Source: Hygrocybe punicea (taxonomy: Eukaryota > Basidiomycota > Agaricomycetes > Agaricales > Hygrophoraceae). Taken from it: 64,000 bases of DNA. The stretch lies in contig OY744470.1 of assembly GCA_963556145.1 (NCBI GenBank), positions 744,001-808,000 of the forward strand. The letters run 5' to 3'. Numbering within the stretch: the first letter of the stretch is position 1; each line of letters opens with the position of its first letter. Below, piece by piece: positions 1 through 64,000 of this stretch. A program made the translations under genes and the position numbers. Below the pieces are notes generated by a model that saw nothing but the letters and a program-made list of their open reading frames with translations, was not told the DNA's origin and ran no database searches.

Positions 1-15
1 CATCCATAATGAGAA

Positions 16-339
16 GTGAGAGTCAATTTCAGAGCTCGAACTTTGTGTAGGTTGAGGTTGAGTCGAAAAATTGAAATGGCAGAGTTGCCAACTCAAGATG
101 AGAGAATTGCAGCAATATCAAGTTTAAACTCTGATTACCCAATCATGGGTGCCAAATCTTCGAAGCCAACCATGGGTGATACATCCTATATGTTGCATTG
201 CTTTATTGAAGGTGATCATGGCCCTATCAAAGTCATTATCAATCGTAATAATGATGTGGATGACTTGAAGAATGCAATAGTAAAATGGGCTCAATATGGA
301 AGCCTCGAGAAGGTGGACACCAAAGACCTCATCTTATGA
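16..339 (+). pseudogene. Crinkler-type N-terminal domain, cut by a stop codon
   Basis: Residues from about 58 on (MLHCFIEGDHGPIKV, then VDDLKNAIVKW and DTKDLIL) fit the Crinkler (CRN) N-terminal ubiquitin-like domain: a short Leu-x-Cys strand, a D-LK-AI helix and a closing L-x-L-W-K-V motif. In this copy the codon at the expected Trp is TGA (337-339); the reading frame continues as KVQANMLLE and meets a second stop soon after. No C-terminal effector domain (NTPase, nuclease or kinase) follows. In the family this domain sits at the front of nuclease or kinase effectors used between competing organisms or inside the cell. I read this as a decayed or fragmentary gene; a G-to-A change would account for the TGA. 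An alternative is a domain-only gene whose real splice site lies just before the stop. Starts at 16 or 76 are both possible. Confidence 0.6.
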
Positions 340-570
340 AAGGTGCAAGCCAATATGCTACTTGAATGACAAAATATTCAAGTCTCTTGGTAGTTGCAAC
401 AGACCGTACACATTACCCCTCCCCAAGACCTCATGCGCCGATTATAAACCTTGGGTAGCGTTGTAGAGGGTCGACATCCCTCTGAGTCCGTATCCTCGAT
501 ATATCACGAATCCGGACGAACCTGATGCCTCTATTCAACTCGCATTCGAACCCGATGTAACCCGACACAA

Positions 571-606
571 CCCGACGTGACGTGACGTGACGTGACGTGA
601 TGTGAC
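571..606. repeat. ACGTG short tandem repeat
   Basis: About five copies of a 5-bp GACGT/CGTGA unit, embedded in a wider stretch rich in CCCGACxx (500-640). No gene is seen between 340 and 700. Confidence 0.6.
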
Positions 607-700
607 CCGACATGACCGATGTAACCTGACACATGCCGCTTTGTCACAGCCGCTTTCGGACCAAATCCGGCAGCCTCAGAAGCCCCGGAGTTCTAATTAT

Positions 701-1610
701 AGGCTCGTTTAAGCTCAGTTTTTCATATTCAGACTCCGAAAAAATGTTTTCTGGATCAGATGATGTGCCCGCACCATTCAGGGTCCGATGCTGACATAAG
801 CTTTCCTTTTTTAGACATCAAAGTCAAAAATTCTTCGGATTTTTGTGCTTTTTATTTCCTGTGGCTCTGTTTTATTTCCTGGATCACTAGTAATGTCTTC
901 AATTGGTATATCCTGTTGTTTGTTAACATAATCTATCATTTTACAGCCCATCTCCCTGTCAATTTTCAAAGTATGTGTAAATTTTGCATTTTTTCACCTT
1001 TTTGGCTTGTTTAAGCTCAGTTTTCCATATTCAGACTCCGAAAAACAGCGATCTGGATCAGGTGATGTGCCCAGACCATTCAGGGTCCAATGCTGACATA
1101 ATCTTTCCTTTTTCAGACATAAAAGTTGAAAATTCTCCAGATTTTCATGCTTTTTCTTCTATATGGCTCTATTTTCTTTCCTGGACCACTGGTAATGTCT
1201 TCAATTTGTAAATCTTATTGTTTATTAACATAATCTATTATTCTCCAGCCCATCTCCCTGTAAATGTTCAAAGTCTGTATAAATTTCATGTTTTGTCATC
1301 TTTTCTGCTTGTTTAAGCCCAGTTTTCCATATTCAGACTCCGAAAAAAAGCGATCTGGATCAGGTGATGTCTCTGCACCATTCAGGGTCCAATGCTGACA
1401 TAATCTGTCCTTTTGTAGATGTAAAAATCAAATATTCTTCTGATTTTTATGTCTTTTCTTGTATTTGGCTCTGTTTTGATATTGGTAATGTCTTCTATTT
1501 GTATATATTATTGTGTGTTAACATAATTTCTCATTTTATAGCATGTTTCCCCCTCAACTTTCTAGGTATGTGTGAATTTTGCATTTTTTCACCCTATGAG
1601 ATTATATGAG
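701..1610. repeat. Three tandem copies of a 302-bp unit
   Basis: GTTTAAGC followed by CATATTCAGACTCCGAAAA recurs at 707, 1009 and 1311, a period of 302 bp. The whole unit is conserved, including a block reading CATTCAGGGTCC and a T-rich block with TTTCACC. The third unit fades after about 1600. The small ORFs in it are by-products of the repeat. It lies directly upstream of the Helitron-like reading frame. Confidence 0.85.
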
Positions 1611-1765
1611 CTCATTTGTTGACTTGCAGGTTTACTTTGGACATTTACTAGCTCAGGTATGAATTTCTCACCATTCAGGATTGCATGCTTATATCACCTT
1701 GCCTTGTATAGTCCAAAAATGCAGAATTCTGGTATATTTCACTTTTATGTTTGTGCAGTTAATGC

Positions 1766-1996
1766 TGATCCGGTCAATGACCATGCGCCCGATGGGCAAG
1801 AGGCGGAATGCCTGGACGATGCCCATAAGAGCGATGCTCATACGGTCGATGACCATGCGCCCGATGGGCAAGAGGCAGAATGCCTGGGCGATACCCATGT
1901 GAGCAATGCTCAAATAGTCAATAACTATGCACCCAATGGCCCTAAGGCAAGATGCCTGAGTGATGCTCATATGATCAATGATCACACACTCAATGT
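1766..1996 (+). repeat. 72-bp in-frame tandem repeat
   Basis: Units beginning CCATGCGCCC at 1781 and 1853 and a diverged one at 1925 (CTATGCACCC) give a 72-bp period; a fourth start is partial. The period is a multiple of three and the + strand is open throughout (1659-2219), encoding a 24-residue unit with the core HAPDGQEAECL. It may be an upstream exon of the Helitron protein, but the two frames differ (a splice or frameshift would be needed). Confidence 0.7.
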
Positions 1997-2079
1997 GAAA
2001 ACCACAAAATTGACTATAACAATGTTAAAAATGTTGCAATATCTAGTGATTTTTATTCTCACAATGTCTTGGGCACAAT

Positions 2080-5000
2080 GTGCTGTTATTAGAATTGGCC
2101 TTGCCTCCTGCAAATGTCATACAAAATGTCCATGTCATACCAACTGTGTCTGTCATACAAAATGTCATTCTATGCCCTGTTACTTTGAATTTTTACAAAG
2201 ACAATTTGCCAAAGCATGAAAACCCCACTTATTTACCAAGTTTAGTCTCTGTTCATCAAATTGGTCTCCAGTCCACCTCTTCTTTCACATCACAAATCCC
2301 TGAAAAATTCACAAGTGTCCACAACAGTACTGAATTTGTTCTATCTAGTTGTCAATTAACTCATACCTCTTTTCTATTTGAACTATATGCCAGAGTTATC
2401 TTAAACATGTTTGATTTGCTTGCTGCGTATCATTGTACAACTAGCATGGCTAACAAATGCATCAATATTAAGTTGAAACTTCAACAGAATCTGTTCAGAA
2501 GACATGACTTCAGAGCTTACTTGAAATATGTTACAAAACAACCTCTATTGGCTAATGGGGCAATTGTACTATTTTTGCTGGTTCTGCATCATTTCCTAGC
2601 TTTTCAAGTGTCTGCAGACTATATTTATAATAAAACTTCGAAATTATTTGACATTTTCAAGTCTGACAATATATATTTCAGTGCTAACATTCATATTGAC
2701 TGTATTGGTGGAGGCAAAGCAAATGTATTCTCACTTCATGAACTGATGCCTGCTTCAACCAATGACAATGCTAGTATGGATACAGCTAAATGTAAATTCC
2801 ACTCTTACCTGCCAAAAAATGAAGCCCTCTCACTGGGTTCATCATCTGACAAGTCACTTGTAATGGTAAATCACCCATTTGAATTGTTGATTCCAAAGTT
2901 GACCATTGCAAACTTGAAAGTGATTGCAGCTAGTCATAGCATTCTTGTACACTCAAAAATGAATCATGCATCAATTCAAACTGCAATTCAGACTCATGTG
3001 TGCTCTAACTGCCCAGAATTTGTATCTGTCTTTGAATGTATTGAATTTGTTGATGAAGAAGCAATTAGAAGTCACAAGAGATCCTTGAACATCAGAGCAG
3101 TCAAGAAGTTTAAAGCACAACATCCTGACAAACATGCAAAACAAAATCTGACTGCTGTGCAAAAATTTCATAATGAAAATCCTGACAAGCATGCCAAACA
3201 AAATCTAACAGCTGTCCAGAAATTCCAGAATGAAAATCCTGACAAGCATGCCAAACAAAATCTAGCAGCTGTACAGAAATTCCAGACTGAAAATCCTGAC
3301 AAGCATGCCAAACAACATCTAGCAGCTGTTCAAAAATTCCAGAGTACAAATCCTGACAAGCAGACAAAGCAAAATCTAGCAGCTGTGCAGAAATTTCACC
3401 TTGAACATCCTGAGAAGCATGCAAGACAAAACCGTGCAGCTGTTACAAAATTCAAAATTGATAATCATGAGAAGCATCTGGAACACACACTAAATGCAGT
3501 TAGAAGATATAACATGAATCACCCTGAGCAACATGCACAAATTAACCAGATGGCTGTTCAAACATATAGAGATAACATTCAATTTCCACCCAATCCACCT
3601 TCAGCAAAATTGCAACATATTATTATTTCAGGATTTTGTGGTGATACCTCTCCCAACAAATTTATTGAATCTGGTTGTGCTGTCTGTGGAAGATTAACAC
3701 CAGTCCTGCAATTACAGAGTTACACAGAGTTGAATTTAAGTTGTTTGAAACAATCTGGTGTAACTCACAAAGAGCGCTTCTCAATTGATGATCCAATCCA
3801 ATCTTCAGATAACCCTATAATAAATGAAGATCTCCTTGGCATTTGCAAGAAGTGTTATAAGTCTTTGATGAAAGGCAAACATCCTGCTATGTCTCTGGCA
3901 AATGGTTTATGGCTTGGACAAATTCCTGATGAATTGAGTAATTTGTCTTATGCAGAACAACTGCTTATTGCTAGAGTGAGACACAACAGATGTATAGTTC
4001 GAGTTTCTTCAGGAATGCATAAGATGAGAGCCAATGCTATTACATTTGCCAATCCAATTCCAAAGATTTATGACATTTTACCCCCACCTGTTGATGAGTT
4101 GGATGAAGTACTTGCATTCATTTATACTGGACCATGTAGGCCTACCAAGTTTGATTTTGAGAGAACACCATTGCCTGTTAGAAGAAACAAAGTTGCAACT
4201 GCTTTGAATTGGTTGAAATTGAATCATTGTGACTATTTTGACTTGGAGATTTCAGAAAAAAACTTGAAGCAATATCCTGAGAATGACATATCAGTTGTGG
4301 TGGAGTACAGACAATCATTTGTTAACAAAAACCCAGAAGCTACTGCTGTGAATGACATGGAAGAGAAAGAAGGTACTGAGACTGGAATGTGTCCATTTGT
4401 AGTTCATGGTCTGACAGGTGAAGAGTACTCCACCAAAAGTATCAAAGCCATCAAAGCTATTGCATTAAAACATCTGATGGATAATAACAAGATTTTAGCA
4501 ATTGGACATGAGGGTGATCCACAATCCATCTATGATAATCCTCAGTTATTCCCCCAAATGATGCCATGGTTGTTTCCTTATGGACTTGGTGGAATTGGAA
4601 ATTCTCTAATTCGAGGAAAATTTTCAGAAATTAAACATAAGAGACATTTATTGATGTATTATGACAAGCGGTTTCAAAAAGATCCACACTTTCCTTTGAT
4701 TGCATTCAACCATGAGCAGATAAAAGAGTCTACCACAGCTGGCTATTTATTAGCTGAAAAAGCAAAATTTGAACACATTTCACAAAGATTAATGGATGTT
4801 GATCTTGAAGTTTTGAATAACATTGCTAGAAAAATGGAAGATGGTGAACATGTCATTCCAGAAACAGATGAAGAGAAACTTTGTTTCCAATTGATTAAAG
4901 ATATTGATCATGTAGGAAGTCATGTCAAAGGATTACTCACAAGCAAAAAATACATGAGAAATGAAGTCTGGTCTCTGATGTCTTTTGTGGGTGCACCTTC

Positions 5001-5199
5001 CTGGTTCATTACATTTTCACCTGCAGATAACATGCATCCACTGTCTTTATATTTTGCTGATACCAAAGAAACCTTTACACCAGAGCTTAGAGGATATGAT
5101 GAGCGCTGCAGACTTATTGCAGAAAACCCAGTGGCTGGTGCTAGATTCTTTCGTAATACCTCCACCGTTTTGACTTGTTGGACTGTGTTCAGGCCATGA
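2080..5199 (+). CDS. Helitron replication protein, truncated inside the HUH nuclease region
   Basis: The 1039-residue frame carries features of fungal Helitron transposases. Residues about 345-495 are roughly eight repeats of a 20-residue unit (NPDKHAKQNLxAVQKF). Around 590-780 comes a Cys-containing block (CAVCGRL, CKKCYKSL) with LPPPVDELDEVLAFIYTGP, which matches the DUF6570-like region usual in these proteins. Around 830-1015 comes the Helitron helicase-like domain: PWLFPYGLGG, RNEVWSLMSFVGAPSWFITFSPADN-MHPLSLY. The frame should continue through the HxQ and YxxxY parts of the HUH nuclease into a Pif1 helicase; instead homology stops after NPVAGARFFR (about 5150) and unrelated sequence follows. 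It therefore cannot encode a working enzyme. The first roughly 100 residues are unsupported and the true start may be an upstream exon. Confidence 0.85.
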   Translation: MLLLELALPPANVIQNVHVIPTVSVIQNVILCPVTLNFYKDNLPKHENPTYLPSLVSVHQIGLQSTSSFTSQIPEKFTSVHNSTEFVLSSCQLTHTSFLFELYARVILNMFDLLAAYHCTTSMANKCINIKLKLQQNLFRRHDFRAYLKYVTKQPLLANGAIVLFLLVLHHFLAFQVSADYIYNKTSKLFDIFKSDNIYFSANIHIDCIGGGKANVFSLHELMPASTNDNASMDTAKCKFHSYLPKNEALSLGSSSDKSLVMVNHPFELLIPKLTIANLKVIAASHSILVHSKMNHASIQTAIQTHVCSNCPEFVSVFECIEFVDEEAIRSHKRSLNIRAVKKFKAQHPDKHAKQNLTAVQKFHNENPDKHAKQNLTAVQKFQNENPDKHAKQNLAAVQKFQTENPDKHAKQHLAAVQKFQSTNPDKQTKQNLAAVQKFHLEHPEKHARQNRAAVTKFKIDNHEKHLEHTLNAVRRYNMNHPEQHAQINQMAVQTYRDNIQFPPNPPSAKLQHIIISGFCGDTSPNKFIESGCAVCGRLTPVLQLQSYTELNLSCLKQSGVTHKERFSIDDPIQSSDNPIINEDLLGICKKCYKSLMKGKHPAMSLANGLWLGQIPDELSNLSYAEQLLIARVRHNRCIVRVSSGMHKMRANAITFANPIPKIYDILPPPVDELDEVLAFIYTGPCRPTKFDFERTPLPVRRNKVATALNWLKLNHCDYFDLEISEKNLKQYPENDISVVVEYRQSFVNKNPEATAVNDMEEKEGTETGMCPFVVHGLTGEEYSTKSIKAIKAIALKHLMDNNKILAIGHEGDPQSIYDNPQLFPQMMPWLFPYGLGGIGNSLIRGKFSEIKHKRHLLMYYDKRFQKDPHFPLIAFNHEQIKESTTAGYLLAEKAKFEHISQRLMDVDLEVLNNIARKMEDGEHVIPETDEEKLCFQLIKDIDHVGSHVKGLLTSKKYMRNEVWSLMSFVGAPSWFITFSPADNMHPLSLYFADTKETFTPELRGYDERCRLIAENPVAGARFFRNTSTVLTCWTVFRP

Positions 5200-5219
5200 C
5201 AGTCCCACCAACTGTATTG

Positions 5220-6349
5220 TCAGTTATAGGCTTCGAATCGCGAGTTCCTTTTCAGTCCTAGGATATTAACAAGGTCCTGGTGGTCTTCAACCCGGAAATC
5301 TAGAAATGTTCCTACTTGCAATAGCAATACGACCAGAGGACAATTTTCCTTCAACGTTCTGTCAGCACAGGTCAGGTGTGGCAGATGAGATAAATGATGC
5401 ACCTGGAACCATGAAATAGTTGTGACTTGCATCATTTTTTGTTGTCTGGATTGGATTACTGCCTTTTTTGCATTGGTACGTTTGTCATCATCTTTTGCAG
5501 CTTCCTGACATGCTGCTAACCATCCTGGTGTCATGCTCTGCCACATTAACACAATCGGCATAGCATGACTTGGCCTCGGAGAAGGTTGCAAGGGAGGAAT
5601 GAAGCTCGCTGAAGCTGCTTGGGTCACTGTTCCCCCTAATGATGTTACTGCAGGCAGTACCATTGGTAGTGCTGGTGAAACTACCCTTGCACTGAAGGGT
5701 ACTGGGCTAGGGGGATCTGCGGGGTGTTGGATTCTTGTTGGCTGACGTTCCCACCAGGTGGCTTTTCCAGAGCCTTGTGCCGGTCAGGGACTGGGGTCTG
5801 TGAAAGGATTGTAACCTGTGAAGGTGCAGGAACCTGCATCGAATGCAACAGAATAGACGGAAAAGTGGCTGTTTCCATCATTAGCATAGCTGGTCCCTGA
5901 CTACCCCCTTGCATTATAGGTATGTCGACTCAATGCTTCCATTCCTGACAATTTGGGCAAAGCTCCCCTTTCAACACTCCTTTGCAGGAAAATTCTTGGC
6001 AGCATTTTCGACAGAGAAGGAAGGTACATTCCATATGACCTTGTGTTCTCAAATCCTTTGCACTTCTACAGGTTTCTCGAGCACAGAAGATACCACCCTT
6101 TGGCCTTCAAAGTGAAGCAATCATCGTGGCTTGAGCCGATGTAGGAAGAATTTCTAAGTTCGGAATGGGCATGTTTTGGTTTTGAATGGGAAGGAATGTC
6201 AATTGGTTGGTAGAAGGGGGAGTGGGTGACGAATTGTGGATCGTTCCAGTCCTAGCATTATTGATGTCTGACAGTAAAGTTATATCCATTCTTGCAGCTT
6301 CGATGAGAGAATGTGCAATGTTTGGTTCCAGAGGCTCAGTATGGAACAC
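5220..6349 (-). CDS. Hypothetical agaricomycete protein with N-terminal Cys-rich cluster
   Basis: At least three minus-strand exons can be read. The first (6349 to about 6100) is polar. The second (about 6100-5940) has a dense Cys cluster: GIFCARETC, HMECTFLLCRKCCQEF, CKG, LCPNC. The third (about 5914-5220) is Pro/Gln-rich and ends with an Ala/Lys/Gln helix and a short globular tail. A Cys cluster, a Pro-rich linker and a C-terminal domain starting with a VTxxxW strand match a lineage-specific agaricomycete family whose function I do not know. The gene ends close to where the Helitron frame breaks, so it may have been joined there by capture. Exon edges are approximate and in-frame integrity is not proven. 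Confidence 0.45.
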
Positions 6350-7150
6350 AGTGTTGCGACAGTGTCGGTTTGAACACTAAGGGAAGTCAGAAAATTTTCT
6401 GTGACAAAAGGTGTACTTTACAGTTTGTTGGATTCGGTTCTTGTTTTCTGCTTTTCCTTTTCCTTGATTAACCGATAGTGGGTTTAATATATTGCCGCAC
6501 TGTAGGCAATGGGATGACATGTAGCATTTAATAAAATAAAATAATTATTTTATGCAAAAAATCGAATATACTAAGTTTCAATGTCAGATGTGCTGAGTTT
6601 GAAGAAATGCCACCAGAGACCGAGGTCTCCCAGGTCCCGTGCACCAGCCAGGTGGCAGTCAGACATTGTGAAAAGCCGCAGCCTGGGCCAAGCCAAGCCA
6701 GGGCCAGGCCGGAGCTGTCAGCCATGACTTGGCTGGAGCTTCCAGAAAGCTGGAGCCCTCTTGGGCCAGGCCTAGTGATGGACAGGTCTGGTTTGGTCCA
6801 GTTCTTAGCCAGATTTGATGAACCTCGGACTGAACCTTAGGTCTGGTTCTACTTGGGGACAGAATCTCGGACCAAACCCTTAGTTCTGGTTCTCTCGGGT
6901 CCGGTTCTGGTTCAGGCTTCCTAGAACCAAGAACTGAACCTTAAAATTTTAAAATAAGGATATTTTCGCGGTTTTTTATTTGTTGGCTTACACTCAGATG
7001 GTATTGAGAGGGCGTCGCGGTAGTGCGACAACCCTCATGTATTTAGGTATAATGTTATTACAGCCGTTTGCATGTATCTTGACAATTTTTGGAAATTTTT
7101 GAATTGATTACAGCGGTTTTCATAAACATGTGGAAAAGTTGAAAAAAGAC
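6350..7150. other. No gene seen; simple-sequence stretch
   Basis: 6740-6950 is low-complexity sequence built of GGTTCTGGTTC/GAACC variants. Short ORFs here follow the repeat and carry no recognisable domain. Confidence 0.5.
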
Positions 7151-7164
7151 TTGCTGATACCTGT

Positions 7165-7420
7165 ATTATATAATGATGGATCACATGACTGACACCCAGG
7201 ATCACATGACTGGCACATGCAGGATCACATGATCGACTTCTGGATCACATGATTGCACAGCATTACATAAGCGATCATCACGTGAGTGTATCATGACTCA
7301 CATGATTGATATCTGTATTACATAACCATGGATCACGTGACTGAATCACATGATTATCACATGATTTGCCATCACGATCACATGAGTGCACAGCATTACA
7401 TAAGCGATCGTGGCCATATA
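7165..7420. repeat. Cluster of TCACATGA/CACGTGA motifs
   Basis: The palindrome TCACATGA (or near variants, including TCACGTGA) recurs more than ten times at irregular spacing. Within it GCACAGCATTACATAAGCGAT occurs twice (about 7253 and 7390), so part is a roughly 137-bp duplication. CACATG/CACGTG cores resemble E-box sites of bHLH factors, but similarity to the ACATGT/GACTTGG repeats starting at 8440 suggests repeat decay rather than regulation. Confidence 0.5.
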
Positions 7421-7699
7421 TTTCAATTTCTGTCTTGCATAATACACTTGCTATATATGCATGTATATATATATAGATCGTACTGTTCTAACCTTCCGAG
7501 CAATGACGTTGTCAGACGAGCAACCTGCCGAGCACCTAATCGCGTTTAACCAGGTAATCATATGCTTATTTGTAGCACGGCTATCATACATAAGCCTAGT
7601 ATGACTGGTATGACTGGTATGTACTGATGCGAACGAATAGAGCCTATTTGCTGATGGTCGCCATGGCAACAGTGGCTTACCACATCGAACGGTGGTGAC

Positions 7700-8418
7700 C
7701 GTCACCCGATCGGTGGCTGCGAGTGTCACGAACATCACGAACGTCACAAATATGATCCTGGCTATAGATAATGACAGGAACATGTCGAAATGGGCTTGCT
7801 GGTGCATGTAACCGTTCGTTTCCACCCGAGAGTGTTCCTGGATGATCTCATCGCGTCCCCGGGCATCGAATACACCATACAGCATTTTTTATAGCAAGAA
7901 GACAACCCAACTTTCAAATATTTGCGCACGTTTGGTCTCCACCCACATTTCGTGCCATCCCTCCTCGTACCGTCCTCTTTCAGGGTCCTCGCCATCGCGA
8001 TCCTGGACCCCGAATGCCCCCGGTGGACATCGCTTGCAGTGACTCATATATATGTCATATTTATACCCTTGTAATGGCTTTATCTTGTAACGCTTGCTTG
8101 GATATCACTTTCTTGCCCAAATGCGGTATGTGTTGCTCGTCCGCGGTCATTGCGGCTGCATTCACAGGGTTCAAAAACCCCTGGTTCGTGTCGATTGCAT
8201 AACATTCCCATGGTCGGTTCTCCCTCGCAAACCACTGTTCCCACGATTGTGCACCCTGTATAGTCACTGCTTGCGAATGGAATCCAACCATGGGAAGCAC
8301 AAACTGACCACGCAGATCGGGGAATAGGAGCCTGGCTTTCAGAATCTGAGACAATTTCGGCGATAGCTACACAGGTTCTTCCCTGCAAACCAAATCGGCG
8401 AATGCTACCATCTGCCAC
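7700..8418 (-). pseudogene. Degenerate minus-strand coding fragment
   Basis: Base composition is more balanced than in the neighbours and the minus strand keeps protein-like stretches in shifting frames: WVETKRAQIFESWVVFLL, stop, then MLYGVFDARGRDEIIQEHS at about 8000-7800, and GQFVLPMVGFHSQAVTIQG and WFARENRPWECYAIDTNQG at 8300-8170. One stop separates the first two, and no clean splice sites join the set. I do not recognise the family. It is either a broken gene or several unresolved exons. Confidence 0.3.
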
Positions 8419-9029
8419 CCAGGAAAGCTATTAGGTGACCTGACTTGGTGATTTTACCAACTAGTCATGTGACTTGACTTGGTGATTTAACCAACTGGTC
8501 ATGTGACTTGACTTGGTGATTTTACCAAGTGTGTGACTGTGACATGTGACTTGAGTAATGTGATTTGAGTTGGTAATATCATCATGACTGTCACCAGTCA
8601 TCTATTATTTGAGTTGTGAATTTGACAACCTTTTCACTGCTTTACTTGTATCAGTGTTATAATAATATAATAACTGTAATGTCAAGTCTTCAAACTGCAT
8701 TAAACTATAAAATATAATTGCTTTGTGTACATTTGAAAGATGTTTGGTATTATTATGAATTATATGTTCATCTGCTATATAGTTTTAAGTATAAATATGT
8801 GCTATTTGTCAGATATTAAATACGAGAATTTTATAAAAGACAGCAATCATGTGAATTGTCCAAGTTCAAATGCAGGAGCTATTGACATTGATTAAGTTCC
8901 TTGGTAATAAAGTGTTGTTGGAGCTGTATGTTAATTATATTTTGGAATTTTTTTTTTTTTTTTTTTGAATTGTTATCCAGAATGTATGAGGAGGAATCAC
9001 ATGTTATTCCATAGTGCTTCTCTACAGGA

Positions 9030-10170
9030 CTTGCCCAAGAACCTCCACATGACTAAAATGCCCCTTAAAGATCCCCCCACATGTCCCAAGTGCTTGCCCT
9101 CAATGCCCCCCACATGATTCAGATACTTGCCCAAAATGCCCCTGAAAGAACCCCTCACATGTCCCAAATACTTGCCCCCAATGCCCCCACATCTCCCAAC
9201 TACTTGCCCAAAATGTCCTCCAAAGATCCCCCCACATGACTCAGATACTTACCCAAAATGCCTCAAAAGATCCCCTTTCATGTCCCAAATGTTTGACCAA
9301 AATGTCCCTGAAGGATCCCCCACATGTCCCAAATACTTGCCTCCAATGCCCCCCACATGACTCAGATACTTGCCCAAAATGCCCTCCAAAGATCCCCCCA
9401 CATATCCCAAATGCATGCCCAAAATGCCCCTGAAAGAGCCCCCCACATAATCCAAAAACTTGCCCACAATGCCCCCCACATGACTTAGATACTTGCCCAA
9501 AATGCCCCCCAAAGATCCCCCTTGATGTCTCAAAGGCTTGCCCACAATGCTCCCCAAAGATCCCCCCACATGTTCTAAATGCTGACCCAAAATGCCCCTG
9601 AAAGATCCCCCTACATCACTCAAATGCCTCCCAAAGATCCCCCCACATGACTGAAATGCTTGCCCAAAATGCCCTCCAAAGATCCCCCTTGATGTCCCAA
9701 ATATTTGTCCAAAATGCCCCTGAAAGATCCCCCCCACATCACTCAAATATCCCCCAAAGATCCCCCTTGATGTCCCAAATACTTGCCCACAATGCTCCCC
9801 AAAGATCCCCCCACATGACCCAAATGCTGGCCCAAAATGCCCCTGAAAGATCTCCCTACATCACTCAAATGCCTCCCAAAGATCCCCCCACATGACTGAA
9901 ATGCTTGCCTAAAATGCCCCCCAAAGATCCCCCTTGATGTCCCAAATACTTGTCCAAAATGCCCCTGAAAGATCCCCCCACATCACTCAAATGCCTCTCA
10001 AAGATCCCCCCACATGACTGAAATGCTTGCCCAAAATGCCCCCCAAAGATCCCCCAACATGTCCCAAATGCTTGCCCACAATGCCCCCACAGATCCCCCC
10101 ACATGACCCAAATACTTGCTCATAATACTCCCCAAAGATCCCCCCACATGACTGAAACACTTGCCCAAGA
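9030..10170. repeat. C-rich minisatellite, about 45-bp unit
   Basis: About 25 imperfect copies of a unit with the core CTTGCCCAAAATGCCCC followed by AAAGATCCCCCCACATGA. The C runs are all on the + strand, so the minus strand has regular runs of four to six G. Long ORFs across it (for example minus 9249-9746) are repeat read-through. Confidence 0.9.
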
Positions 10171-10179
10171 TCCCCCCCC

Positions 10180-10534
10180 CTTAGCCTGGTTCTTGGCCTT
10201 GTCCTTGTCCAGATTCCTTGTCCAGATTCCTTGTCCTTGTCCAAAATCCTTGTCCTGGTCCTTGTCCTTGTCCAGATTCCTTGTCCAGATTCCTTGTCCT
10301 TGTCCAAAATCCTTGTCCTTGTCCTTGTCCTTGTCCAAATTCCTTGTCCAAATTCCTTGTCCAAACTTTAAATCCTTGTCCTTGTCCTTGTCCTTGTCCA
10401 AATCCTTGTCCATAGGTTCCCAAAGAGGCAACACCTTGTCCAAAATCCTTGTCCAAATCCTCTAAGGTTCTCAAAAAGGCAATTCCTTGTCCAAAATTGC
10501 TTACCAATCCTTGTCCTTGTCCTTGTCCTTGTCC
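10180..10534. repeat. CCTTGT hexanucleotide-type array
   Basis: Tandem TCCTTGTCC units with interspersed CCAAATT and CCAGATT variants, ending directly at the hairpin. The equivalent array in unit 2 (13310-13713) has mostly CCTGGT instead, so the arrays evolve separately. Confidence 0.9.
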
Positions 10535-10571
10535 GGGACTCTGCCCCAGAGTCCCAGGAGTATATTATTAG
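10535..10571 (+). other. Helitron-like 3' terminus: hairpin plus tail
   Basis: Stem GGGACTCTG (10535-10543), loop CCC, stem CAGAGTCCC (10547-10555), then a 16-nt tail ending ATTATTAG. The tail is shared with 13733-13749 and 32783-32799, although the stem sequence here is different. Confidence 0.6.
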
Positions 10572-11175
10572 GATCCGAGTAGTCTGTCATCTAGATCGTA
10601 TTGACCATCATGGTGAATGACATGGCCAGTGTGGATGAATGGAACGGTTAAAAAAATCAAAAAATCACTCTGTGGGCTATATCGACCGCAACGTTCCAAT
10701 CTCACCGGTGTAGCTGTGAGATCATGGTGGTTCAAGACCAAGAGTGATCATGACTCATCGTTCCAATTTATACCATTCGTGACATGGCCACGTGACCTGA
10801 CTCGGTCATTTCACCGACTCTGTGACCGGTATCACCCTCGTTATTGGTTATTACTGACTTTGAATCTTGGCAGGATCGTAGCATGCGTCTCTTCTACTCT
10901 GAGTAGCTCAATTCACAAATCATGATCGATCGTGACCGTGACTTGTCACTTGACTTGGTGATCTCACCAACTCATCATGTGACTTGACTTGGTCATTTCA
11001 CCAACTGTGTGACCGTGATACGTGACTTGTCACTCTAGTCGGTGATTACACCACGTATGTGACAGTGACATGTTACTTCACAGGGTGATAACACCAGCTT
11101 CTCTGGTTCTGCTCATAACAAATATAGCTACTTCATAGTCTTGACTAGTATAGAAAAAATCAACCTTCTTTGGAT
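10572..11175. other. No gene seen; decayed GACTTGGTGAT repeats
   Basis: From about 10940 to 11100 the sequence is made of diverged TGACTTGGTGATTTCACCAAC units like those at 8430 and 11630. The ORF at 10617-10925 shows no domain features. Confidence 0.5.
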
Positions 11176-11209
11176 TCATATTAGCAATAGACTGAAGTTC
11201 TCATTGGTG

Positions 11210-11533
11210 TTAGACTGTTCTGTTCTGTGAGATAATAACTGGTATCTCAGCCTGAACTTCAGCCTGAACATTGACTGGATTGTCCCCCCCAACTCTAGAC
11301 ATCCATGGCAGCTGAACCTTTTTAACATGCTTTTGAAGACCTCCAATGGTGGTAAAAGGCTTGGGACATTTAGGATGACTACATTGACATATAAATCTCC
11401 CATCAACTCCTGCCTGCAATGTAAAAACCCCATTAATGTAAGTTATTTGAACTTCTCCCTTGCATTGTCTATAGTGATGATCTCTTTGTCCCATAGTAGG
11501 AAACTCTAAATTACAATTGGTACAGGAAGGCAT
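11210..11533 (-). CDS. Two-zinc-finger protein fragment
   Basis: A 107-residue frame starts MPSCTNCNLEFPTMGQRDHH, a C2H2-like finger (C-x2-C ... H-x4-C), followed by a second one, CSHPKCPKPFTTIGGLQKHV. Paired C2H2 fingers at the N-terminus are common in fungal mobile-element and lineage-specific proteins, where they bind DNA. The frame ends in a short Val/Glu-rich tail with no further domain, so it is either a first exon or a truncated copy. It lies just left of Helitron-like unit 2. Nucleic-acid binding is inferred from finger spacing only. Confidence 0.5.
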   Translation of the reverse strand: MPSCTNCNLEFPTMGQRDHHYRQCKGEVQITYINGVFTLQAGVDGRFICQCSHPKCPKPFTTIGGLQKHVKKVQLPWMSRVGGDNPVNVQAEVQAEIPVIISQNRTV

Positions 11534-12219
11534 GATAATAAAGCAAAGTTAGAGTATGAGATGATGGTGGTAAGGGATTAAGAGAGATCAAGTCATGTTA
11601 CCTGATTTAGCCAATCATGTGACTTGGACATGTGACTTGACTTGGTGATTTTACCAACTAGTCATGTGACTTGACTTGGTGATTTTACCAAGTGTGTGAC
11701 AGTGACATGTCACATGACACTTGGTGATTTCACCAACTGTGTGACTGTGACATGTGACTTGAGTAATGTGATTTGAGTTGGTAATATCATAATAACTGTC
11801 ACCAGTCATATATTATTTGAGTTGTGAATTTGACAACCTTTTTACTGCTTTACTTGTATCAGTGTTGTAATAATATAATAACTGTAATGTCAAGTGTTCA
11901 AACTACATTGAAATATAAATTATAATTGCCTTGTGTACATTTAAAAGATGTTTGGTATTGTCATGAATTATAAGTTCATCTGCTATATAGTTTTAAGGAT
12001 AAACATGTGCTATTTATCTGACATTAAACACAAGAATTTTATAAAGTACAGCAATGTGAATTGACCAAGTTCAAATGCAGGAGCTATTGACATTGATGAA
12101 GTTCCTTGGTAGTAAAGTAGTTTTAAAGCTGTGTGCTGATTTCTTTTTGGATTTTTTTTTTTTTTTTTTTTTTTAGAATTGTTATTCAGAATGTATGAGG
12201 AGGAATCTCCTCTTGATCT

Positions 12220-13305
12220 GGAAAGTTTCTCTAAAGGACTTGCCCAGGAACCTCCACATGACTAAAATGCCCCCCAATGATCACCCTTCATATCACAAAG
12301 GCTTGCCCAAAATGTCCTCCAAAGATCCCCCAACATATCTCAAATGCTTGCCCAAAATGCCCCTGAAAGATCCCCCCACATGTCCCAAAAAGTTACACAC
12401 AATGCCCCCCACAAGACTTAGATACTTGCCCACAATGCCCCCCACATGACTTAGATACTTGCCCAAAATGCCCCCCAAAGATCCCCCAACATGTTCCAAA
12501 TGCTTGTCCAAAATGCCTCTGAAAGATCCCTCCACATGATGCAAATACTTGCCCAAAATACCCCTGAAAGATCCCCCCCACATGACTCAAATGTCCTCCA
12601 AAGATCCCCCTTGATGTCCTAAATGCTTGCCCACAATGCTCCCCAAAGATCCCCCCACATGTCCCAAATGCTGGCCTAAAATGCCCCTGAAAGATCCCCC
12701 CACATCACTCAAATGCCTCCCAAAGATCCCCCCACATGACTGACAAGCTTGCCCAAAATGCCCCCCAAAGATCCCCCAATATATCTCAAATGCTTCCCTA
12801 AAATGCCTCTGAAAGATCCCCCCACATGACTCAAATGTCCCCCAAAGATCCCCCTTGATGTTCCAAATGCTTGCCCACAATGCCCCCCACAGACCCCCCA
12901 CATGACTCAAATGCTTCCTCAAAATGTCCCCCAAAGATCCCCCAACATGTCTCAAATTCTTGCCCAAAATGCCCTCCAAAGATCCCCCCACATGACTCAA
13001 ATGCCCCCCAAAGATCCCCTCACATGTCCCAAATACTTGCCCACAATGTCCCCCAAAGATCCCCCTCCTTGTCTAAGATGCTTGCCCAAAATGCCCCCCA
13101 AAGATCCCCCCACATGACTCAAATACTTGCCCAACAACCCCCCATATGTCCCAAATACTTGCCCCCAATGCCCCCAAAAGATCCCCTCACATGACTCAAA
13201 TGCTTGCCCAAAAACCCCCCCAAAGATCCCCCACATGTCCTCAAGACTTGCCCACAATGACCCCCAAAGATCCCCCCACATCATTCAAAAACTTGCCCAA
13301 GTTCC
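12220..13305. repeat. C-rich minisatellite, about 45-bp unit (second array)
   Basis: About 24 imperfect copies of the unit seen at 9030-10170, with the same AAAGATCCCCC core. The G runs on the minus strand have the same phase. Confidence 0.9.
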
Positions 13306-13309
13306 CCCT

Positions 13310-13713
13310 CCTGGTCCTGGTCCTGGTCCAAATCCTTGTCCTGGTCCTGGTCCTGGTCCAAATCCTTGTCCTTGTCCTGGTCCTGGTCCAAAATCCTGGT
13401 CCAAATCCTTGTCCTTGTCCTGGTCCTGGTCCTGGTCCTGGTCCAAATCCTTGTCCTGGTCCTGGTCCTGGTCCAAATCCTTGTCCTTGTCCTGGTCCTG
13501 GTCCAAATCCTTGTCCTTGTCCTGGTCCTGGTCCTGGTCCTGGTCCAAATCCTTGTCCTGGTCCTGGTCCTGGTCCTGGTCCTGGTCCAAAGGTTCCCAA
13601 ACAGGCAATTCCTTGTCCAAAATCCTTGTCCTTATCCAGGGTAGGTTCCCAAAAAAGCAATTCCTTGTCCAAAATTGCTTAGTAATCCTGGTCCTGGTCC
13701 TGGTCCTGGTCCT
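13310..13713. repeat. CCTGGT array
   Basis: Nearly pure CCTGGT units with periodic CCAAATCCTTGT interruptions. All six frames are open for long distances, giving spurious Gly-Pro, Asp-Gln and Ser-Trp repeat ORFs. Confidence 0.9.
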
Positions 13714-14968
13714 GGATCCCGGGGCGGGATCCGAGGAGTAGATTATTAGCTCCAGTTCCCCCAGCTCCAGCTCCACCACCCCCAGCTCCAGTTCCCCCAG
13801 CTCCTGTTCCACTCCCCCCAGCCCCAGCTCCACTTCCCCCAGCTCCACTTCCACTTCCCCCAGCCCCAGCCCCAGCCCCAGCCCCACTCCCCCCAGCTCC
13901 ACTTCCCCCAGCTCCACTTCCACTCCCCCCAGCTCTTCCCCCAGCCCCAGCCCTTGTTGACACATCTGTGTCCTCCAGAAACCCTGACTGTGCACAAGGA
14001 AATGGACACAGCAACTCTTCCTCAACCTCATCACCCCAGTCATGTACCCCTGGAACCATCCAGGGCCACCTCTTGGTGCCATCAGGATTGGTGGCACTAA
14101 ACACCTCCCCCTGCACATTATCTGTGGCATCAGGGTTATAAACCCACCTCAAGATAGTTATTATTTAGTGTGGTTGGATGGAGCAACAAATTAAATGACA
14201 TACGAATAGTGCCACCGCAAATCCGTCAGCGCCAGCGTCCCCCCTGGGGGGAGATATAAAATTTTTTCTGTGCCTATTAAAAATAAGTTTGTAAAATAAT
14301 TTGGTGAGAAACTTGGAACTCACATATTATGGATCCCCCTGGGATCCAGTCACAATTCCCCCCTGCCATCAGAGCCCTTGGGTGGGTACCCAAGTGCTGC
14401 TGAAACCTAGAAGAAGGTAAGGTTTATTTATTATTCTGGTTTTTTGTTTGATGCAAAGAAAACTCACATGTCCTCATCCACCAGATCCTCTACCTCCATC
14501 CAGAACCAAAACACAAGTACCTGGACATTCTGGTTACACAAGTTAGTTATGCAAAATTTCTTAGGTTAGCTAGTGGTTACCTCAATTTTTACTCTCTTGG
14601 CTTTCTCAGCCACTCTCATATCAATAATCATAGCTTTGAAATGTGACAACTCATCCTCCTCCTCTCCACCTCTGACTCTGATGCTGTAAAAATATGATTT
14701 ATTGAAACTTCAGAGAGATTGTTTGACACTTACCAAGTGCCTGGTTTGATAAGGACAGCTGCCTGTCCTTCTGGCTTCACTAAAATACTATTCAATCCTC
14801 TGATGGGAGTAAATTGATTTGTCTTCACTTACAATTCACCCTGCTAACTCTCTTATATCCCTCTTTGTATTTGTTGGAGAGGGTGTCCAAGGCTTGAGGC
14901 CACATGCGCGGGGCTTGCGCCACTGGGGCCGGGGTCGACTGGGCGCTGCTGAGGGGCGAGAGAGACAT
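13679..14968 (-). CDS. Hypothetical agaricomycete protein, last exon interrupted by a Helitron-like end
   Basis: Minus-strand exons with good splice sites can be read: MSLSPLSSAQSTPAPV ... YKEGYKRVSRVNC; then LNSILVKPEGQAAVLIKPGTW; then IRVRGGEEEDELSHFKAMII ... AEKAKRVKIE; then a short FWFWMEVEDLVDED exon; then HLGTHPRALMAGGNCDWIPG; then WVYNPDATDNVQGEVFSAT and a Gly-Ala-Ser tail. A TATATAAAG box at 15043-15051 favours the start at 14968. The family is a lineage-specific hypothetical; I do not know its role. The GSGAGG tail runs into the Helitron-like hairpin at 13749, and the frame then reads through CCTGGT repeats to a stop at 13679, so the natural C-terminus has been replaced. Confidence 0.6.
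13714..13749 (+). other. Helitron-like 3' terminus: hairpin plus tail
   Basis: Stem GGATCCCG (13714-13721), loop GGG, stem CGGGATCC (13725-13732), tail GAGGAGTAGATTATTAG. Host coding sequence (CTCCAG...) follows immediately. Confidence 0.65.
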
Positions 14969-15262
14969 ATTATTAACTAACTTTGGGTTGAGAGGGTTGT
15001 GGTGAGAGTTGGAATTGGGGCATTTGATATCAATCCATAGCTCTTTATATAAGTTTAGTATTGTCACATGTTTGGCCATGTATCACACTTTGATGGACTT
15101 ATTGTTGTCATCTGCCTATTGTCCGGACTTGTCCCGATTTGGTAAATTTCCCGATTTGGTAATTGTCCCGATGTGGTGCATGAGATTGTCCTCTGGCCAC
15201 AGTCTATGCATCCGGGTGGTTTATGCCAATTTCTCCGTGGTTTTTATAACTTTATGAAATGT

Positions 15263-18200
15263 CTAATAGCCATCATCCACCTCTTCTTCTTCAGGACTAA
15301 GTGGCTCATCTTCACTCATATTCTCACTCTCTACCTCATCACTCTCACTCTCAACCTTCACCTCCTCTGCCTCCTCCTCCTCCTCCTCCTCCTCCTTCTC
15401 CTCCTCCTCCTCCTCTTCACTCTGAATTCGTACTTTTCTGGGTGGAACCCGGCGATTCTTAGCTTTACCTGTTCGACGTTGTTTCAATTTTCTGGACCAA
15501 TTGACAGCTCTCTTTGCAACATCCTGAGACACCCCACTTTGCTTTAGCAAGGTCACTTGGAGTTTTTTCACCGCCGTATGAGTTGGTGCACGTCTGATTG
15601 TCGTTTTCTTTCTACCATCTCCAATTTTGGCCAGCTTGTAGTAGTCTGGATTGGTCAGCATGTGCACTGATTCATGGTGGACTTCCCATATGGCAGTGCG
15701 ACCTCCACTCTCTGAATGGCTGCTCTGGCTGCTGGGCAAGCATTGACATTTTGAGAGCAGCAGCTCCAAGGCTGTATGCAACATGTCGACATCCATCGCT
15801 GACAGCTGCTTGCAAGCTGTGTGATATTCAGAGATGTAGCCAGGTGGTTCCGCCAGGATCTTCCAGGTTCCTGTTAGACTCTGAGTTGACTTGGGGAAAT
15901 AAATCGTCAACCGCTCCTGAAAGCTCTTCACCCGTCTGCCTGGAATGGATCCTAATAGGCCAGCGTTGCAAGCAATGTACCTTGCAGAGGTGAGCGTCCT
16001 GTGCGTCTCCCTTAGAGTCCAGCACTCCAATGCCTCCCGCAATGACCCAGGTAGGACAGTCTTCGTGCACCATTTCTCATTCAGACTGGCCCAGATATGA
16101 GTGGTGAATAGTTTGAACAGTCTCTCAGCGACACCCTCGATATCTTCCAAGTCAGGTGTCCAGATGAGGGGCCTCATCAATCTCCATGGAGTCTCCTTCA
16201 GGCAGTGTTCCACCTCCTTCCACGTGGGAGTCTGTCCAATGGGATATCGCTCTTCATCCTCAACCTCGGGGCTCGGAACTCTGATTCGCTTTCTCTTCTG
16301 CTTAACACCCAACGTCCGGAGGATATCCATGTCATCTCGATCCAACACTTCCGGAAGACAATTGTCTTTGGACAGGTCGAGGTTGTGGAGAAACAACATG
16401 CCAAAGCGGTCGACAACCTGCCTGTAACGAAGCAAGCCCAATGTTTCCCGCACACATGAGCTGACCATGCTGGGGCTGAACAACACAGACTGCAGCATGT
16501 ATGTCAAAAGGCCTGTCATGACCCCATAGTTTCCTGGGACAGTCTCGGCCAACAACTGTTGTGTGTTGCGGATCGCAGCCATTCGCTGGGCAAGGAATGT
16601 GAACCAGGTATGAGATGGCAGCCATAGGATGGGCTGTGAAGCTACCATGTCCTCAACCTGAGCCAATGTCAGTGATATGAGGACATCATGAAATGGAAAA
16701 CCTCACCATGCTATCAGCACCCTCCATGAAAGCTTCCAAGATCTGGCCTCCCACTCGAAACTCGTCCCTCACACCATAAGACCTTTTGCCTGCATCAGTG
16801 GTGTAGATTTGCATGACCTGATCGATTTCAGAGAGAAAGTTTGGGTCCAGATTGTAAGCTTCCTTCTCACTGAACAAGTCTCTGCCATTGTCCAGCTTGC
16901 GGGTCACTTCGTAGGCTTGATTATATGATGAGCGAAACATGATGTGGTTCCTCCGACATCTCACTCCACCCATCTCAGCCTGTAGGCCACCATAGCGGCT
17001 CAACGTGTTCAGATGGTGAATGGTCCCCATGGTGTAACCTCCAAGTCCATATGAAGCCTCTAAGGAATCCAATTTCCAAAGTCCCACAAGAGGTTCTGGG
17101 TTTTTGGCATTGTAGGTGATGCCCAGGTCCATGTAGAGTTCTCCATGAGACCGATCCAGTGTGTAATCCCAGTCCAGACCAGGAAACTCCATCCAAAAAT
17201 CCTCAAAACAGGTTTTCAAGCATTCCTGGTTGCCTGTGGCGATTTCTTTGGTGTAGAGTTTGGAACCTTTAATTTCCAGCACAAAGAAGAATGAGCCAAA
17301 CATCCCCAAGGCATCTGGCGACTCATCAATCTGCCAGCAGAGTGAGACATCATGAAAACCAACCATCATTGGGGAATGGCTCACCAGTCTTCTCATGTGT
17401 TGAAGCAAAAGTCGGAAAGAGGCCCGTTTGAATGGAAACGTTGGAGACTTTCCAGATTCCACCTTGAATTTCCCCTTGGCAGATGCCTTGAACCTCATCT
17501 GCTTACTGCTGAGAGCCATGTATGGATAGAACGCATCATCCATCGCCAAAAGCATTGCTGGGCTGACCACCTTGTTCCAAAACTGTCCCTGAATATCCCA
17601 AGGCACCATGCTCATCCATCGTCCTGTGTATTCATGCCGATGTGAGATGCGAGGAAATACCAGATACAAGTTCATCAAGCCGGATCCATCTCCCAACTTG
17701 CCAAAGGCAACATGTGGCAGCCTGCTGAGGCGGAAAGTTTTGGTTTCGAATTCCGTTCTTGGGCCCAGAGACTCCTTATCTTCTTGAGACTGAGGCAAGA
17801 GTAGTTCCACGTAAACATGGTTGTGCTTGGAAATTGGAGCCTTGTGACGGATTTGCGGCAAAGTAAAGATGTTGATCGCGTGTTTGAACTCAGGCTCCGT
17901 TGTCACCCAAATCAAGCTGTCGATGTCCCAGGACACAACAATTTCCTCCGGCTTGACAGCATCTCTCCCCAAGTCCAACCGCACATGTAAGCCCTCTGAA
18001 GTTAGACCCGTCAGGAAGACATCCAGGTTCCCTGCATGCTGAGCCTCCTCAATCATCTCAGCTGCACCCATGATGCAGCTGTCATCACACTCCATATCGT
18101 CCTCGTGGTCATTCAGAGGTGGTGTGGCAAGGCCAACAGGCATCAAATGTTCCTTGACCAGAACAGGAGGGCGATTGAAAAACCGATGAGAATATGATGG

Positions 18201-20140
18201 CAATAACCGCCAACCATAGTCTTTGTACATGGTCCATGGACTTTTGACAATCCGATTTGCAAGGTACACCAAAGACTGCGAGGCAAGCTGAATGATGGTG
18301 TCTGAAATGGAATCCAGTGTCTCCAGTGTCGGTCCACCCTCGTAGTCATCAAATTCATCACTGAATCGTGGCCATAGGTTGCGAAGGCTCTGAAGAGGTG
18401 GAAGTTCTGGTGGATTTGCTGGTCGAGGGAACCGTCCTAATCGAGCAATGGTCCAGTCCTGCACATGTTTTCCCTTGTTTACAACAGCAGGTGGTGGACT
18501 CTATGTAATAATACAATTTGTAAGCATTGTCTCACTGCTGAGGTGGTGGCTACTGACCTTGGAGTTATGACCATCAGATCCACTGTCAGAGTCCTGGGTT
18601 TCATTGATGGTCTTCTTTCTCTGGTCTCCTCCTCGCGCCGACAACCCATGAAGCTGGGGCTTGGCTGGCCAGCTCGCATGGTTCCTGGTTAACAGCTGTC
18701 TGCATAGAGCACATCGCTTCATTGCCCTCTGAAGGTTTTCCACTACCTCCCTCACTCTCCTTCCTGTATGGTTCTCCAGCTCATCCACCACTGCTTCCTC
18801 TGGTGCAGGAAAATTGTGATGTGCCGCATCCAAGCCGAGATAGTCGTGGTAGGCGGCAACTGCATGAACGTGGACTTCATTTGCGATACGAATCCTCATG
18901 CTGTGGCAACATGCTAGGTTGGGCTTCTGCCACAGGCCTTCTTGGGTGCGAAAGCCACGAGTCCAGATCTCTTCAAGCACCTGACCTGTCGTGGGTCCAC
19001 AGTCACGGCCATTCTGCAACCAGTTCACCTTGGAAACTGTCATCTCCGTGCACTCCCAACCATGAAGCTTCGCTAGCTTCTCCCAGATCTGTGGCCCACC
19101 CCATGCATCCCAGTCTGTGGCAACCAGCTCTGAGCCATATGCCATGTAATTCATCCCCAGAACATGGACCCTTTGCTCTTCTGGTTGCCAGTATACCACA
19201 CAGTAGTGATTACCTCCTCGGTACTCCCCTTTCTCATTCAGACTTCGCCCCGTGTTTAACATCCCAACAAGTGGAGCCAGCTCACATGGTTCTTCCAGTG
19301 GCAAGTGGTAGGTTTCACGGAATTGCCGAATTTCAACATCCGTTATGGTTTCCAGCATCCACCAGTTGAATGAAATGTATCGTCCCACCGGGCATCTGAG
19401 CTCAAGCCAAAGGTGAGACAACCAGAAGTCCAGCAGTAACCCATCTAGCCATGTGCGATCTTTGAGTGTCGACAACTGAAGCAGAGCTCCACCCCATTTA
19501 AGGGGATGTAGCAACTCCAATGCTGAATAATGAACACATTGTGATAAGATGATTGAGGTTTTCAGAGTGGATGACTGACCAAGAACTGATGGACCTACAA
19601 CCTCCTGATCAGGTGGGTCATTCCCTTCTGCAGCTGGTACAGCTGGTGCAGGTTCATATGAACTGTTGGACCCAGTCCCATCTTCACTCTCAGGGATTGA
19701 CTGTGAAGCCTCGTCAGATGAAACATAAATGGGGACAGGTGGTGTTGACTGCGATGGAACTGCAGGGCGTTGACTAGGGGAGTTGCACCCAGATGCAACA
19801 GATACATCTTCTGGTGTTGATGGCTGAAGGTTTCAGTTTGAGCATGGAAAATCTGAAACAAGATCAAGCTACCAACAGGACTGTCAAACCATCGTGCTTG
19901 ACCTTCATCTTCACATGTCTATGATAATGAGAAAATGAGTGAGAGCAATCACCGGACAATTCTGAAACAACACTCCACCGGAAATGTAACCCCTACAAAG
20001 GTCGACTGTAAGCTTGCCATGTTCATTTGTAAACTTGCCAAGTCGGCCTCCAACTCATTTGTTTCGGGCTGGGATTCTTCATCCAGCAACTGTTCAAGGG
20101 TTGCAAGACTATTTTGAAGTTCGGTGAGATCTGTTAACAT
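15263..20140 (-). CDS. Module copy A: Ulp1-like protease fused to a large unknown domain
   Basis: Many-exon gene. The first exon (from 20140, MLTDLTELQNSLATLEQLL) is a Leu-heptad, acidic segment, then a Ser/Pro-rich linker (19.85-19.6 kb). The Ulp1/C48-like domain (19520-18700) has GGNHYCVVYW (His), WGGPQIWEKLAKLHGW and NGRDCGPTTG (Cys); the Asp normally after the His is not obvious (HVLGMN). A CALC pair follows. The large domain (18464-16707) has DIDSLIWVT, NHVYVELLLPQS, LDWDYTLDRSHGELYMDLG and SYGVRDEFRVGG. After a 49-bp intron (16658-16706) comes a C-terminal domain (FGMLFLHNLDLS) with a 30-residue poly-Glu tail. Unlike copies C and D there is no intron before the Cys loop. A TATA at about 20200 lies 55 nt before the chosen start. 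The Ulp1 fold removes SUMO-like tags; the large domain is unrecognised. Confidence 0.75.
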
Positions 20141-20384
20141 GGTACTCGAGCTGTCTGTGGTTTTAATTTGTTGTGTCAATTGTCAATTGGAAGGCTATAT
20201 ATTGGCTGGGCCATGAGGCTCAGGCACCAGATTAGGGCATGAGGCTAAGCATGAGATTAGGGCATGAGGCTAGGCACCATCATCACCTGTCCATTCAATT
20301 TCATATTTGATCAGACTGGTGCCTGAATTTAATATTGGTGAAAATCCCCTATAAAAGACCCATCTATCCGGGATATAATTATCA
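20141..20384. promoter_or_regulatory. Bidirectional promoter of module A
   Basis: A TATA in each direction: CTATAAAAG at 20349-20357 (+ strand, 28 nt before ATG 20385) and AATATATAG at 20194-20203 read on the minus strand. Between them GGCATGAGGCTA and variants repeat about four times (20212-20275), a candidate shared upstream element. Confidence 0.65.
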
Positions 20385-21635
20385 ATGGCCTCCCAAAGCA
20401 ACCTTGCGGTTTTCCACCAAAGACGTCTGGCTCCTGCTGGAAAGCCTCCAACACATGCTCAGTATGCTAAGATGAAAACTTGGGCCTCATATCGTGGCAA
20501 GTTGAGATTCACATTTATTTGGAAAACCTTACATGACAATGTTTCAACCTTAGTTGTAGATGAAGGTGATGAGACAGTGAACTTTGTTCGAAAAGACACG
20601 TAAGAACGTCATGCGCAATGGTTATACATTGATCTGAGCTCATCCTTTCCCCAAGTGTGGCAATCATCCCACCAGAGACAGAGTATGCTACTCTTCCTCC
20701 TCGACGGCCGGATGGACATCTTCATCCAGATTGCTATTGGTATGGGACCATTGAGGATCTCAGAGCCTCACCTGAGAGTGATGATGGTGAACCCCCTGAG
20801 CTGTGGGCAAAGGTGTCCTGGTTTTACACCCAACAGCACATTCAGGATGTGAAGTTAAGTAAAAGGCTGAAAAGGAAGCTGCTTGCCTTGCTGTAAGATT
20901 TATTCATCTGCCATCATAGTCTTGGATTGAATCATCCATTCTCTTCAGTCCATTTGAGCAGATGAGCTCTACTGAGCTCATCAAGAGCAATCATGATCAA
21001 ATCATTCCTGCTCTAAGTATTGAATGTGAGCTTACCTTGATGGTTGTATTTCTTCACATTGAACACATGGATTATCCTTGCCAGCCCCCATGAAAATTCC
21101 TTACTTTGATGACAGGCGATCCAACAGTCGGGAAGTTGGTGTTGGTGCATGGTTTTGGCGGTTTGAGGTCAACTTCCTAAACAAGAATCTTGAGGTGATG
21201 GTGAGTGGCTAAACATGGCAGTGAAAGCTGTTATTAACTGAAGGACTTGCTGCTCAGAGGATTCAGAAAGGCTGTTGCAAGAGAGTCTACAGTCCAAGCA
21301 AGGATCTCCAACGTTTTTGCGTTTACTGTGAAGAATGGCTTCATGAGGGATGCCTCACAGGGCCCATTGAAGTGACACTTCGGGAGCTGAATGATTTGGA
21401 TAAGTTGACACAGAGCGTGCCAATTTTCAGGGGTTCAAATGGCCAAGGTCGGGATCAGCAGAAGGACTGGCATGTGGCTGGTACTGGACGAAAGATTGAG
21501 AAGGCTCGTGACTGGGCTGATAAAGAGGTGGCTCCAAATGATTGGAGACAGTTGCTGGGTGCAGAGTTTGTGGATGAGATGATCCAGACACAGTGGGACT
21601 GTTATGAATGTCCTACATGTCTTAATCAGATGTGA
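20385..21635 (+). CDS. Module copy A: BAH-PHD chromatin reader
   Basis: Five exons: 20385-20599, 20656-about 20890, about 20957-21036, about 21090-21199, about 21262-21635. BAH hallmarks: DEGDETVNFV (the GD-x-V strand), VAIIPPETEYA, CYWYGTIEDLR, LWAKVSWFYTQQHIQ, SSTELIKSNHDQIIPALSIE, WFWRFEVNF. A PHD-like finger follows: CCKRVYSPSKDLQRFC, YCEEWLHEGC and, at the C-terminus, CYECPTC. BAH followed by PHD is the architecture of H3K27me/H3K4me readers (plant EBS/SHL, fungal EPR-1/BP1). Role inferred: targeting to, or sensing of, marked chromatin. It is divergent from the Ulp1/large-protein gene across 244 bp. Aromatic-cage residues were not checked. The same gene occurs at 39556-40801 and 58861-60165. 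Confidence 0.75.
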
Positions 21636-21830
21636 ACTATTGCCAGTACACTTGTAATTCATTCATGATCAACACCATTGTGATGAAATTTAGATTTACA
21701 AATATCTCATACGGACAATCATGACCAGTGGAGTGGAATCAGGCACTGTTGAAGACTCCATGGCCACAAGTACACTTTAGATGGTGACCAGAGTTGAATA
21801 CATGTATCAATAAAAGAGTCTATAGAGGCA

Positions 21831-22170
21831 CATAAAGTGCAGAATGACCACAGTACAGTTATGAGAATTGAGGCCAGAAGGAGTCTCATAACCCATATCA
21901 GACAAGTAAACATGACCAAACAACTTGATTATGAATCATAATTGATGCCATCATCACATGATAATTAGAAGCCAAACTCGGACTAATTTCCCACATTAAC
22001 ACAGATTCCCCCCCAACTTGCATGGACTCTTTCTCCATAACCGGTCCGCCGATTTCTTAGATAATTGGTACAGAGCACCTCAGTAGTGTACCCAATGGAT
22101 TGCCAACTTAAATCTGCAACAATTTCATGTCCCAGACTTGTATATATATACATAGAAGACCGGTATAATG
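21831..22170 (+). repeat. Mobile promoter-like repeat R1, copy a
   Basis: A roughly 340-bp repeat from ATAAAGTGCAG to GACCGGTATAATG. It contains AACCGGTCCGCCGATTT (22039) and, 102 bp on, TATATATATACATAGAAG. Copies occur at 32800-33123 and 36953-37294; all three stop at the same GGTATAATG and have unrelated sequence after it. Here it is joined to truncated module B. Confidence 0.8.
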
Positions 22171-24748
22171 AAATAACCTCGTGTTTCGACATCGATAGCA
22201 TGATCTGGGTCACTCACAAACTCCATTTTCTTCAAGCCATCAAGATGTTCGTGTTGCCATACGAAAGGAGGGAAGCTCCTATCCACAGAAACAATCACGT
22301 TTATGTGGACATCCTTCTTCCTCGTTCAGAGCTCGACAAGGACAGCGGTGGTCGATCAGAGTGGCTATCCAAGTCATTTCCTTTGTCTGGAATACCTCAC
22401 ACCCACTTTGCTCATCTTGGAGATGGTGCAGGAAGCGTGAACATATATGTTTTCTTTCCACGGATGATTCACCGGGACGAGTTCAGGGGCTTTCGAGTCA
22501 ACCGGATTCCTTTCGAAGTGCAATCTTTGTGGTTTACAGAGGTCGTCCTCCCTTCCATCATTGCCTCCACAGTTCCTGGCTGTTTGGAGTACACAGATTT
22601 CACTCTGGATGAGTGGAGATGGAAGGCTTCAGTAAATCATAGATTCGTCGACACCAAGACCACTCCTGTTCGTGCTTCTGCCCTTGATGATTTGCAGTAT
22701 TGCATGAAGAAAATCATTATGGAAAATCCTGACAATCTCGATCTCTTCGGTTCCTTCTTCTTCGTTTGCGACTTTCGAAGCTCCAAAGGCCTTACCGTGG
22801 AGGATGACCCCTATCAAGCTTTGATGAGGGAGTACCCCGGAATGGATTGGGACTATGCTATGGATCGATCCAATGGACAGCTCTTCCTTGACTTTGGGAT
22901 TTCTTTCCATCCAAATCCCAAAGATGCAACCCCTTTGGTCGGTCTTTGGAAACTGCCCGTTGTGCAAGGTTCATATCAAGCCGCTGGGATGAAGCAGAGC
23001 ACCATCCATAACACCAACACTCTGGCACAGTACGGTGGCATGCAGGCTGAAATGCAACAGGAGAGGATGAAGGCAGTCCAGTTTACTTTTCGTTCTTCCT
23101 ATGGCCTGTATTTTGAGGCCATTCGCCGTCCAGGGTCTAACTCCTACTTTTGCGAGGACCGTGAGGCTTACTTTGCCTCCCCCACTTTCCTCGACTGTTG
23201 CAAAAGATATGGTGGCATGTTCAAGGGTGCCAAAAGAAAGTCATTCGGGGTTAGAGAAGAAATTCGTGGAAGTGGACTGGCCATCAAGACGGCTTTGATG
23301 TCCGCAAAAAGAAAGGCTAGTTTGCTGTGTGTCTCTGGTGGTTTTCTTCTACATCTGACTTGCAGTATTTTGTGATCCAGGCATTGGATTACTTGCGGTC
23401 AGATCCCGTGTTGTGGGTTAAATCCGATCTTTGGTTCACCTTTGTGGGAAGGAGAATGTTGGAGCTCAAAAACTTCCAACTCAAGTTGTCAAAATCACGT
23501 CCCTCCAACTATGGAATCATCACTAGTCTGATCATGCATCTGATCCGGAACATCATCACCACCCCCATAAACATCTACAGCTATCTTAACGCTGCTCTCA
23601 TTGACCTCAATTTTGGTCCCTGCATAGAAAGATTTGGAATGTTCTTTCTGCATGATATAGACATTTCCAACAACATCTTTCTTCCAGGATTGGAGCAAAA
23701 CGACGATGATGAGGTGGCCAAGGTGATGAAGCTGGACAAGAGGGCACGCAAAAAGGCTAGGACAATCAATTTCATCAATTCTGAACCAAATGCTCAGTAT
23801 CCCATCGGTGACTCGCCTCCCTGGAAGTTGGTGGTTCAAGCTGTTCAAGACTCACCGGAGACGATGTTGAAGGCTTGGGAATGGAGTGCCATGTATGACC
23901 AGCACGCCCAGGCCAATGATCTATTTATCAGAATGACAGTCGATCTCTGGCTTACCGTGGTGGACGATGCCATGTATGGCCTACCTCCCAAGCCCACCAC
24001 CCTTCAAGAAGCCATGGAATGTTGGACGGTACAAGCCATACAGGCATCTTTTCGTAACTGCACATTCTTGGCTTCAAGCTACAATCTTCGAGGGGCAAAG
24101 ACCGGACAAAAACACTCTTCGTTTCGCTCGATGCTCTCCATCTTTTTCCCCGTTCCCGATGCTGGTTTCAATGCCAACTCTGTTTGGCAGCCATTGATGG
24201 ATAAGGGTTATATTGGGGAATATCATCATCTGTGCAAGACACTTTCCGAGCGTCATCTCCTGGAGATTAACACGGGGCTTAGCATCATCTTTGCTCACCT
24301 TCAGTGTCTTCCTGTCAGCAAACGATGCCAGGAAGGTGGAAGAAGATGTGGAACGATATGGAAGACACGCAATGGTTACATCGAGCTGGTCACCAACTCA
24401 AGATACTACAAGCTGGCCAGGATTGGGAATGTCACCAGAGAGAAGAAACCGGTGAGAACGAGGGTAAAGGCATCCACAGCTGTGATAGCTGCGAAATTGG
24501 ATCAAGAGCATCGCGGAATCCCATACAAAGTAAGCAGACGTGAATACAGGGATCGTCAAAAGTCCTGGAAGAAGGCAAATTTCCGCAAGCCTCCAGCAAG
24601 AAGACAAGAGGTCCAATCTGAGGAGAGCAGTGTCAGTGAAAGCAACGGTGATTCCACTGATGACAGCGACGATGGTGGCAGTGGGAGTTCAGAGATTGAG
24701 AAGAGTGGTGATACATGTTCAGAGAATGATGAGACAGGTGAAGAGTAG
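22171..24748 (+). pseudogene. Module copy B: 5'-truncated large protein gene
   Basis: Open from just before SCFDIDSMIWVTHKLHF to 23320, then an intron (acceptor TTGCAG at about 23365) and a second exon to 24748. It is identical to copy C apart from a few residues (for example NNIFLPGL against SNIFLPGL). The acidic N-terminus, the Ulp1-like domain and the first roughly 240 residues of the large domain are missing, and no natural start codon remains. The reading frame is otherwise intact, which indicates a young duplication. The upstream R1 repeat supplies a TATA, so it may still be transcribed. Confidence 0.8.
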
Positions 24749-24835
24749 TAGTGTCTAGACATTGAGCAGCATGAAAATACTTGTCCTAGAGGCTATTGAA
24801 CCATTAGATATCAATGGAATCATCTCCAAGACGGT

Positions 24836-26180
24836 TTTATGAATGTATTGAGTTACCCCCTGTTATAGCACAGATTCTTGGCCAGCTAGGAACCTCAAAT
24901 CACTTGACCTAGGGGTTATTTCACCATGGGTTCTCAATGGAGTCATCTCCGGGTCCATTTTGTGCATGCATTCTTGAGATATATGAATGTGCTCCTCCTA
25001 CCCCCTGACAGAGCACATGCTCTGGGCCAGCTAGCAACCCGAGATCACTTGTCCAGGGGGCTAGTTGATCATCAGATTTCATTGAAATGATCTCCCAGAT
25101 ACTTTGGTGAATGCATTCTTGAGATACACCAATGTGCTCCTCATACCCCCTAGCATAGCACATGCTCCTGGCCAGCTAGTGACCTAAAATCCCATGTCCA
25201 GGGGGTAAGTTGATCCCCAGATCGCAATGGAATCATCTCCCAGACCATTTTATGAATGCATTCTTGAGATATAGGATGTGCTCCTCCTACCCCCCTGGCA
25301 TAGCACAGGTTCCTGGAGAGCTAGCAGCCTCAAATCACTTGTTCTGGGGGCTATTTGATCACCACATTCCATTGAAACAATCTCCCGGACACTTTGGTGA
25401 ATGCATTCTTGAGATATACCCATGTGCTCCTCATACCCCCCTGACATAACACATGTTCCTGGCCAGCTAGCAACCCCAAATGACTTGTCCTGGGGGTTAT
25501 TTGATCACCACATTCCATTGAAATGATCTCCCACACCCTTTTATGAATGCATTCTTGAGATACAGCAATGTGCTCCTCATACCCCCCTGGCATAGCACAG
25601 GTTGCTGGCCAGCTAGCAACCTCAAATCACTTGTTCTAGGGGATATTTTATCATGGGAGTTCAATGGAGTCATCTCCCAGACCCTTTTATGAATGCATTC
25701 TTGAGATATGCCCATGTGCTCCTCATACCCCCCTAGTACAGCACATGTTCCTGGCCAGCTAGGAACCTCTAATCACCTGTTCTGGGGGTTATTTCACAAT
25801 GGGATTGCAATGGAGTCATCTCCCGGACCCCTTTATGAATGCATTCTTGAGATATGCCCATGTGCTCCTCATACCCCCCCTGTACAGCACATGTTCCTGG
25901 CCAGCTAGGAATCTGAAATCACTTGTTCTGGGGGTTATTTAACCATGGGAATGCAATGGAGCCATCTCCCAGACCCTTTTATGAATGTATTCTTGAGATA
26001 CAGGCATGTGCTCCTCATACCCCCCTTGTATAGCACATGTTCCAGGGCAGCTAGTAACCTCAAATTACTTGTTCTAGGGGCTATTTGATCACCACATTCC
26101 AATGAAATGATCTCCCAGACCATTTTGTGAATGCATTCTTGAGATATGCCAATGTGCTCCCCATACCCCCTTCTACCCCT
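24836..26180. repeat. Satellite of 145-146-bp period, about 10 units
   Basis: ATGCATTCTTGAG starts at 24966, 25111, 25256, 25401, 25547, 25693, 25839 and 26131 (variant at 25985): spacing 145 then 146 bp. Each unit also has ATGTGCTCCTCATACCCCC, CTGGCCAGCTAG and CAATGGAGTCATCTCCCAGACC. A diverged first unit lies near 24843. It begins about 90 bp after the stop codon of copy B. The units have diverged from each other far more than the two arrays have. Confidence 0.92.
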
Positions 26181-26194
26181 TGTTGGCACCATAG

Positions 26195-26329
26195 CTCCAA
26201 AACCGGTCCGCCAATTTTGTTCAAAATTTGCACAGGACATCTCATGGGTTATATGATGACTCTAAACCATCCCACCAAGTCAGATTTTGGTGCAAATTTT
26301 CCAATGCATTGCTACCAGGCATATATAAA
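26195..26329 (+). promoter_or_regulatory. AACCGGTCCGCC-TATA promoter module
   Basis: AACCGGTCCGCCAATTT at 26201 and CATATATAAA at 26320-26329, the same layout as in R1 and identical to the module in front of the TET/JBP gene at 47054-47182. Here no TET/JBP gene follows. Confidence 0.6.
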
Positions 26330-26334
26330 GGTCA

Positions 26335-26506
26335 GTCACTAACGCATCGAGTTCTTCAAGGGGAATGATACGTTCGGGTATTTCATTGTCATTCAGGTCA
26401 TCCGCAAATGATCCGTCACCAGAACTAGATGGCGAGTCAATGCGAAGGCTTGGTCACGGCGTTCAAGGGATGTCACTCACACATCGATGTCAAGTGGGGC
26501 ACTCAT
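26335..26506 (-). CDS. Possible small gene remnant cut by module B
   Basis: Two short minus-strand exons join across a GTGAGT-AAG intron to read MSAPLDIDV then an acidic stretch (SPSSSGDGSFADD, PERIIPLEELDALVTD) that runs into the end of the 4.16-kb duplicate. It may be the start of a gene interrupted by the duplication. No domain is recognised. Confidence 0.25.
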
Positions 26507-27022
26507 ATTGTGGAGGGCGGTGGACAGCGGTGTACGAAGGATGTAAGTTTTAAGGAAGCAGATGTACAAATTTGATTCAACAACCGACATGGGCAAACAT
26601 CGACCAAACTCATATAGGAGATCGAAACATGTAATTGATTCACTATTGATGCATGAACCAAACAAAGGAGATTGACATTCATGACATTGGGTAGAGACAA
26701 TTTGGTCGATTATATATACGTTGATTTGGAACGGTGCAGGTGCAAGGTTGTCTGGCAGATTTGACCGGGGCCAACATCCAGGATAGGATGTTGATTGGAG
26801 GTAGAGTTTGAAGGTGTCGGCTGTTGTTGATCATACAATTGGATATGTATGACCGTGACGTCCAGGAGTTCACATGCCTGAAGCCTTCACTGTTAGCGTT
26901 GAGATCGATATGTATTTGGAAGCCAATGATACCGCCTGGGGAGAGAGCATGAAGTGTGTGAGCAAGTGCAAAGCCACAGCACGTTAGGTTAGATCATGGG
27001 ACGATGATGAACCTAAGTTGCG
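26507..27022. other. No gene seen
   Basis: Mixed-composition sequence with only short ORFs. A CATATATATA-like stretch lies at about 26710. Confidence 0.4.
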
Positions 27023-27397
27023 CGCGGATCGAGCGTGCTCGATCCGCGGGAGTATGTATAATATATTTCTGGTGAGATACTGGAACGACCAGATTGTGGT
27101 AAGCGCTGACTCAAAATATACAGTGACTTACTGACGCGGATCGAGCATGCTCGATCCGCGCGAGGTTATAGATTCAATTGAGATCATCAGATGATAAGCT
27201 GCTAACCCTGTGCGCGGATCGAGCGTGCTCGATCCGCGGGCCCAGCACAAACTTGTCATCTCAATGTCTCTGTGGTAAGCACTGACCAGCTACCGCGGAT
27301 CGAGCATGCTCGATCCGCGCGAGGTTATAGATCCAATTGATATCATCGGACGATAAGCTGCTCACCCTGTGCGCGGATCGAGCGTGCTCGATCCGCG
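27023..27397. repeat. Five 26-bp palindromes downstream of the ParB-like gene
   Basis: Arm CGCGGATCGAGC, 2-nt centre (GT or AT), then the arm's reverse complement, at 27023-27048, 27135-27160, 27213-27238, 27294-27319 and 27372-27397. GT- and AT-centred copies alternate. The spacer sequence is also partly repeated (CGAGGTTATAGAT, ATAAGCTGCT), so part of the set arose by a roughly 160-bp tandem duplication. Confidence 0.92.
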
Positions 27398-27864
27398 GCA
27401 CAGGCCCTCACAACATCATCCAGCATGTTTTCGGCTTGGGACAATGGGCAGTTCTCACCGATCACGCCTCAACTCCGGAACCGGTACACGATGCCATTGA
27501 CAAGTTGCGATAGTACAAACACAAAAAATACGTAACGACAGTTACGACAAGGAGAGTAGGACGACGAGGGCGACAGAGCGAGATCGTGCGAGTGGTTAAT
27601 GCTGCGGCGCGGGCTCTAGAACGAACTTACCAGCTGCTGTCGAACTGCCTGACGCTTTCGAACTGCTCGATGCTTTCGCGCTGCCCGACGCTTTCGCGCC
27701 CTTACGCGCTGCACAGGGTCAATCATATCACCGAATGTCCGTCGACTGACTGCGTCTCACGTACCCATGCCTGATATCCTCGTCCCCCTGCGTGACGGCG
27801 CTTTACCGCGCGACCGACGGCTGTCCCCAACATCCACGTCTTCCTCAACTCGACTCACTGGGAC

Positions 27865-30800
27865 TCAAGTAGGTCCTTAGACCGCGGAGAACATTTTGAA
27901 GACATACCTTTCGGTTGGAGCCGTTGTGCCGTTTCCGGTGAAAACTCTGCGGACAAACGGATGTCAGCTTGCATGTTGACAGACTCAGCTTGACAGCATA
28001 CGTACCCAGCCCGAAGTCGTCGCGCTCACCTTCGCCAACATCGCGGACGGGGGTCACCATGCGGCCGGGGGTCACCATGCGGATCGCGTCTACACAGTTT
28101 GTGAGACACGGGCATGACGAGAGACACGACCGACTCACCGTCCAGGTCCCGATCGATGGGGTAATCGTCGACGTTGATTTCCATCAACCCTGTTTGTCGA
28201 ATCGGATCAGGTCACATACATGCCGCGGATCGAGCGAACTCGATCCGCACAGCGACGATGCGTGGAAAGGGCGACTCACGCTCTGATGTCGTGTCGACGT
28301 CATCCGACGTCCCTGATGCAACGCGGAATGAACGGTTAGGCCCCATATGATCCATGTTAGGTGCGCGGATCGAGCATGCTCGATCCGCGCAGTATGGACT
28401 TACCTTGACTCTCGCCGAGTGTGACTACGGATCAAGGCGTTAACTCAAACATAGACATGCCGACCATGAAGTACCCACGCTGCGTGACGACGTGCTCCGA
28501 CATCTCCACGTCGCTCTCTTCCTCCGGGGGTGCCGTCTTCGCCATGCCCTCGATGCTCGCCGCTTCCCCCAGAGCAGCAACCGGGACCGGGACCGGGACA
28601 TCTGCCTGTTGCATAGCACCGGGTTGCTGCGTGGACATCGAGTCCGTACGAGACTTCCGCTTCTTCAACGTCGTCGCGGACTGTTGTCCCGTCTTCTTCT
28701 TCCCCGCAGGGGCCTTGCCGGATGTCGTCGAACGCTTCTTGGGCACATGCGCTTCGGAGTCGTCCTCGCCCTCATCCCCGGACGCCTGCACGATTGGTTA
28801 TGCATCGTTCTACTGAGAAGTCCAGTACTCACCTCGCCTTCCGCGAACTCGATGTCGAAGAGATTCGCCGCGGTGTCGAGCTGTTTGTACCACTTGGGAT
28901 CGATCGCCACGTCCTCTTCACCGTCCTTCTGCTGGCGACGCACTTTGTCGAGTACGGCATAATTGACTGACAGGGCGCGGATCAGCTCTTTCTCGGCGGC
29001 ACGCACCTCAGCAGCCACGCCGGAAGTCTTGTCCAAATCGACGCGAGCGAATCGGAGCTTGTCGACCTTCGAAACGATCGCCTGAACGGCTCTGGTCGCC
29101 TCTCCTCGCCGCGACCTCGCGTCCGCCTGCACCGCGAATGCCTCCATGTCGAAGGTCTCCAATTTGGACTTGTCCACGAGAGCGGCGACCTTGACACCGT
29201 CCGGGTACTTCCACTGCGCGACCGGCTCCGTGCCAACGTGTCCTGAGCTGCCCACGGCGAGGGTGCCGACGACCTTCATTTGCGTGCTCATCAGGTCCGC
29301 AATTCCATCTCGTAGCAGTCCGCCGGCCTTCGACTTGGCGAGTAGCGCCGGGCGATAATGGGCGACCAAGCGTTTTTCGAGGACGGCGGCTTTCAACATC
29401 AACGGCCAATCGCGGGTCTTGTTCTTCGATTTCTTCCATTGCCAGGCCGTAGCTTCGATACAGAAGTTGTTCACTGAGACGTATCCGCGGTCGTGCCGAG
29501 CTTTCTCCATGGTGGCGAGCAATTGATCGTAATCGTTTTGAAGCGCCTCGGCGCTGCCGTTGACCCACTGCCCGCGCGTCTCACCTGGAGGGAAATACGA
29601 CTCGATGTCCGGTTTCGATATCGGCCGCAACGACTCCGAGGATTTCCCTGCACGAATATCCGATTCGAATTGCAAGAGGGCGTTGCGTTGCTGCAGTAGA
29701 TACCCGGCCATCTGTTCTCAGCGTCAGGGCCGTGTATTTAGTCTAAGTCGTACACAGGTGGTAGTACTTACGAGGCGAGCAGCATGCGGTCCATCTTTGC
29801 ACGCAGCATTGGTCCGAATCCCCTCCAACATGTACGACGTAAAGTCCGTCGCCGCACCGTGACGGTGCTGGCGTTCGTAGTCGATCAAGGGTTGAAACCA
29901 CCGGACAATCTGTTACAATACATATCAGTTTGCGTTCAATAACAAAGTTGACTGGCACTGCGCGATCCGAGCTTGCTCGGTCCGCGCACGCTGATGACGC
30001 GATGACTCGCAGGGTGTGCGCGATTCGAGTGTGCTCGATCCGCGCACCCGCCCGTGAGTGAGAGCCTTCGATTGCGCGGATCGAGTTAACTCGATCCGCG
30101 GACGTATGAGAATCCTTCGAGTCACAGACGACACGGTAGGGTCCGCGGCCCTAGACTCTACGCGCCAAACATCGATGCTCCGCGGATCGAGTTAACTCGG
30201 TCCGCGCAGCATCGATGCAATAACAACACGATGTTAGGCTTACCTCCCGTAGTGCATTCGCCGTGACCGTGAGCCCATCCGAAACGCTCATGATCATCGT
30301 CCGCGTCAACAACGGCAGGGGAGTGTAATCCGGGTGCCGATGCTGAAGCCATCGCAATTTCGACAAGATCGTATTGGCGACTCGTTTCTCCTCCTCGTGT
30401 GGCCACGTATTCTCCGCGATAGACTCTCCCAAGAAACTCACCAACGCCCGGTGGTACGCCGTGAAATGGGGCACGACCGCCGCGTGATCCGTTCCAACGA
30501 GTGTTCTTGGCTCCGTCGACGCCCCGGATGCAGCAACGAACGTTTTAACGAACAGATGATCCAACGCCTCTAGTACCTTGACCGTCAACAAATCCCCCGC
30601 GAACGCCGTATCGCTCTCCCGGAATTGCTTCCACACTCGTCTCACACGAACCTCCAAGTCGTCCTCATCCAGCCGTGCCGGGTCGTCCTCTCCAAGCTTC
30701 CCGACGATTTGCGCCCACTCCTTCGACGTGATCGCAAGCCCCGGCCCTTGGAAAAGGAAACGCAGCGTCGCGCCTGCGCATTCGATCACCTCGCCCAGGA

Positions 30801-31933
30801 TCTGCTCGTCCTCCATCAGCACACACGCCATCCCGTTCAACGATTTGCAAACGAAATAGATGACACTCACCCCCCCATGCACATTGTGCATGACCATCTT
30901 CATCCAGCCAACTGAGAAAAGTTTCGAGTCGGTAAAATGTCCCCCGAAACGGGACAGCGTAATCATCGCACGCAGACTGTCGGTTCCCTGTAGCAAGGCA
31001 CCCACCTTGCTGTCCGACTTCGCGGCGTCTGCGCGGATCGCACTCCGTTTCGTCTCGTCCACGGCCATCATATGTCGGACCAGAAGAACCAACTTCTCCT
31101 CTTGCGTTTCTTCGTAATGGTACAAGGTTATGTTCCGCGACAGGTAAAACGCCGCGCCCACGCCATCCGCTAATAACAGTGCTGGTGGGAATAAATATAT
31201 CGCGTAGCTGAATCAATATATCTGCGAGCGATATCGCGAGGAACTAACCTTCATCTATCACCTGCACGCCCCAGTGTTGCGCGGAGCGTATCTCGCTCTC
31301 CACGATCCTCAATTCCATCCGCAGGTCGATCGCTTTCTCGTACCCCTCCTTCGTCTTTTCGTTGACCCGCTTCAAGGCCTTCTGGATCGTTTGCGCGCGT
31401 TTAGCCTTCCCCGCACGGAATTCCAGTACGGCACGGACGCGATGTTGGCCGGACGCCATTACCCACTTATGCAAATTATCCAACCCTTCCAGCGTCAACG
31501 TGAGCGTCGGCATCTTGGCTCCCAACGTCAAGTCCTTCGTGGTCGACGCCAATTCGATGTAAGCCGCGCGCACCACGAACGGCAAAAGGGCATCGGCACG
31601 GAACCACTGCACGCCTTCGAGCTCCATCGACTGTACGAGGTCTTTAACCTTTTTGTCCTCGAGCGCTCGAGTGTTCCACGTCCCGAACTTGAAGTTCTCG
31701 TGGACTTGGACAATGTCCACCTTCGCGAATCCCAAAGTCGCGCCAAGGATCGTTTGAGTGTACGTCGCGCGTTGCGCAGGCGTATAGTTCACTTCTTCGG
31801 CCTGCTGTTCCTGACCGTCGTCAGCTAGCTCTGCTACGACGTTGTGTTCACTCACCGCTGCACCCTCCTCTGCAGTCCCCTCCTCCGTAGTCATCCTCTC
31901 GTCCTCGATCGGTGTGTTTTCTCGTGTAGACAT
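27865..31933 (-). CDS. Many-exon gene with ParB-like domain
   Basis: Start 31933 (MSTRENTPIEDERMTTEEG). Exon 1 (to about 31249) has an acidic head, then a ParB/sulfiredoxin-like region: ILGATLGFAKVDIVQVHENF, LEDKKVKDLVQSMELEGVQW and HKWVMASGQHRVRAVLEF; GQHRVRA matches the G-x-HR-x-A box of ParB nuclease/CTPase-type domains. Exon 2 (about 31182-30248) and later exons (29929-29790, 29711-28834, 28790-about 28485) are helical and unrecognised. A Lys/Ser/Pro-rich segment (PKKRSTTSGK, AGKKKTGQQS) looks like a nuclear signal. Further small exons read GESQ, TSDDVDTTSE, RLMEINVDDYPIDRDLDG and AIRMVTPGRMVTP, ending near 27865. GC content and codon use are higher than in neighbouring genes. Large introns carry palindromes. 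Role inferred: DNA binding; ParB relatives also include nucleases and sulfiredoxins, so activity is uncertain. Confidence 0.6.
28225..28248. repeat. Palindrome in an intron of the ParB-like gene
   Basis: Arm GCGGATCGAG, centre CGAA. It lies between the exons ending TTSE and starting RLMEIN. Confidence 0.9.
28364..28389. repeat. Perfect 26-bp palindrome in an intron
   Basis: Arm CGCGGATCGAGC with AT centre. The intron runs from GGCGAGAGTCAAG|GTAAGT to GCATCAG|GGACG on the minus strand. Confidence 0.9.
29960..30206. repeat. Four palindromes inside one intron of the ParB-like gene
   Basis: At 29960-29987 (imperfect, GCTCGG arms), 30016-30046 (imperfect), 30075-30100 (perfect, GAGTTAACTC core) and 30181-30206 (one mismatch). 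The last is nested in an outer inverted repeat (CATCGATGCT / AGCATCGATG), giving a roughly 48-bp hairpin. All lie in the unusually long intron (about 30247-29930) between TANALRE and IVRWFQPL. Confidence 0.88.
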
Positions 31934-32107
31934 CGGGTGCGCGTTGTGAGTGGGAAAGTTTGTGGCTTATGCACTGACTTGATAGTTCACACGTCGGAGC
32001 TGGATTCGGAGCAGTGTGCCGGACACGTGTAGGCCTCGTGTCATGGTTATTTTAATGCTGGATCTGTCTTTGTGTCATCGGTTGGATTGTCCCGAGTGTG
32101 TTGTATC

Positions 32108-32372
32108 CGCGGAGCGAGCACAATCGATCCTGCATCGGGCATATCTGATGCGCGGATCGAGCACACTCGATCCGCGCATCGATCATATCTGGTCCATCAT
32201 TTGAGTATCTCGAGTGCGCGGATCGAGCACACTCGATCCGCGCACCGATCATATCTGGTTCATCGTTTGAGTATCTCGAGTGCGCGGATCGAGTGTGCAT
32301 CGTGTCTACTTGGTCCGCGAAGCGAACATACTCGATCCGCGCACTAGAGATGCTCAAATGACGGACCAGATA
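32108..32372. repeat. Palindromes and long hairpin upstream of the ParB-like gene
   Basis: An imperfect copy at about 32108-32133, two with CACA centres and 12-nt arms (32150-32177, 32216-32243), then a hairpin of about 45-nt arms (32246-32372) whose arms are CATATCTGG...GATCGAGT and its reverse complement. The segment ATCATATCTGGT...ATCTCGAGTGCGCGG is also duplicated in tandem. No coding ORF is convincing between 31934 and 32736. Confidence 0.88.
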
Positions 32373-32736
32373 TGCTCGCTCCGCGGACTAAGTGTGTTCA
32401 TTGTGCGGTGCATGTGTGCTCCATCGACGCGTACATAGGTGACTCTTCATGTAACCATTTCACTACTACTTTAGCTTCATGCGATTCGATACATAAACGC
32501 CAGATCTGCTGAGTCTTGACTATCTCCTCTCACGTTATCACGCGGACCCAGCAGGCATACAATTCAATAGACTCATAGGCACGCCAACAAGGCATCCTCA
32601 ACAGACGCACCATATGCCATACCATTTCGATCCATTGCAGGCATCTGGATACTCACTGGTTGGGGGTACAAATCTACATCAATGGCTAGTCCGCCACTAG
32701 CCTACCCCAACTTATTTAGAAAACAGTATATATAAT

Positions 32737-32799
32737 CCTTGTCCTTGTCCTGGTCCTTGTCCCGGATCCCGCCCCGGGATCCGAGGAGTAGATTATTAG
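32737..32799 (+). mobile_element. Third Helitron-like 3' terminus
   Basis: A short CCTTGTCC array (32737-32763), stem GGATCCCG (32764-32771), loop CCC, stem CGGGATCC (32775-32782) and tail GAGGAGTAGATTATTAG. It is joined directly to the interior of an R1 repeat (TTATGAGATTG), which defines the element edge within the ambiguous AG. Its left end is unknown; the ParB-like gene island lies immediately to the left. Confidence 0.7.
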
Positions 32800-33123
32800 T
32801 TATGAGATTGATTTAGAAGTGAGCCCTGAAAGGAGATTCAGAACCCATATAAGACATGAAAACATGACCAAACAACTTGATTATGAATCATAATTGATGC
32901 CATCATCACATGATAATTAGAAGCCAAACTCGGACTAATTTTCCACATTAACACAGATTCCCCCCCCAACTTGCATGGACTCTTTCTCCATAACCGGTCC
33001 GCCGATTTCTTAGAAAATTGGTACAGAGCACCTCAGTAGTGTGCCCAATGGATTGCCAACTTAAATCTGCAACAATTTCATGTCCCAGAATTGTATATAT
33101 ATACATAGAAGACCGGTATAATG
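32800..33123 (+). repeat. Repeat R1, copy b (5' part missing)
   Basis: Nearly identical to 36972-37294. AACCGGTCCGCC at 32992, TATATATATACATAG from about 33094. It starts at the Helitron-like terminus and lacks the first roughly 20 bp. Confidence 0.85.
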
Positions 33124-35339
33124 ACCATAAAGCATTGAGGTCCCATATAATTTTGACATGAGTAGCAACAAGTAGAGGATTATATATTAACAAGTAACCG
33201 GAACCAGAACGGCAACTTGGGTTCCGATTACTTCGGTAACACATCGGAATCGGATCCAGATCCGGTCATGATCACTATTGGTGAGTCACAGATGTCCTCA
33301 ACTTTGAGGGTCCACTCAATGTTCTTCTTGACTGACTTCAATATGTTTCAAGGCGTTCTGTTGCTCATGCATGGGAAGGATACCCCTGATGTAGACAAGG
33401 CTATGGGCCTCTAAAAAGAACATCAAGAGATCTTCAATGACACCAACGTGGATAGTTTTAAATCACTTCATTACTACCCAGATATCGGATTCCATCTACT
33501 GCTGCTACTTAAAACAGACAATTATCAGATCACCAATATGCTGATCACCCACTCTGGATCTCGATTGACAAGGGGTCTTTCGGATTCATTCCTTTTCTTG
33601 CATCCCCTTTGATTGTACTATGCAATATGAAGAAGCATACTATAGCACTGAATGTTCCTGTATATATGGCAATATCATCTGGTTTGAGCAGTGAGGAAAT
33701 TTAGACAATTGGACAGTTGATGTCAACTCTGAACTGGTGTTAATCGGAACGAGTTCCTTTGGGTGCTGATGCTCCATTCAAGCACATGGGCTTTTTTTTT
33801 TTTTTTTTTTTTTCCGATTCTATGTCCATTGGGGCGGAACCTATGTAGGACCTACATGTGGGCGAGTAGGAATAATTATCTAAATAAGGGACCTTCCCTT
33901 TCTGCGTCTCCGACTAGCAAGTGCAATTCCGACGAGTGACCCCCCCGGAAACCCAATGCACACGGGCTTGATTAGAGTGTTGGACTCCATCAAAAGTTGT
34001 TCCATTACATGGTGGTTAACAGAGAAGATCAATGTGAAGTATCTAACTAAATATAAATATAGATTGACTTGTTATTTGAGCATGAGGGATGAGAACATTG
34101 GCATTATATCGGAACCGGTTCCTTTGTTGGGTGCCGATGCTCAATCCAAGCACACATGCTCAATTTGAGTGTTAGAGTTAGTCGGGTCTCATTCGCTGAT
34201 CCCGCAATTAATGTTTCCACTCAACTGGAAATTCATGATATAACTTGGCATGCTCATGATGTACATATACAATGGCGATGTGTGGTAATTTCCCAAATAC
34301 TGGACGAAAACTCTCTTTGCAATTAATGCTGTGTATACACCAAATCAGGTTTCTTCTTCTGGATAAAATACAATGCTTGTACTGCAGACACTCAGCCTTG
34401 GACATTCAGTAGGATCAGTGCTCACCTCCAGTACCTTCCCATCCATCCCCCAACCGGTTTTGGGTGTGCTGACTGCATCAGTCCTGCCCGTTTAATATTG
34501 TATATTAGGCTGGAATCACATCTTGTATCGGAACAACTTCCGATGGTTGGAATTCACAAGTCCAACATTTTGTCTTCATTTATTTCATATCTAATTCTAG
34601 CTGAAGTTGGCTTGTAAGTGAATTCAGTCAGCATTAATCATGAAGCTTACTGAAGCTGGAGCCAGCACAGCACTCGAAAGATGGCTGCAGAGAATTTTTT
34701 GTCTCTCTCATAGTTGTGTACATATCTGTCACAAATTTTAATTGGGCTAACGTTCTGCAAATTTATTCATGCAAAACGGTTCATGTACTTCAGCCTCAGT
34801 CAAATATATTGATCTCATACAGAGCAATGAAAAAACTAATTTTGACCAATAGTAATGAGATAGATAGACATGGTTGGAATCCTTCACAAAATGGTTCCAT
34901 ACAGTATCGGAACCATAGAACCGTAACCGGAGCCGTATCCGGAACCACATTGAAATGTTACTTGCTATTTGGCCTGCTGCTGGTTGAGGTTTGAACCTTG
35001 CATCTGTGCCCTAACCACTCTCACGTCCCTAGCAACTGACATAATCTCACTGTGCATGAAAATGCTAATAGCAGTGTCAAGGTAGCCTCACCTCAAATAT
35101 TATGGCGACTATGAGGTGTCTGATGAATAAGCATATATCTAAGCTTACCAGGAGTGTGTTATTAAAGATTCAGACGTCAAAGATCATGATGGGCACAGAT
35201 AACAAGGTCAGATTGTACACAAGATATTGGTATTTTGTTGGCATGCAAGTATATGCATTCCTGCCGCCCCGCCACCCATACTGCCCAATTCTATTCCACA
35301 CCCTCATTCCCCATTCCCCAGGGAATATCGTTGGGTGCA
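33124..35339. other. No convincing gene; decayed repeats
   Basis: Diverged fragments sharing CGGAAC-CGGTTCC type palindromic blocks (33740, 34105, 34527, 34910) and the phrase TTGGGTGCCGATGCTC. A T22 tract lies at 33792-33813. Short ORFs have no domain features. Confidence 0.45.
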
Positions 35340-36130
35340 CTATGCATCAAGGGTCGAGTGGTGAATCAATCCAGTGGGGTGTGTACACGTACCTGGGCGG
35401 CAAGATGTGGTTGACTTCTGCACGGGTGACTGAAGATAGCAGGGCATGGAACTCATCTGATAGAGGGTCCTGTGCCTTGTCATTATCATCGCTGTCAGGT
35501 TCGGGGCAGAGGATTGGAGATGGACCTTGCCTATGGAGGAGACAAATGCTATGATCTCTATCACAAACGCAGTCTTGAGATATTTCTCTGCAACCTGCGA
35601 CAATGTGGCCTGGGAGGGGAGGTTAATAACAACACACATTGGGGACAAGGGCACACCGATTGTCTCACGGGCACTACTGTGGCCGCCCCTGCTGCTAGCC
35701 TTGATGCCATACTTTGCCAGGTACATGTAGTCTGCATGTGATGGATGGGGAAAGAGGTCTGTCTCGGAGTAGTTGTATAGACGCTTGTCCTCATTTTTTA
35801 TGAGGAGGGCCATGAGTGTGCCCAGGGTAACACCATGTTCAATTCCAGACTGCAAGTGCATGGTGTGTGGTGGTGCAGGATCCAAGAGACAGGCACCGGA
35901 AAAGATAGAAAGGATAGAAGGAGAGCCAAGGCAAAAGAGAAAGAGGACCGAAGGAATCGGGGGAAACATGCACGGCAGCCAACCTCTCTGAGTCGGAATG
36001 CAGGGGGCAGACGGTCTCAGGGCTCCGGGTGTTGGGCTCCAAGTTGCTCTTGGTGGCCTTGCAACATGTCAACACTTGTTGACAGAGTAGCCACAGATGT
36101 GGAACTTGAAGTCGAAGAGGGTGCCATGCT
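35340..36130 (-). CDS. Unrecognised gene, at least two exons
   Basis: The minus strand has an upstream Ser/Thr-rich exon (MSQQLSMAPSSTSSSTSVAT, from about 36127) and, after a GTGCCT-TTGCAG intron, an exon reading SGIEHGVTLGTLMALLIKN, DLFPHPSHADYMYLAKYGIK, PMCVVINLPSQATLSQVAEK and FVIEIIAFVSS. That second exon has the residue balance of real protein over about 110 codons. Beyond it (to 35340) the frame becomes less protein-like and probably includes an intron. I do not recognise the family. Confidence 0.4.
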
Positions 36131-36442
36131 TAGCTGCTGGGACATCCTTAAGCTTAAGCTTTTGTAAACTTTTCCTAGTTTGCTCTGTAGTAAGTGGTGA
36201 ATGACATTGTTTTGTGTAGACCAGTGGGTTGGTTTAAATAATGCTGGTACAGTACTCACAATTACTCAGACCAAGAAAAAGCTGGCAGCAGTTAATACCG
36301 TGAAGCTGGCTTTGTTAACGAATTTCAGTAATACAAGTTTCACTGAATTACATGCAGCATAAGAGAGGGCGGATATGGATGGGAACATACATACATTGCA
36401 GGGTAAAGGTCTAGTGGTCGTCACCAGGAAATTATAAAAGTG

Positions 36443-36466
36443 AAAAAAAAAAAAAAAAAAAAAAAA
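36443..36466. repeat. A24 homopolymer
   Basis: Poly-A of about 24 nt on the + strand. It is preceded by ATTATAAAAGTG; no retroelement ORF or target duplication is evident beside it. Confidence 0.9.
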
Positions 36467-36816
36467 GAAAACTAACTTGGGAAGGTGTCGATACAGCTAA
36501 ATGGAACCGGAACTGGTTCCAGAGGTGCAGTTGGCAGTAAAAAAGAGTGCAATGAAAGAACTAAGAGTCTACGTTGTGAAAATTTGATGGTGTGTACTGT
36601 AAATGGTAAGTAGACTATATTACAAAACAAGCTGTGTGAGATGAAATGTTAAGAAAGAGTGAAACAAGGAAAGGTTGTGCAGTTGCGGTGTCTGATGCAG
36701 CCCCAAGATCGAATTGCCAAGAATGGCAAGTGTTGGTCATGCAACCCTAGACTGGGGTCAACCCTAACCCTGCGGCTGGGCTTGGCCGCCACCGCAACTT
36801 CTTGGCCACATTTCTC

Positions 36817-36960
36817 CACAACCGCTCTGCCGATTTCGACCAATGGGGCACCGTTGGAAAGCTGTCGACCGGGAGATTCTTTTGGGGCCTTAAATCCCAC
36901 AAAGTTTTGGTGCTCAAAATTTCGACTCTGCACTCACTATCCCTATAAAGTGCAGGATGC
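36817..36960 (+). promoter_or_regulatory. Diverged AACCG-TATA promoter module
   Basis: AACCGCTCTGCCGATTT at 36820, AAAGTTTTGGTGCTCAAAATTT at about 36900 and CCCTATAAAG at 36951. The order matches the module at 26201-26329 (AACCGGTCCGCC, TTTTGGTGCAAATTTT, CATATATAAA). R1 copy c begins at its TATA. Confidence 0.5.
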
Positions 36961-37294
36961 TCACAATACAGTTATGAGATTGATTTAGAAGTGAGCCCTG
37001 AAAGGAGATTCAGAACCCATATAAGACATGAAAACATGACCAAACAACTTGATTATGAATCATAATTGATGCCATCATCACATGATAATTAGAAGCCAAA
37101 CTCGGACTAATTTCCCACATTAACACAGATTCCCCCCCCAACTTGCATGGACTCTTTCTCCATAACCGGTCCGCCGATTTCTTAGAAAATTGGTACAGAG
37201 CACCTCAGTAGTGTGCCCAATGGATTGCCAACTTAAATCTGCAACAATTTCATGTCCCAGAATTGTATATATATACATAGAAGACCGGTATAAT
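36953..37294 (+). repeat. Repeat R1, copy c (complete)
   Basis: Runs from TATAAAGTGCAGG to GGTATAATG. AACCGGTCCGCC at 37164 and TATATATATACATAG at about 37265. It is placed upstream of module C. Confidence 0.85.
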
Positions 37295-37600
37295 GTAGTT
37301 CGGTGCTGACTAAGCAGGTCGCTGTCTCGCACATGGCCAGGGTGACAACAGGGCGACCGGGTGGCTGCAGGGTGAACCGGTGCGTGTACCTGTTTGCTTG
37401 GCTGGAGAATCTTGACCGTGGACCCTGAAAACCCCCCGGCGAATGTCGTTCGGTGCTGACTAAGCAAGTTCCCGTCTCAGAAATGGCCAGGGTGACCGCA
37501 GGGTGACTGTGCCGTGACTGGGTGAACCGCTGCGCGTGCATGTTTGCTTGGCTGGCGAGAATCGACCGTGGACCCTGAAAACCCCCAGCCACCATCACCC
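37295..37600. repeat. Two tandem copies of a roughly 150-bp unit
   Basis: TTCGGTGCTGACTAAGCA at about 37298 and 37449, each followed by ATGGCCAGGGTGAC, TGTTTGCTTGGCTGG and CGTGGACCCTGAAAACCCCC. It sits between R1 and the TATAAAT box (37627) of the next gene. Confidence 0.85.
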
Positions 37601-37678
37601 TGACCTTCCCACGCCTCCAGGTTCCTTATAAATCCCAGTTCTCTGCCAGGGTAACCAGGGTGGATATTCCTGTGTTGA

Positions 37679-39079
37679 ATGGAATCGGAATCTTAGTAGT
37701 CATCGAACTGGTAGGTTGTGCAATCAGCAATGCTTCGTTATCCTCATTGGTTGTTACAGTCTGGACTCACCGTTGACTGAGCTTGAAATAGTGGTTCATA
37801 ATTCTGTGACATCGTCAGACAATGATGAAATGTAAGCTTGGGTATTGTGTTGAAGCTTCCTCTGTCATAATCATTTTTTCAAGTGATCAATCTAATTTAA
37901 TCCAAGCAAATGATGACTTGGAAGATTTGTGGTCATATGATGACGATCATAACCCTTTAAGGTAAGTAAGTGTACTTGCAAAATTTGGACTCTGGAGAGC
38001 TTACTTGTGTTGTTTGATTTTTGTGATTTTATGATAACAGTAAGGATTATTTGCAGACAGCTGTTGTGGGGCCAATTCCAGGTGCTATAAATACGTTTCA
38101 CATGAGATAACTAATCTAAATATGTCTTACTGGGCTGAATATAGATGCTACAGAAAGGTTGGAGGTTGAGGTAACCAGCAAGAAGAGGACGGTGTATGAA
38201 GACTGGTATGTGGATCTTTGATCGCTGTTAAACTTATTCCAAAACATGCCTCAGGACTCCTCCGTATGTGCCTCAAGATTTATCAGAGTGTGTTATATTT
38301 TTCACTTGGAGCATAAACATTTCATCATTGGTTTGGTCTGTAATTTCAGGGATTCCTCACCAGCCGTTGCAGTGGGGAGGGTTAGTGCATCTTCCTCGGA
38401 AGAAGAAACTTTAATGGCCAGTTTTCAACGAAAAGAAGCTCATGTTGTGTCTTCTTCTGACGAGGAAGATACCTTGTTTGCCAAGTGGAAGAAACAGCAC
38501 AAATCTGCCCCAATCGGAACCCCTAAATCTGGTGGGAAGAAGAAGACTTACACCTTGAAAACTGCCATCGTAGTCAGTCCCAGGAAGGGAGATCGCGCTA
38601 AATCTGCTGGAATTGACACGAGCAAAACATCCACCCATCAACAACAAGAAGCTTCAATTGTTTTCCTGGATGGTTTGGCCCATTCATTGGAAAGATTGGC
38701 AAACTTGACTAAAGATAATGGATCTCGTGGTGTAAGCCCTCATTTGTTCAATTCCTCTTGTGAATTATTTTTATCAGGTTGGATTGTTTCTAGAAGACAA
38801 TGGATGAGTTACTGTCATTTTTTGAGACTTGGAATGCATTGTGGGCTAGCCATGAACGCGACTGTTTGGATAAAATCAAGTCCATCAGGGCTGATTCCAA
38901 AACAAAGGTAATGAAACTTCTTTTCATCAGAATCACTGCTGAAACTCCTTGGATAGAAATCTGTCGGCAAAGCCTTTTTGAAGAAAATAGTGCCTTGGTT
39001 GAAGGAACATGGTAATGATGATCAGAAATTGATGCAAGGGGTAATCTCTATGGCCTTGGCATTCACGGGCAACATGTAG
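37679..39079 (+). CDS. Module copy C: small acidic/basic protein, unknown
   Basis: About eight exons with clean GT-AG borders, with a TATAAAT box at 37627 some 50 nt before the start. The predicted product begins MESESYLDSPLTELEIVVHN, then NLIQANDDLEDLWSYDDD, RLEVEVTSKKRTVYEDW, a Ser/Glu-rich stretch (ASSSEEETLMASF, SSSDEEDTLFAKWKKQ), a Lys-rich patch (KSGGKKKTYTLK), a helix (VFLDGLAHSLERLANL) and a C-terminal helical segment (MDELLSFFETWNALWASHE, VGKAFLKKIVPWLKEHG), ending at 39077-39079. It has CK2-like acidic Ser clusters and a probable nuclear signal. No relative was found beside copies A or D. It runs in the same direction as the rest of module C. Function unknown. Confidence 0.55.
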
Positions 39080-39555
39080 ATAATGGTTAGACCTGGATAT
39101 GTGTTAGAATCATATTGTTTGCTCTCATATATACTCAGGCTTGGATGTTGCTAGCTTATATTTTCTGGCAACTAAACTCAGACTGGGGTTTGGTCGGGTT
39201 TTTTTCTAATAGTGTTCTGACCACTTTTACTCACCACATCGCTGCATGACTATAATCTCACCACAAAGGAAGAGGTTAAGCTAAAAAGCTAAAAAGCCAG
39301 CTAACTCCCAAAACCCTAACTTGAAATGTAACTGGATTGCTGCATGACTGGCCATAATACAAGTAAGACACATATCCCCATAAGCTAACCAAAGACCAGC
39401 TAACTCCCAAAATCCTAACCAACCTGGCAATTGTTTGCTCACATGATTTCGTTTGGCTGACTAACCCAGCTCACTCTCACTCTCTTCACCTCATGTCAGC
39501 TCTATGCGGTTTTGGTATTTGACGCTCATCTGATGCAACTCTCCATGATTATTAG
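39080..39555. other. Intergenic, short duplication
   Basis: CCAGCTAACTCCCAAAA(A/T)CCTAAC occurs twice (about 39296 and 39402). No gene is seen. Confidence 0.4.
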
Positions 39556-40801
39556 ATGGCTTCATCCCGGAACTTGATCAGACAAGAACTCAAACCCAAT
39601 AATTCCAAGTTTGGAAAATTGGCCACCTACGAGTCTCTGAAAAGTAGGTTGGTTGTCTGAACTTACCTGGGCATTGACCCTTGGACTTTCTTTGTCTATA
39701 GTCATGGGTAACTCGGAGGATGGTTTGGTGGAATTCTTTCGTGGGGACCAGTAAGGTCTTGCTTTTGCTTCTTCCTCATCTAACCTCTCTTTGCGGTTAG
39801 TGTCATGGTTGTCCCTCATGAAGAAGACTTGGGTGAATTGGATAATGATGGTTTTTTGGCCAACCCGGATAATTATTATCATGCAACCATTGTGGACATT
39901 CGAGGAAACTTGGACAAATCAGGATCGGTCTGTTTTCATTCTCTAAAACTTTCAACTGTCCAATCTTGGAGTAGATTTGGATCAAGATAAGTTGGTTTTA
40001 TACTGCAGACCATATTAGGTCTGTCTTCCCCACAGAGAGTGCTCATCTGTGAGTGGTTATTGCATTGTACCCTTCTCAAATAGTGCTTCATGGGTAGCAG
40101 GCCATTGGACAAAATGGGTTCAAATGAGTTGGTGGCTTCCAATCACGAGGACATTATTGATGCTGCTTGTATTGAATGTAAGTCTTTGACTTCTCTCAAA
40201 CATCAACCAGCAAGTTGAGCTTGTCGGACAGCGCCCTCTTCCTTGCTACACTTCGATGACACTTTGTGTCTGCATTCCGACATCCCAACTGATTCCTATT
40301 ATTCACGTTGGACTCTCAACGTCAAATCCATGACATTCACAGTGCGGTTAAATCATCTTCTCCTGATATTTCTGTGCTGATTTGACTTATTTTCAGAAGC
40401 TCAAAACGTCCTGTGTCATAGGCTGTCATGGTTTGTATGCGCCAGAAAGTGACATTCAGCGTTGGTGTTCCACTTGTCAGACATGGTTTCACACAGAGTG
40501 TATGGAGGTCCAACAGGAGGAACCTACATTCGAAATAACAGGCCTAAAATCTCCGCCTGCCGGTGTTGATGAAGATCTCCTAACCATTGCAATTAAACCA
40601 ATAGAGCGGGGACTTCTTTCAATTCATGGGTTGGTCGGCAATGGCGAACAGCAATTGTTTTCCAGATGGTTGTTATCCGAGGCCAATAAAGGGGAGAAGA
40701 ACTGTTCTCTGCAAAATCTCAGCAAAAAGTATGTGAGGAGAGTTATGGGTGATAATCCTGTGTATTATGAATGTCCTTATTGCACACGTAGTTGGATTTA
40801 G
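39556..40801 (+). CDS. Module copy C: BAH-PHD chromatin reader
   Basis: Exons read in order: MASSRNLIRQELKP; NSEDGLVEFFRGD; HVMVVPHEEDLGELDND with NYYHATIVDIRGNL; IWIKISWFYTADHIRSVF; GSNELVASNHEDIIDAACIE; LHFDDTLCLHSD with YYSRWTLNV; then the PHD exon (about 40397-40801). BAH hallmarks are the FFRGDHVMVV strand, WIKISWFY and ELVASNHEDI. The finger is CVIGC, WCSTCQTWFHTEC, then CPYC near the end (C4HC3-like). Architecture matches H3 methyl-lysine readers (EBS/SHL, EPR-1). In contrast to copies A and D, this gene lies head-to-tail with the Ulp1/large-protein gene, 85 bp upstream, so it does not share a divergent promoter. Confidence 0.75.
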
Positions 40802-40886
40802 TCATTTCCCTGCTCACCTTACGTGATGCCTCGTGTAGGTTGCGGGTTGTGCCTGTATTACGTATTGTATCTTGCTTTCCGTCATC

Positions 40887-43800
40887 ATGTCTGACTCTTC
40901 GACTTCATCGGATTCCAAATTTTCTGATGACCTGCTCTCCGTAGCAAAAGAATTTCAAGGAAAGCTGGACTTGATCGCCTCTCGAGTCTCCTCCTCATCA
41001 TCTTCTTCTGATCCTATGGACTCATTGTCTGTCAATCCCACATGGAAATCCATCCTGACCTCCTCTCAGGCCTCTCAGTTGACTTCTAAGCAACTGCAAT
41101 CAGCGTTTGATGTTTTAGCTGGGTTGCCTTCTCAAAATTTCGCCTCCTCTTCCTCCAATGAATCCACACACTCGGACACTTCCGATGGTTATCAGCCGTC
41201 TGGTGACATTGTGCCTTTGCAACTTGAAGACTGGAATATCAATCCCTCCACATCTAATGCTGGTGAATCTCAGAATGAACATGGGCCTGATAACAATGAT
41301 CAGCATGACAAAGGTGGGCTTCAACAATCCCATAGCTTAGCTTTCAGCCTCATTTATCTTTATCTTTATTTCAAGACCTGATTCTTTGTAATCCTATGGT
41401 GTGGAGTGTTCCTCTGTTGGAGATTCAAACTTTGTGCATTGGAAAGTGGTTGGATCAAACCATAATCAACTTTTATCTCCTTCACCATTGGCTCCACAAC
41501 CGAGATGATGCCCTCTTTTACCTGGTGAACTTGGAATTGACTCTGAATTCGAGAATTATGCCAAATCAGATGCAATTGGATTCTTATGAATCTTATACTG
41601 GTCGACTTCGCCCATTTCCTCCACGTCCTGTGATCGCAGTTATAGGTCATTCTCATCATTTTTTTGTCGCCATCTTCGATTACACTGCAATGATGGCCTA
41701 TGTTCTGGGTTCGAGAATCTCTCACTCAGGTTATTATCATATCGACTTTCCCTGGCATGATTGGAATGGTCCACGGTTGTGGAATTTCTTGGCTGCTCTT
41801 CATGGTTGGCAAGCTGGAGACATAAATGAAGTCGAGGTGGTAGCCAGACAATGGCGTCAGGTCTGTCTTGTGCTCAAAATTCAGTTGATCTTTCTTTACA
41901 CTTCTCTTTTCAGAATGGATTGGATTGTGGTCCGATAACTGTCTCGGTGATTTTAGCTCTCTTGTCCAGAGGGTTGGAATTCGATGATTCCGGTCACATT
42001 CTCTGTCCCTCCATTCCTTGCGCTCATCTCCAGAGGCAGCATATGTTTGAGGTTATAGTGGAACAAACATTTATTTGCTTCACCACCTGGAAAGCCATGA
42101 AAGAGTCCCATCCCATTGCTTGGGTTACTGAACCCATCCAAGCTTCCGTGGATATGCTGGAGTCTGGTCAAGAATGGCTGACCAAAATCAGCAGAATGTC
42201 AAAACAATTTAAGAAGGCCCAATCCCATTGCCCAGATTGCAAACGAAGTAGAACCATTATGGCGGCCAAGATCAAATCCTCGTCTAACCCACATTCAAGT
42301 TCCAATGATAGCCAGAGTGGCAATGAGCCGGAGAGCGAGGACCAGGAGAGCAGTGAGTAACATTCTTGTGTTTCTGATGAGTATTCCTTTTACCTTGGCG
42401 CTATCTGCAGGACAACAAAAATTCCCTGCTCATCTCAAGAATAATACATTCATGAAAGGGGCTCGAAACAGAGCATTCTTGGTGCCTCGTAGGTTGAAAG
42501 CCACCGACAACACAATTCCCTTGCCACCCCAACGTTTCATCCCTCTTCCTTCTAATTCCAATTTTGATGAGTATTTCCTGGGGCCTACCTTGGAAGACAA
42601 TGCGACGTATCCAAAATATCTTGACAATTTCCCAACCAATCCTTTTGCCATGCCCACCATCCGTTCATCATGGGAACATTACAAAGACTATGGTTACAGG
42701 TTGGAACCCAGTTTCGCCCTCATGTTCAATAATGTCGACCCCATCCTCGTCCAAGAACATCTCCTGCCTGTCGGGTCATCACTCACAGGGGAAAGCACCT
42801 CCGATCACATCACCGGTGATTATTCTCTGGCAAGACGTGGTCACGAGGACATCAATGTCGATGTTAACGATATCGTGACTATGGGAATGGAAGACATGTT
42901 GTCTCATGCTGGTAGAGAAAACTCCATAGAGAGTTTCAATGCCTTTGTTTGCGGTCGATCTTCTTATGGCCATTATATCCACCTATCTCTCGAGGAAGAC
43001 AAAGTTCATTTGGAGGAAGATGAAATAACCTCGTGTTTCGACATCGATAGCATGATCTGGGTCACTCACAAACTCCATTTTCTTCAAGCCATCAAGATGT
43101 TCGTGTTGCCATACGAAAGGAGGGAAGCTCCTATCCACAGAAACAATCACGTTTATGTGGACATCCTTCTTCCTCGTTCAGAGCTCGACAAGGACAGCGG
43201 TGGTCGATCAGAGTGGCTATCCAAGTCATTTCCTTTGTCTGGAATACCTCACACCCACTTTGCTCATCTTGGAGATGGTGCAGGAAGCGTGAACATATAT
43301 GTTTTCTTTCCACGGATGATTCACCGGGACGAGTTCAGGGGCTTTCGAGTCAACCGGATTCCTTTCGAAGTGCAATCTTTGTGGTTTACAGAGGTCGTCC
43401 TCCCTTCCATCATTGCCTCCACAGTTCCTGGCTGTTTGGAGTACACAGATTTCACTCTGGATGAGTGGAGATGGAAGGCTTCAGTAAATCATAGATTCGT
43501 CGACACCAAGACCACTCCTGTTCGTGCTTCTGCCCTCGATGATTTGCAGTATTGCATGAAGAAAATCATTATGGAAAATCCTGACAATCTCGATCTCTTC
43601 GGTTCCTTCTTCTTCGTTTGCGACTTTCGAAGCTCCAAAGGCCTTACCGTGGAGGATGACCCCTATCAAGCTTTGATGAGGGAGTACCCCGGAATGGATT
43701 GGGACTATGCTATGGATCGATCCAATGGACAGCTCTTCCTCGACTTTGGGATTTCTTTCCATCCAAATCCCAAAGATGCAACCCCTTTGGTCGGTCTTTG

Positions 43801-45600
43801 GAAGCTGCCCGTTGTGCAAGGTTCATATCAAGCCGCTGGGATGAAGCAGAGCACCATCCATAACACCAACACTCTGGCACAGTACGGTGGCATGCAGGCT
43901 GAAATGCAACAGGAGAGGATGAAGGCAGTCCAGTTTACTTTTCGTTCTTCCTATGGCCTGTACTTTGAGGCCATTCGCCGTCCAGGGTCTAACTCCTACT
44001 TTTGCGAGGACCGTGAGGCTTACTTTGCCTCCCCCACTTTCCTCGACTGTTGCAAAAGATATGGTGGCATGTTCAAGGGTGCCAAAAGAAAGTCATTCGG
44101 GGTTAGAGAAGAAATTCGTGGAAGTGGACTGGCCATCAAGACGGCTTTGATGTCTGCAAAAAGAAAGGCTAGTTTGCTGTGTGTCTCTGGTGGTTTTCTT
44201 CTACATCTGACTTGCAGTATTTTGTGATCCAGGCATTGGATTACTTGCGGTCAGATCCCGTGTTGTGGGTTAAATCCGATCTTTGGTTCACCTTTGTGGG
44301 AAGGAGAATGTTGGAGCTCAAAAACTTCCAACTCAAGTTGTCGAAATCACGTCCCTCCAACTATGGAATCATCACTAGTCTGATCATGCATCTGATCCGG
44401 AACATCATCACCACCCCCATAAACATCTACAGCTATCTTAACGCTGCTCTCATTGACCTCAATTTTGGTCCCTGCATAGAAAGATTTGGAATGTTCTTTC
44501 TGCATGATATAGACATTTCCAGCAACATCTTTCTTCCAGGATTGGAGCAAAACGACGACGACGAGGTGGCCAAGGTGATGAAGCTGGACAAGAGGGCACG
44601 AAAAAAGGCTAGGACAATCAATTTCATCAATTCTGAACCAAATGCTCAGTATCCCATCGGTGACTCGCCTCCCTGGAAGTTGGTGGTTCAAGCTGTTCAA
44701 GACTCACCGGAGACGATGTTGAAGGCTTGGGAATGGAGTGCCATGTATGACCAGCACGCCCAGGCCAATGATCTATTTATCAGAATGACGGTTGATCTCT
44801 GGCTTACCGTGGTGGACGATGCCATGTATGGCCTACCTCCCAAGCCCACCACCCTTCAAGAAGCCATGGAATGTTGGACGGTACAAGCCATACAGGCATC
44901 TTTTCGTAACTGCACGTTCTTGGCTTCAAGCTACAATCTTCGAGGGGCAAAGACCGGACAAAAACACTCTTCGTTTCGCTCGATGCTCTCCATCTTTTTC
45001 CCCGCTCCCGATGCTGGTTTCAATGCCAACTCTGTTTGGCTGCCATTGATAGATAAGGGTTATATTGGGGAATATCATCATCTGTGCAAGACACTTTCCG
45101 AGCGTCGGCTCCTGGAGATTAACACGGGGCTTAGCATCATCTTTGCTCACCTTCAGTGTCTTCCTGTCAGCAAACGATGCCAGGAAGGTGGAAGAAGATG
45201 TGGAACGATATGGAAGACACGCAATGGTTACATTGAGCTGGTCACCAACTCAAGATACTACAAGCTGGCCAGGATTGGGAATGTCACCAGAGAGAAGAAA
45301 CCGGTGAGAACGAGGGTAAAGGCATCCACAGCTGTGATAGCTGCGAAATTGGATCAAGAGCATCGCGGAATCCCATACAAAGTAAGCAGACGTGAATACA
45401 GGGATCGTCAAAAGTCCTGGAAGAAGGCAAATTTCCGCAAGCCTCCAGCAAGAAGACAAGAGGTCCAATCTGAGGAGAGCAGTGTCAGTGAAAGCAACGG
45501 TGATTCCACTGATGACAGCGACGATGGTGGCAGTGGGAGTTCAGAGATTGAGAAGAGTGGTGATACATGTTCAGAGAATGATGAGACAGGTGAAGAGTAG
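40887..45600 (+). CDS. Module copy C: Ulp1-like protease fused to a large unknown domain
   Basis: Exon 1 (MSDSSTSSDSKFSDDLLSVA, Ser-rich) ends near 41315. The Ulp1-like exon reads QTLCIGKWLDQTIINFYLLH, GHSHHFFVAIFDY (His) and WNGPRLWNFLAALHGW. A 53-bp intron (41861-41913) precedes NGLDCGPITVSV (Cys). A CPDC pair closes the domain. A further intron (about 42358-42410) leads to the large domain (PPQRFIPLPSNSNFDEYF, CFDIDSMIWVT, NHVYVDILLPRSELDKDSGG, MDWDYAMDRSNGQLFLDFG, KSFGVREEIRGSGLAIK). An intron ending at about 44217 leads to the C-terminal domain (FGMFFLHDIDIS, YPIGDSPPWK, YKLARIG) and an acidic tail. The Asp expected after the Ulp1 His is replaced (YVLGSR). I infer a mobile-element protein that may remove SUMO-like tags; the large domain is unknown and could be a transposase. 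Confidence 0.78.
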
Positions 45601-45689
45601 TAGTGTCTAGACATTGAGCAGCATGAAAATACTTGTCCTAGAGGCTATTGAACCATTAGATATCAATGGAATCATCTCCAAGACGGTTT

Positions 45690-47025
45690 CATGAATGTAT
45701 TGAGTTACCCCCTGTTATAGCACAGGTTCTTGGCCAGCTAGGAACCTCAAATCACTTGACCTAGGGGTTATTTCACCATGGGTTCTCAATGGAGTCATCT
45801 CCGGGTCCATTTTGTGCATGCATTCTTGAGATATATGAATGTGCTCCTCCTACCCCCTGACAGAGCACATGCTCTGGGCCAGCTAGCAACCCGAGATCAC
45901 TTGTCCAGGGGGCTAGTTGATCATCAGATTTCATTGAAATGATCTCCCAGATACTTTGGTGAATGCATTCTTGAGATACACCAATGTGCTCCTCATACCC
46001 CCTAGCATAGCACATGCTCCTGGCCAGCTAGTGACCTAAAATCCCATGTCTAGGGGGTAAGTTGATCCCCAGATCGCAATGGAATCATCTCCCAGACCAT
46101 TTTATGAATGCATTCTTGAGATATAGGAATGTGCTCCTCCTACCCCCCTGGCATAGCACAGGTTCCTGGAGAGCTAGCAGCCTCAAATCACTTGTTCTGG
46201 GGGCTATTTGATCACCACATTCCATTGAAACAATCTCCCGGACACTTTGGTGAATGCATTCTTGAGATATACCCATGTGCTCCTCATATCCCCCTGACAT
46301 AACACATGTTCCTGGCCAGCTAGCTACCCCAAATGACTTGTCCTGGGGGTTATTTGATCACCACATTCCATTGAAATGATCTCCCACACCCTTTTATGAA
46401 TGCATTCTTGAGATACAGCAATGTGCTCCTCATACCCCCCTGGCATAGCACAGGTTGCTGGCCAGCTAGCAACCTCAAATCACTTGTTCTAGGGGATATT
46501 TTATCATGGGAGTTCAATGGAGTCATCTCCCAGACCCTTTTATGAATGCATTCTTGAGATATGCCCATGTGCTCCTCATACCCCCCTAGTACAGCACATG
46601 TTCCTGGCCAGCTAGGAACCTCTAATCACCTGTTCTGGGGGTTATTTCACAATGGGATTGCAATGGAGTCATCTCCCGGACCCCTTTATGAATGCATTCT
46701 TGAGATATGCCCATGTGCTCCTCATACCCCCCCTGTACAGCACATGTTCCTGGCCAGCTAGGAATCTGAAATCACTTGTTCTGGGGGTTATTTAACCATG
46801 GGAATGCAATGGAGCCATCTCCCAGACCCTTTTATGAATGTATTCTTGAGATACAGGCATGTGCTCCTCATACCCCCCTTGTATAGCACATGTTCCAGGG
46901 CAGCTAGTAACCTCAAATCACTTGTTCTAGGGGCTATTTGATCACCACATTCCAATGAAATGATCTCCCAGACCATTTTGTGAATGCATTCTTGAGATAT
47001 GCCAATGTGCTCCCCATACCCCCTT
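45690..47025. repeat. Satellite of 145-146-bp period (second array)
   Basis: Same units and order as at 24836-26180, with only scattered base changes. It separates the Ulp1/large-protein stop codon (45600) from the promoter module of the TET/JBP gene. Confidence 0.92.
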
Positions 47026-47053
47026 CTACCCCTTGTTGGCACCATAGCTCCAA

Positions 47054-47182
47054 AACCGGTCCGCCAATTTTGTTCAAAATTTGCACAGGACATCTCATGG
47101 GTTATATGATGACTCTAAACCATCCCACCAAGTCAGATTTTGGTGCAAATTTTCCAATGCATTGCTACCCGGCATATATAAA
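47054..47182 (+). promoter_or_regulatory. Promoter module of the TET/JBP gene
   Basis: AACCGGTCCGCCAATTT at 47054, TTTTGGTGCAAATTTTCC at about 47140 and TATATAAA at 47175-47182. The ATG at 47214 lies 32 nt past the box, so the leader must be almost nil. Confidence 0.65.
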
Positions 47183-47213
47183 TATTGGAGAACTGGACGA
47201 ACCTGCTACAATT

Positions 47214-48159
47214 ATGGATAAATTTGGCTCCATTCTTGTCTGGTATCTTCCAGACATCCTGGATCCTAGCAGGACGGTGAGCAAGCTTCTGAGCGAGCTT
47301 TACCCCTCCACATATTAACCCGAACAGGAGGAAACAAACAAGAGCATTGGGTCTATCTCTAGACCTCTATCACAATCACATCTAACTGCTCTCTCCAAGC
47401 ATGAAGAAGGGAAAAGTGTGCAATGGAGGAATCATCCTGATCTCTTTATGGCACCGGCCAATCCACGCTTTCAACCAGGGTCGATTGATTTTTCACCTGC
47501 ATGGTTCGCTCAGGGTAGAGAGGTATCTTCATTGTCCAAACGTCATTTGGGTTAAAGTCTATCAGTTAACATCAACCCCTTGTCAGAGACTGGAAGATCA
47601 ATTGCTGACGTCCACGACACTGCGTGGGAGTGAGCCAGCTACATGGATGACAAGCATGAAGCCGACGGAGATGGTCCTCAACGGCATCACTGCTATAACC
47701 CACCGTGCATTGTATAAAGCCGGTCTCGCTGCGATTGGAGGACTCGTTGACGACAATGAACTGCCAAAAGTTCATGAAAATGCCCTATTATGGCCCTCTG
47801 TGTTCACAGGGATAGCAGTGATCATAAACAGAGTTACCCCACCACACCGAGACACTGGAGGTTGTCCGGAGTGGTATGACTTACTGGCCAGCTGCGGGAC
47901 TCATACCAATGCACGACTTACCATTCCCGAAATTGGTGCCAGTCTTGCATACACCCCTGGGACTGTAGTGGAGATCTGTGGTAAGATTCTCAGTCACAGT
48001 GTGGAGAAATGGGATGGGGGCGAAAGGATATGTGTAGCACACTACATGCGAAACATGGTGCATGACCGACTGGGTATTGATAAACCAGTTTGGAGTCGGC
48101 AGAAGGTTTTCACCCAGCTGATGAATCCATTATTTACATCTGCACAGAATTGGCATTGA
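47214..48159 (+). CDS. TET/JBP-type 2-oxoglutarate/Fe(II) dioxygenase
   Basis: Three exons: MDKFGSILVWYLPDILDPSR (47214-47276); EETNKSIGSISRPLSQ ... PGSIDFSPAWFAQGRE (about 47329-47520); then RLEDQLLTSTTLRGSE to the stop at 48159. About 280 residues. The catalytic core is recognisable: NRVTPPHRDTGG with the HxD iron ligands, WYDLLASCGTH, PEIGASLAYTPGTVVEICG, the distal His in GKILSHSVE, and GGERICVAHYMRNMVHDRLG with the Arg expected to hold 2-oxoglutarate. This matches the agaricomycete TET/JBP family, which oxidises methylated bases in DNA. All key residues are present, so activity is plausible. It uses the promoter module next to the satellite of module C. In agaricomycetes such genes are known to travel with KDZ transposons; here the neighbours are the BAH-PHD/Ulp1 module. 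Confidence 0.8.
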
Positions 48160-48702
48160 TTAGGTAGATTTATGCTTATCCTGATTCTGGTTGTAATTAC
48201 CAATCACGGTGACTTGAAGTATTCGAAACTGAGATGGATTAATTTTTCCCCTCAAATGAGAACTTTTAGTCTACAATATAATCTACCAGAGGTAGTGCTA
48301 ACTTAGTTGTATACAAATTTTGACACCGACTGAGAGCACTACACTAATGTCATGTGATGAAAATTGTCACGGTTGCCAGGCATAACTCACGAAAAGCCTA
48401 ACTCCTTCATCCACATTTCAACAACAAAATTCATGGCTCCTGGGAACCACATGTAATTGATTCCCACACAACTCCCAGGAAGCAGACCTGTGTATTGAAG
48501 AGAAGCAAAAGCAAGTTTGATCTATGCCTACAAATAAGGTTATATTTTCAATCGAAATGTCACTTCTGTATCGAAAGGTTGAGGACATGATGCGTGACAA
48601 ATGTCACACGTGAAAATGCTCTGATGCAATCAAACTTTAAATTGGTGCAGGGAGAAATTGAGATTGGTCAAATAGACGCGAGATGACCACCAACCAATCA
48701 GC
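48160..48702. other. No gene seen
   Basis: AT-rich spacer with only short ORFs. CATCATGTCCTCAACCTTTCG at about 48580 (minus) and similar stretches carry no recognisable signal. Confidence 0.4.
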
Positions 48703-50707
48703 ATGAATTCTTGGCAAGTAACTTCAACTGAAACCGTTTCATTTTCTACCCATTTCGGACTTAGCCGACCAGATCCTCCTCCATCAAGGGCCAAATCCGC
48801 ACAGACAAAAACACTTACACCGGCAGAAAAAATATCAGCAAAAACACTTCGTCAGCTGGAAAATTTGGATCTGGCCAGATGGGAGGTGGAATTACCGTAC
48901 GATTTACAGTGGTCAGAAATGATGTTGTCCAATTATGGGCCCGAGCTGCGAGACCACCCATCTGCCAATTTGTATTGGAATATAGAAGCCATAAAGGATG
49001 AAATCCCAGAGGTCATCACGTCGGAGAACGATACAAGAGCATATGTCGAGAAGTCCGTGATAAGGCCAGCCCTCGTTGCATCCATCTGTCTTTATGAACT
49101 TCGGCAGTCTTTACCGCCCAGCAGATATCCAAAAGGAAATTGGAAAATTGTCGATACCAGCATTGTTGGATCCAGCGGACGGGTAGATGCAGTCATTGTG
49201 AATGTTGCATCGGAGTTAAAGGTTGCTGGTGTAGAATTCAAGACCAACCGTGTATTAACAAGCCGTAGTTCCACATCCCAACAAGTATCGGTGTTGGGTA
49301 TGATCGGCTCTTGGATAACCCCAGGAAAAATTGTCAAGATGCATCCTGATGCAAATGAGGCGGGGAAGGGGGCAGATGATGGCAATGACAGCAGTTCCGG
49401 CCTTATGTTCTACAAAGAATCGTGGAAAAAGAAATTGCAAATGATCATCTTCCAGGTGAACCCTGACAATATGCCCCGCATTTTCCATTCACACATCACA
49501 GTATTGATTATACATTTGTGCACATTTAGGTCTGGCACCAACATCGAGTTCATGGTTTCAAACATGCTATCATTGCATCTGAAGAACAATTCGTGTTGTT
49601 GATCTGCCACGATGAGAAAATCTCTATAACACATGCCTACAGTTGTCGTTCAGAAGATGAGGCTGTTCAGAGGAGAAGCCTTTCGCATATGGCCCATTTC
49701 TTTGCAATGTCCATGCATAGAAAATTGCATACGTCTTCTATGACAAGCCATGATGCTGCGGGTCTTCTCAGCTTGCCTATTGTGTGTAACCAATGTGTTG
49801 TTCATCTGATTTGTTCATTGACAGTGACCCTCTCTACAGTCCCGGATCATACGAAATTCCATCATGGCATATCCTATCATGGCTGGAGGTTGTGTTGGAT
49901 GTCCTTCCCAAATGAGGTATCACACAAACTGCAAAGCCGTCATGTTCACACTGCAATCCATTGCCAGTCCATGGACCCTGCAGACGCCGTCGGGTTTCGT
50001 CGACTTCCACAGTATCATAGCTAGTGGAACCACAGTTCTCTATCGTGGTAACTATGGTAATTTTCCGGTGGTGGGAAAAGTAGACGGTCATGATGAAGAC
50101 TCAGTCGCTAGGGAGTTGCAGGCATACGTAATGCTTCGAAGTCTTCAATACCAAGGAATACCCCTGTGTTATGGGCTCTTTCAGATAATCGGCATTGGGA
50201 AGGTATTGCTGCTCTCTGATTGTGGTGACGCGTTGGACTCCTTTGAGCAATTAACCCCCAGGCAGAGGTATATCTCAACTCTTCGATCCAGTGACACAAA
50301 TCATTGATTCTGTTTGAAAAATGTGCAGACACAAGCTTCTCATCTTAGTTATGGAAATTCACAAGTCAGGAGTCATCCATGGCGACTTGGATGCCCGAAA
50401 TGTGGCCATATCTTACGACGGTGACATCTCGGTCCTTGACTTTGGGCAGTCGGAATGTGGTCATGTCTGTGACGGAGAACATTGTGATGAACTGTTGGAG
50501 CTGTGTCAAGCCCTTGGCATTGGGTTCCCCGGCTCAGTTGATGAATCAACGGACACTCCAGGTGAGACGGTTTCACATCCTGGATGGAGAATGAACAACA
50601 TGATGACACTTAAGTATTTACCAACTCCAGATCCAGGTACCTTCGCTTTGATTTATGCTACCATACACAAAGTCTTGAATTGGTTTGTAAACCTGATATA
50701 CCAGTGA
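48703..50707 (+). CDS. Crinkler-like protein: PD-(D/E)XK nuclease plus kinase domain
   Basis: Exon 1 (48703-49455) begins MNSWQVTSTETVSFSTHFGL. The nuclease region shows SGRVDAVIVN followed by VAGVEFKTNRV (D...E-x-K), the signature of the restriction-endonuclease-like fold; after an intron ending at about 49530 it continues with VWHQHRVHGFKHAIIASEE and ISITHAYSC. The kinase part follows: NYGNFPVVGKVDGHD (Lys), SVARELQAYVMLRSL (Glu), LLLSDCGDALDSF hinge, HKSGVIHGDLDARN (catalytic loop, HGD) and VLDFGQSE (DFG), stop at 50707. Nuclease-plus-kinase without an NTPase is one arrangement of Crinkler/RHS-type eukaryotic effectors. Its targets are unknown; the C-lobe is short. No Crinkler N-terminal domain or secretion signal is present, so action inside the producing cell is possible. 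Confidence 0.65.
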
Positions 50708-52363
50708 TGGTTCAACCCCAGTGAAAAGTCGCAAGGTTTAGAAAGTTTTATGTGGTATAAACACAAATATCATAAATTTGCCATATTTTAAACTAAATCT
50801 GCACTCCTGCTCGATGTTTTTCTTATTAGATAGTGTTGGAATGAATAACATTTCAAGTTGAAAAGAGTTGAAAACATTTAGAAAGTGTAGGTAAAAAGAG
50901 CTGCCGCTCCCCCATTCCCGGCAACCCAAGTTTGGAATCCAGCAAAAATCCAGACCTCAACCCATCGACCCTCCGGGTAAAAATACCAGCCAAGAAGGGT
51001 ACAAGGCTTGTAGGAACACTGCGGTTTGCTCGGGTGCCTGTGTTTCATTGTTGTTTAATTGCAGACCATTGTGAACAGCACTTACGTGTAGCCGACGGGG
51101 GCGGGCACACTTACTAGCACCTGCTATTGTCTTGGATACACATTTGAGTATTTTCTTTTTTGACTGAGGCCCGAGAGGGACTCCACTTTACGCATGTTCC
51201 AAAATGGTGGCGTGCAGCATCGCATTTCTGGGAAATTGTAACTGTGAGAGCCTGGGTGCTGTGCTCAGGCTCGGCTAGTGGTAGTCATCATAATGGTGAT
51301 AGTGGCGGTGGTAGAGGTGGGCAAGCGAGGCAAAGGGAGGGGTGAGGACGAGGGGCAAGGACATGGAAGTAGGAAGTGGAGAGGAATGGAACGAATGAGA
51401 AAATGTAACGTTAAGTCCCAGCCATGACATCATCACAGGCATACAGTGCTTCATCTTCATTCTCGTATTGGATATATCTTGTCTTAGTTACACAAAAAAA
51501 GAGTTCTTTGTGCACCGGACTACAAGAACATAAGTCTCTATTTTTTGGTTAGTTTATTCTCATTTTTAATCGTTGTCTTCTCTCGGAACGATTTTATTAT
51601 TTGCAACCCATTTTAAAAAGACTTCTCATATCATATCCAAATCCTTTTTAAACGTGCGACTTTTCACTGGGGCTGACCCATGACGAATGTGAGATTAGAT
51701 ACCATGTCCTCAGCATCACTGAGTACGGAACAGTATTGATGCCCGGCCCGCTACAATAAAGTAGGTTGCCTAAGCATGAACCAAGGGGGACAAACACATC
51801 CCCCATGATCCTAACCCCCAGAGCCCATTTGGTGGGCGCTCATTGCTGAGGTCCCTCCAGTCGTTGGTTAACTAATACTTTTGCCCGTCATGACAGACAA
51901 GGCATACTCTATTAGTTGTCCAACACTATGGATCATTACCCTGTCACGATGGACGAGGGCAACGATCCGCATCACACCAACCGCTGTCTAGACCGGCAAG
52001 CAGTTGGTGTGAGCAGCAGATGCGTTATCACTCGCCCTGTCACGATGGACAAGGGCAAGCGCCGCCATTCCAATTGCACTGTCGCGATGGACGAGGGCAA
52101 AGAGGAATGAGTTTGAAGACGACAAACATCAGCCTTTTATACATTGCGATGTTTGCCTGTATTTGGTGAGGTCCAATCACGTGTTAGGGTTCGATTCTAA
52201 GTCCTTCAAACCTTGTAATCATTCCAGCTATAAGTTACATTGTGAGTTGGTGCACCATGGCATTAGTCAACGTAGTCTGATCAGTTTTTTCCCCCTAAAC
52301 TTGGAATTTAAGCACCCTTGACTCAACAGTCCATTTACTGACTTTGCCTGTTAGATTTTACTT
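50708..52363. other. Gene-poor spacer with a GATGGACGAGGGCAA repeat
   Basis: Three imperfect copies of CTGTCACGATGGACGAGGGCA lie at about 51942, 52039 and 52078. TTTAGAAAGTTTT-type AT-rich sequence follows the kinase gene. No gene is recognised. Confidence 0.45.
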
Positions 52364-54544
52364 ATGATGTCCACTCTACCGGGTTTCAATTATTCGACAT
52401 CGCGTCTGGCAACTTACCGTGGTTACACTCGAATCCCAATCGTTGATGATAGGTTTGAGTACTATTTGCCCCCCTTCTCAACCTGTAATGGACGCGATGT
52501 CACCATTAATTCAAAACGGTGGGAAATCTGGTCCCCCAATTCCTCTCAGACACCATTTCTCCCAGGAAAAGTCGGCACCCGGTTTACATACTTACCTCAT
52601 GCAAATCGGACCTTACGTCGATTTGATGGCCACCTCGGTCGATTTGATCCTACTGTCGCTCCCCAGTATTACACCGCATCATACCCGTGGCACGCCTTTA
52701 TCCCACGGCCAACGTCACCACTGACGGTGGAATTTGAACCGCTTCATCGGTATTGGGTTTGCAAAGAAAATCACACAGGTCACCTGGAGGACAGATTTCT
52801 CAATGCGCTCGCGGATCGTTGTCAGGGCGTAGATGCCGCGATATATCGACTGCGAAAAGTACAGAAGGTGCAAAATAGTTGCATTTTCATCAACTATCCC
52901 AAGTACCCCGAGCCGGACGATTTGCTACATATATCAGGCGAGCTATCGTGGGAAGATGCCGTGGATAAAACGATGCAGGTTCAAAGAGGCATCAAGGAGA
53001 AATTGGCCTGGGTTTCCATGGCTCGCAGAATAGAGAGTGCTGATTGGCCCCCTAATCTGGAATCTCTACGCGGGACACCCATCCCACCCGCTAATGAATC
53101 CTTTGTGGGTGTTTGGTTAAATGGCTCGGCATCAGATGAAAAAATGTCACTTTGGCTACTGGTGACCGGAGGAGTGCCAGGCTTCATTGTTCACGAATAC
53201 GTCCCTGACGTCGATTTCCCGCATTCAGAGTCATCGCAGGTCGAAGATCACCGCCGTGCCTCTGCTCTTCCCGATTTCGTTGCAACATCAGAAGTTGCAC
53301 AGCGTGTTGTGCCTGGTCAAAATTATTATGATGCCTGTGCCCGGCGACTAAGACTGGCTTGCACATTGGATTTCGATGATTTGGATGAAGATCGCAGTAT
53401 GCCATCAACCAAACACTCTGGGAATTTGTCTTCGTCATGGAGTCAAGGATGGCACCCGCAGGCTGGTTACATACAGACGAAGAAGAAAACTGATGCTTCC
53501 ATTGGGTATATGGCGCAGCTCTGGCACTGCAGCTTCCTTTCAATGATATAATATCAAAATGCTAACTGAAATGTCTCTTCAGGTTAGCAGCGTCGTCCTA
53601 TATGTCGGCGAATCCTATTTCAGTGGACACTGGTACTTTGCCGCATTTTTCTGAGCCATCCCAACGTGACCCCAAGGCACCCGGCCTTAATCTAATTCAC
53701 CTTTCACCTGAAAGGGAGCCTTGGGTTTGTCCTCCTCCAATTCAAGCTGTGCCAGCTGGAAAGTGGTCTCACTGGATTGAGGACACCGATGAAAATGATG
53801 GATCAATGTATTTGCGTTGGGTCTCAAAAGTGAGCATTGTGTCATCAGCCTGTGGTTTATATATCCACTAATCATGTGTCACAAATGGAATGGACATAAA
53901 AGTCAGCGCCTTTGTTGAAAGAAGCTGAAGTATTCTACTATGATCGCAAGAACCTTCGGATGCTGTACTTCATGGACATACCTGTCTTTCCCGCAGGCAC
54001 AAAACCGAATCCAGATGAATATGGCGTCCCTGCCCCATGCGTTAAGTATTGCCGTCAAACCCAACCACGACTTATCGAGGAATTTCCATCACATTGGATG
54101 TACCACAGCAAGGAGCCCGCAAAGCACGACGTAGGTCGAGTCGCACCATTGCCTTCCGTGGATGATTTGCCTATGAAGAGGAAAGTGATCACTCACGCAC
54201 CCAATGAGGATGTAATCCCACCAACGCCAGGAAGTCAGGTTCCATCTGATGCACTTCATATTGTACGTGACAATGTGAATGAGCCTTGCGGTGCCTCGAT
54301 GAAGAGGAAGAGAGATGGGACTAGAAGCCCGGATCAGAGTGACGATGGGGATGTGAATATAGAGGATGCAGGACCGGTGATGGCTCATCTTCCCCCAGAT
54401 TCGAAGAAGTCACGCGTACAAGGTGTCACTGATCATGATGATCATGACATAGAACACGATCTGGTCATTGCTCATCAGCCAATGGTATCACAACTGTTAT
54501 CGCTGATGTTCACGCTTCCTGACAATTTCTCCACAGGCATCTGA
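52364..54544 (+). CDS. Hypothetical agaricomycete family protein
   Basis: Exon 1 (52364-about 53503) reads MSTLPGFNYSTSRLATYRGY, FEYYLPPFST, WEIWSPNSSQTPFLPG, RFDGHLGRFDPTVAPQY, then VGVWLNGSASDEKMSLWLL and GGVPGFIVHEYVPD. Exon 2 (53582-53829) has LSPEREPWVCPPPIQAV and WSHWIEDTDEND; exon 3 (about 53905-54540) has KEAEVFYYDRKNLRMLYF, EYGVPAPCVKYCR and two basic patches (MKRKVITH, MKRKRDGTR) that look like nuclear signals. The VWLNG...FIVHEY and YYDRK-R-L-F signatures identify a widespread agaricomycete hypothetical family; its function is unknown. It lies in line with the JmjC-like gene; a splice acceptor (TCCACAG, 54537) could join the two, so a fusion is possible. Confidence 0.55.
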
Positions 54545-54563
54545 AGTAGGGAGTAGCCTCCGG

Positions 54564-56915
54564 ATGTATGATGCATATTCCATGAACTTGCCCATAGAAT
54601 ATGTCCATTCTTCACCATCTGCCACGGTAGGCTTACTCTCACTTGACATCAACAGTCACTGATAATTCTGAAATAGGCTGAGCTTGAATGTCAATTCCTA
54701 CGTCAATTATTTGACCAAGTCGAGGCTCGATATGTCAACAACATGCCCGTACACAGACTTCCAAGTGCCCGGGTAGAAGAATATCAGCCCAACACATCGA
54801 CGGTGTTTGTGGTCAATTGGGAAAAATTCAAGGCCATGTCGTCGTCTGCGATACAACAAATATTCCGCCGGCGTCACATTTTGCTTCTGAATGCCCCAAT
54901 TGAGACGTTTGCCTTTGATAGAGAGGGTCTGGAGCACTTGGGTTCTTTGACTACGGTGCGGCCGATGGAGGGTAATGAATCTGATATCGTTGTCCTTTCG
55001 AGAAGTTGAACCTATTCATCCACAGCTGGCCAAGTTCCCAACAACACGAAGACGTCTGGGACCCTGGAGCAAATCTATCTTGCATCCATAGACCCTTCTA
55101 GAGCAGAGGTCATGAACCTCAAAAATTTCCCCGTCGGCCACACCAGCCACGATCTTCCGCCGAAGTTCCGGTGAGCATACAATGGCGATAGCATCAAAAC
55201 ATAGCAACATTTATATCTGATGCATGGCTCGCTAGTGACTTTGCATCAAGTGAAGTTGCCCGGCGTGAAACTTGGGGCCAACCTGGGTTCCTCGGCTCCA
55301 ATGGCTTGATTCAAAATGGTGCTTGGGGAAATGCTGCGACGAAATTTGCTGCATCCTGGCATTTTGTGGCCGGTAGTTCTGCAAAAGTGGCGATAGTCAG
55401 GACAGGTATAGCGTACTGGGTTCTCATGGGGGCAAGAAACAATGCCACGGAAGGGAACCTAGATGGAGATTTCAGTTCACGGACGGCATACCCTGATAAC
55501 TGGGTACAGACTCAAGGCCAAGGCAGCACTTTGGGACATTGGGATGCAGAGGGGCTGCTGCTGTCCGAAGGCTCTGTGCTGTCAGTAACATTACCATCAA
55601 TTTGATCCAACCAGAACTCACAACGCCTCCAGATACTTGCGCCCATCCACTCCACATCATATCCTGCGCTTACAGGATACGGTCCTTGATGGTTACAATT
55701 TTTTGGCGTCATCAACCATTGCTGATTCTTGTTATGGCGTCATCCATACCTTCGTGCTCAACAATGAGGTCATGAGCCACGAGGGTAGCAATGACCAAAC
55801 CCTCAAATTGTTGCGGAGGCTGCTCACCATGTGGATTGACCACGTCATGAACGAACGGGAAACATCTGGTAATGTTGACTTCCAATTTGCACATATATGT
55901 TCTATTCATGTGTCTTTCAATGTGGGCAGCTACATCCTTCACCAAATCCCACATCCCCAACATTTTGACCAGTCAAGGCCTGATAGAGGTCCTTCTCGTC
56001 GGGAATCTCATCGAGTTTGGTGAACTCCTCAACCCATGCTACTACCACAAAACAAAACCTCTGCTGGTAATCCAGGAACAAAATCGGGTGCGAACGAAAT
56101 ATCGCCGGTTCCAGTCATGGTTTGCAAACTCGTTTGTTGTGTTGATGGACAAATTTTGGGTCAGCAGCTTTTACGTCTTTCAGCGGTCCCTGTTGGATTT
56201 CGCTTCCGCTGTTGTGGGGTATAAGTGGGATAGGCATGAGATTGCCAAAAATTCCAAGTGTTGCAATGCGAAAGCTTTCGAGTCTTCAACTCGGCGTCAC
56301 TTTGAAGGAGATTGGCCCGACTTGGTGATGAAGCTGGATGAACTCCTGAAGAAGCCGTCGAATCAATTTCACTGGACGGGTCCCGAATTTCAGATCCGAC
56401 GTCGAAATGAACCACACAGCGTAATTCTGGAGGAAAAGATTGACTTCCCACCCCACCCAATTTACCTGGATACGTCGGGCCCCAAACAACGTTCACATAT
56501 CGACTTACTGGACGACGGTGATGGCAAAGATGTTGTGGGTACAGTTCTCGCCAGCGAGCCTGGTTACGGTATGGAATTCAGCGCGATCGAGCCCAATCCC
56601 TCGCAATCTACAGCTGGTCCTTCACAATCTACAGCTGGTCCGTCGCAATCTACAGCTGGTCCTCCGCAATCTACAGCTGGTCCTTCGCAATCTACAGCTG
56701 GTCCAGCAGCTGGTCCAGGGGTACCAGTACCAGTCGCTCCCCCATCAATTGGTGGATCTCACCGCACAAGAGCTGACATTCAAGGTAAGTGTGGTATCGG
56801 GATGAGCTCGCAAGGTTGGCTAAAACCCTCACAGCAAACTCTCTCCGTGAATGTAAAAGGCGACCCAGACGTCGTGTTTGATCAGATTGTAGCACAAAAG
56901 GCATCCCAGACATAG
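54564..56915 (+). CDS. JmjC-like cupin protein, probably inactive
   Basis: Exons read MYDAYSMNLPIEYVHSS; AELECQFLRQLFDQVEARYV with FRRRHILLLNAPIETFAFD; TLEQIYLASIDPSRAE with GHTSHDLPPKF; TFISDAWLASDFASSE with AASWHFVAGSSAKVAIVRTG and YWVLMGARNN; LFMRPSTPHHILRLQDTVLD with CYGVIHTFVLNNE; then QGLIEVLLVGNLIEFGELLN. The WH...VRTGIAYWVL and MRPSTPHHIL blocks match the agaricomycete JmjC-like family (2-oxoglutarate oxygenase fold; classical members demethylate histones). The distal His is present, but the HxD position reads H-F-V, so iron binding is doubtful. The C-terminus carries five PSQSTAGP repeats (about 56596-56700). It may start upstream if fused to the preceding gene. Confidence 0.6.
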
Positions 56916-57369
56916 TAATAAATATCATGACATGTATTGTGTTGTTGAAACAATATGCTAGGTTGCCATGTAGGTCTGTCGGGGGTGTCTGAACCTGATG
57001 CAGTTGTATTGTGGACAGCAGCAATGATTATAACCTAAATTTGTTCTCATGTCCTGTGGAGGTGAAGTGACGTACACTACAGGTTGGCAGACAAAGTTTT
57101 ATACCATGCAATTAAGGCAATATTAGCAGTCGGTGGCGCATGCACTTGTATTGCATTTTTCTTCTTGTCAATTTGATTCCAATGATCACATACACTGTAT
57201 GTGAATACTGGGCCAGTATTCGCTGAACTGACATAACATGCACTGGAATGCTGAATGTCTTGGCCTACAGTACAATGCCTGCACTCAGAGGGCTACATTG
57301 GGTGCTTTTGCCATGTTTTCCATACACCAAACCGGTGTCCTGTTGTTTCTGCCAACTGCTCAGACAGGA
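56916..57369. other. No gene seen
   Basis: Spacer between the JmjC-like gene and the inverted-repeat element; short ORFs only. Confidence 0.4.
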
Positions 57370-58795
57370 GGCGGATGGGGATTTTTTGCAAGCAAATATT
57401 ATGCAGATATCTAAATTTTGAAACTATTTGTGTTGTTATCTTACCTGCGAAAATATTCCGGACACCAAAAAACTATGGGAGACTGATTAGTGTGTCAGAA
57501 AAGAGAAAATGACACAAATTTTAGGATTTCTGCACGGATATCGGTGGATCTTATTGTCAGGGTTATCTTTAAAAATTTTGGGACTAGTGTTTTGATATAC
57601 ATATCAGTAAATGGAGCCATACAGTGTTAAATGGCTCCTTTGAACACTACCAGTCCTTTGAACACCCTAATAGAATTGATTCTGTACTGATTTCTACTGC
57701 TAAAAAGGATTCTAATTCCTACAGTGCATCATCTGAACCTATCTGGACATTTATTTTTATTCAGAACCACCAATAAAATTAGAAACTGAATATTCACAAA
57801 GCAGAGAGAAATTTGATCACTCCTTGAACACTAATGTGTTGATCATAAAACATTCAAATATTAACAGATTTCTTGGAAAATTGGTATGAGACATCTTTAA
57901 ATATATGAGCAACTTCTGGTCTGCTCAGATTTTGTTCAAGATAGTTGGCTACTTGTGGCATTTTAGTTAATTTTTTGTGTTCAAAGGAGCCATTGAATAC
58001 TGTAATATTTGGTTTCAAGATAATTCAGGCAGATTATCTGGTGACCAAATAGTCTAAAATTCTGCCCTCACAATAAATCCACAGATATTGATCCAGAAAT
58101 CATCCTCTCTTTTCTTTCTGGGTAGTTCTATTTGGCACCCCTGCACCTAACTTCCCACACGCCCCTTACCTTATATAGTGGTAGCTAAGTGAAATACATC
58201 CAATGAATCAGTTTTAATTAAAGGCCTGTTGGTGATAAAATCATAGAAAATCTCAGATGAGTAAGGTTACACGTCTAGGTGTTCATAGAAAAATCATGCT
58301 TTGCTTTGATTGAATAGTTGCTTGGAAATAAAGAACTTATCTGGAATTGATGTCTATATCTAAACACCAACTAAACAGAATTTGGTAAGAATTAGTTTTT
58401 GAATGTCTTAGTCTTCATACTGCATAGAGATAATTTTTCAGTCATTTTATCACCAGTAGAACTTGAGTTAAAATGGATTAGTCAAAATTATTTTACATAG
58501 CTAACACCTTATAAGGCAAGGGGTGGGAAGAATGGTGCACCTGGGGAGCCAAATAGAATAATCCTTTCTGAATACATGTACACAATAATAAATAATAAAA
58601 ACAATAAAAGCCTGAATAATTTTGTTTTCTGAGTGCACTATTGTCTGTACAAATACTGCTCTTAGATAAAATCATTTGTTGGAATATTTTCACAGGTAAG
58701 ATAACAACACAAACAATTTCAAAATTTGACTGGATATCTTCATAATATTTGCTTGCAAAAAATCCTCAACCGTCTCCTGTGTCAGTGTCCTAAAT
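57370..58795. mobile_element. Inverted-repeat element with roughly 100-bp termini
   Basis: The left arm (57370-57467: GGATTTTTTGCAAGCAAATATTATG ... CTTACCTGCGAAAATATTCC) returns as its reverse complement at 58678-58790, about 85-90% matched by eye. The interior has no coding ORF. It contains a second, nested fold-back (58126-58562). No target-site duplication was identified. Likely a non-autonomous DNA element. Confidence 0.65.
58126..58562. mobile_element. Nested fold-back element (MITE-like)
   Basis: The left arm starts TTCTATTTGGC at about 58126, with CTTATATAGTGGTAGCTAAG and GGTGATAAAATCAT; the right arm ends GCCAAATAGAA at about 58560 and holds the reverse complements (TTAGCTA..ACACCTTATAAGG, ATTTTATCACC). 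The arms span about 130 bp each around a roughly 180-bp centre. Confidence 0.65.
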
Positions 58796-58860
58796 ACAAA
58801 GTTGTTGCCAAATGCCAATTATTGAGAGTTATAAGAGCATCAGACACGAATCATTATATA

Positions 58861-60165
58861 TTAAAGGCAATATGAACAACGTGGACACCTGTAATATCTG
58901 AACTCCTCATCATGGAGCTTTTCAAGAAATCCAGCACCAAGGTACTTGTGTAAATCCTGCCTATTAGTAGCTGGTCGAGATACAAGTTTCCGTGCGTTGA
59001 GCACAGCCTTGCCATAACCCACAGGACCACTTTGTCCACCTCTCTCAATGGGAGATCTGCATGCACGGATGAGTTGTGCATCGTCATTCTGAATATTGGC
59101 CATCTCTATTCCAGTCACTTCTGTGAAGGTCCAATTTCTTTCTTCAGCCAAACAGCATTGGATATGGAACCAGTCTTCGCAGGTTGAACACCACCGTTGC
59201 ATATCATTTGGACCATAGAATTGTTTGCATTGGCAGAATGTCGCCCTGTCCTGACAAGATTAAGCTGTGTAAGCAATAGTGCATTCTGTACTGTCAATTT
59301 AAGACACCAACTTGGATGGTTACACTAGGTTTTGTCACCAAATCAAACCGCCAGAAATACCGATCAGGAGGAAAGAAAGGTTGATTAACCTTACTCTCAT
59401 CAAATTTTGGCAGTGTGACAGGAGCTAGTAAAGCAGATACCCTAAGTCCAAATAAGCCACATCAATGGATTGAATCAAGACTGACATTCAAATGAGTCGA
59501 CATCAACATAGTTGCAGATATCACCCTTTAACAACTCCAGGGCACCAATATGCTCAAGCTGTCTATAAGTAATAAGATAATAAGTTGGTGATGGAACTGG
59601 CAACTATTAAATAAAACAGAACCCACAAGGCATGAATCTGAGCATGACTCAACTTCAGCCCATGACCATCGCCAACCAGATCCTCTTTCCGCCAAAACCA
59701 CTTGATTTTACCCCAGACCTAACCAAACATTAGTTATGCCACATTCGACATTTTACTGAAAGGGGACGGTGACTGACAATGGTGGATGAGTGTTGAACTT
59801 TACGTAATTCAAGGATCTCCCCATGCCAGTAAGCATCTGCACGTAGGAAACCATCTCCTCTTTTTTTGCCTTGGTATCGTGTAGGAGGTACAATTGCTAC
59901 ACTGAGTCAGCCATTTAGTGTATGATCACCGGAAGAAAGAGATATTGGCCACAAACGTGTCTCCTAGGTGAAAAGTATGCTGGAGATCCAGGCCCCTAAC
60001 AACTTATCATTCAACAGTGAATAATCACCAAATATGATCCAGAAAGGTCCTGCATAGGTGCTCACTGATTGCTTCATTCACAGGATTCATCTTGTTCCAC
60101 TGAGCCTCAGATAGTGGTCTCCTTGGCTTCTGCAAATTCCGCCGTCTATGGGAACCAGAAGACAT
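58861..60165 (-). CDS. Module copy D: BAH-PHD chromatin reader
   Basis: Minus-strand exons: MSSGSHRRRNLQKPRRPLSE (from 60165); LQHTFHLGDTFVANISFF; VAIVPPTRYQGKKRGDGFL with DAYWHGEILELRK; VWGKIKWFWRKEDLVGDG; QLEHIGALELLKGDICNYVD; LPKFDESKVNQPFFPPD with RYFWRFDLV; then the PHD exon ending at 58861 (CQCKQFYGPNDMQRWC, CSTCEDWFHIQC, RCPRCSYCL). The BAH and finger blocks align one-for-one with copies A and C although the sequences have diverged widely, which argues for selection on the protein. It is divergently transcribed from the Ulp1/large-protein gene across 130 bp, as in copy A. Exon edges are approximate. A TATATATA stretch lies at about 60197. Confidence 0.72.
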
Positions 60166-60295
60166 TTTCCACAAATAGATGAGAAGCTTGACAGTATTAT
60201 ATATATTGTCAAGTCAGGCACCCGAACAAAGTGCCGACGGCTAACAGATTTCATCAGTCCAAACAAATAAATCAAACTTAAAATCAAACCAAACT
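60166..60295. promoter_or_regulatory. Bidirectional promoter of module D
   Basis: 130 bp between the ATGs of the two divergent genes. TATTATATATATTG at about 60195-60209 could serve either direction. The GGCATGAGGCTA repeats of the copy A promoter are absent. Confidence 0.55.
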
Positions 60296-63200
60296 ATGGA
60301 TCTGTCTCCTACTATTAAGCATTGTGATACTATGGATGAACCACAATCACCTACTCTATCATCTTTGGATAGCCAGGAGGACCCTTGGACCCAACTTCTC
60401 TATCAGGTTACGACCAATAATAAGAGATCAGATCTAACACCTCTGGTGAGCAAAATGGGATATTCATTAAATTTGTATCTTTTTGTAATCTTGTTTACTA
60501 AGAATGATGGTGTCATTAACTTTGACCACTCAAACAACTCGGATGCCGAGGAAGATAATCCCTGGACCACAGTGCTTGCGGATGCCCTCAATACCAATAA
60601 AACACCTAGTCCACCTGCAACTCCCAGTCCTGAGTCATCCCAAATGTCATGGACATCATCTACTGGTTCCAGTGCAGATGGTGCAATGCCAACTGATAGT
60701 GAAGAATATGCACCTTCGACAGTTGCAAATCTTAATGCTGTGGAAGCCGAATCAACCTTGAGTTCAGCCATTTCTGATGATGAGCAGCACAAAATCGGTG
60801 AGAAATTAACCATCTCTGGCAATAAAGCACAGTGACCTGATTGAGACTTTTATAACTGATACCAAACCAAGATCTCATTATGGGTGATCCTTACACTTGG
60901 GATAGTGTACCTCAAGAGTTGAACACGTTGAGCCCTAAACAATGGCTTGGTGGTGCTTTGATGGATTATGTGTTGCTCCGACACTGGCTCAAAATTCACC
61001 ACGCAGCCAATGTTTACTTCATTGACTTCATAACCATTCGTCACTTTTGTGATCGGACAGAACCGACAGAAATGGAATTTCATCATTCAAGACGACGACT
61101 CTTGATTCCCGAAGGTCCAATTGACCTGAAACCTGTCTTGCTCCCTGTATTGGAAGTTAATCACTATTTTCTTGTGATTTTCGACTACTCCTCCAAAAGA
61201 GCACACATATTAGGCCGAAATATTGGTCGAGTGGGACCCAGTTCTGAGATCCGCTGGGAATCATGGAATGGGCCTAAACTTTGGAACATGGTGGCTAGGT
61301 TATTTGGCTGGATGGTAACCTCTTCCCAGTCAGTGATCAAGTCTGGATTTGACTGGCTTCAGGTGAGTGGTCATAGCAGTAATAATCATGTGGACATATT
61401 ACCTAATTCAAGTTATGCATTCAGAATGGATATGACTGTGGTGCAACAGTTTGTGCAGAAATCATGATGTTTTCTGTGCAGGGCCACTGTTTCGACACTC
61501 TACACCAGATTGTGATGCCTAATATTGAATGTGCCCACAACACACGATTACGGTTGCTAACCATTATTCGGGAAGGTCTCTTTGTTTCATACCAAACCTG
61601 GAGACATATTTCCTTGACAGAACATGAACATGAAGCAGTTGGAGTCTGGGATAGACTCCCCGATGAAGCTGCCTGTAATGCAATCACCAATGGAAATGCA
61701 TTCCATGCCGAGTGTGACTCTATAGAGGTAACCCTTGTCAGGGTTAGGGATAGGTGCCCACAATGCAAGGAGGCCTTCCTGCAGTCCCAAGGGAAAAGGC
61801 AGAAACGAATAACCATGAACCATTCATCAAATCGATCAAAACTATTGAAATCATCAGCATCATCAGCATCATCAGCATCATCAGCGTCATCATCATCATC
61901 ATCATCATCATCATCGTCATCATCTAACAGTGGGCATGACTCTTCAATGGAGAAAACCATCCTGAAAACATTGCCAAAACGTTTACGAGCCTTTCAAAAT
62001 ATGAAGAATGCACGAAATCGGGAACACATGAAACCAAGGGCTCCCATTGCAGGTGGTGCAATTATTTCGTTACCACCCCAATGTTTTCACGGCTTGCCAC
62101 CTAATAAGGATTTCGACGACTACTTTGGTGGACCTAGTCTCCAGGACATGCGGTGGCTACAACAAAGTAGTGGCATTGAAGCATACCCAACAAGTTGGGA
62201 TCCTCTGCCCACGAAACGGTCTCCATGGGAGATTTTCAAAGACTACGGTTACCGCCTGGAACGAAGTTTTGCACTGATGTTTAACAAGGGTCACCCTAAC
62301 TGTGTCAGGGAACATCTCCTACCTGTGGGCATCATTGGACCGCAGTCAATAGACGATGACTCGGACTTGGATGTAGAGAATGGCGGAGACAGATGTATCC
62401 TCGGAATGTCAAACATGCTTCTGGAGGCAGGAGAAGTAGGATCTCCTAACAGTCATCAGGTGTTTCTCCAAGGAACCACGTCGGATCACAATTACATCCA
62501 TGTGGACCTGGAAAAGGATACATATCGTCTGACACCAGAGGAAGTGCACTTATCAATAGATATCGACAGCATCATCTGGGTGACTCACAACCTCAAAGTC
62601 CAAACACAGCTGCTGGTGCATGTCCTTCCTTACCATGGCAGGTTTCCACCAGTTCACAAAAACAACCATGTCTACGTGGAACTGTTGATGCCACAGTCTG
62701 AAGAAGACAAGGAGTCTGGTGGCCGAAGTGAATGGTTCACTACTCGAAGTCCACTAAGCTGCATTCCACATTCACACTTTGCCAAGATTGGTGAAGGAGC
62801 TGGTAGCTGCAACATCTCGGTGTTCTGGCCGAGGATGAAACACAGAAGTCACTTGACTGGCAAATGGGCTACTTTGGTGCCAGTGGAGATACAATCTTAT
62901 TGGTTAACAGAAATCGTATACCCAGGCATACTCCACTGTGCAAATACAGCCACCTTGCCATATGTGGATTACACGATGGAGGAGTGGAGATGGAAATCGA
63001 CTGGAAAACAATACCCACTCACCAAGACGACAAGCATTGATTCGACCAAGCTAACAGAGATGCAGAAAAGGATGCGGGCAATCATCAAACAAAACCCAAA
63101 CAAATACGATATGTTTGGGTCATTCTTTTTTGTTGCAGATATCCGAGGAATCAAACGGTCGACAACTGTCATTGTTGGTGACCATGGAACGCCTTACCAG

Positions 63201-64000
63201 TTACTTTGCAAAAATTATCCAAGCATGGATTGGGAGTACATGATGGATAGGCAGCATGGACAACTGTTCATGGACCTAGGCATGGGCTTCCACCCTGACC
63301 CTGATAGCCAGGAACCACTCATTGGACTGTGGAGATTGGATAAAACCAATGCTTCATATGCAGCTGCAGGTATGAAGGCTGGCAACATTCACCACCTCAA
63401 TACACTGCGAAACTATGGTGGAATGCAGAGTGAAATGACCCTAGCACGTGCTGCTGCTGTGCAGCTGATTTTTCGGTCAACTTACAATCTCTGCTTTGAG
63501 ATCATCCGTCGTCCTGGAGGTGATAATTATTTCTGTGAGGATTCTGATGCCCACGATGTGAATCGAAACTTTCTGGAATGCATCAAAAGATACCATGGCT
63601 TGTTCATGGGAGCCACAACAAAGTCTTATGGAGTTCGAGAGGAGATACGTGGGAGTGGAGCTGCAATCAAGTTAGCGATGTTGAATGCTCCTAAAAAGGT
63701 GTGTGTGTCAACCATGAGGAATCAAAATAACCAAATAATAATGAAGCTTGTATGTGAACAAGATGCAGGAATACCTTCAGCATGAACCCATACTCTGGGT
63801 GAAGTCAAGCACATTCCTTAACTTCTTGTCTCGTCGGCTTCTGGAATTGAAGAACCTACAAGTGATGCTCTTTAAACAACCGACACGAAACTACAAGCTT
63901 CACACTGCTTTGATCATGCATTTGATTCGACACATTGTCATCACCCCCAAACCCACCTTCAGTTTCCTACGAAATGCGATGGTGGATGTCCAGTTTGGAC
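60296..64000 (+). CDS. Module copy D: Ulp1-like protease fused to large unknown domain (cut by window end)
   Basis: The N-terminal part (from 60296, MDLSPTIKHCDTMDEPQSPT) is Ser/Thr/acidic with a likely intron near 60447-60510. The Ulp1-like exon (60880-61362) has LSPKQWLGGALMDYVLLRHW, EVNHYFLVIFDYS (His) and WNGPKLWNMVARLFGW; a 62-bp intron (61363-61424) precedes NGYDCGATV (Cys). CPQC follows, then a Ser/Ala run encoded by an ATC microsatellite (61850-61925). The large domain reads PPQCFHGLPPNKDFDDYFGG, SIDIDSIIWVT, NHVYVELLMPQSEEDKESGG, MDWEYMMDRQHGQLFMDLG, YFCEDSDAH and KSYGVREEIRGSGAAIK. After an intron (about 63700-63763) the C-terminal domain starts MQEYLQHEPILWVK and is cut at 64000. 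Ulp1 Asp replaced (HILGRN). Confidence 0.78.

Follow-up and report, generated by a model that had tools for sequence, protein, structure and literature searches.

Chromatin-type genes of Hygrocybe punicea within a probable family of mobile units that pile up head-to-tail in subtelomeres

The window analysed here is a stretch of 64,000 nucleotides of Hygrocybe punicea (OY744470.1, positions 744,001–808,000), and all counts given below come from this one genome. Its central part holds a 5′-truncated copy of a repeated unit—copy C of the C unit (37698..47183, + strand)—with the 3′ end ...GCATATATAA(A). Copy C carries an open reading frame for a small acidic protein (38222..38911), a BAH-PHD gene (39556..40801; spliced model of seven exons, 306 aa), a C48-like (SENP/Ulp1-like) plus core gene (40887..45600; spliced model of five exons, 1496 aa) and nine copies of a 146-bp satellite (45708..47023). 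A TET/JBP open reading frame follows at 47386..48159. The sequence-only reading had described these five parts as lined up on one strand within one mobile cassette. All five do lie on the + strand, but they do not form a common unit: the 3′ limit of copy C falls at about 47,182, and the TET/JBP gene sits in the adjoining unit D, so that the unit boundaries themselves exclude it from copy C.

Copy C is flanked by further units and fragments, all on the + strand. Unit IV, a paralogue, is seen in part (13748..22171, the start being where one comparison ended) and has the 3′ end ...GACCGGTATAAT at about 22169. Sequence comparison places directly at this end copy A, a 5′-truncated C unit (22168..26329) whose start matches position 43020. 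The next stretch (26330..32736, with an arbitrary 5′ start) closes with ...AAACAGTATATATAAT, an exact 3′ end that defines family E and is the same in four places (window, C7, C8 and C40). Two unit IV fragments, recognised by sequence comparison at 32798..33124 and 36945..37294, are 5′-truncated and keep their 3′ ends. Directly 5′ of copy C lies a telomere-adjacent repeat (37293..37699, +): it matches, at 99% identity, a sequence at the C7 end that lies some 100 bp internal to the telomere repeats, and its part 37413–37699 directly follows the telomere repeats at the C34 start, both in the same orientation. Unit D is 5′-truncated at 47177, inside the TET gene, and runs through 64000 and on to C36:810223 (3′ end ...GGAGCCATAA). 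The units, seen over about 17–19 kb, are multi-gene and intron-containing.

The BAH-PHD protein of copy C has the same domain order, BAH then PHD, as the histone readers EBS/SHL and EPR-1. Both domains are present in the spliced model, as had been proposed, but unlike in these readers their Pfam scores stay under the curated cut-offs (BAH: E=0.00097, 19.5 bits versus 30.8; PHD: E=0.0064, 16.9 bits versus 24). Since the BAH match covers the whole profile (positions 6–121 of 121), a relation to BAH-PHD readers is likely; membership is not claimed. A further difference from EBS/SHL and EPR-1 is that the PHD exons adjoin the core gene: 24 of 25 PHD-exon matches have a core match no more than 3 kb away, the exception (C3:214980) being about 24 kb off.

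Each of the window's three paralogous units contains this gene pair. In unit IV, the BAH-PHD gene (20636..21635, +; 21–32% identity) is divergent to the C48/core gene, which comparison resolves into three open reading frames (15263..19832, −). In unit D, comparison finds a divergent BAH-PHD gene (58864..59906, −) and a C48/core gene that continues past the window (60856..64000, +). Identity among the three units amounts to 37–50% for the core and 21–35% for PHD. With a C1 copy that bears a stop in the core as partner, dN/dS is 0.27 for the core and 0.25 for the PHD exon. BAH-PHD and SENP-like/core are the sole genes common to all three families examined, and most likely they are needed for mobility or for the activity of the units in silenced subtelomeric chromatin.

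In the 1,496-aa protein, a SENP/Ulp1-like domain is fused to an unannotated core. The earlier assignment as Ulp1-like stands by profile comparison—a seven-sequence profile of the domain retrieves SENP1/ULP1 first from the PDB (best E=2.9e-4), and 17 of the 18 matches listed are SENP/ULP—but not by Pfam, which gave no match for the domain. The catalytic residues of C48/SENP-Ulp1 proteases are His-Asp-Gln-Cys. His, Gln and Cys are kept in the alignment, and it is uncertain whether the domain would act as a protease because Gly occupies the usual position of the catalytic Asp. The core was also considered as a known transposase or polymerase and rejected as such: of its relatives, which number 77, the 54 compared have no Pfam domain in common (the 11 families reaching E≤0.1 were each confined to a single member), and no PDB relative appears at E<0.3. 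Among viral_contigs, none of 32 pattern matches encodes a relative.

The TET/JBP open reading frame is real, as stated previously, with the HxD..H..R motif intact by eye and a Pfam Tet_JBP match at E=6.7e-17; Tet_JBP scores are 61.6 and 63 bits against a cut-off of 34.9. Its N-terminal coding sequence is lost in the window. Units of D carry this window-type TET, and long C units carry their own, different TET on the opposite strand. Some units bear the gene of a DNA-demethylation-type enzyme besides other chromatin genes. Four long C units, each differing from the others in its 3′ flank, contain the C-type TET, which has moved in at least four insertions; the D copies that contain the D-type TET show three different flanks. 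It looks as if TET/JBP was acquired separately by C and D, where it would counter DNA methylation. The functions suggested earlier for the proteins of these genes, namely reading of silenced chromatin, SUMO removal and editing of methylation, are putative. That no KDZ transposase accompanies these genes, as noted before, holds for the window ORFs tested and for the genome matches listed, the nearest of which is at least 37 kb from each of the eight C- and D-unit TET genes.

Mobility, in turn, is borne out by the 3′ ends. The C unit ends at the same base in 40 scored places (of 46 candidates, none of the 40 being dropped), which fall into 37 flank clusters. For IV, the same holds for 35 examined ends of 40 scored (79 candidates) in 34 flank clusters; left out were C20:71072 (contig missing from the script's table), C2:8548591 (match stopping short of the end) and, for lack of flank sequence, C33:36730, C8:5816161 and C8:114259. 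All five D copies examined share their end in four different flanks; seven D copies carry the core gene, of which C21 and C27 were left out of this comparison. Together with E, four families have an exact 3′ end, reading TATAA or CATAA, and 5′ ends are variable in C, D and IV. For C this produces a 5′ gradient—at least 40 copies of the 3′ end, 24 core loci (≥75% identity), about 17 PHD exons, 14 of the 37.7–38.7 kb segment and 4 of TET—in which protein and DNA searches of differing sensitivity are mixed. No telomeric repeats (45 bases × 40 copies) and no A-run occur at the C 3′ ends, a search with the C 3′ end against the collected loci showed no terminal inverted repeats, and no target-site duplication is visible by eye at the four copies for which both ends are known. 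In the copies compared, DNA alignments run straight through the BAH-PHD gene with its introns, so introns are kept.

The units are concentrated in subtelomeres. We collapsed 79 core matches by hand to 55 loci, 52 of them on the 13 large contigs; 26 of the 52 are no more than 100 kb from a contig end, a zone that makes up 2.85% of the sequence, and this contrast is inflated because some copies are related by duplication. Within 300 kb the count is 38 of 52, and some units lie 0.4–0.9 Mb inside contigs. With the nearer contig end as a proxy for the telomere, the 5′ end points outward in 28 of 34 flank clusters of IV (p=2e-4; 20 of 22 within 300 kb) and in 27 of 37 of C (p=0.0076; 19 of 29 within 300 kb, p=0.14). 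IV shows this polarity strongly, as do the young C copies: C clusters with at least 97% identity, a cut picked after seeing the data, give 22 of 23 (p=5.7e-6) and the remainder 5 of 14. Furthermore, 15 of 80 flanks lie inside another unit, all on the same strand (14 of 14 once one circular case is set aside). These head-to-tail joins and the polarity are not fully independent evidence, since subtelomeric duplication keeps polarity and polarity alone produces same-strand joins. At three joins (C|D, IV|A and the C8 tandem), the displaced other half was not found in a search that covered 6.8 kb at C8 and from which the window minisatellites at 8.4–14.2 kb were filtered out.

Pfam searches with ORFs from units C, D and IV—the part of the units seen, with a selection of the small ORFs—recognised no reverse transcriptase or transposase, and further unit ORFs likewise gave none, with one weak PhaC_N match below cut-off. 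Among the unit ORFs tested, none showed a recognisable domain of the Rep/helicase, KDZ, Plavaka, EnSpm or Helitron type. A hammerhead ribozyme was considered and is absent among the Rfam matches for window 20500–48500 and L054. The best Rfam matches there are miRNA-type hairpins below the gathering score.

Our best reading is that the genes of copy C are part of a family of large mobile units piling up head-to-tail in subtelomeres—a new family resembling HeT-A or terminons, of which the papers found give no description. We consider it probable that copy C is a 5′-truncated member of units that join chromosome ends and accumulate in subtelomeres. The fixed end of a unit (lying 3′ of the BAH-PHD gene in C and IV) would join a free chromosome end, leaving its other end to face the telomere. 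Its 5′ parts would later be lost by erosion or through incomplete copying, and further units added outside would give rise to head-to-tail arrays. We infer that joining takes place at chromosome ends or broken ends and not inside chromosomes, and that a polymerase, acting in trans or being the core protein itself, makes the copy. More tentatively, the units might constitute a categorically new superfamily of eukaryotic mobile elements, multi-gene and lacking a recognisable reverse transcriptase or transposase, in which the core or a recruited host polymerase copies them onto ends, BAH-PHD, SENP-like and TET/JBP proteins keep them active in subtelomeric heterochromatin, and much of the subtelomeres is built from them.

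A fixed 3′ end with a gradient of 5′ truncation would also be expected if a LINE-type reverse transcriptase copied the units in trans and they survived mainly in subtelomeres without being chromosome-end elements. Reverse transcriptase genes are numerous in the genome (best 150 of 594 candidates), a number not diagnostic for one next to the units. Yet the kept introns, genes on both strands, a length of 17–19 kb and the lack of A-runs and of visible target-site duplications speak against this route, as do polarity and same-strand joins, and we regard it as unlikely. Kept introns and one fixed plus one variable end would suit one-ended rolling-circle transposition of the Helitron/IS91 type, with the fixed end as origin and failed termination on the variable side, in this case on the other strand. 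Helitron termini are TC/CTRR, but the fixed ends read on the other strand are TTTATATATGCC, TTATGGCTCC and ATTATACCGG; a Rep/helicase domain is missing from the ORFs tested, and a rolling circle alone does not explain telomere polarity, which makes this mode quite improbable.

Ordinary subtelomeric exchange—break-induced replication or ectopic recombination spreading non-mobile gene blocks—would account for placement and polarity and for the few common flanks (three pairs in 40 for C, one in 35 for IV, one in 5 for D). It does not account for fixed ends in four families, nor for the fact that 40 C copies, whose flanks are of 37 different kinds, stop at an identical 3′ base, and appears very doubtful. 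The original proposal of one mobile module made of BAH-PHD, the Ulp1 protein and the 47.4-kb TET draws on the adjacency of the three genes in the window, which is seen once among four copies of this TET: the three others have no C unit alongside, and the upstream sequence they share is absent from the window except for a 475-bp piece repeated at 51672. When ten C copies were compared (A and C of the window plus eight others), nine ended at the position matching 47181–47183, before the TET, and the tenth (C7) was broken earlier, within the satellite; all 40 scored C 3′ ends stop there as well, with this TET as flank at the window's alone. For these coordinates such a module is refuted, and as an explanation it is highly improbable.

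As chromosome-end-joining units, copy C and its relatives can be set beside known telomeric elements, all of which, to our knowledge, encode or borrow a reverse transcriptase. HeT-A and TART of Drosophila are head-to-tail, 5′-truncated and have their 5′ end toward the telomere, and HeT-A has no reverse transcriptase of its own. The units share the first three features, the third more weakly in older C copies (5 of 14), and likewise show no reverse transcriptase in the ORFs tested, but differ in having introns, genes on both strands, chromatin genes and no 3′ A-run, and in a host that retains telomere repeats. Terminons are giant endonuclease-deficient Penelope-like elements at bdelloid rotifer telomeres and likewise giant multi-ORF units with 5′ truncation and head-to-tail arrays at chromosome ends (PMC6431247). 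Unlike these, the units show no reverse transcriptase in the ORFs tested, no Rfam hammerhead in the regions searched and no telomeric repeat at C 3′ junctions, and their gene set is different. MoTeRs and FoTeRs are also fungal and telomere-associated, MoTeRs being inserted in telomeres, but both are retrotransposons. The TET/JBP-carrying (TET+) elements of fungi are described as DNA transposons (Kojima 2025, PMC12730594), in a paper where words starting with BAH, PHD, Ulp1 or C48 are absent from the main text. Like them, the units place TET/JBP on a mobile element in an agaricomycete, but without a KDZ, Plavaka, EnSpm or Helitron domain recognised in the ORFs tested.

The units resemble telomere-attaching elements in anatomy but have introns, both-strand genes, chromatin-reader and SUMO-protease-like genes and, in two families (C and D), TET/JBP. 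If the reading as end-joining units is true, it would describe a new way for selfish DNA to build chromosome ends, give a home to the unannotated core family, and show TET/JBP carried by elements other than the DNA transposons reported in one survey (PMC12730594). Many unit copies are 97–100% identical, and activity should therefore be testable.

The mobile units of families C, D, IV, and E each have one exact 3′ end, particular to the family—combined in C, D, and IV with variable 5′ ends. For family C, boundaries were drawn from a self-comparison of the window together with six fetched regions. The C repeat terminates at window 47181–47183, and its 5′ starts vary: 37698 in copy C, the equivalent of 43020 in copy A (the other C copy of the window), and 37902 and 37977 elsewhere, with the copy on contig C7 broken within the satellite. 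All 40 C matches scored (of 46 candidates) stop at the same TATAA in 37 flank clusters; for family IV, where 40 of 79 candidates were scored, 35 of the 40 listed ends were examined and fall into 34 flank clusters. The D end, ...GGAGCCATAA, is present in all five copies compared, of seven, with four different flanks, and the family E end, ...GTATATATAA(T), at four places. One C-unit flank, on contig C6, is a Plavaka transposase gene; on this side the match covers only positions 1–99 of the 325-position profile. A short block, AACCGGTCCGCC(A/G)ATTT, is common to the 3′ regions of C and IV as a weak match (window 37150–37185 and 47055–47085), lies about 120–130 bp 5′ of the fixed end, and is possibly an RNA or protein recognition element of both families. 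Near the D-unit 3′ end (locus L054:1723-2223), a hairpin of ~172 bp (91% self-complementary) is followed by two TAGGGTTAGGG motifs.

The assembly comprises 92.2 Mb in 42 contigs, the window being C36:744001-808000. Telomere repeats—CCTAAC mixed with CTAAC—were found at four of 21 contig ends read (C6 and C7 at their ends, C2 and C34 at their starts), and no run of four canonical TTAGGG units was found in the assembly. Arrays of an 80-bp satellite lie at C6:1-9018 (loci L032, L033; ~9 kb, 99.98% identical) and at ends of C1, C3, C8, C40, and C41, with a constant orientation relative to the contig end wherever seen; the C36 end and the C35 start carry a 58-bp satellite. Placement was assessed with 52 loci of the core gene, the unit-borne gene that fuses a SENP/Ulp1-like (C48) domain to an unannotated core, on 13 large contigs: the distance to a contig end is at most 100 kb for 26 of them, in a zone that makes up 2.85% of the sequence, at most 300 kb for 38, and at most 1 Mb for 51. 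The p-value of 1.6e-26 is an overstatement, since the core loci are partly duplicates of each other.

The units are also polar. The 5′ end points toward the nearer contig end in 27 of 37 C clusters (19/29 within 300 kb of an end, p=0.14) and in 28 of 34 IV clusters (20/22 within 300 kb). Split by identity, outward polarity holds for 22 of 23 C clusters at ≥97% and 5 of the remaining 14, at a cut chosen after seeing the data. Fifteen of 80 flanks lie within another library unit, and all of them run in the same direction, or 14/14 without one circular case. At three joins, the missing 5′ half of the truncated unit was not found upstream in the sequence examined: not at C/D or IV/A, with window 8.4–14.2 kb filtered out, and not in the 6.8 kb upstream of the C8 tandem. 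Directly 5′ of copy C lies a stretch with 99% identity to C7-end sequence ~100 bp inside telomere repeats, and part of it comes directly after the telomere repeats at the C34 start; the 5′ junction flank of the long C8 copy, ...CTAACCTAAC, resembles a telomere repeat.

Fixed 3′ ends, subtelomeric placement, polarity, and joins fit a process in which a unit would be added by its 3′ end onto an eroded or broken chromosome end, after which more units would join outside. One system for comparison is that of the terminons (PMC6431247). The unit ORFs tested, a set that takes in the small ORFs in part, gave no recognisable domain of a reverse transcriptase, transposase, or Rep/helicase; a reverse transcriptase may lie further upstream, beyond the 5′ extent seen. 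Penelope-like elements are among the sequences near telomeres at Agaricus bisporus chromosome ends (PMC7473861). At the level of listings and abstract openings, a description of such a unit was not found in the accessible literature, whose coverage is thin for subscription articles and bioRxiv preprints.

The three paralogous window units C, D, and IV each hold a BAH-PHD gene and a core gene. Both are on the same strand in C; in D, BAH-PHD lies at 59 kb on the minus strand and the core from 60.9 kb on the plus strand; in IV, the core occupies 15.3–19.8 kb (minus) and BAH-PHD 20.6–21.6 kb (plus). Identity among the paralogues is 37–50% for the core and 21–35% for PHD. A core match lies within 3 kb of 24 of 25 PHD-exon matches (~24 kb for the remaining one), and all seven D-type PHD matches are divergent to their own core gene.

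In copy C, the BAH-PHD gene has seven exons with GT–AG introns and yields a single 306-aa frame once spliced. The BAH and PHD domains of the sequence-only reading are both matched on this spliced model, below the Pfam cut-off (BAH E=0.00097 over nearly the full profile; PHD E=0.0064). The spliced core protein of 1,496 aa has no Pfam domain (best E 0.88). Its relatives number five in a first search and 77 by profile search; those with a name—from Tulasnella, Boletus, Pisolithus, and Scleroderma—are labelled hypothetical or uncharacterized, and their taxonomy suggests a fungal source. No Pfam family recurs among 54 relatives. The N-terminal part contains QNGxDCG, and with a seven-sequence profile the best PDB relatives of the C48 domain are SENP1, ULP1, and SENP2 (best E 2.9e-4); of the 18 matches in the list up to E=10, 17 are SENP/ULP. 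The proposed Ulp1-like domain holds as a profile relation, without a Pfam domain and with Gly at the usual Asp position, His, Gln, and Cys being aligned. Against a diverged copy, dN/dS is 0.27 for the core and 0.25 for the PHD exon, while comparing the core with that of C6 gives 0.11; these ratios indicate that both proteins were under selection. The PHD exon differs from the C6 copy at two positions only. Judging from their domain families, the SENP-like and BAH-PHD proteins would have a role in the units.

The TET/JBP gene that had been counted into the cassette of copy C lies outside it, as the C unit stops at 47181–47183 and this TET is that of D. In three near-identical copies, on C39, C20, and C8, a common sequence of at least 2.5 kb precedes the equivalent of 47177; the window lacks this sequence except for a 475-bp piece repeated at 51672. 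The distance from TET to the D-unit 3′ end is 18.2 kb in these copies versus 18.6 kb in the window. This common upstream sequence and the similar distance assign the window TET ORF to unit D, whose window copy is cut at 47177 inside an upstream TET exon. The 3′ flanks of the TET-bearing D copies are of three kinds, one of them common to C20 and C8.

Family C has a TET of its own. Four long copies extend 7–10 kb further 5′ than copy C (as seen, two measure 17.0 kb, and the other two, C6:15193-34350 and C36:399765-418952, pair over 19.2 kb at 99.35% identity), and in each of them a Tet_JBP gene (E=2.6e-17) is encoded on the opposite strand. Their 3′ flanks all differ, so the unit has carried this TET along in at least four moves. 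Older C-type core genes, too, have TET matches 29–31 kb on their upstream side (C1:9411941-, C2:8453230-), again on the strand opposite to the core. The two TETs were probably acquired separately, since C and D versions are only 37–38% identical and D has nearer relatives elsewhere—three strays at 74–87%, then 47 dispersed at 54–64%—among 122 Tet_JBP matches genome-wide. Among the KDZ matches listed, none lies within 37 kb of the eight C- and D-unit TETs, in agreement with the earlier view of a TET/JBP without KDZ transposase. Kojima 2025 (PMC12730594) places Agaricomycotina TET/JBP in Kyakuja, Zisupton, EnSpm, Plavaka, and Helitron2, and its main text has no words beginning with BAH, PHD, Ulp1, or C48. 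By its domain family, a unit-borne TET would counter methylation.

Unit D further bears a kinase-like fragment at window 50318–50704, whose best Pfam match (Pkinase, 0.00029) falls short of the cut-off. Window 28409–31966, which precedes the family E 3′ end, is GC-rich (57–59%) with long minus-strand ORFs, two of which were tested and have no Pfam match. At window 2050–5196, an ORF of 1,049 aa combines the domains DUF6570 and Helitron_like_N.
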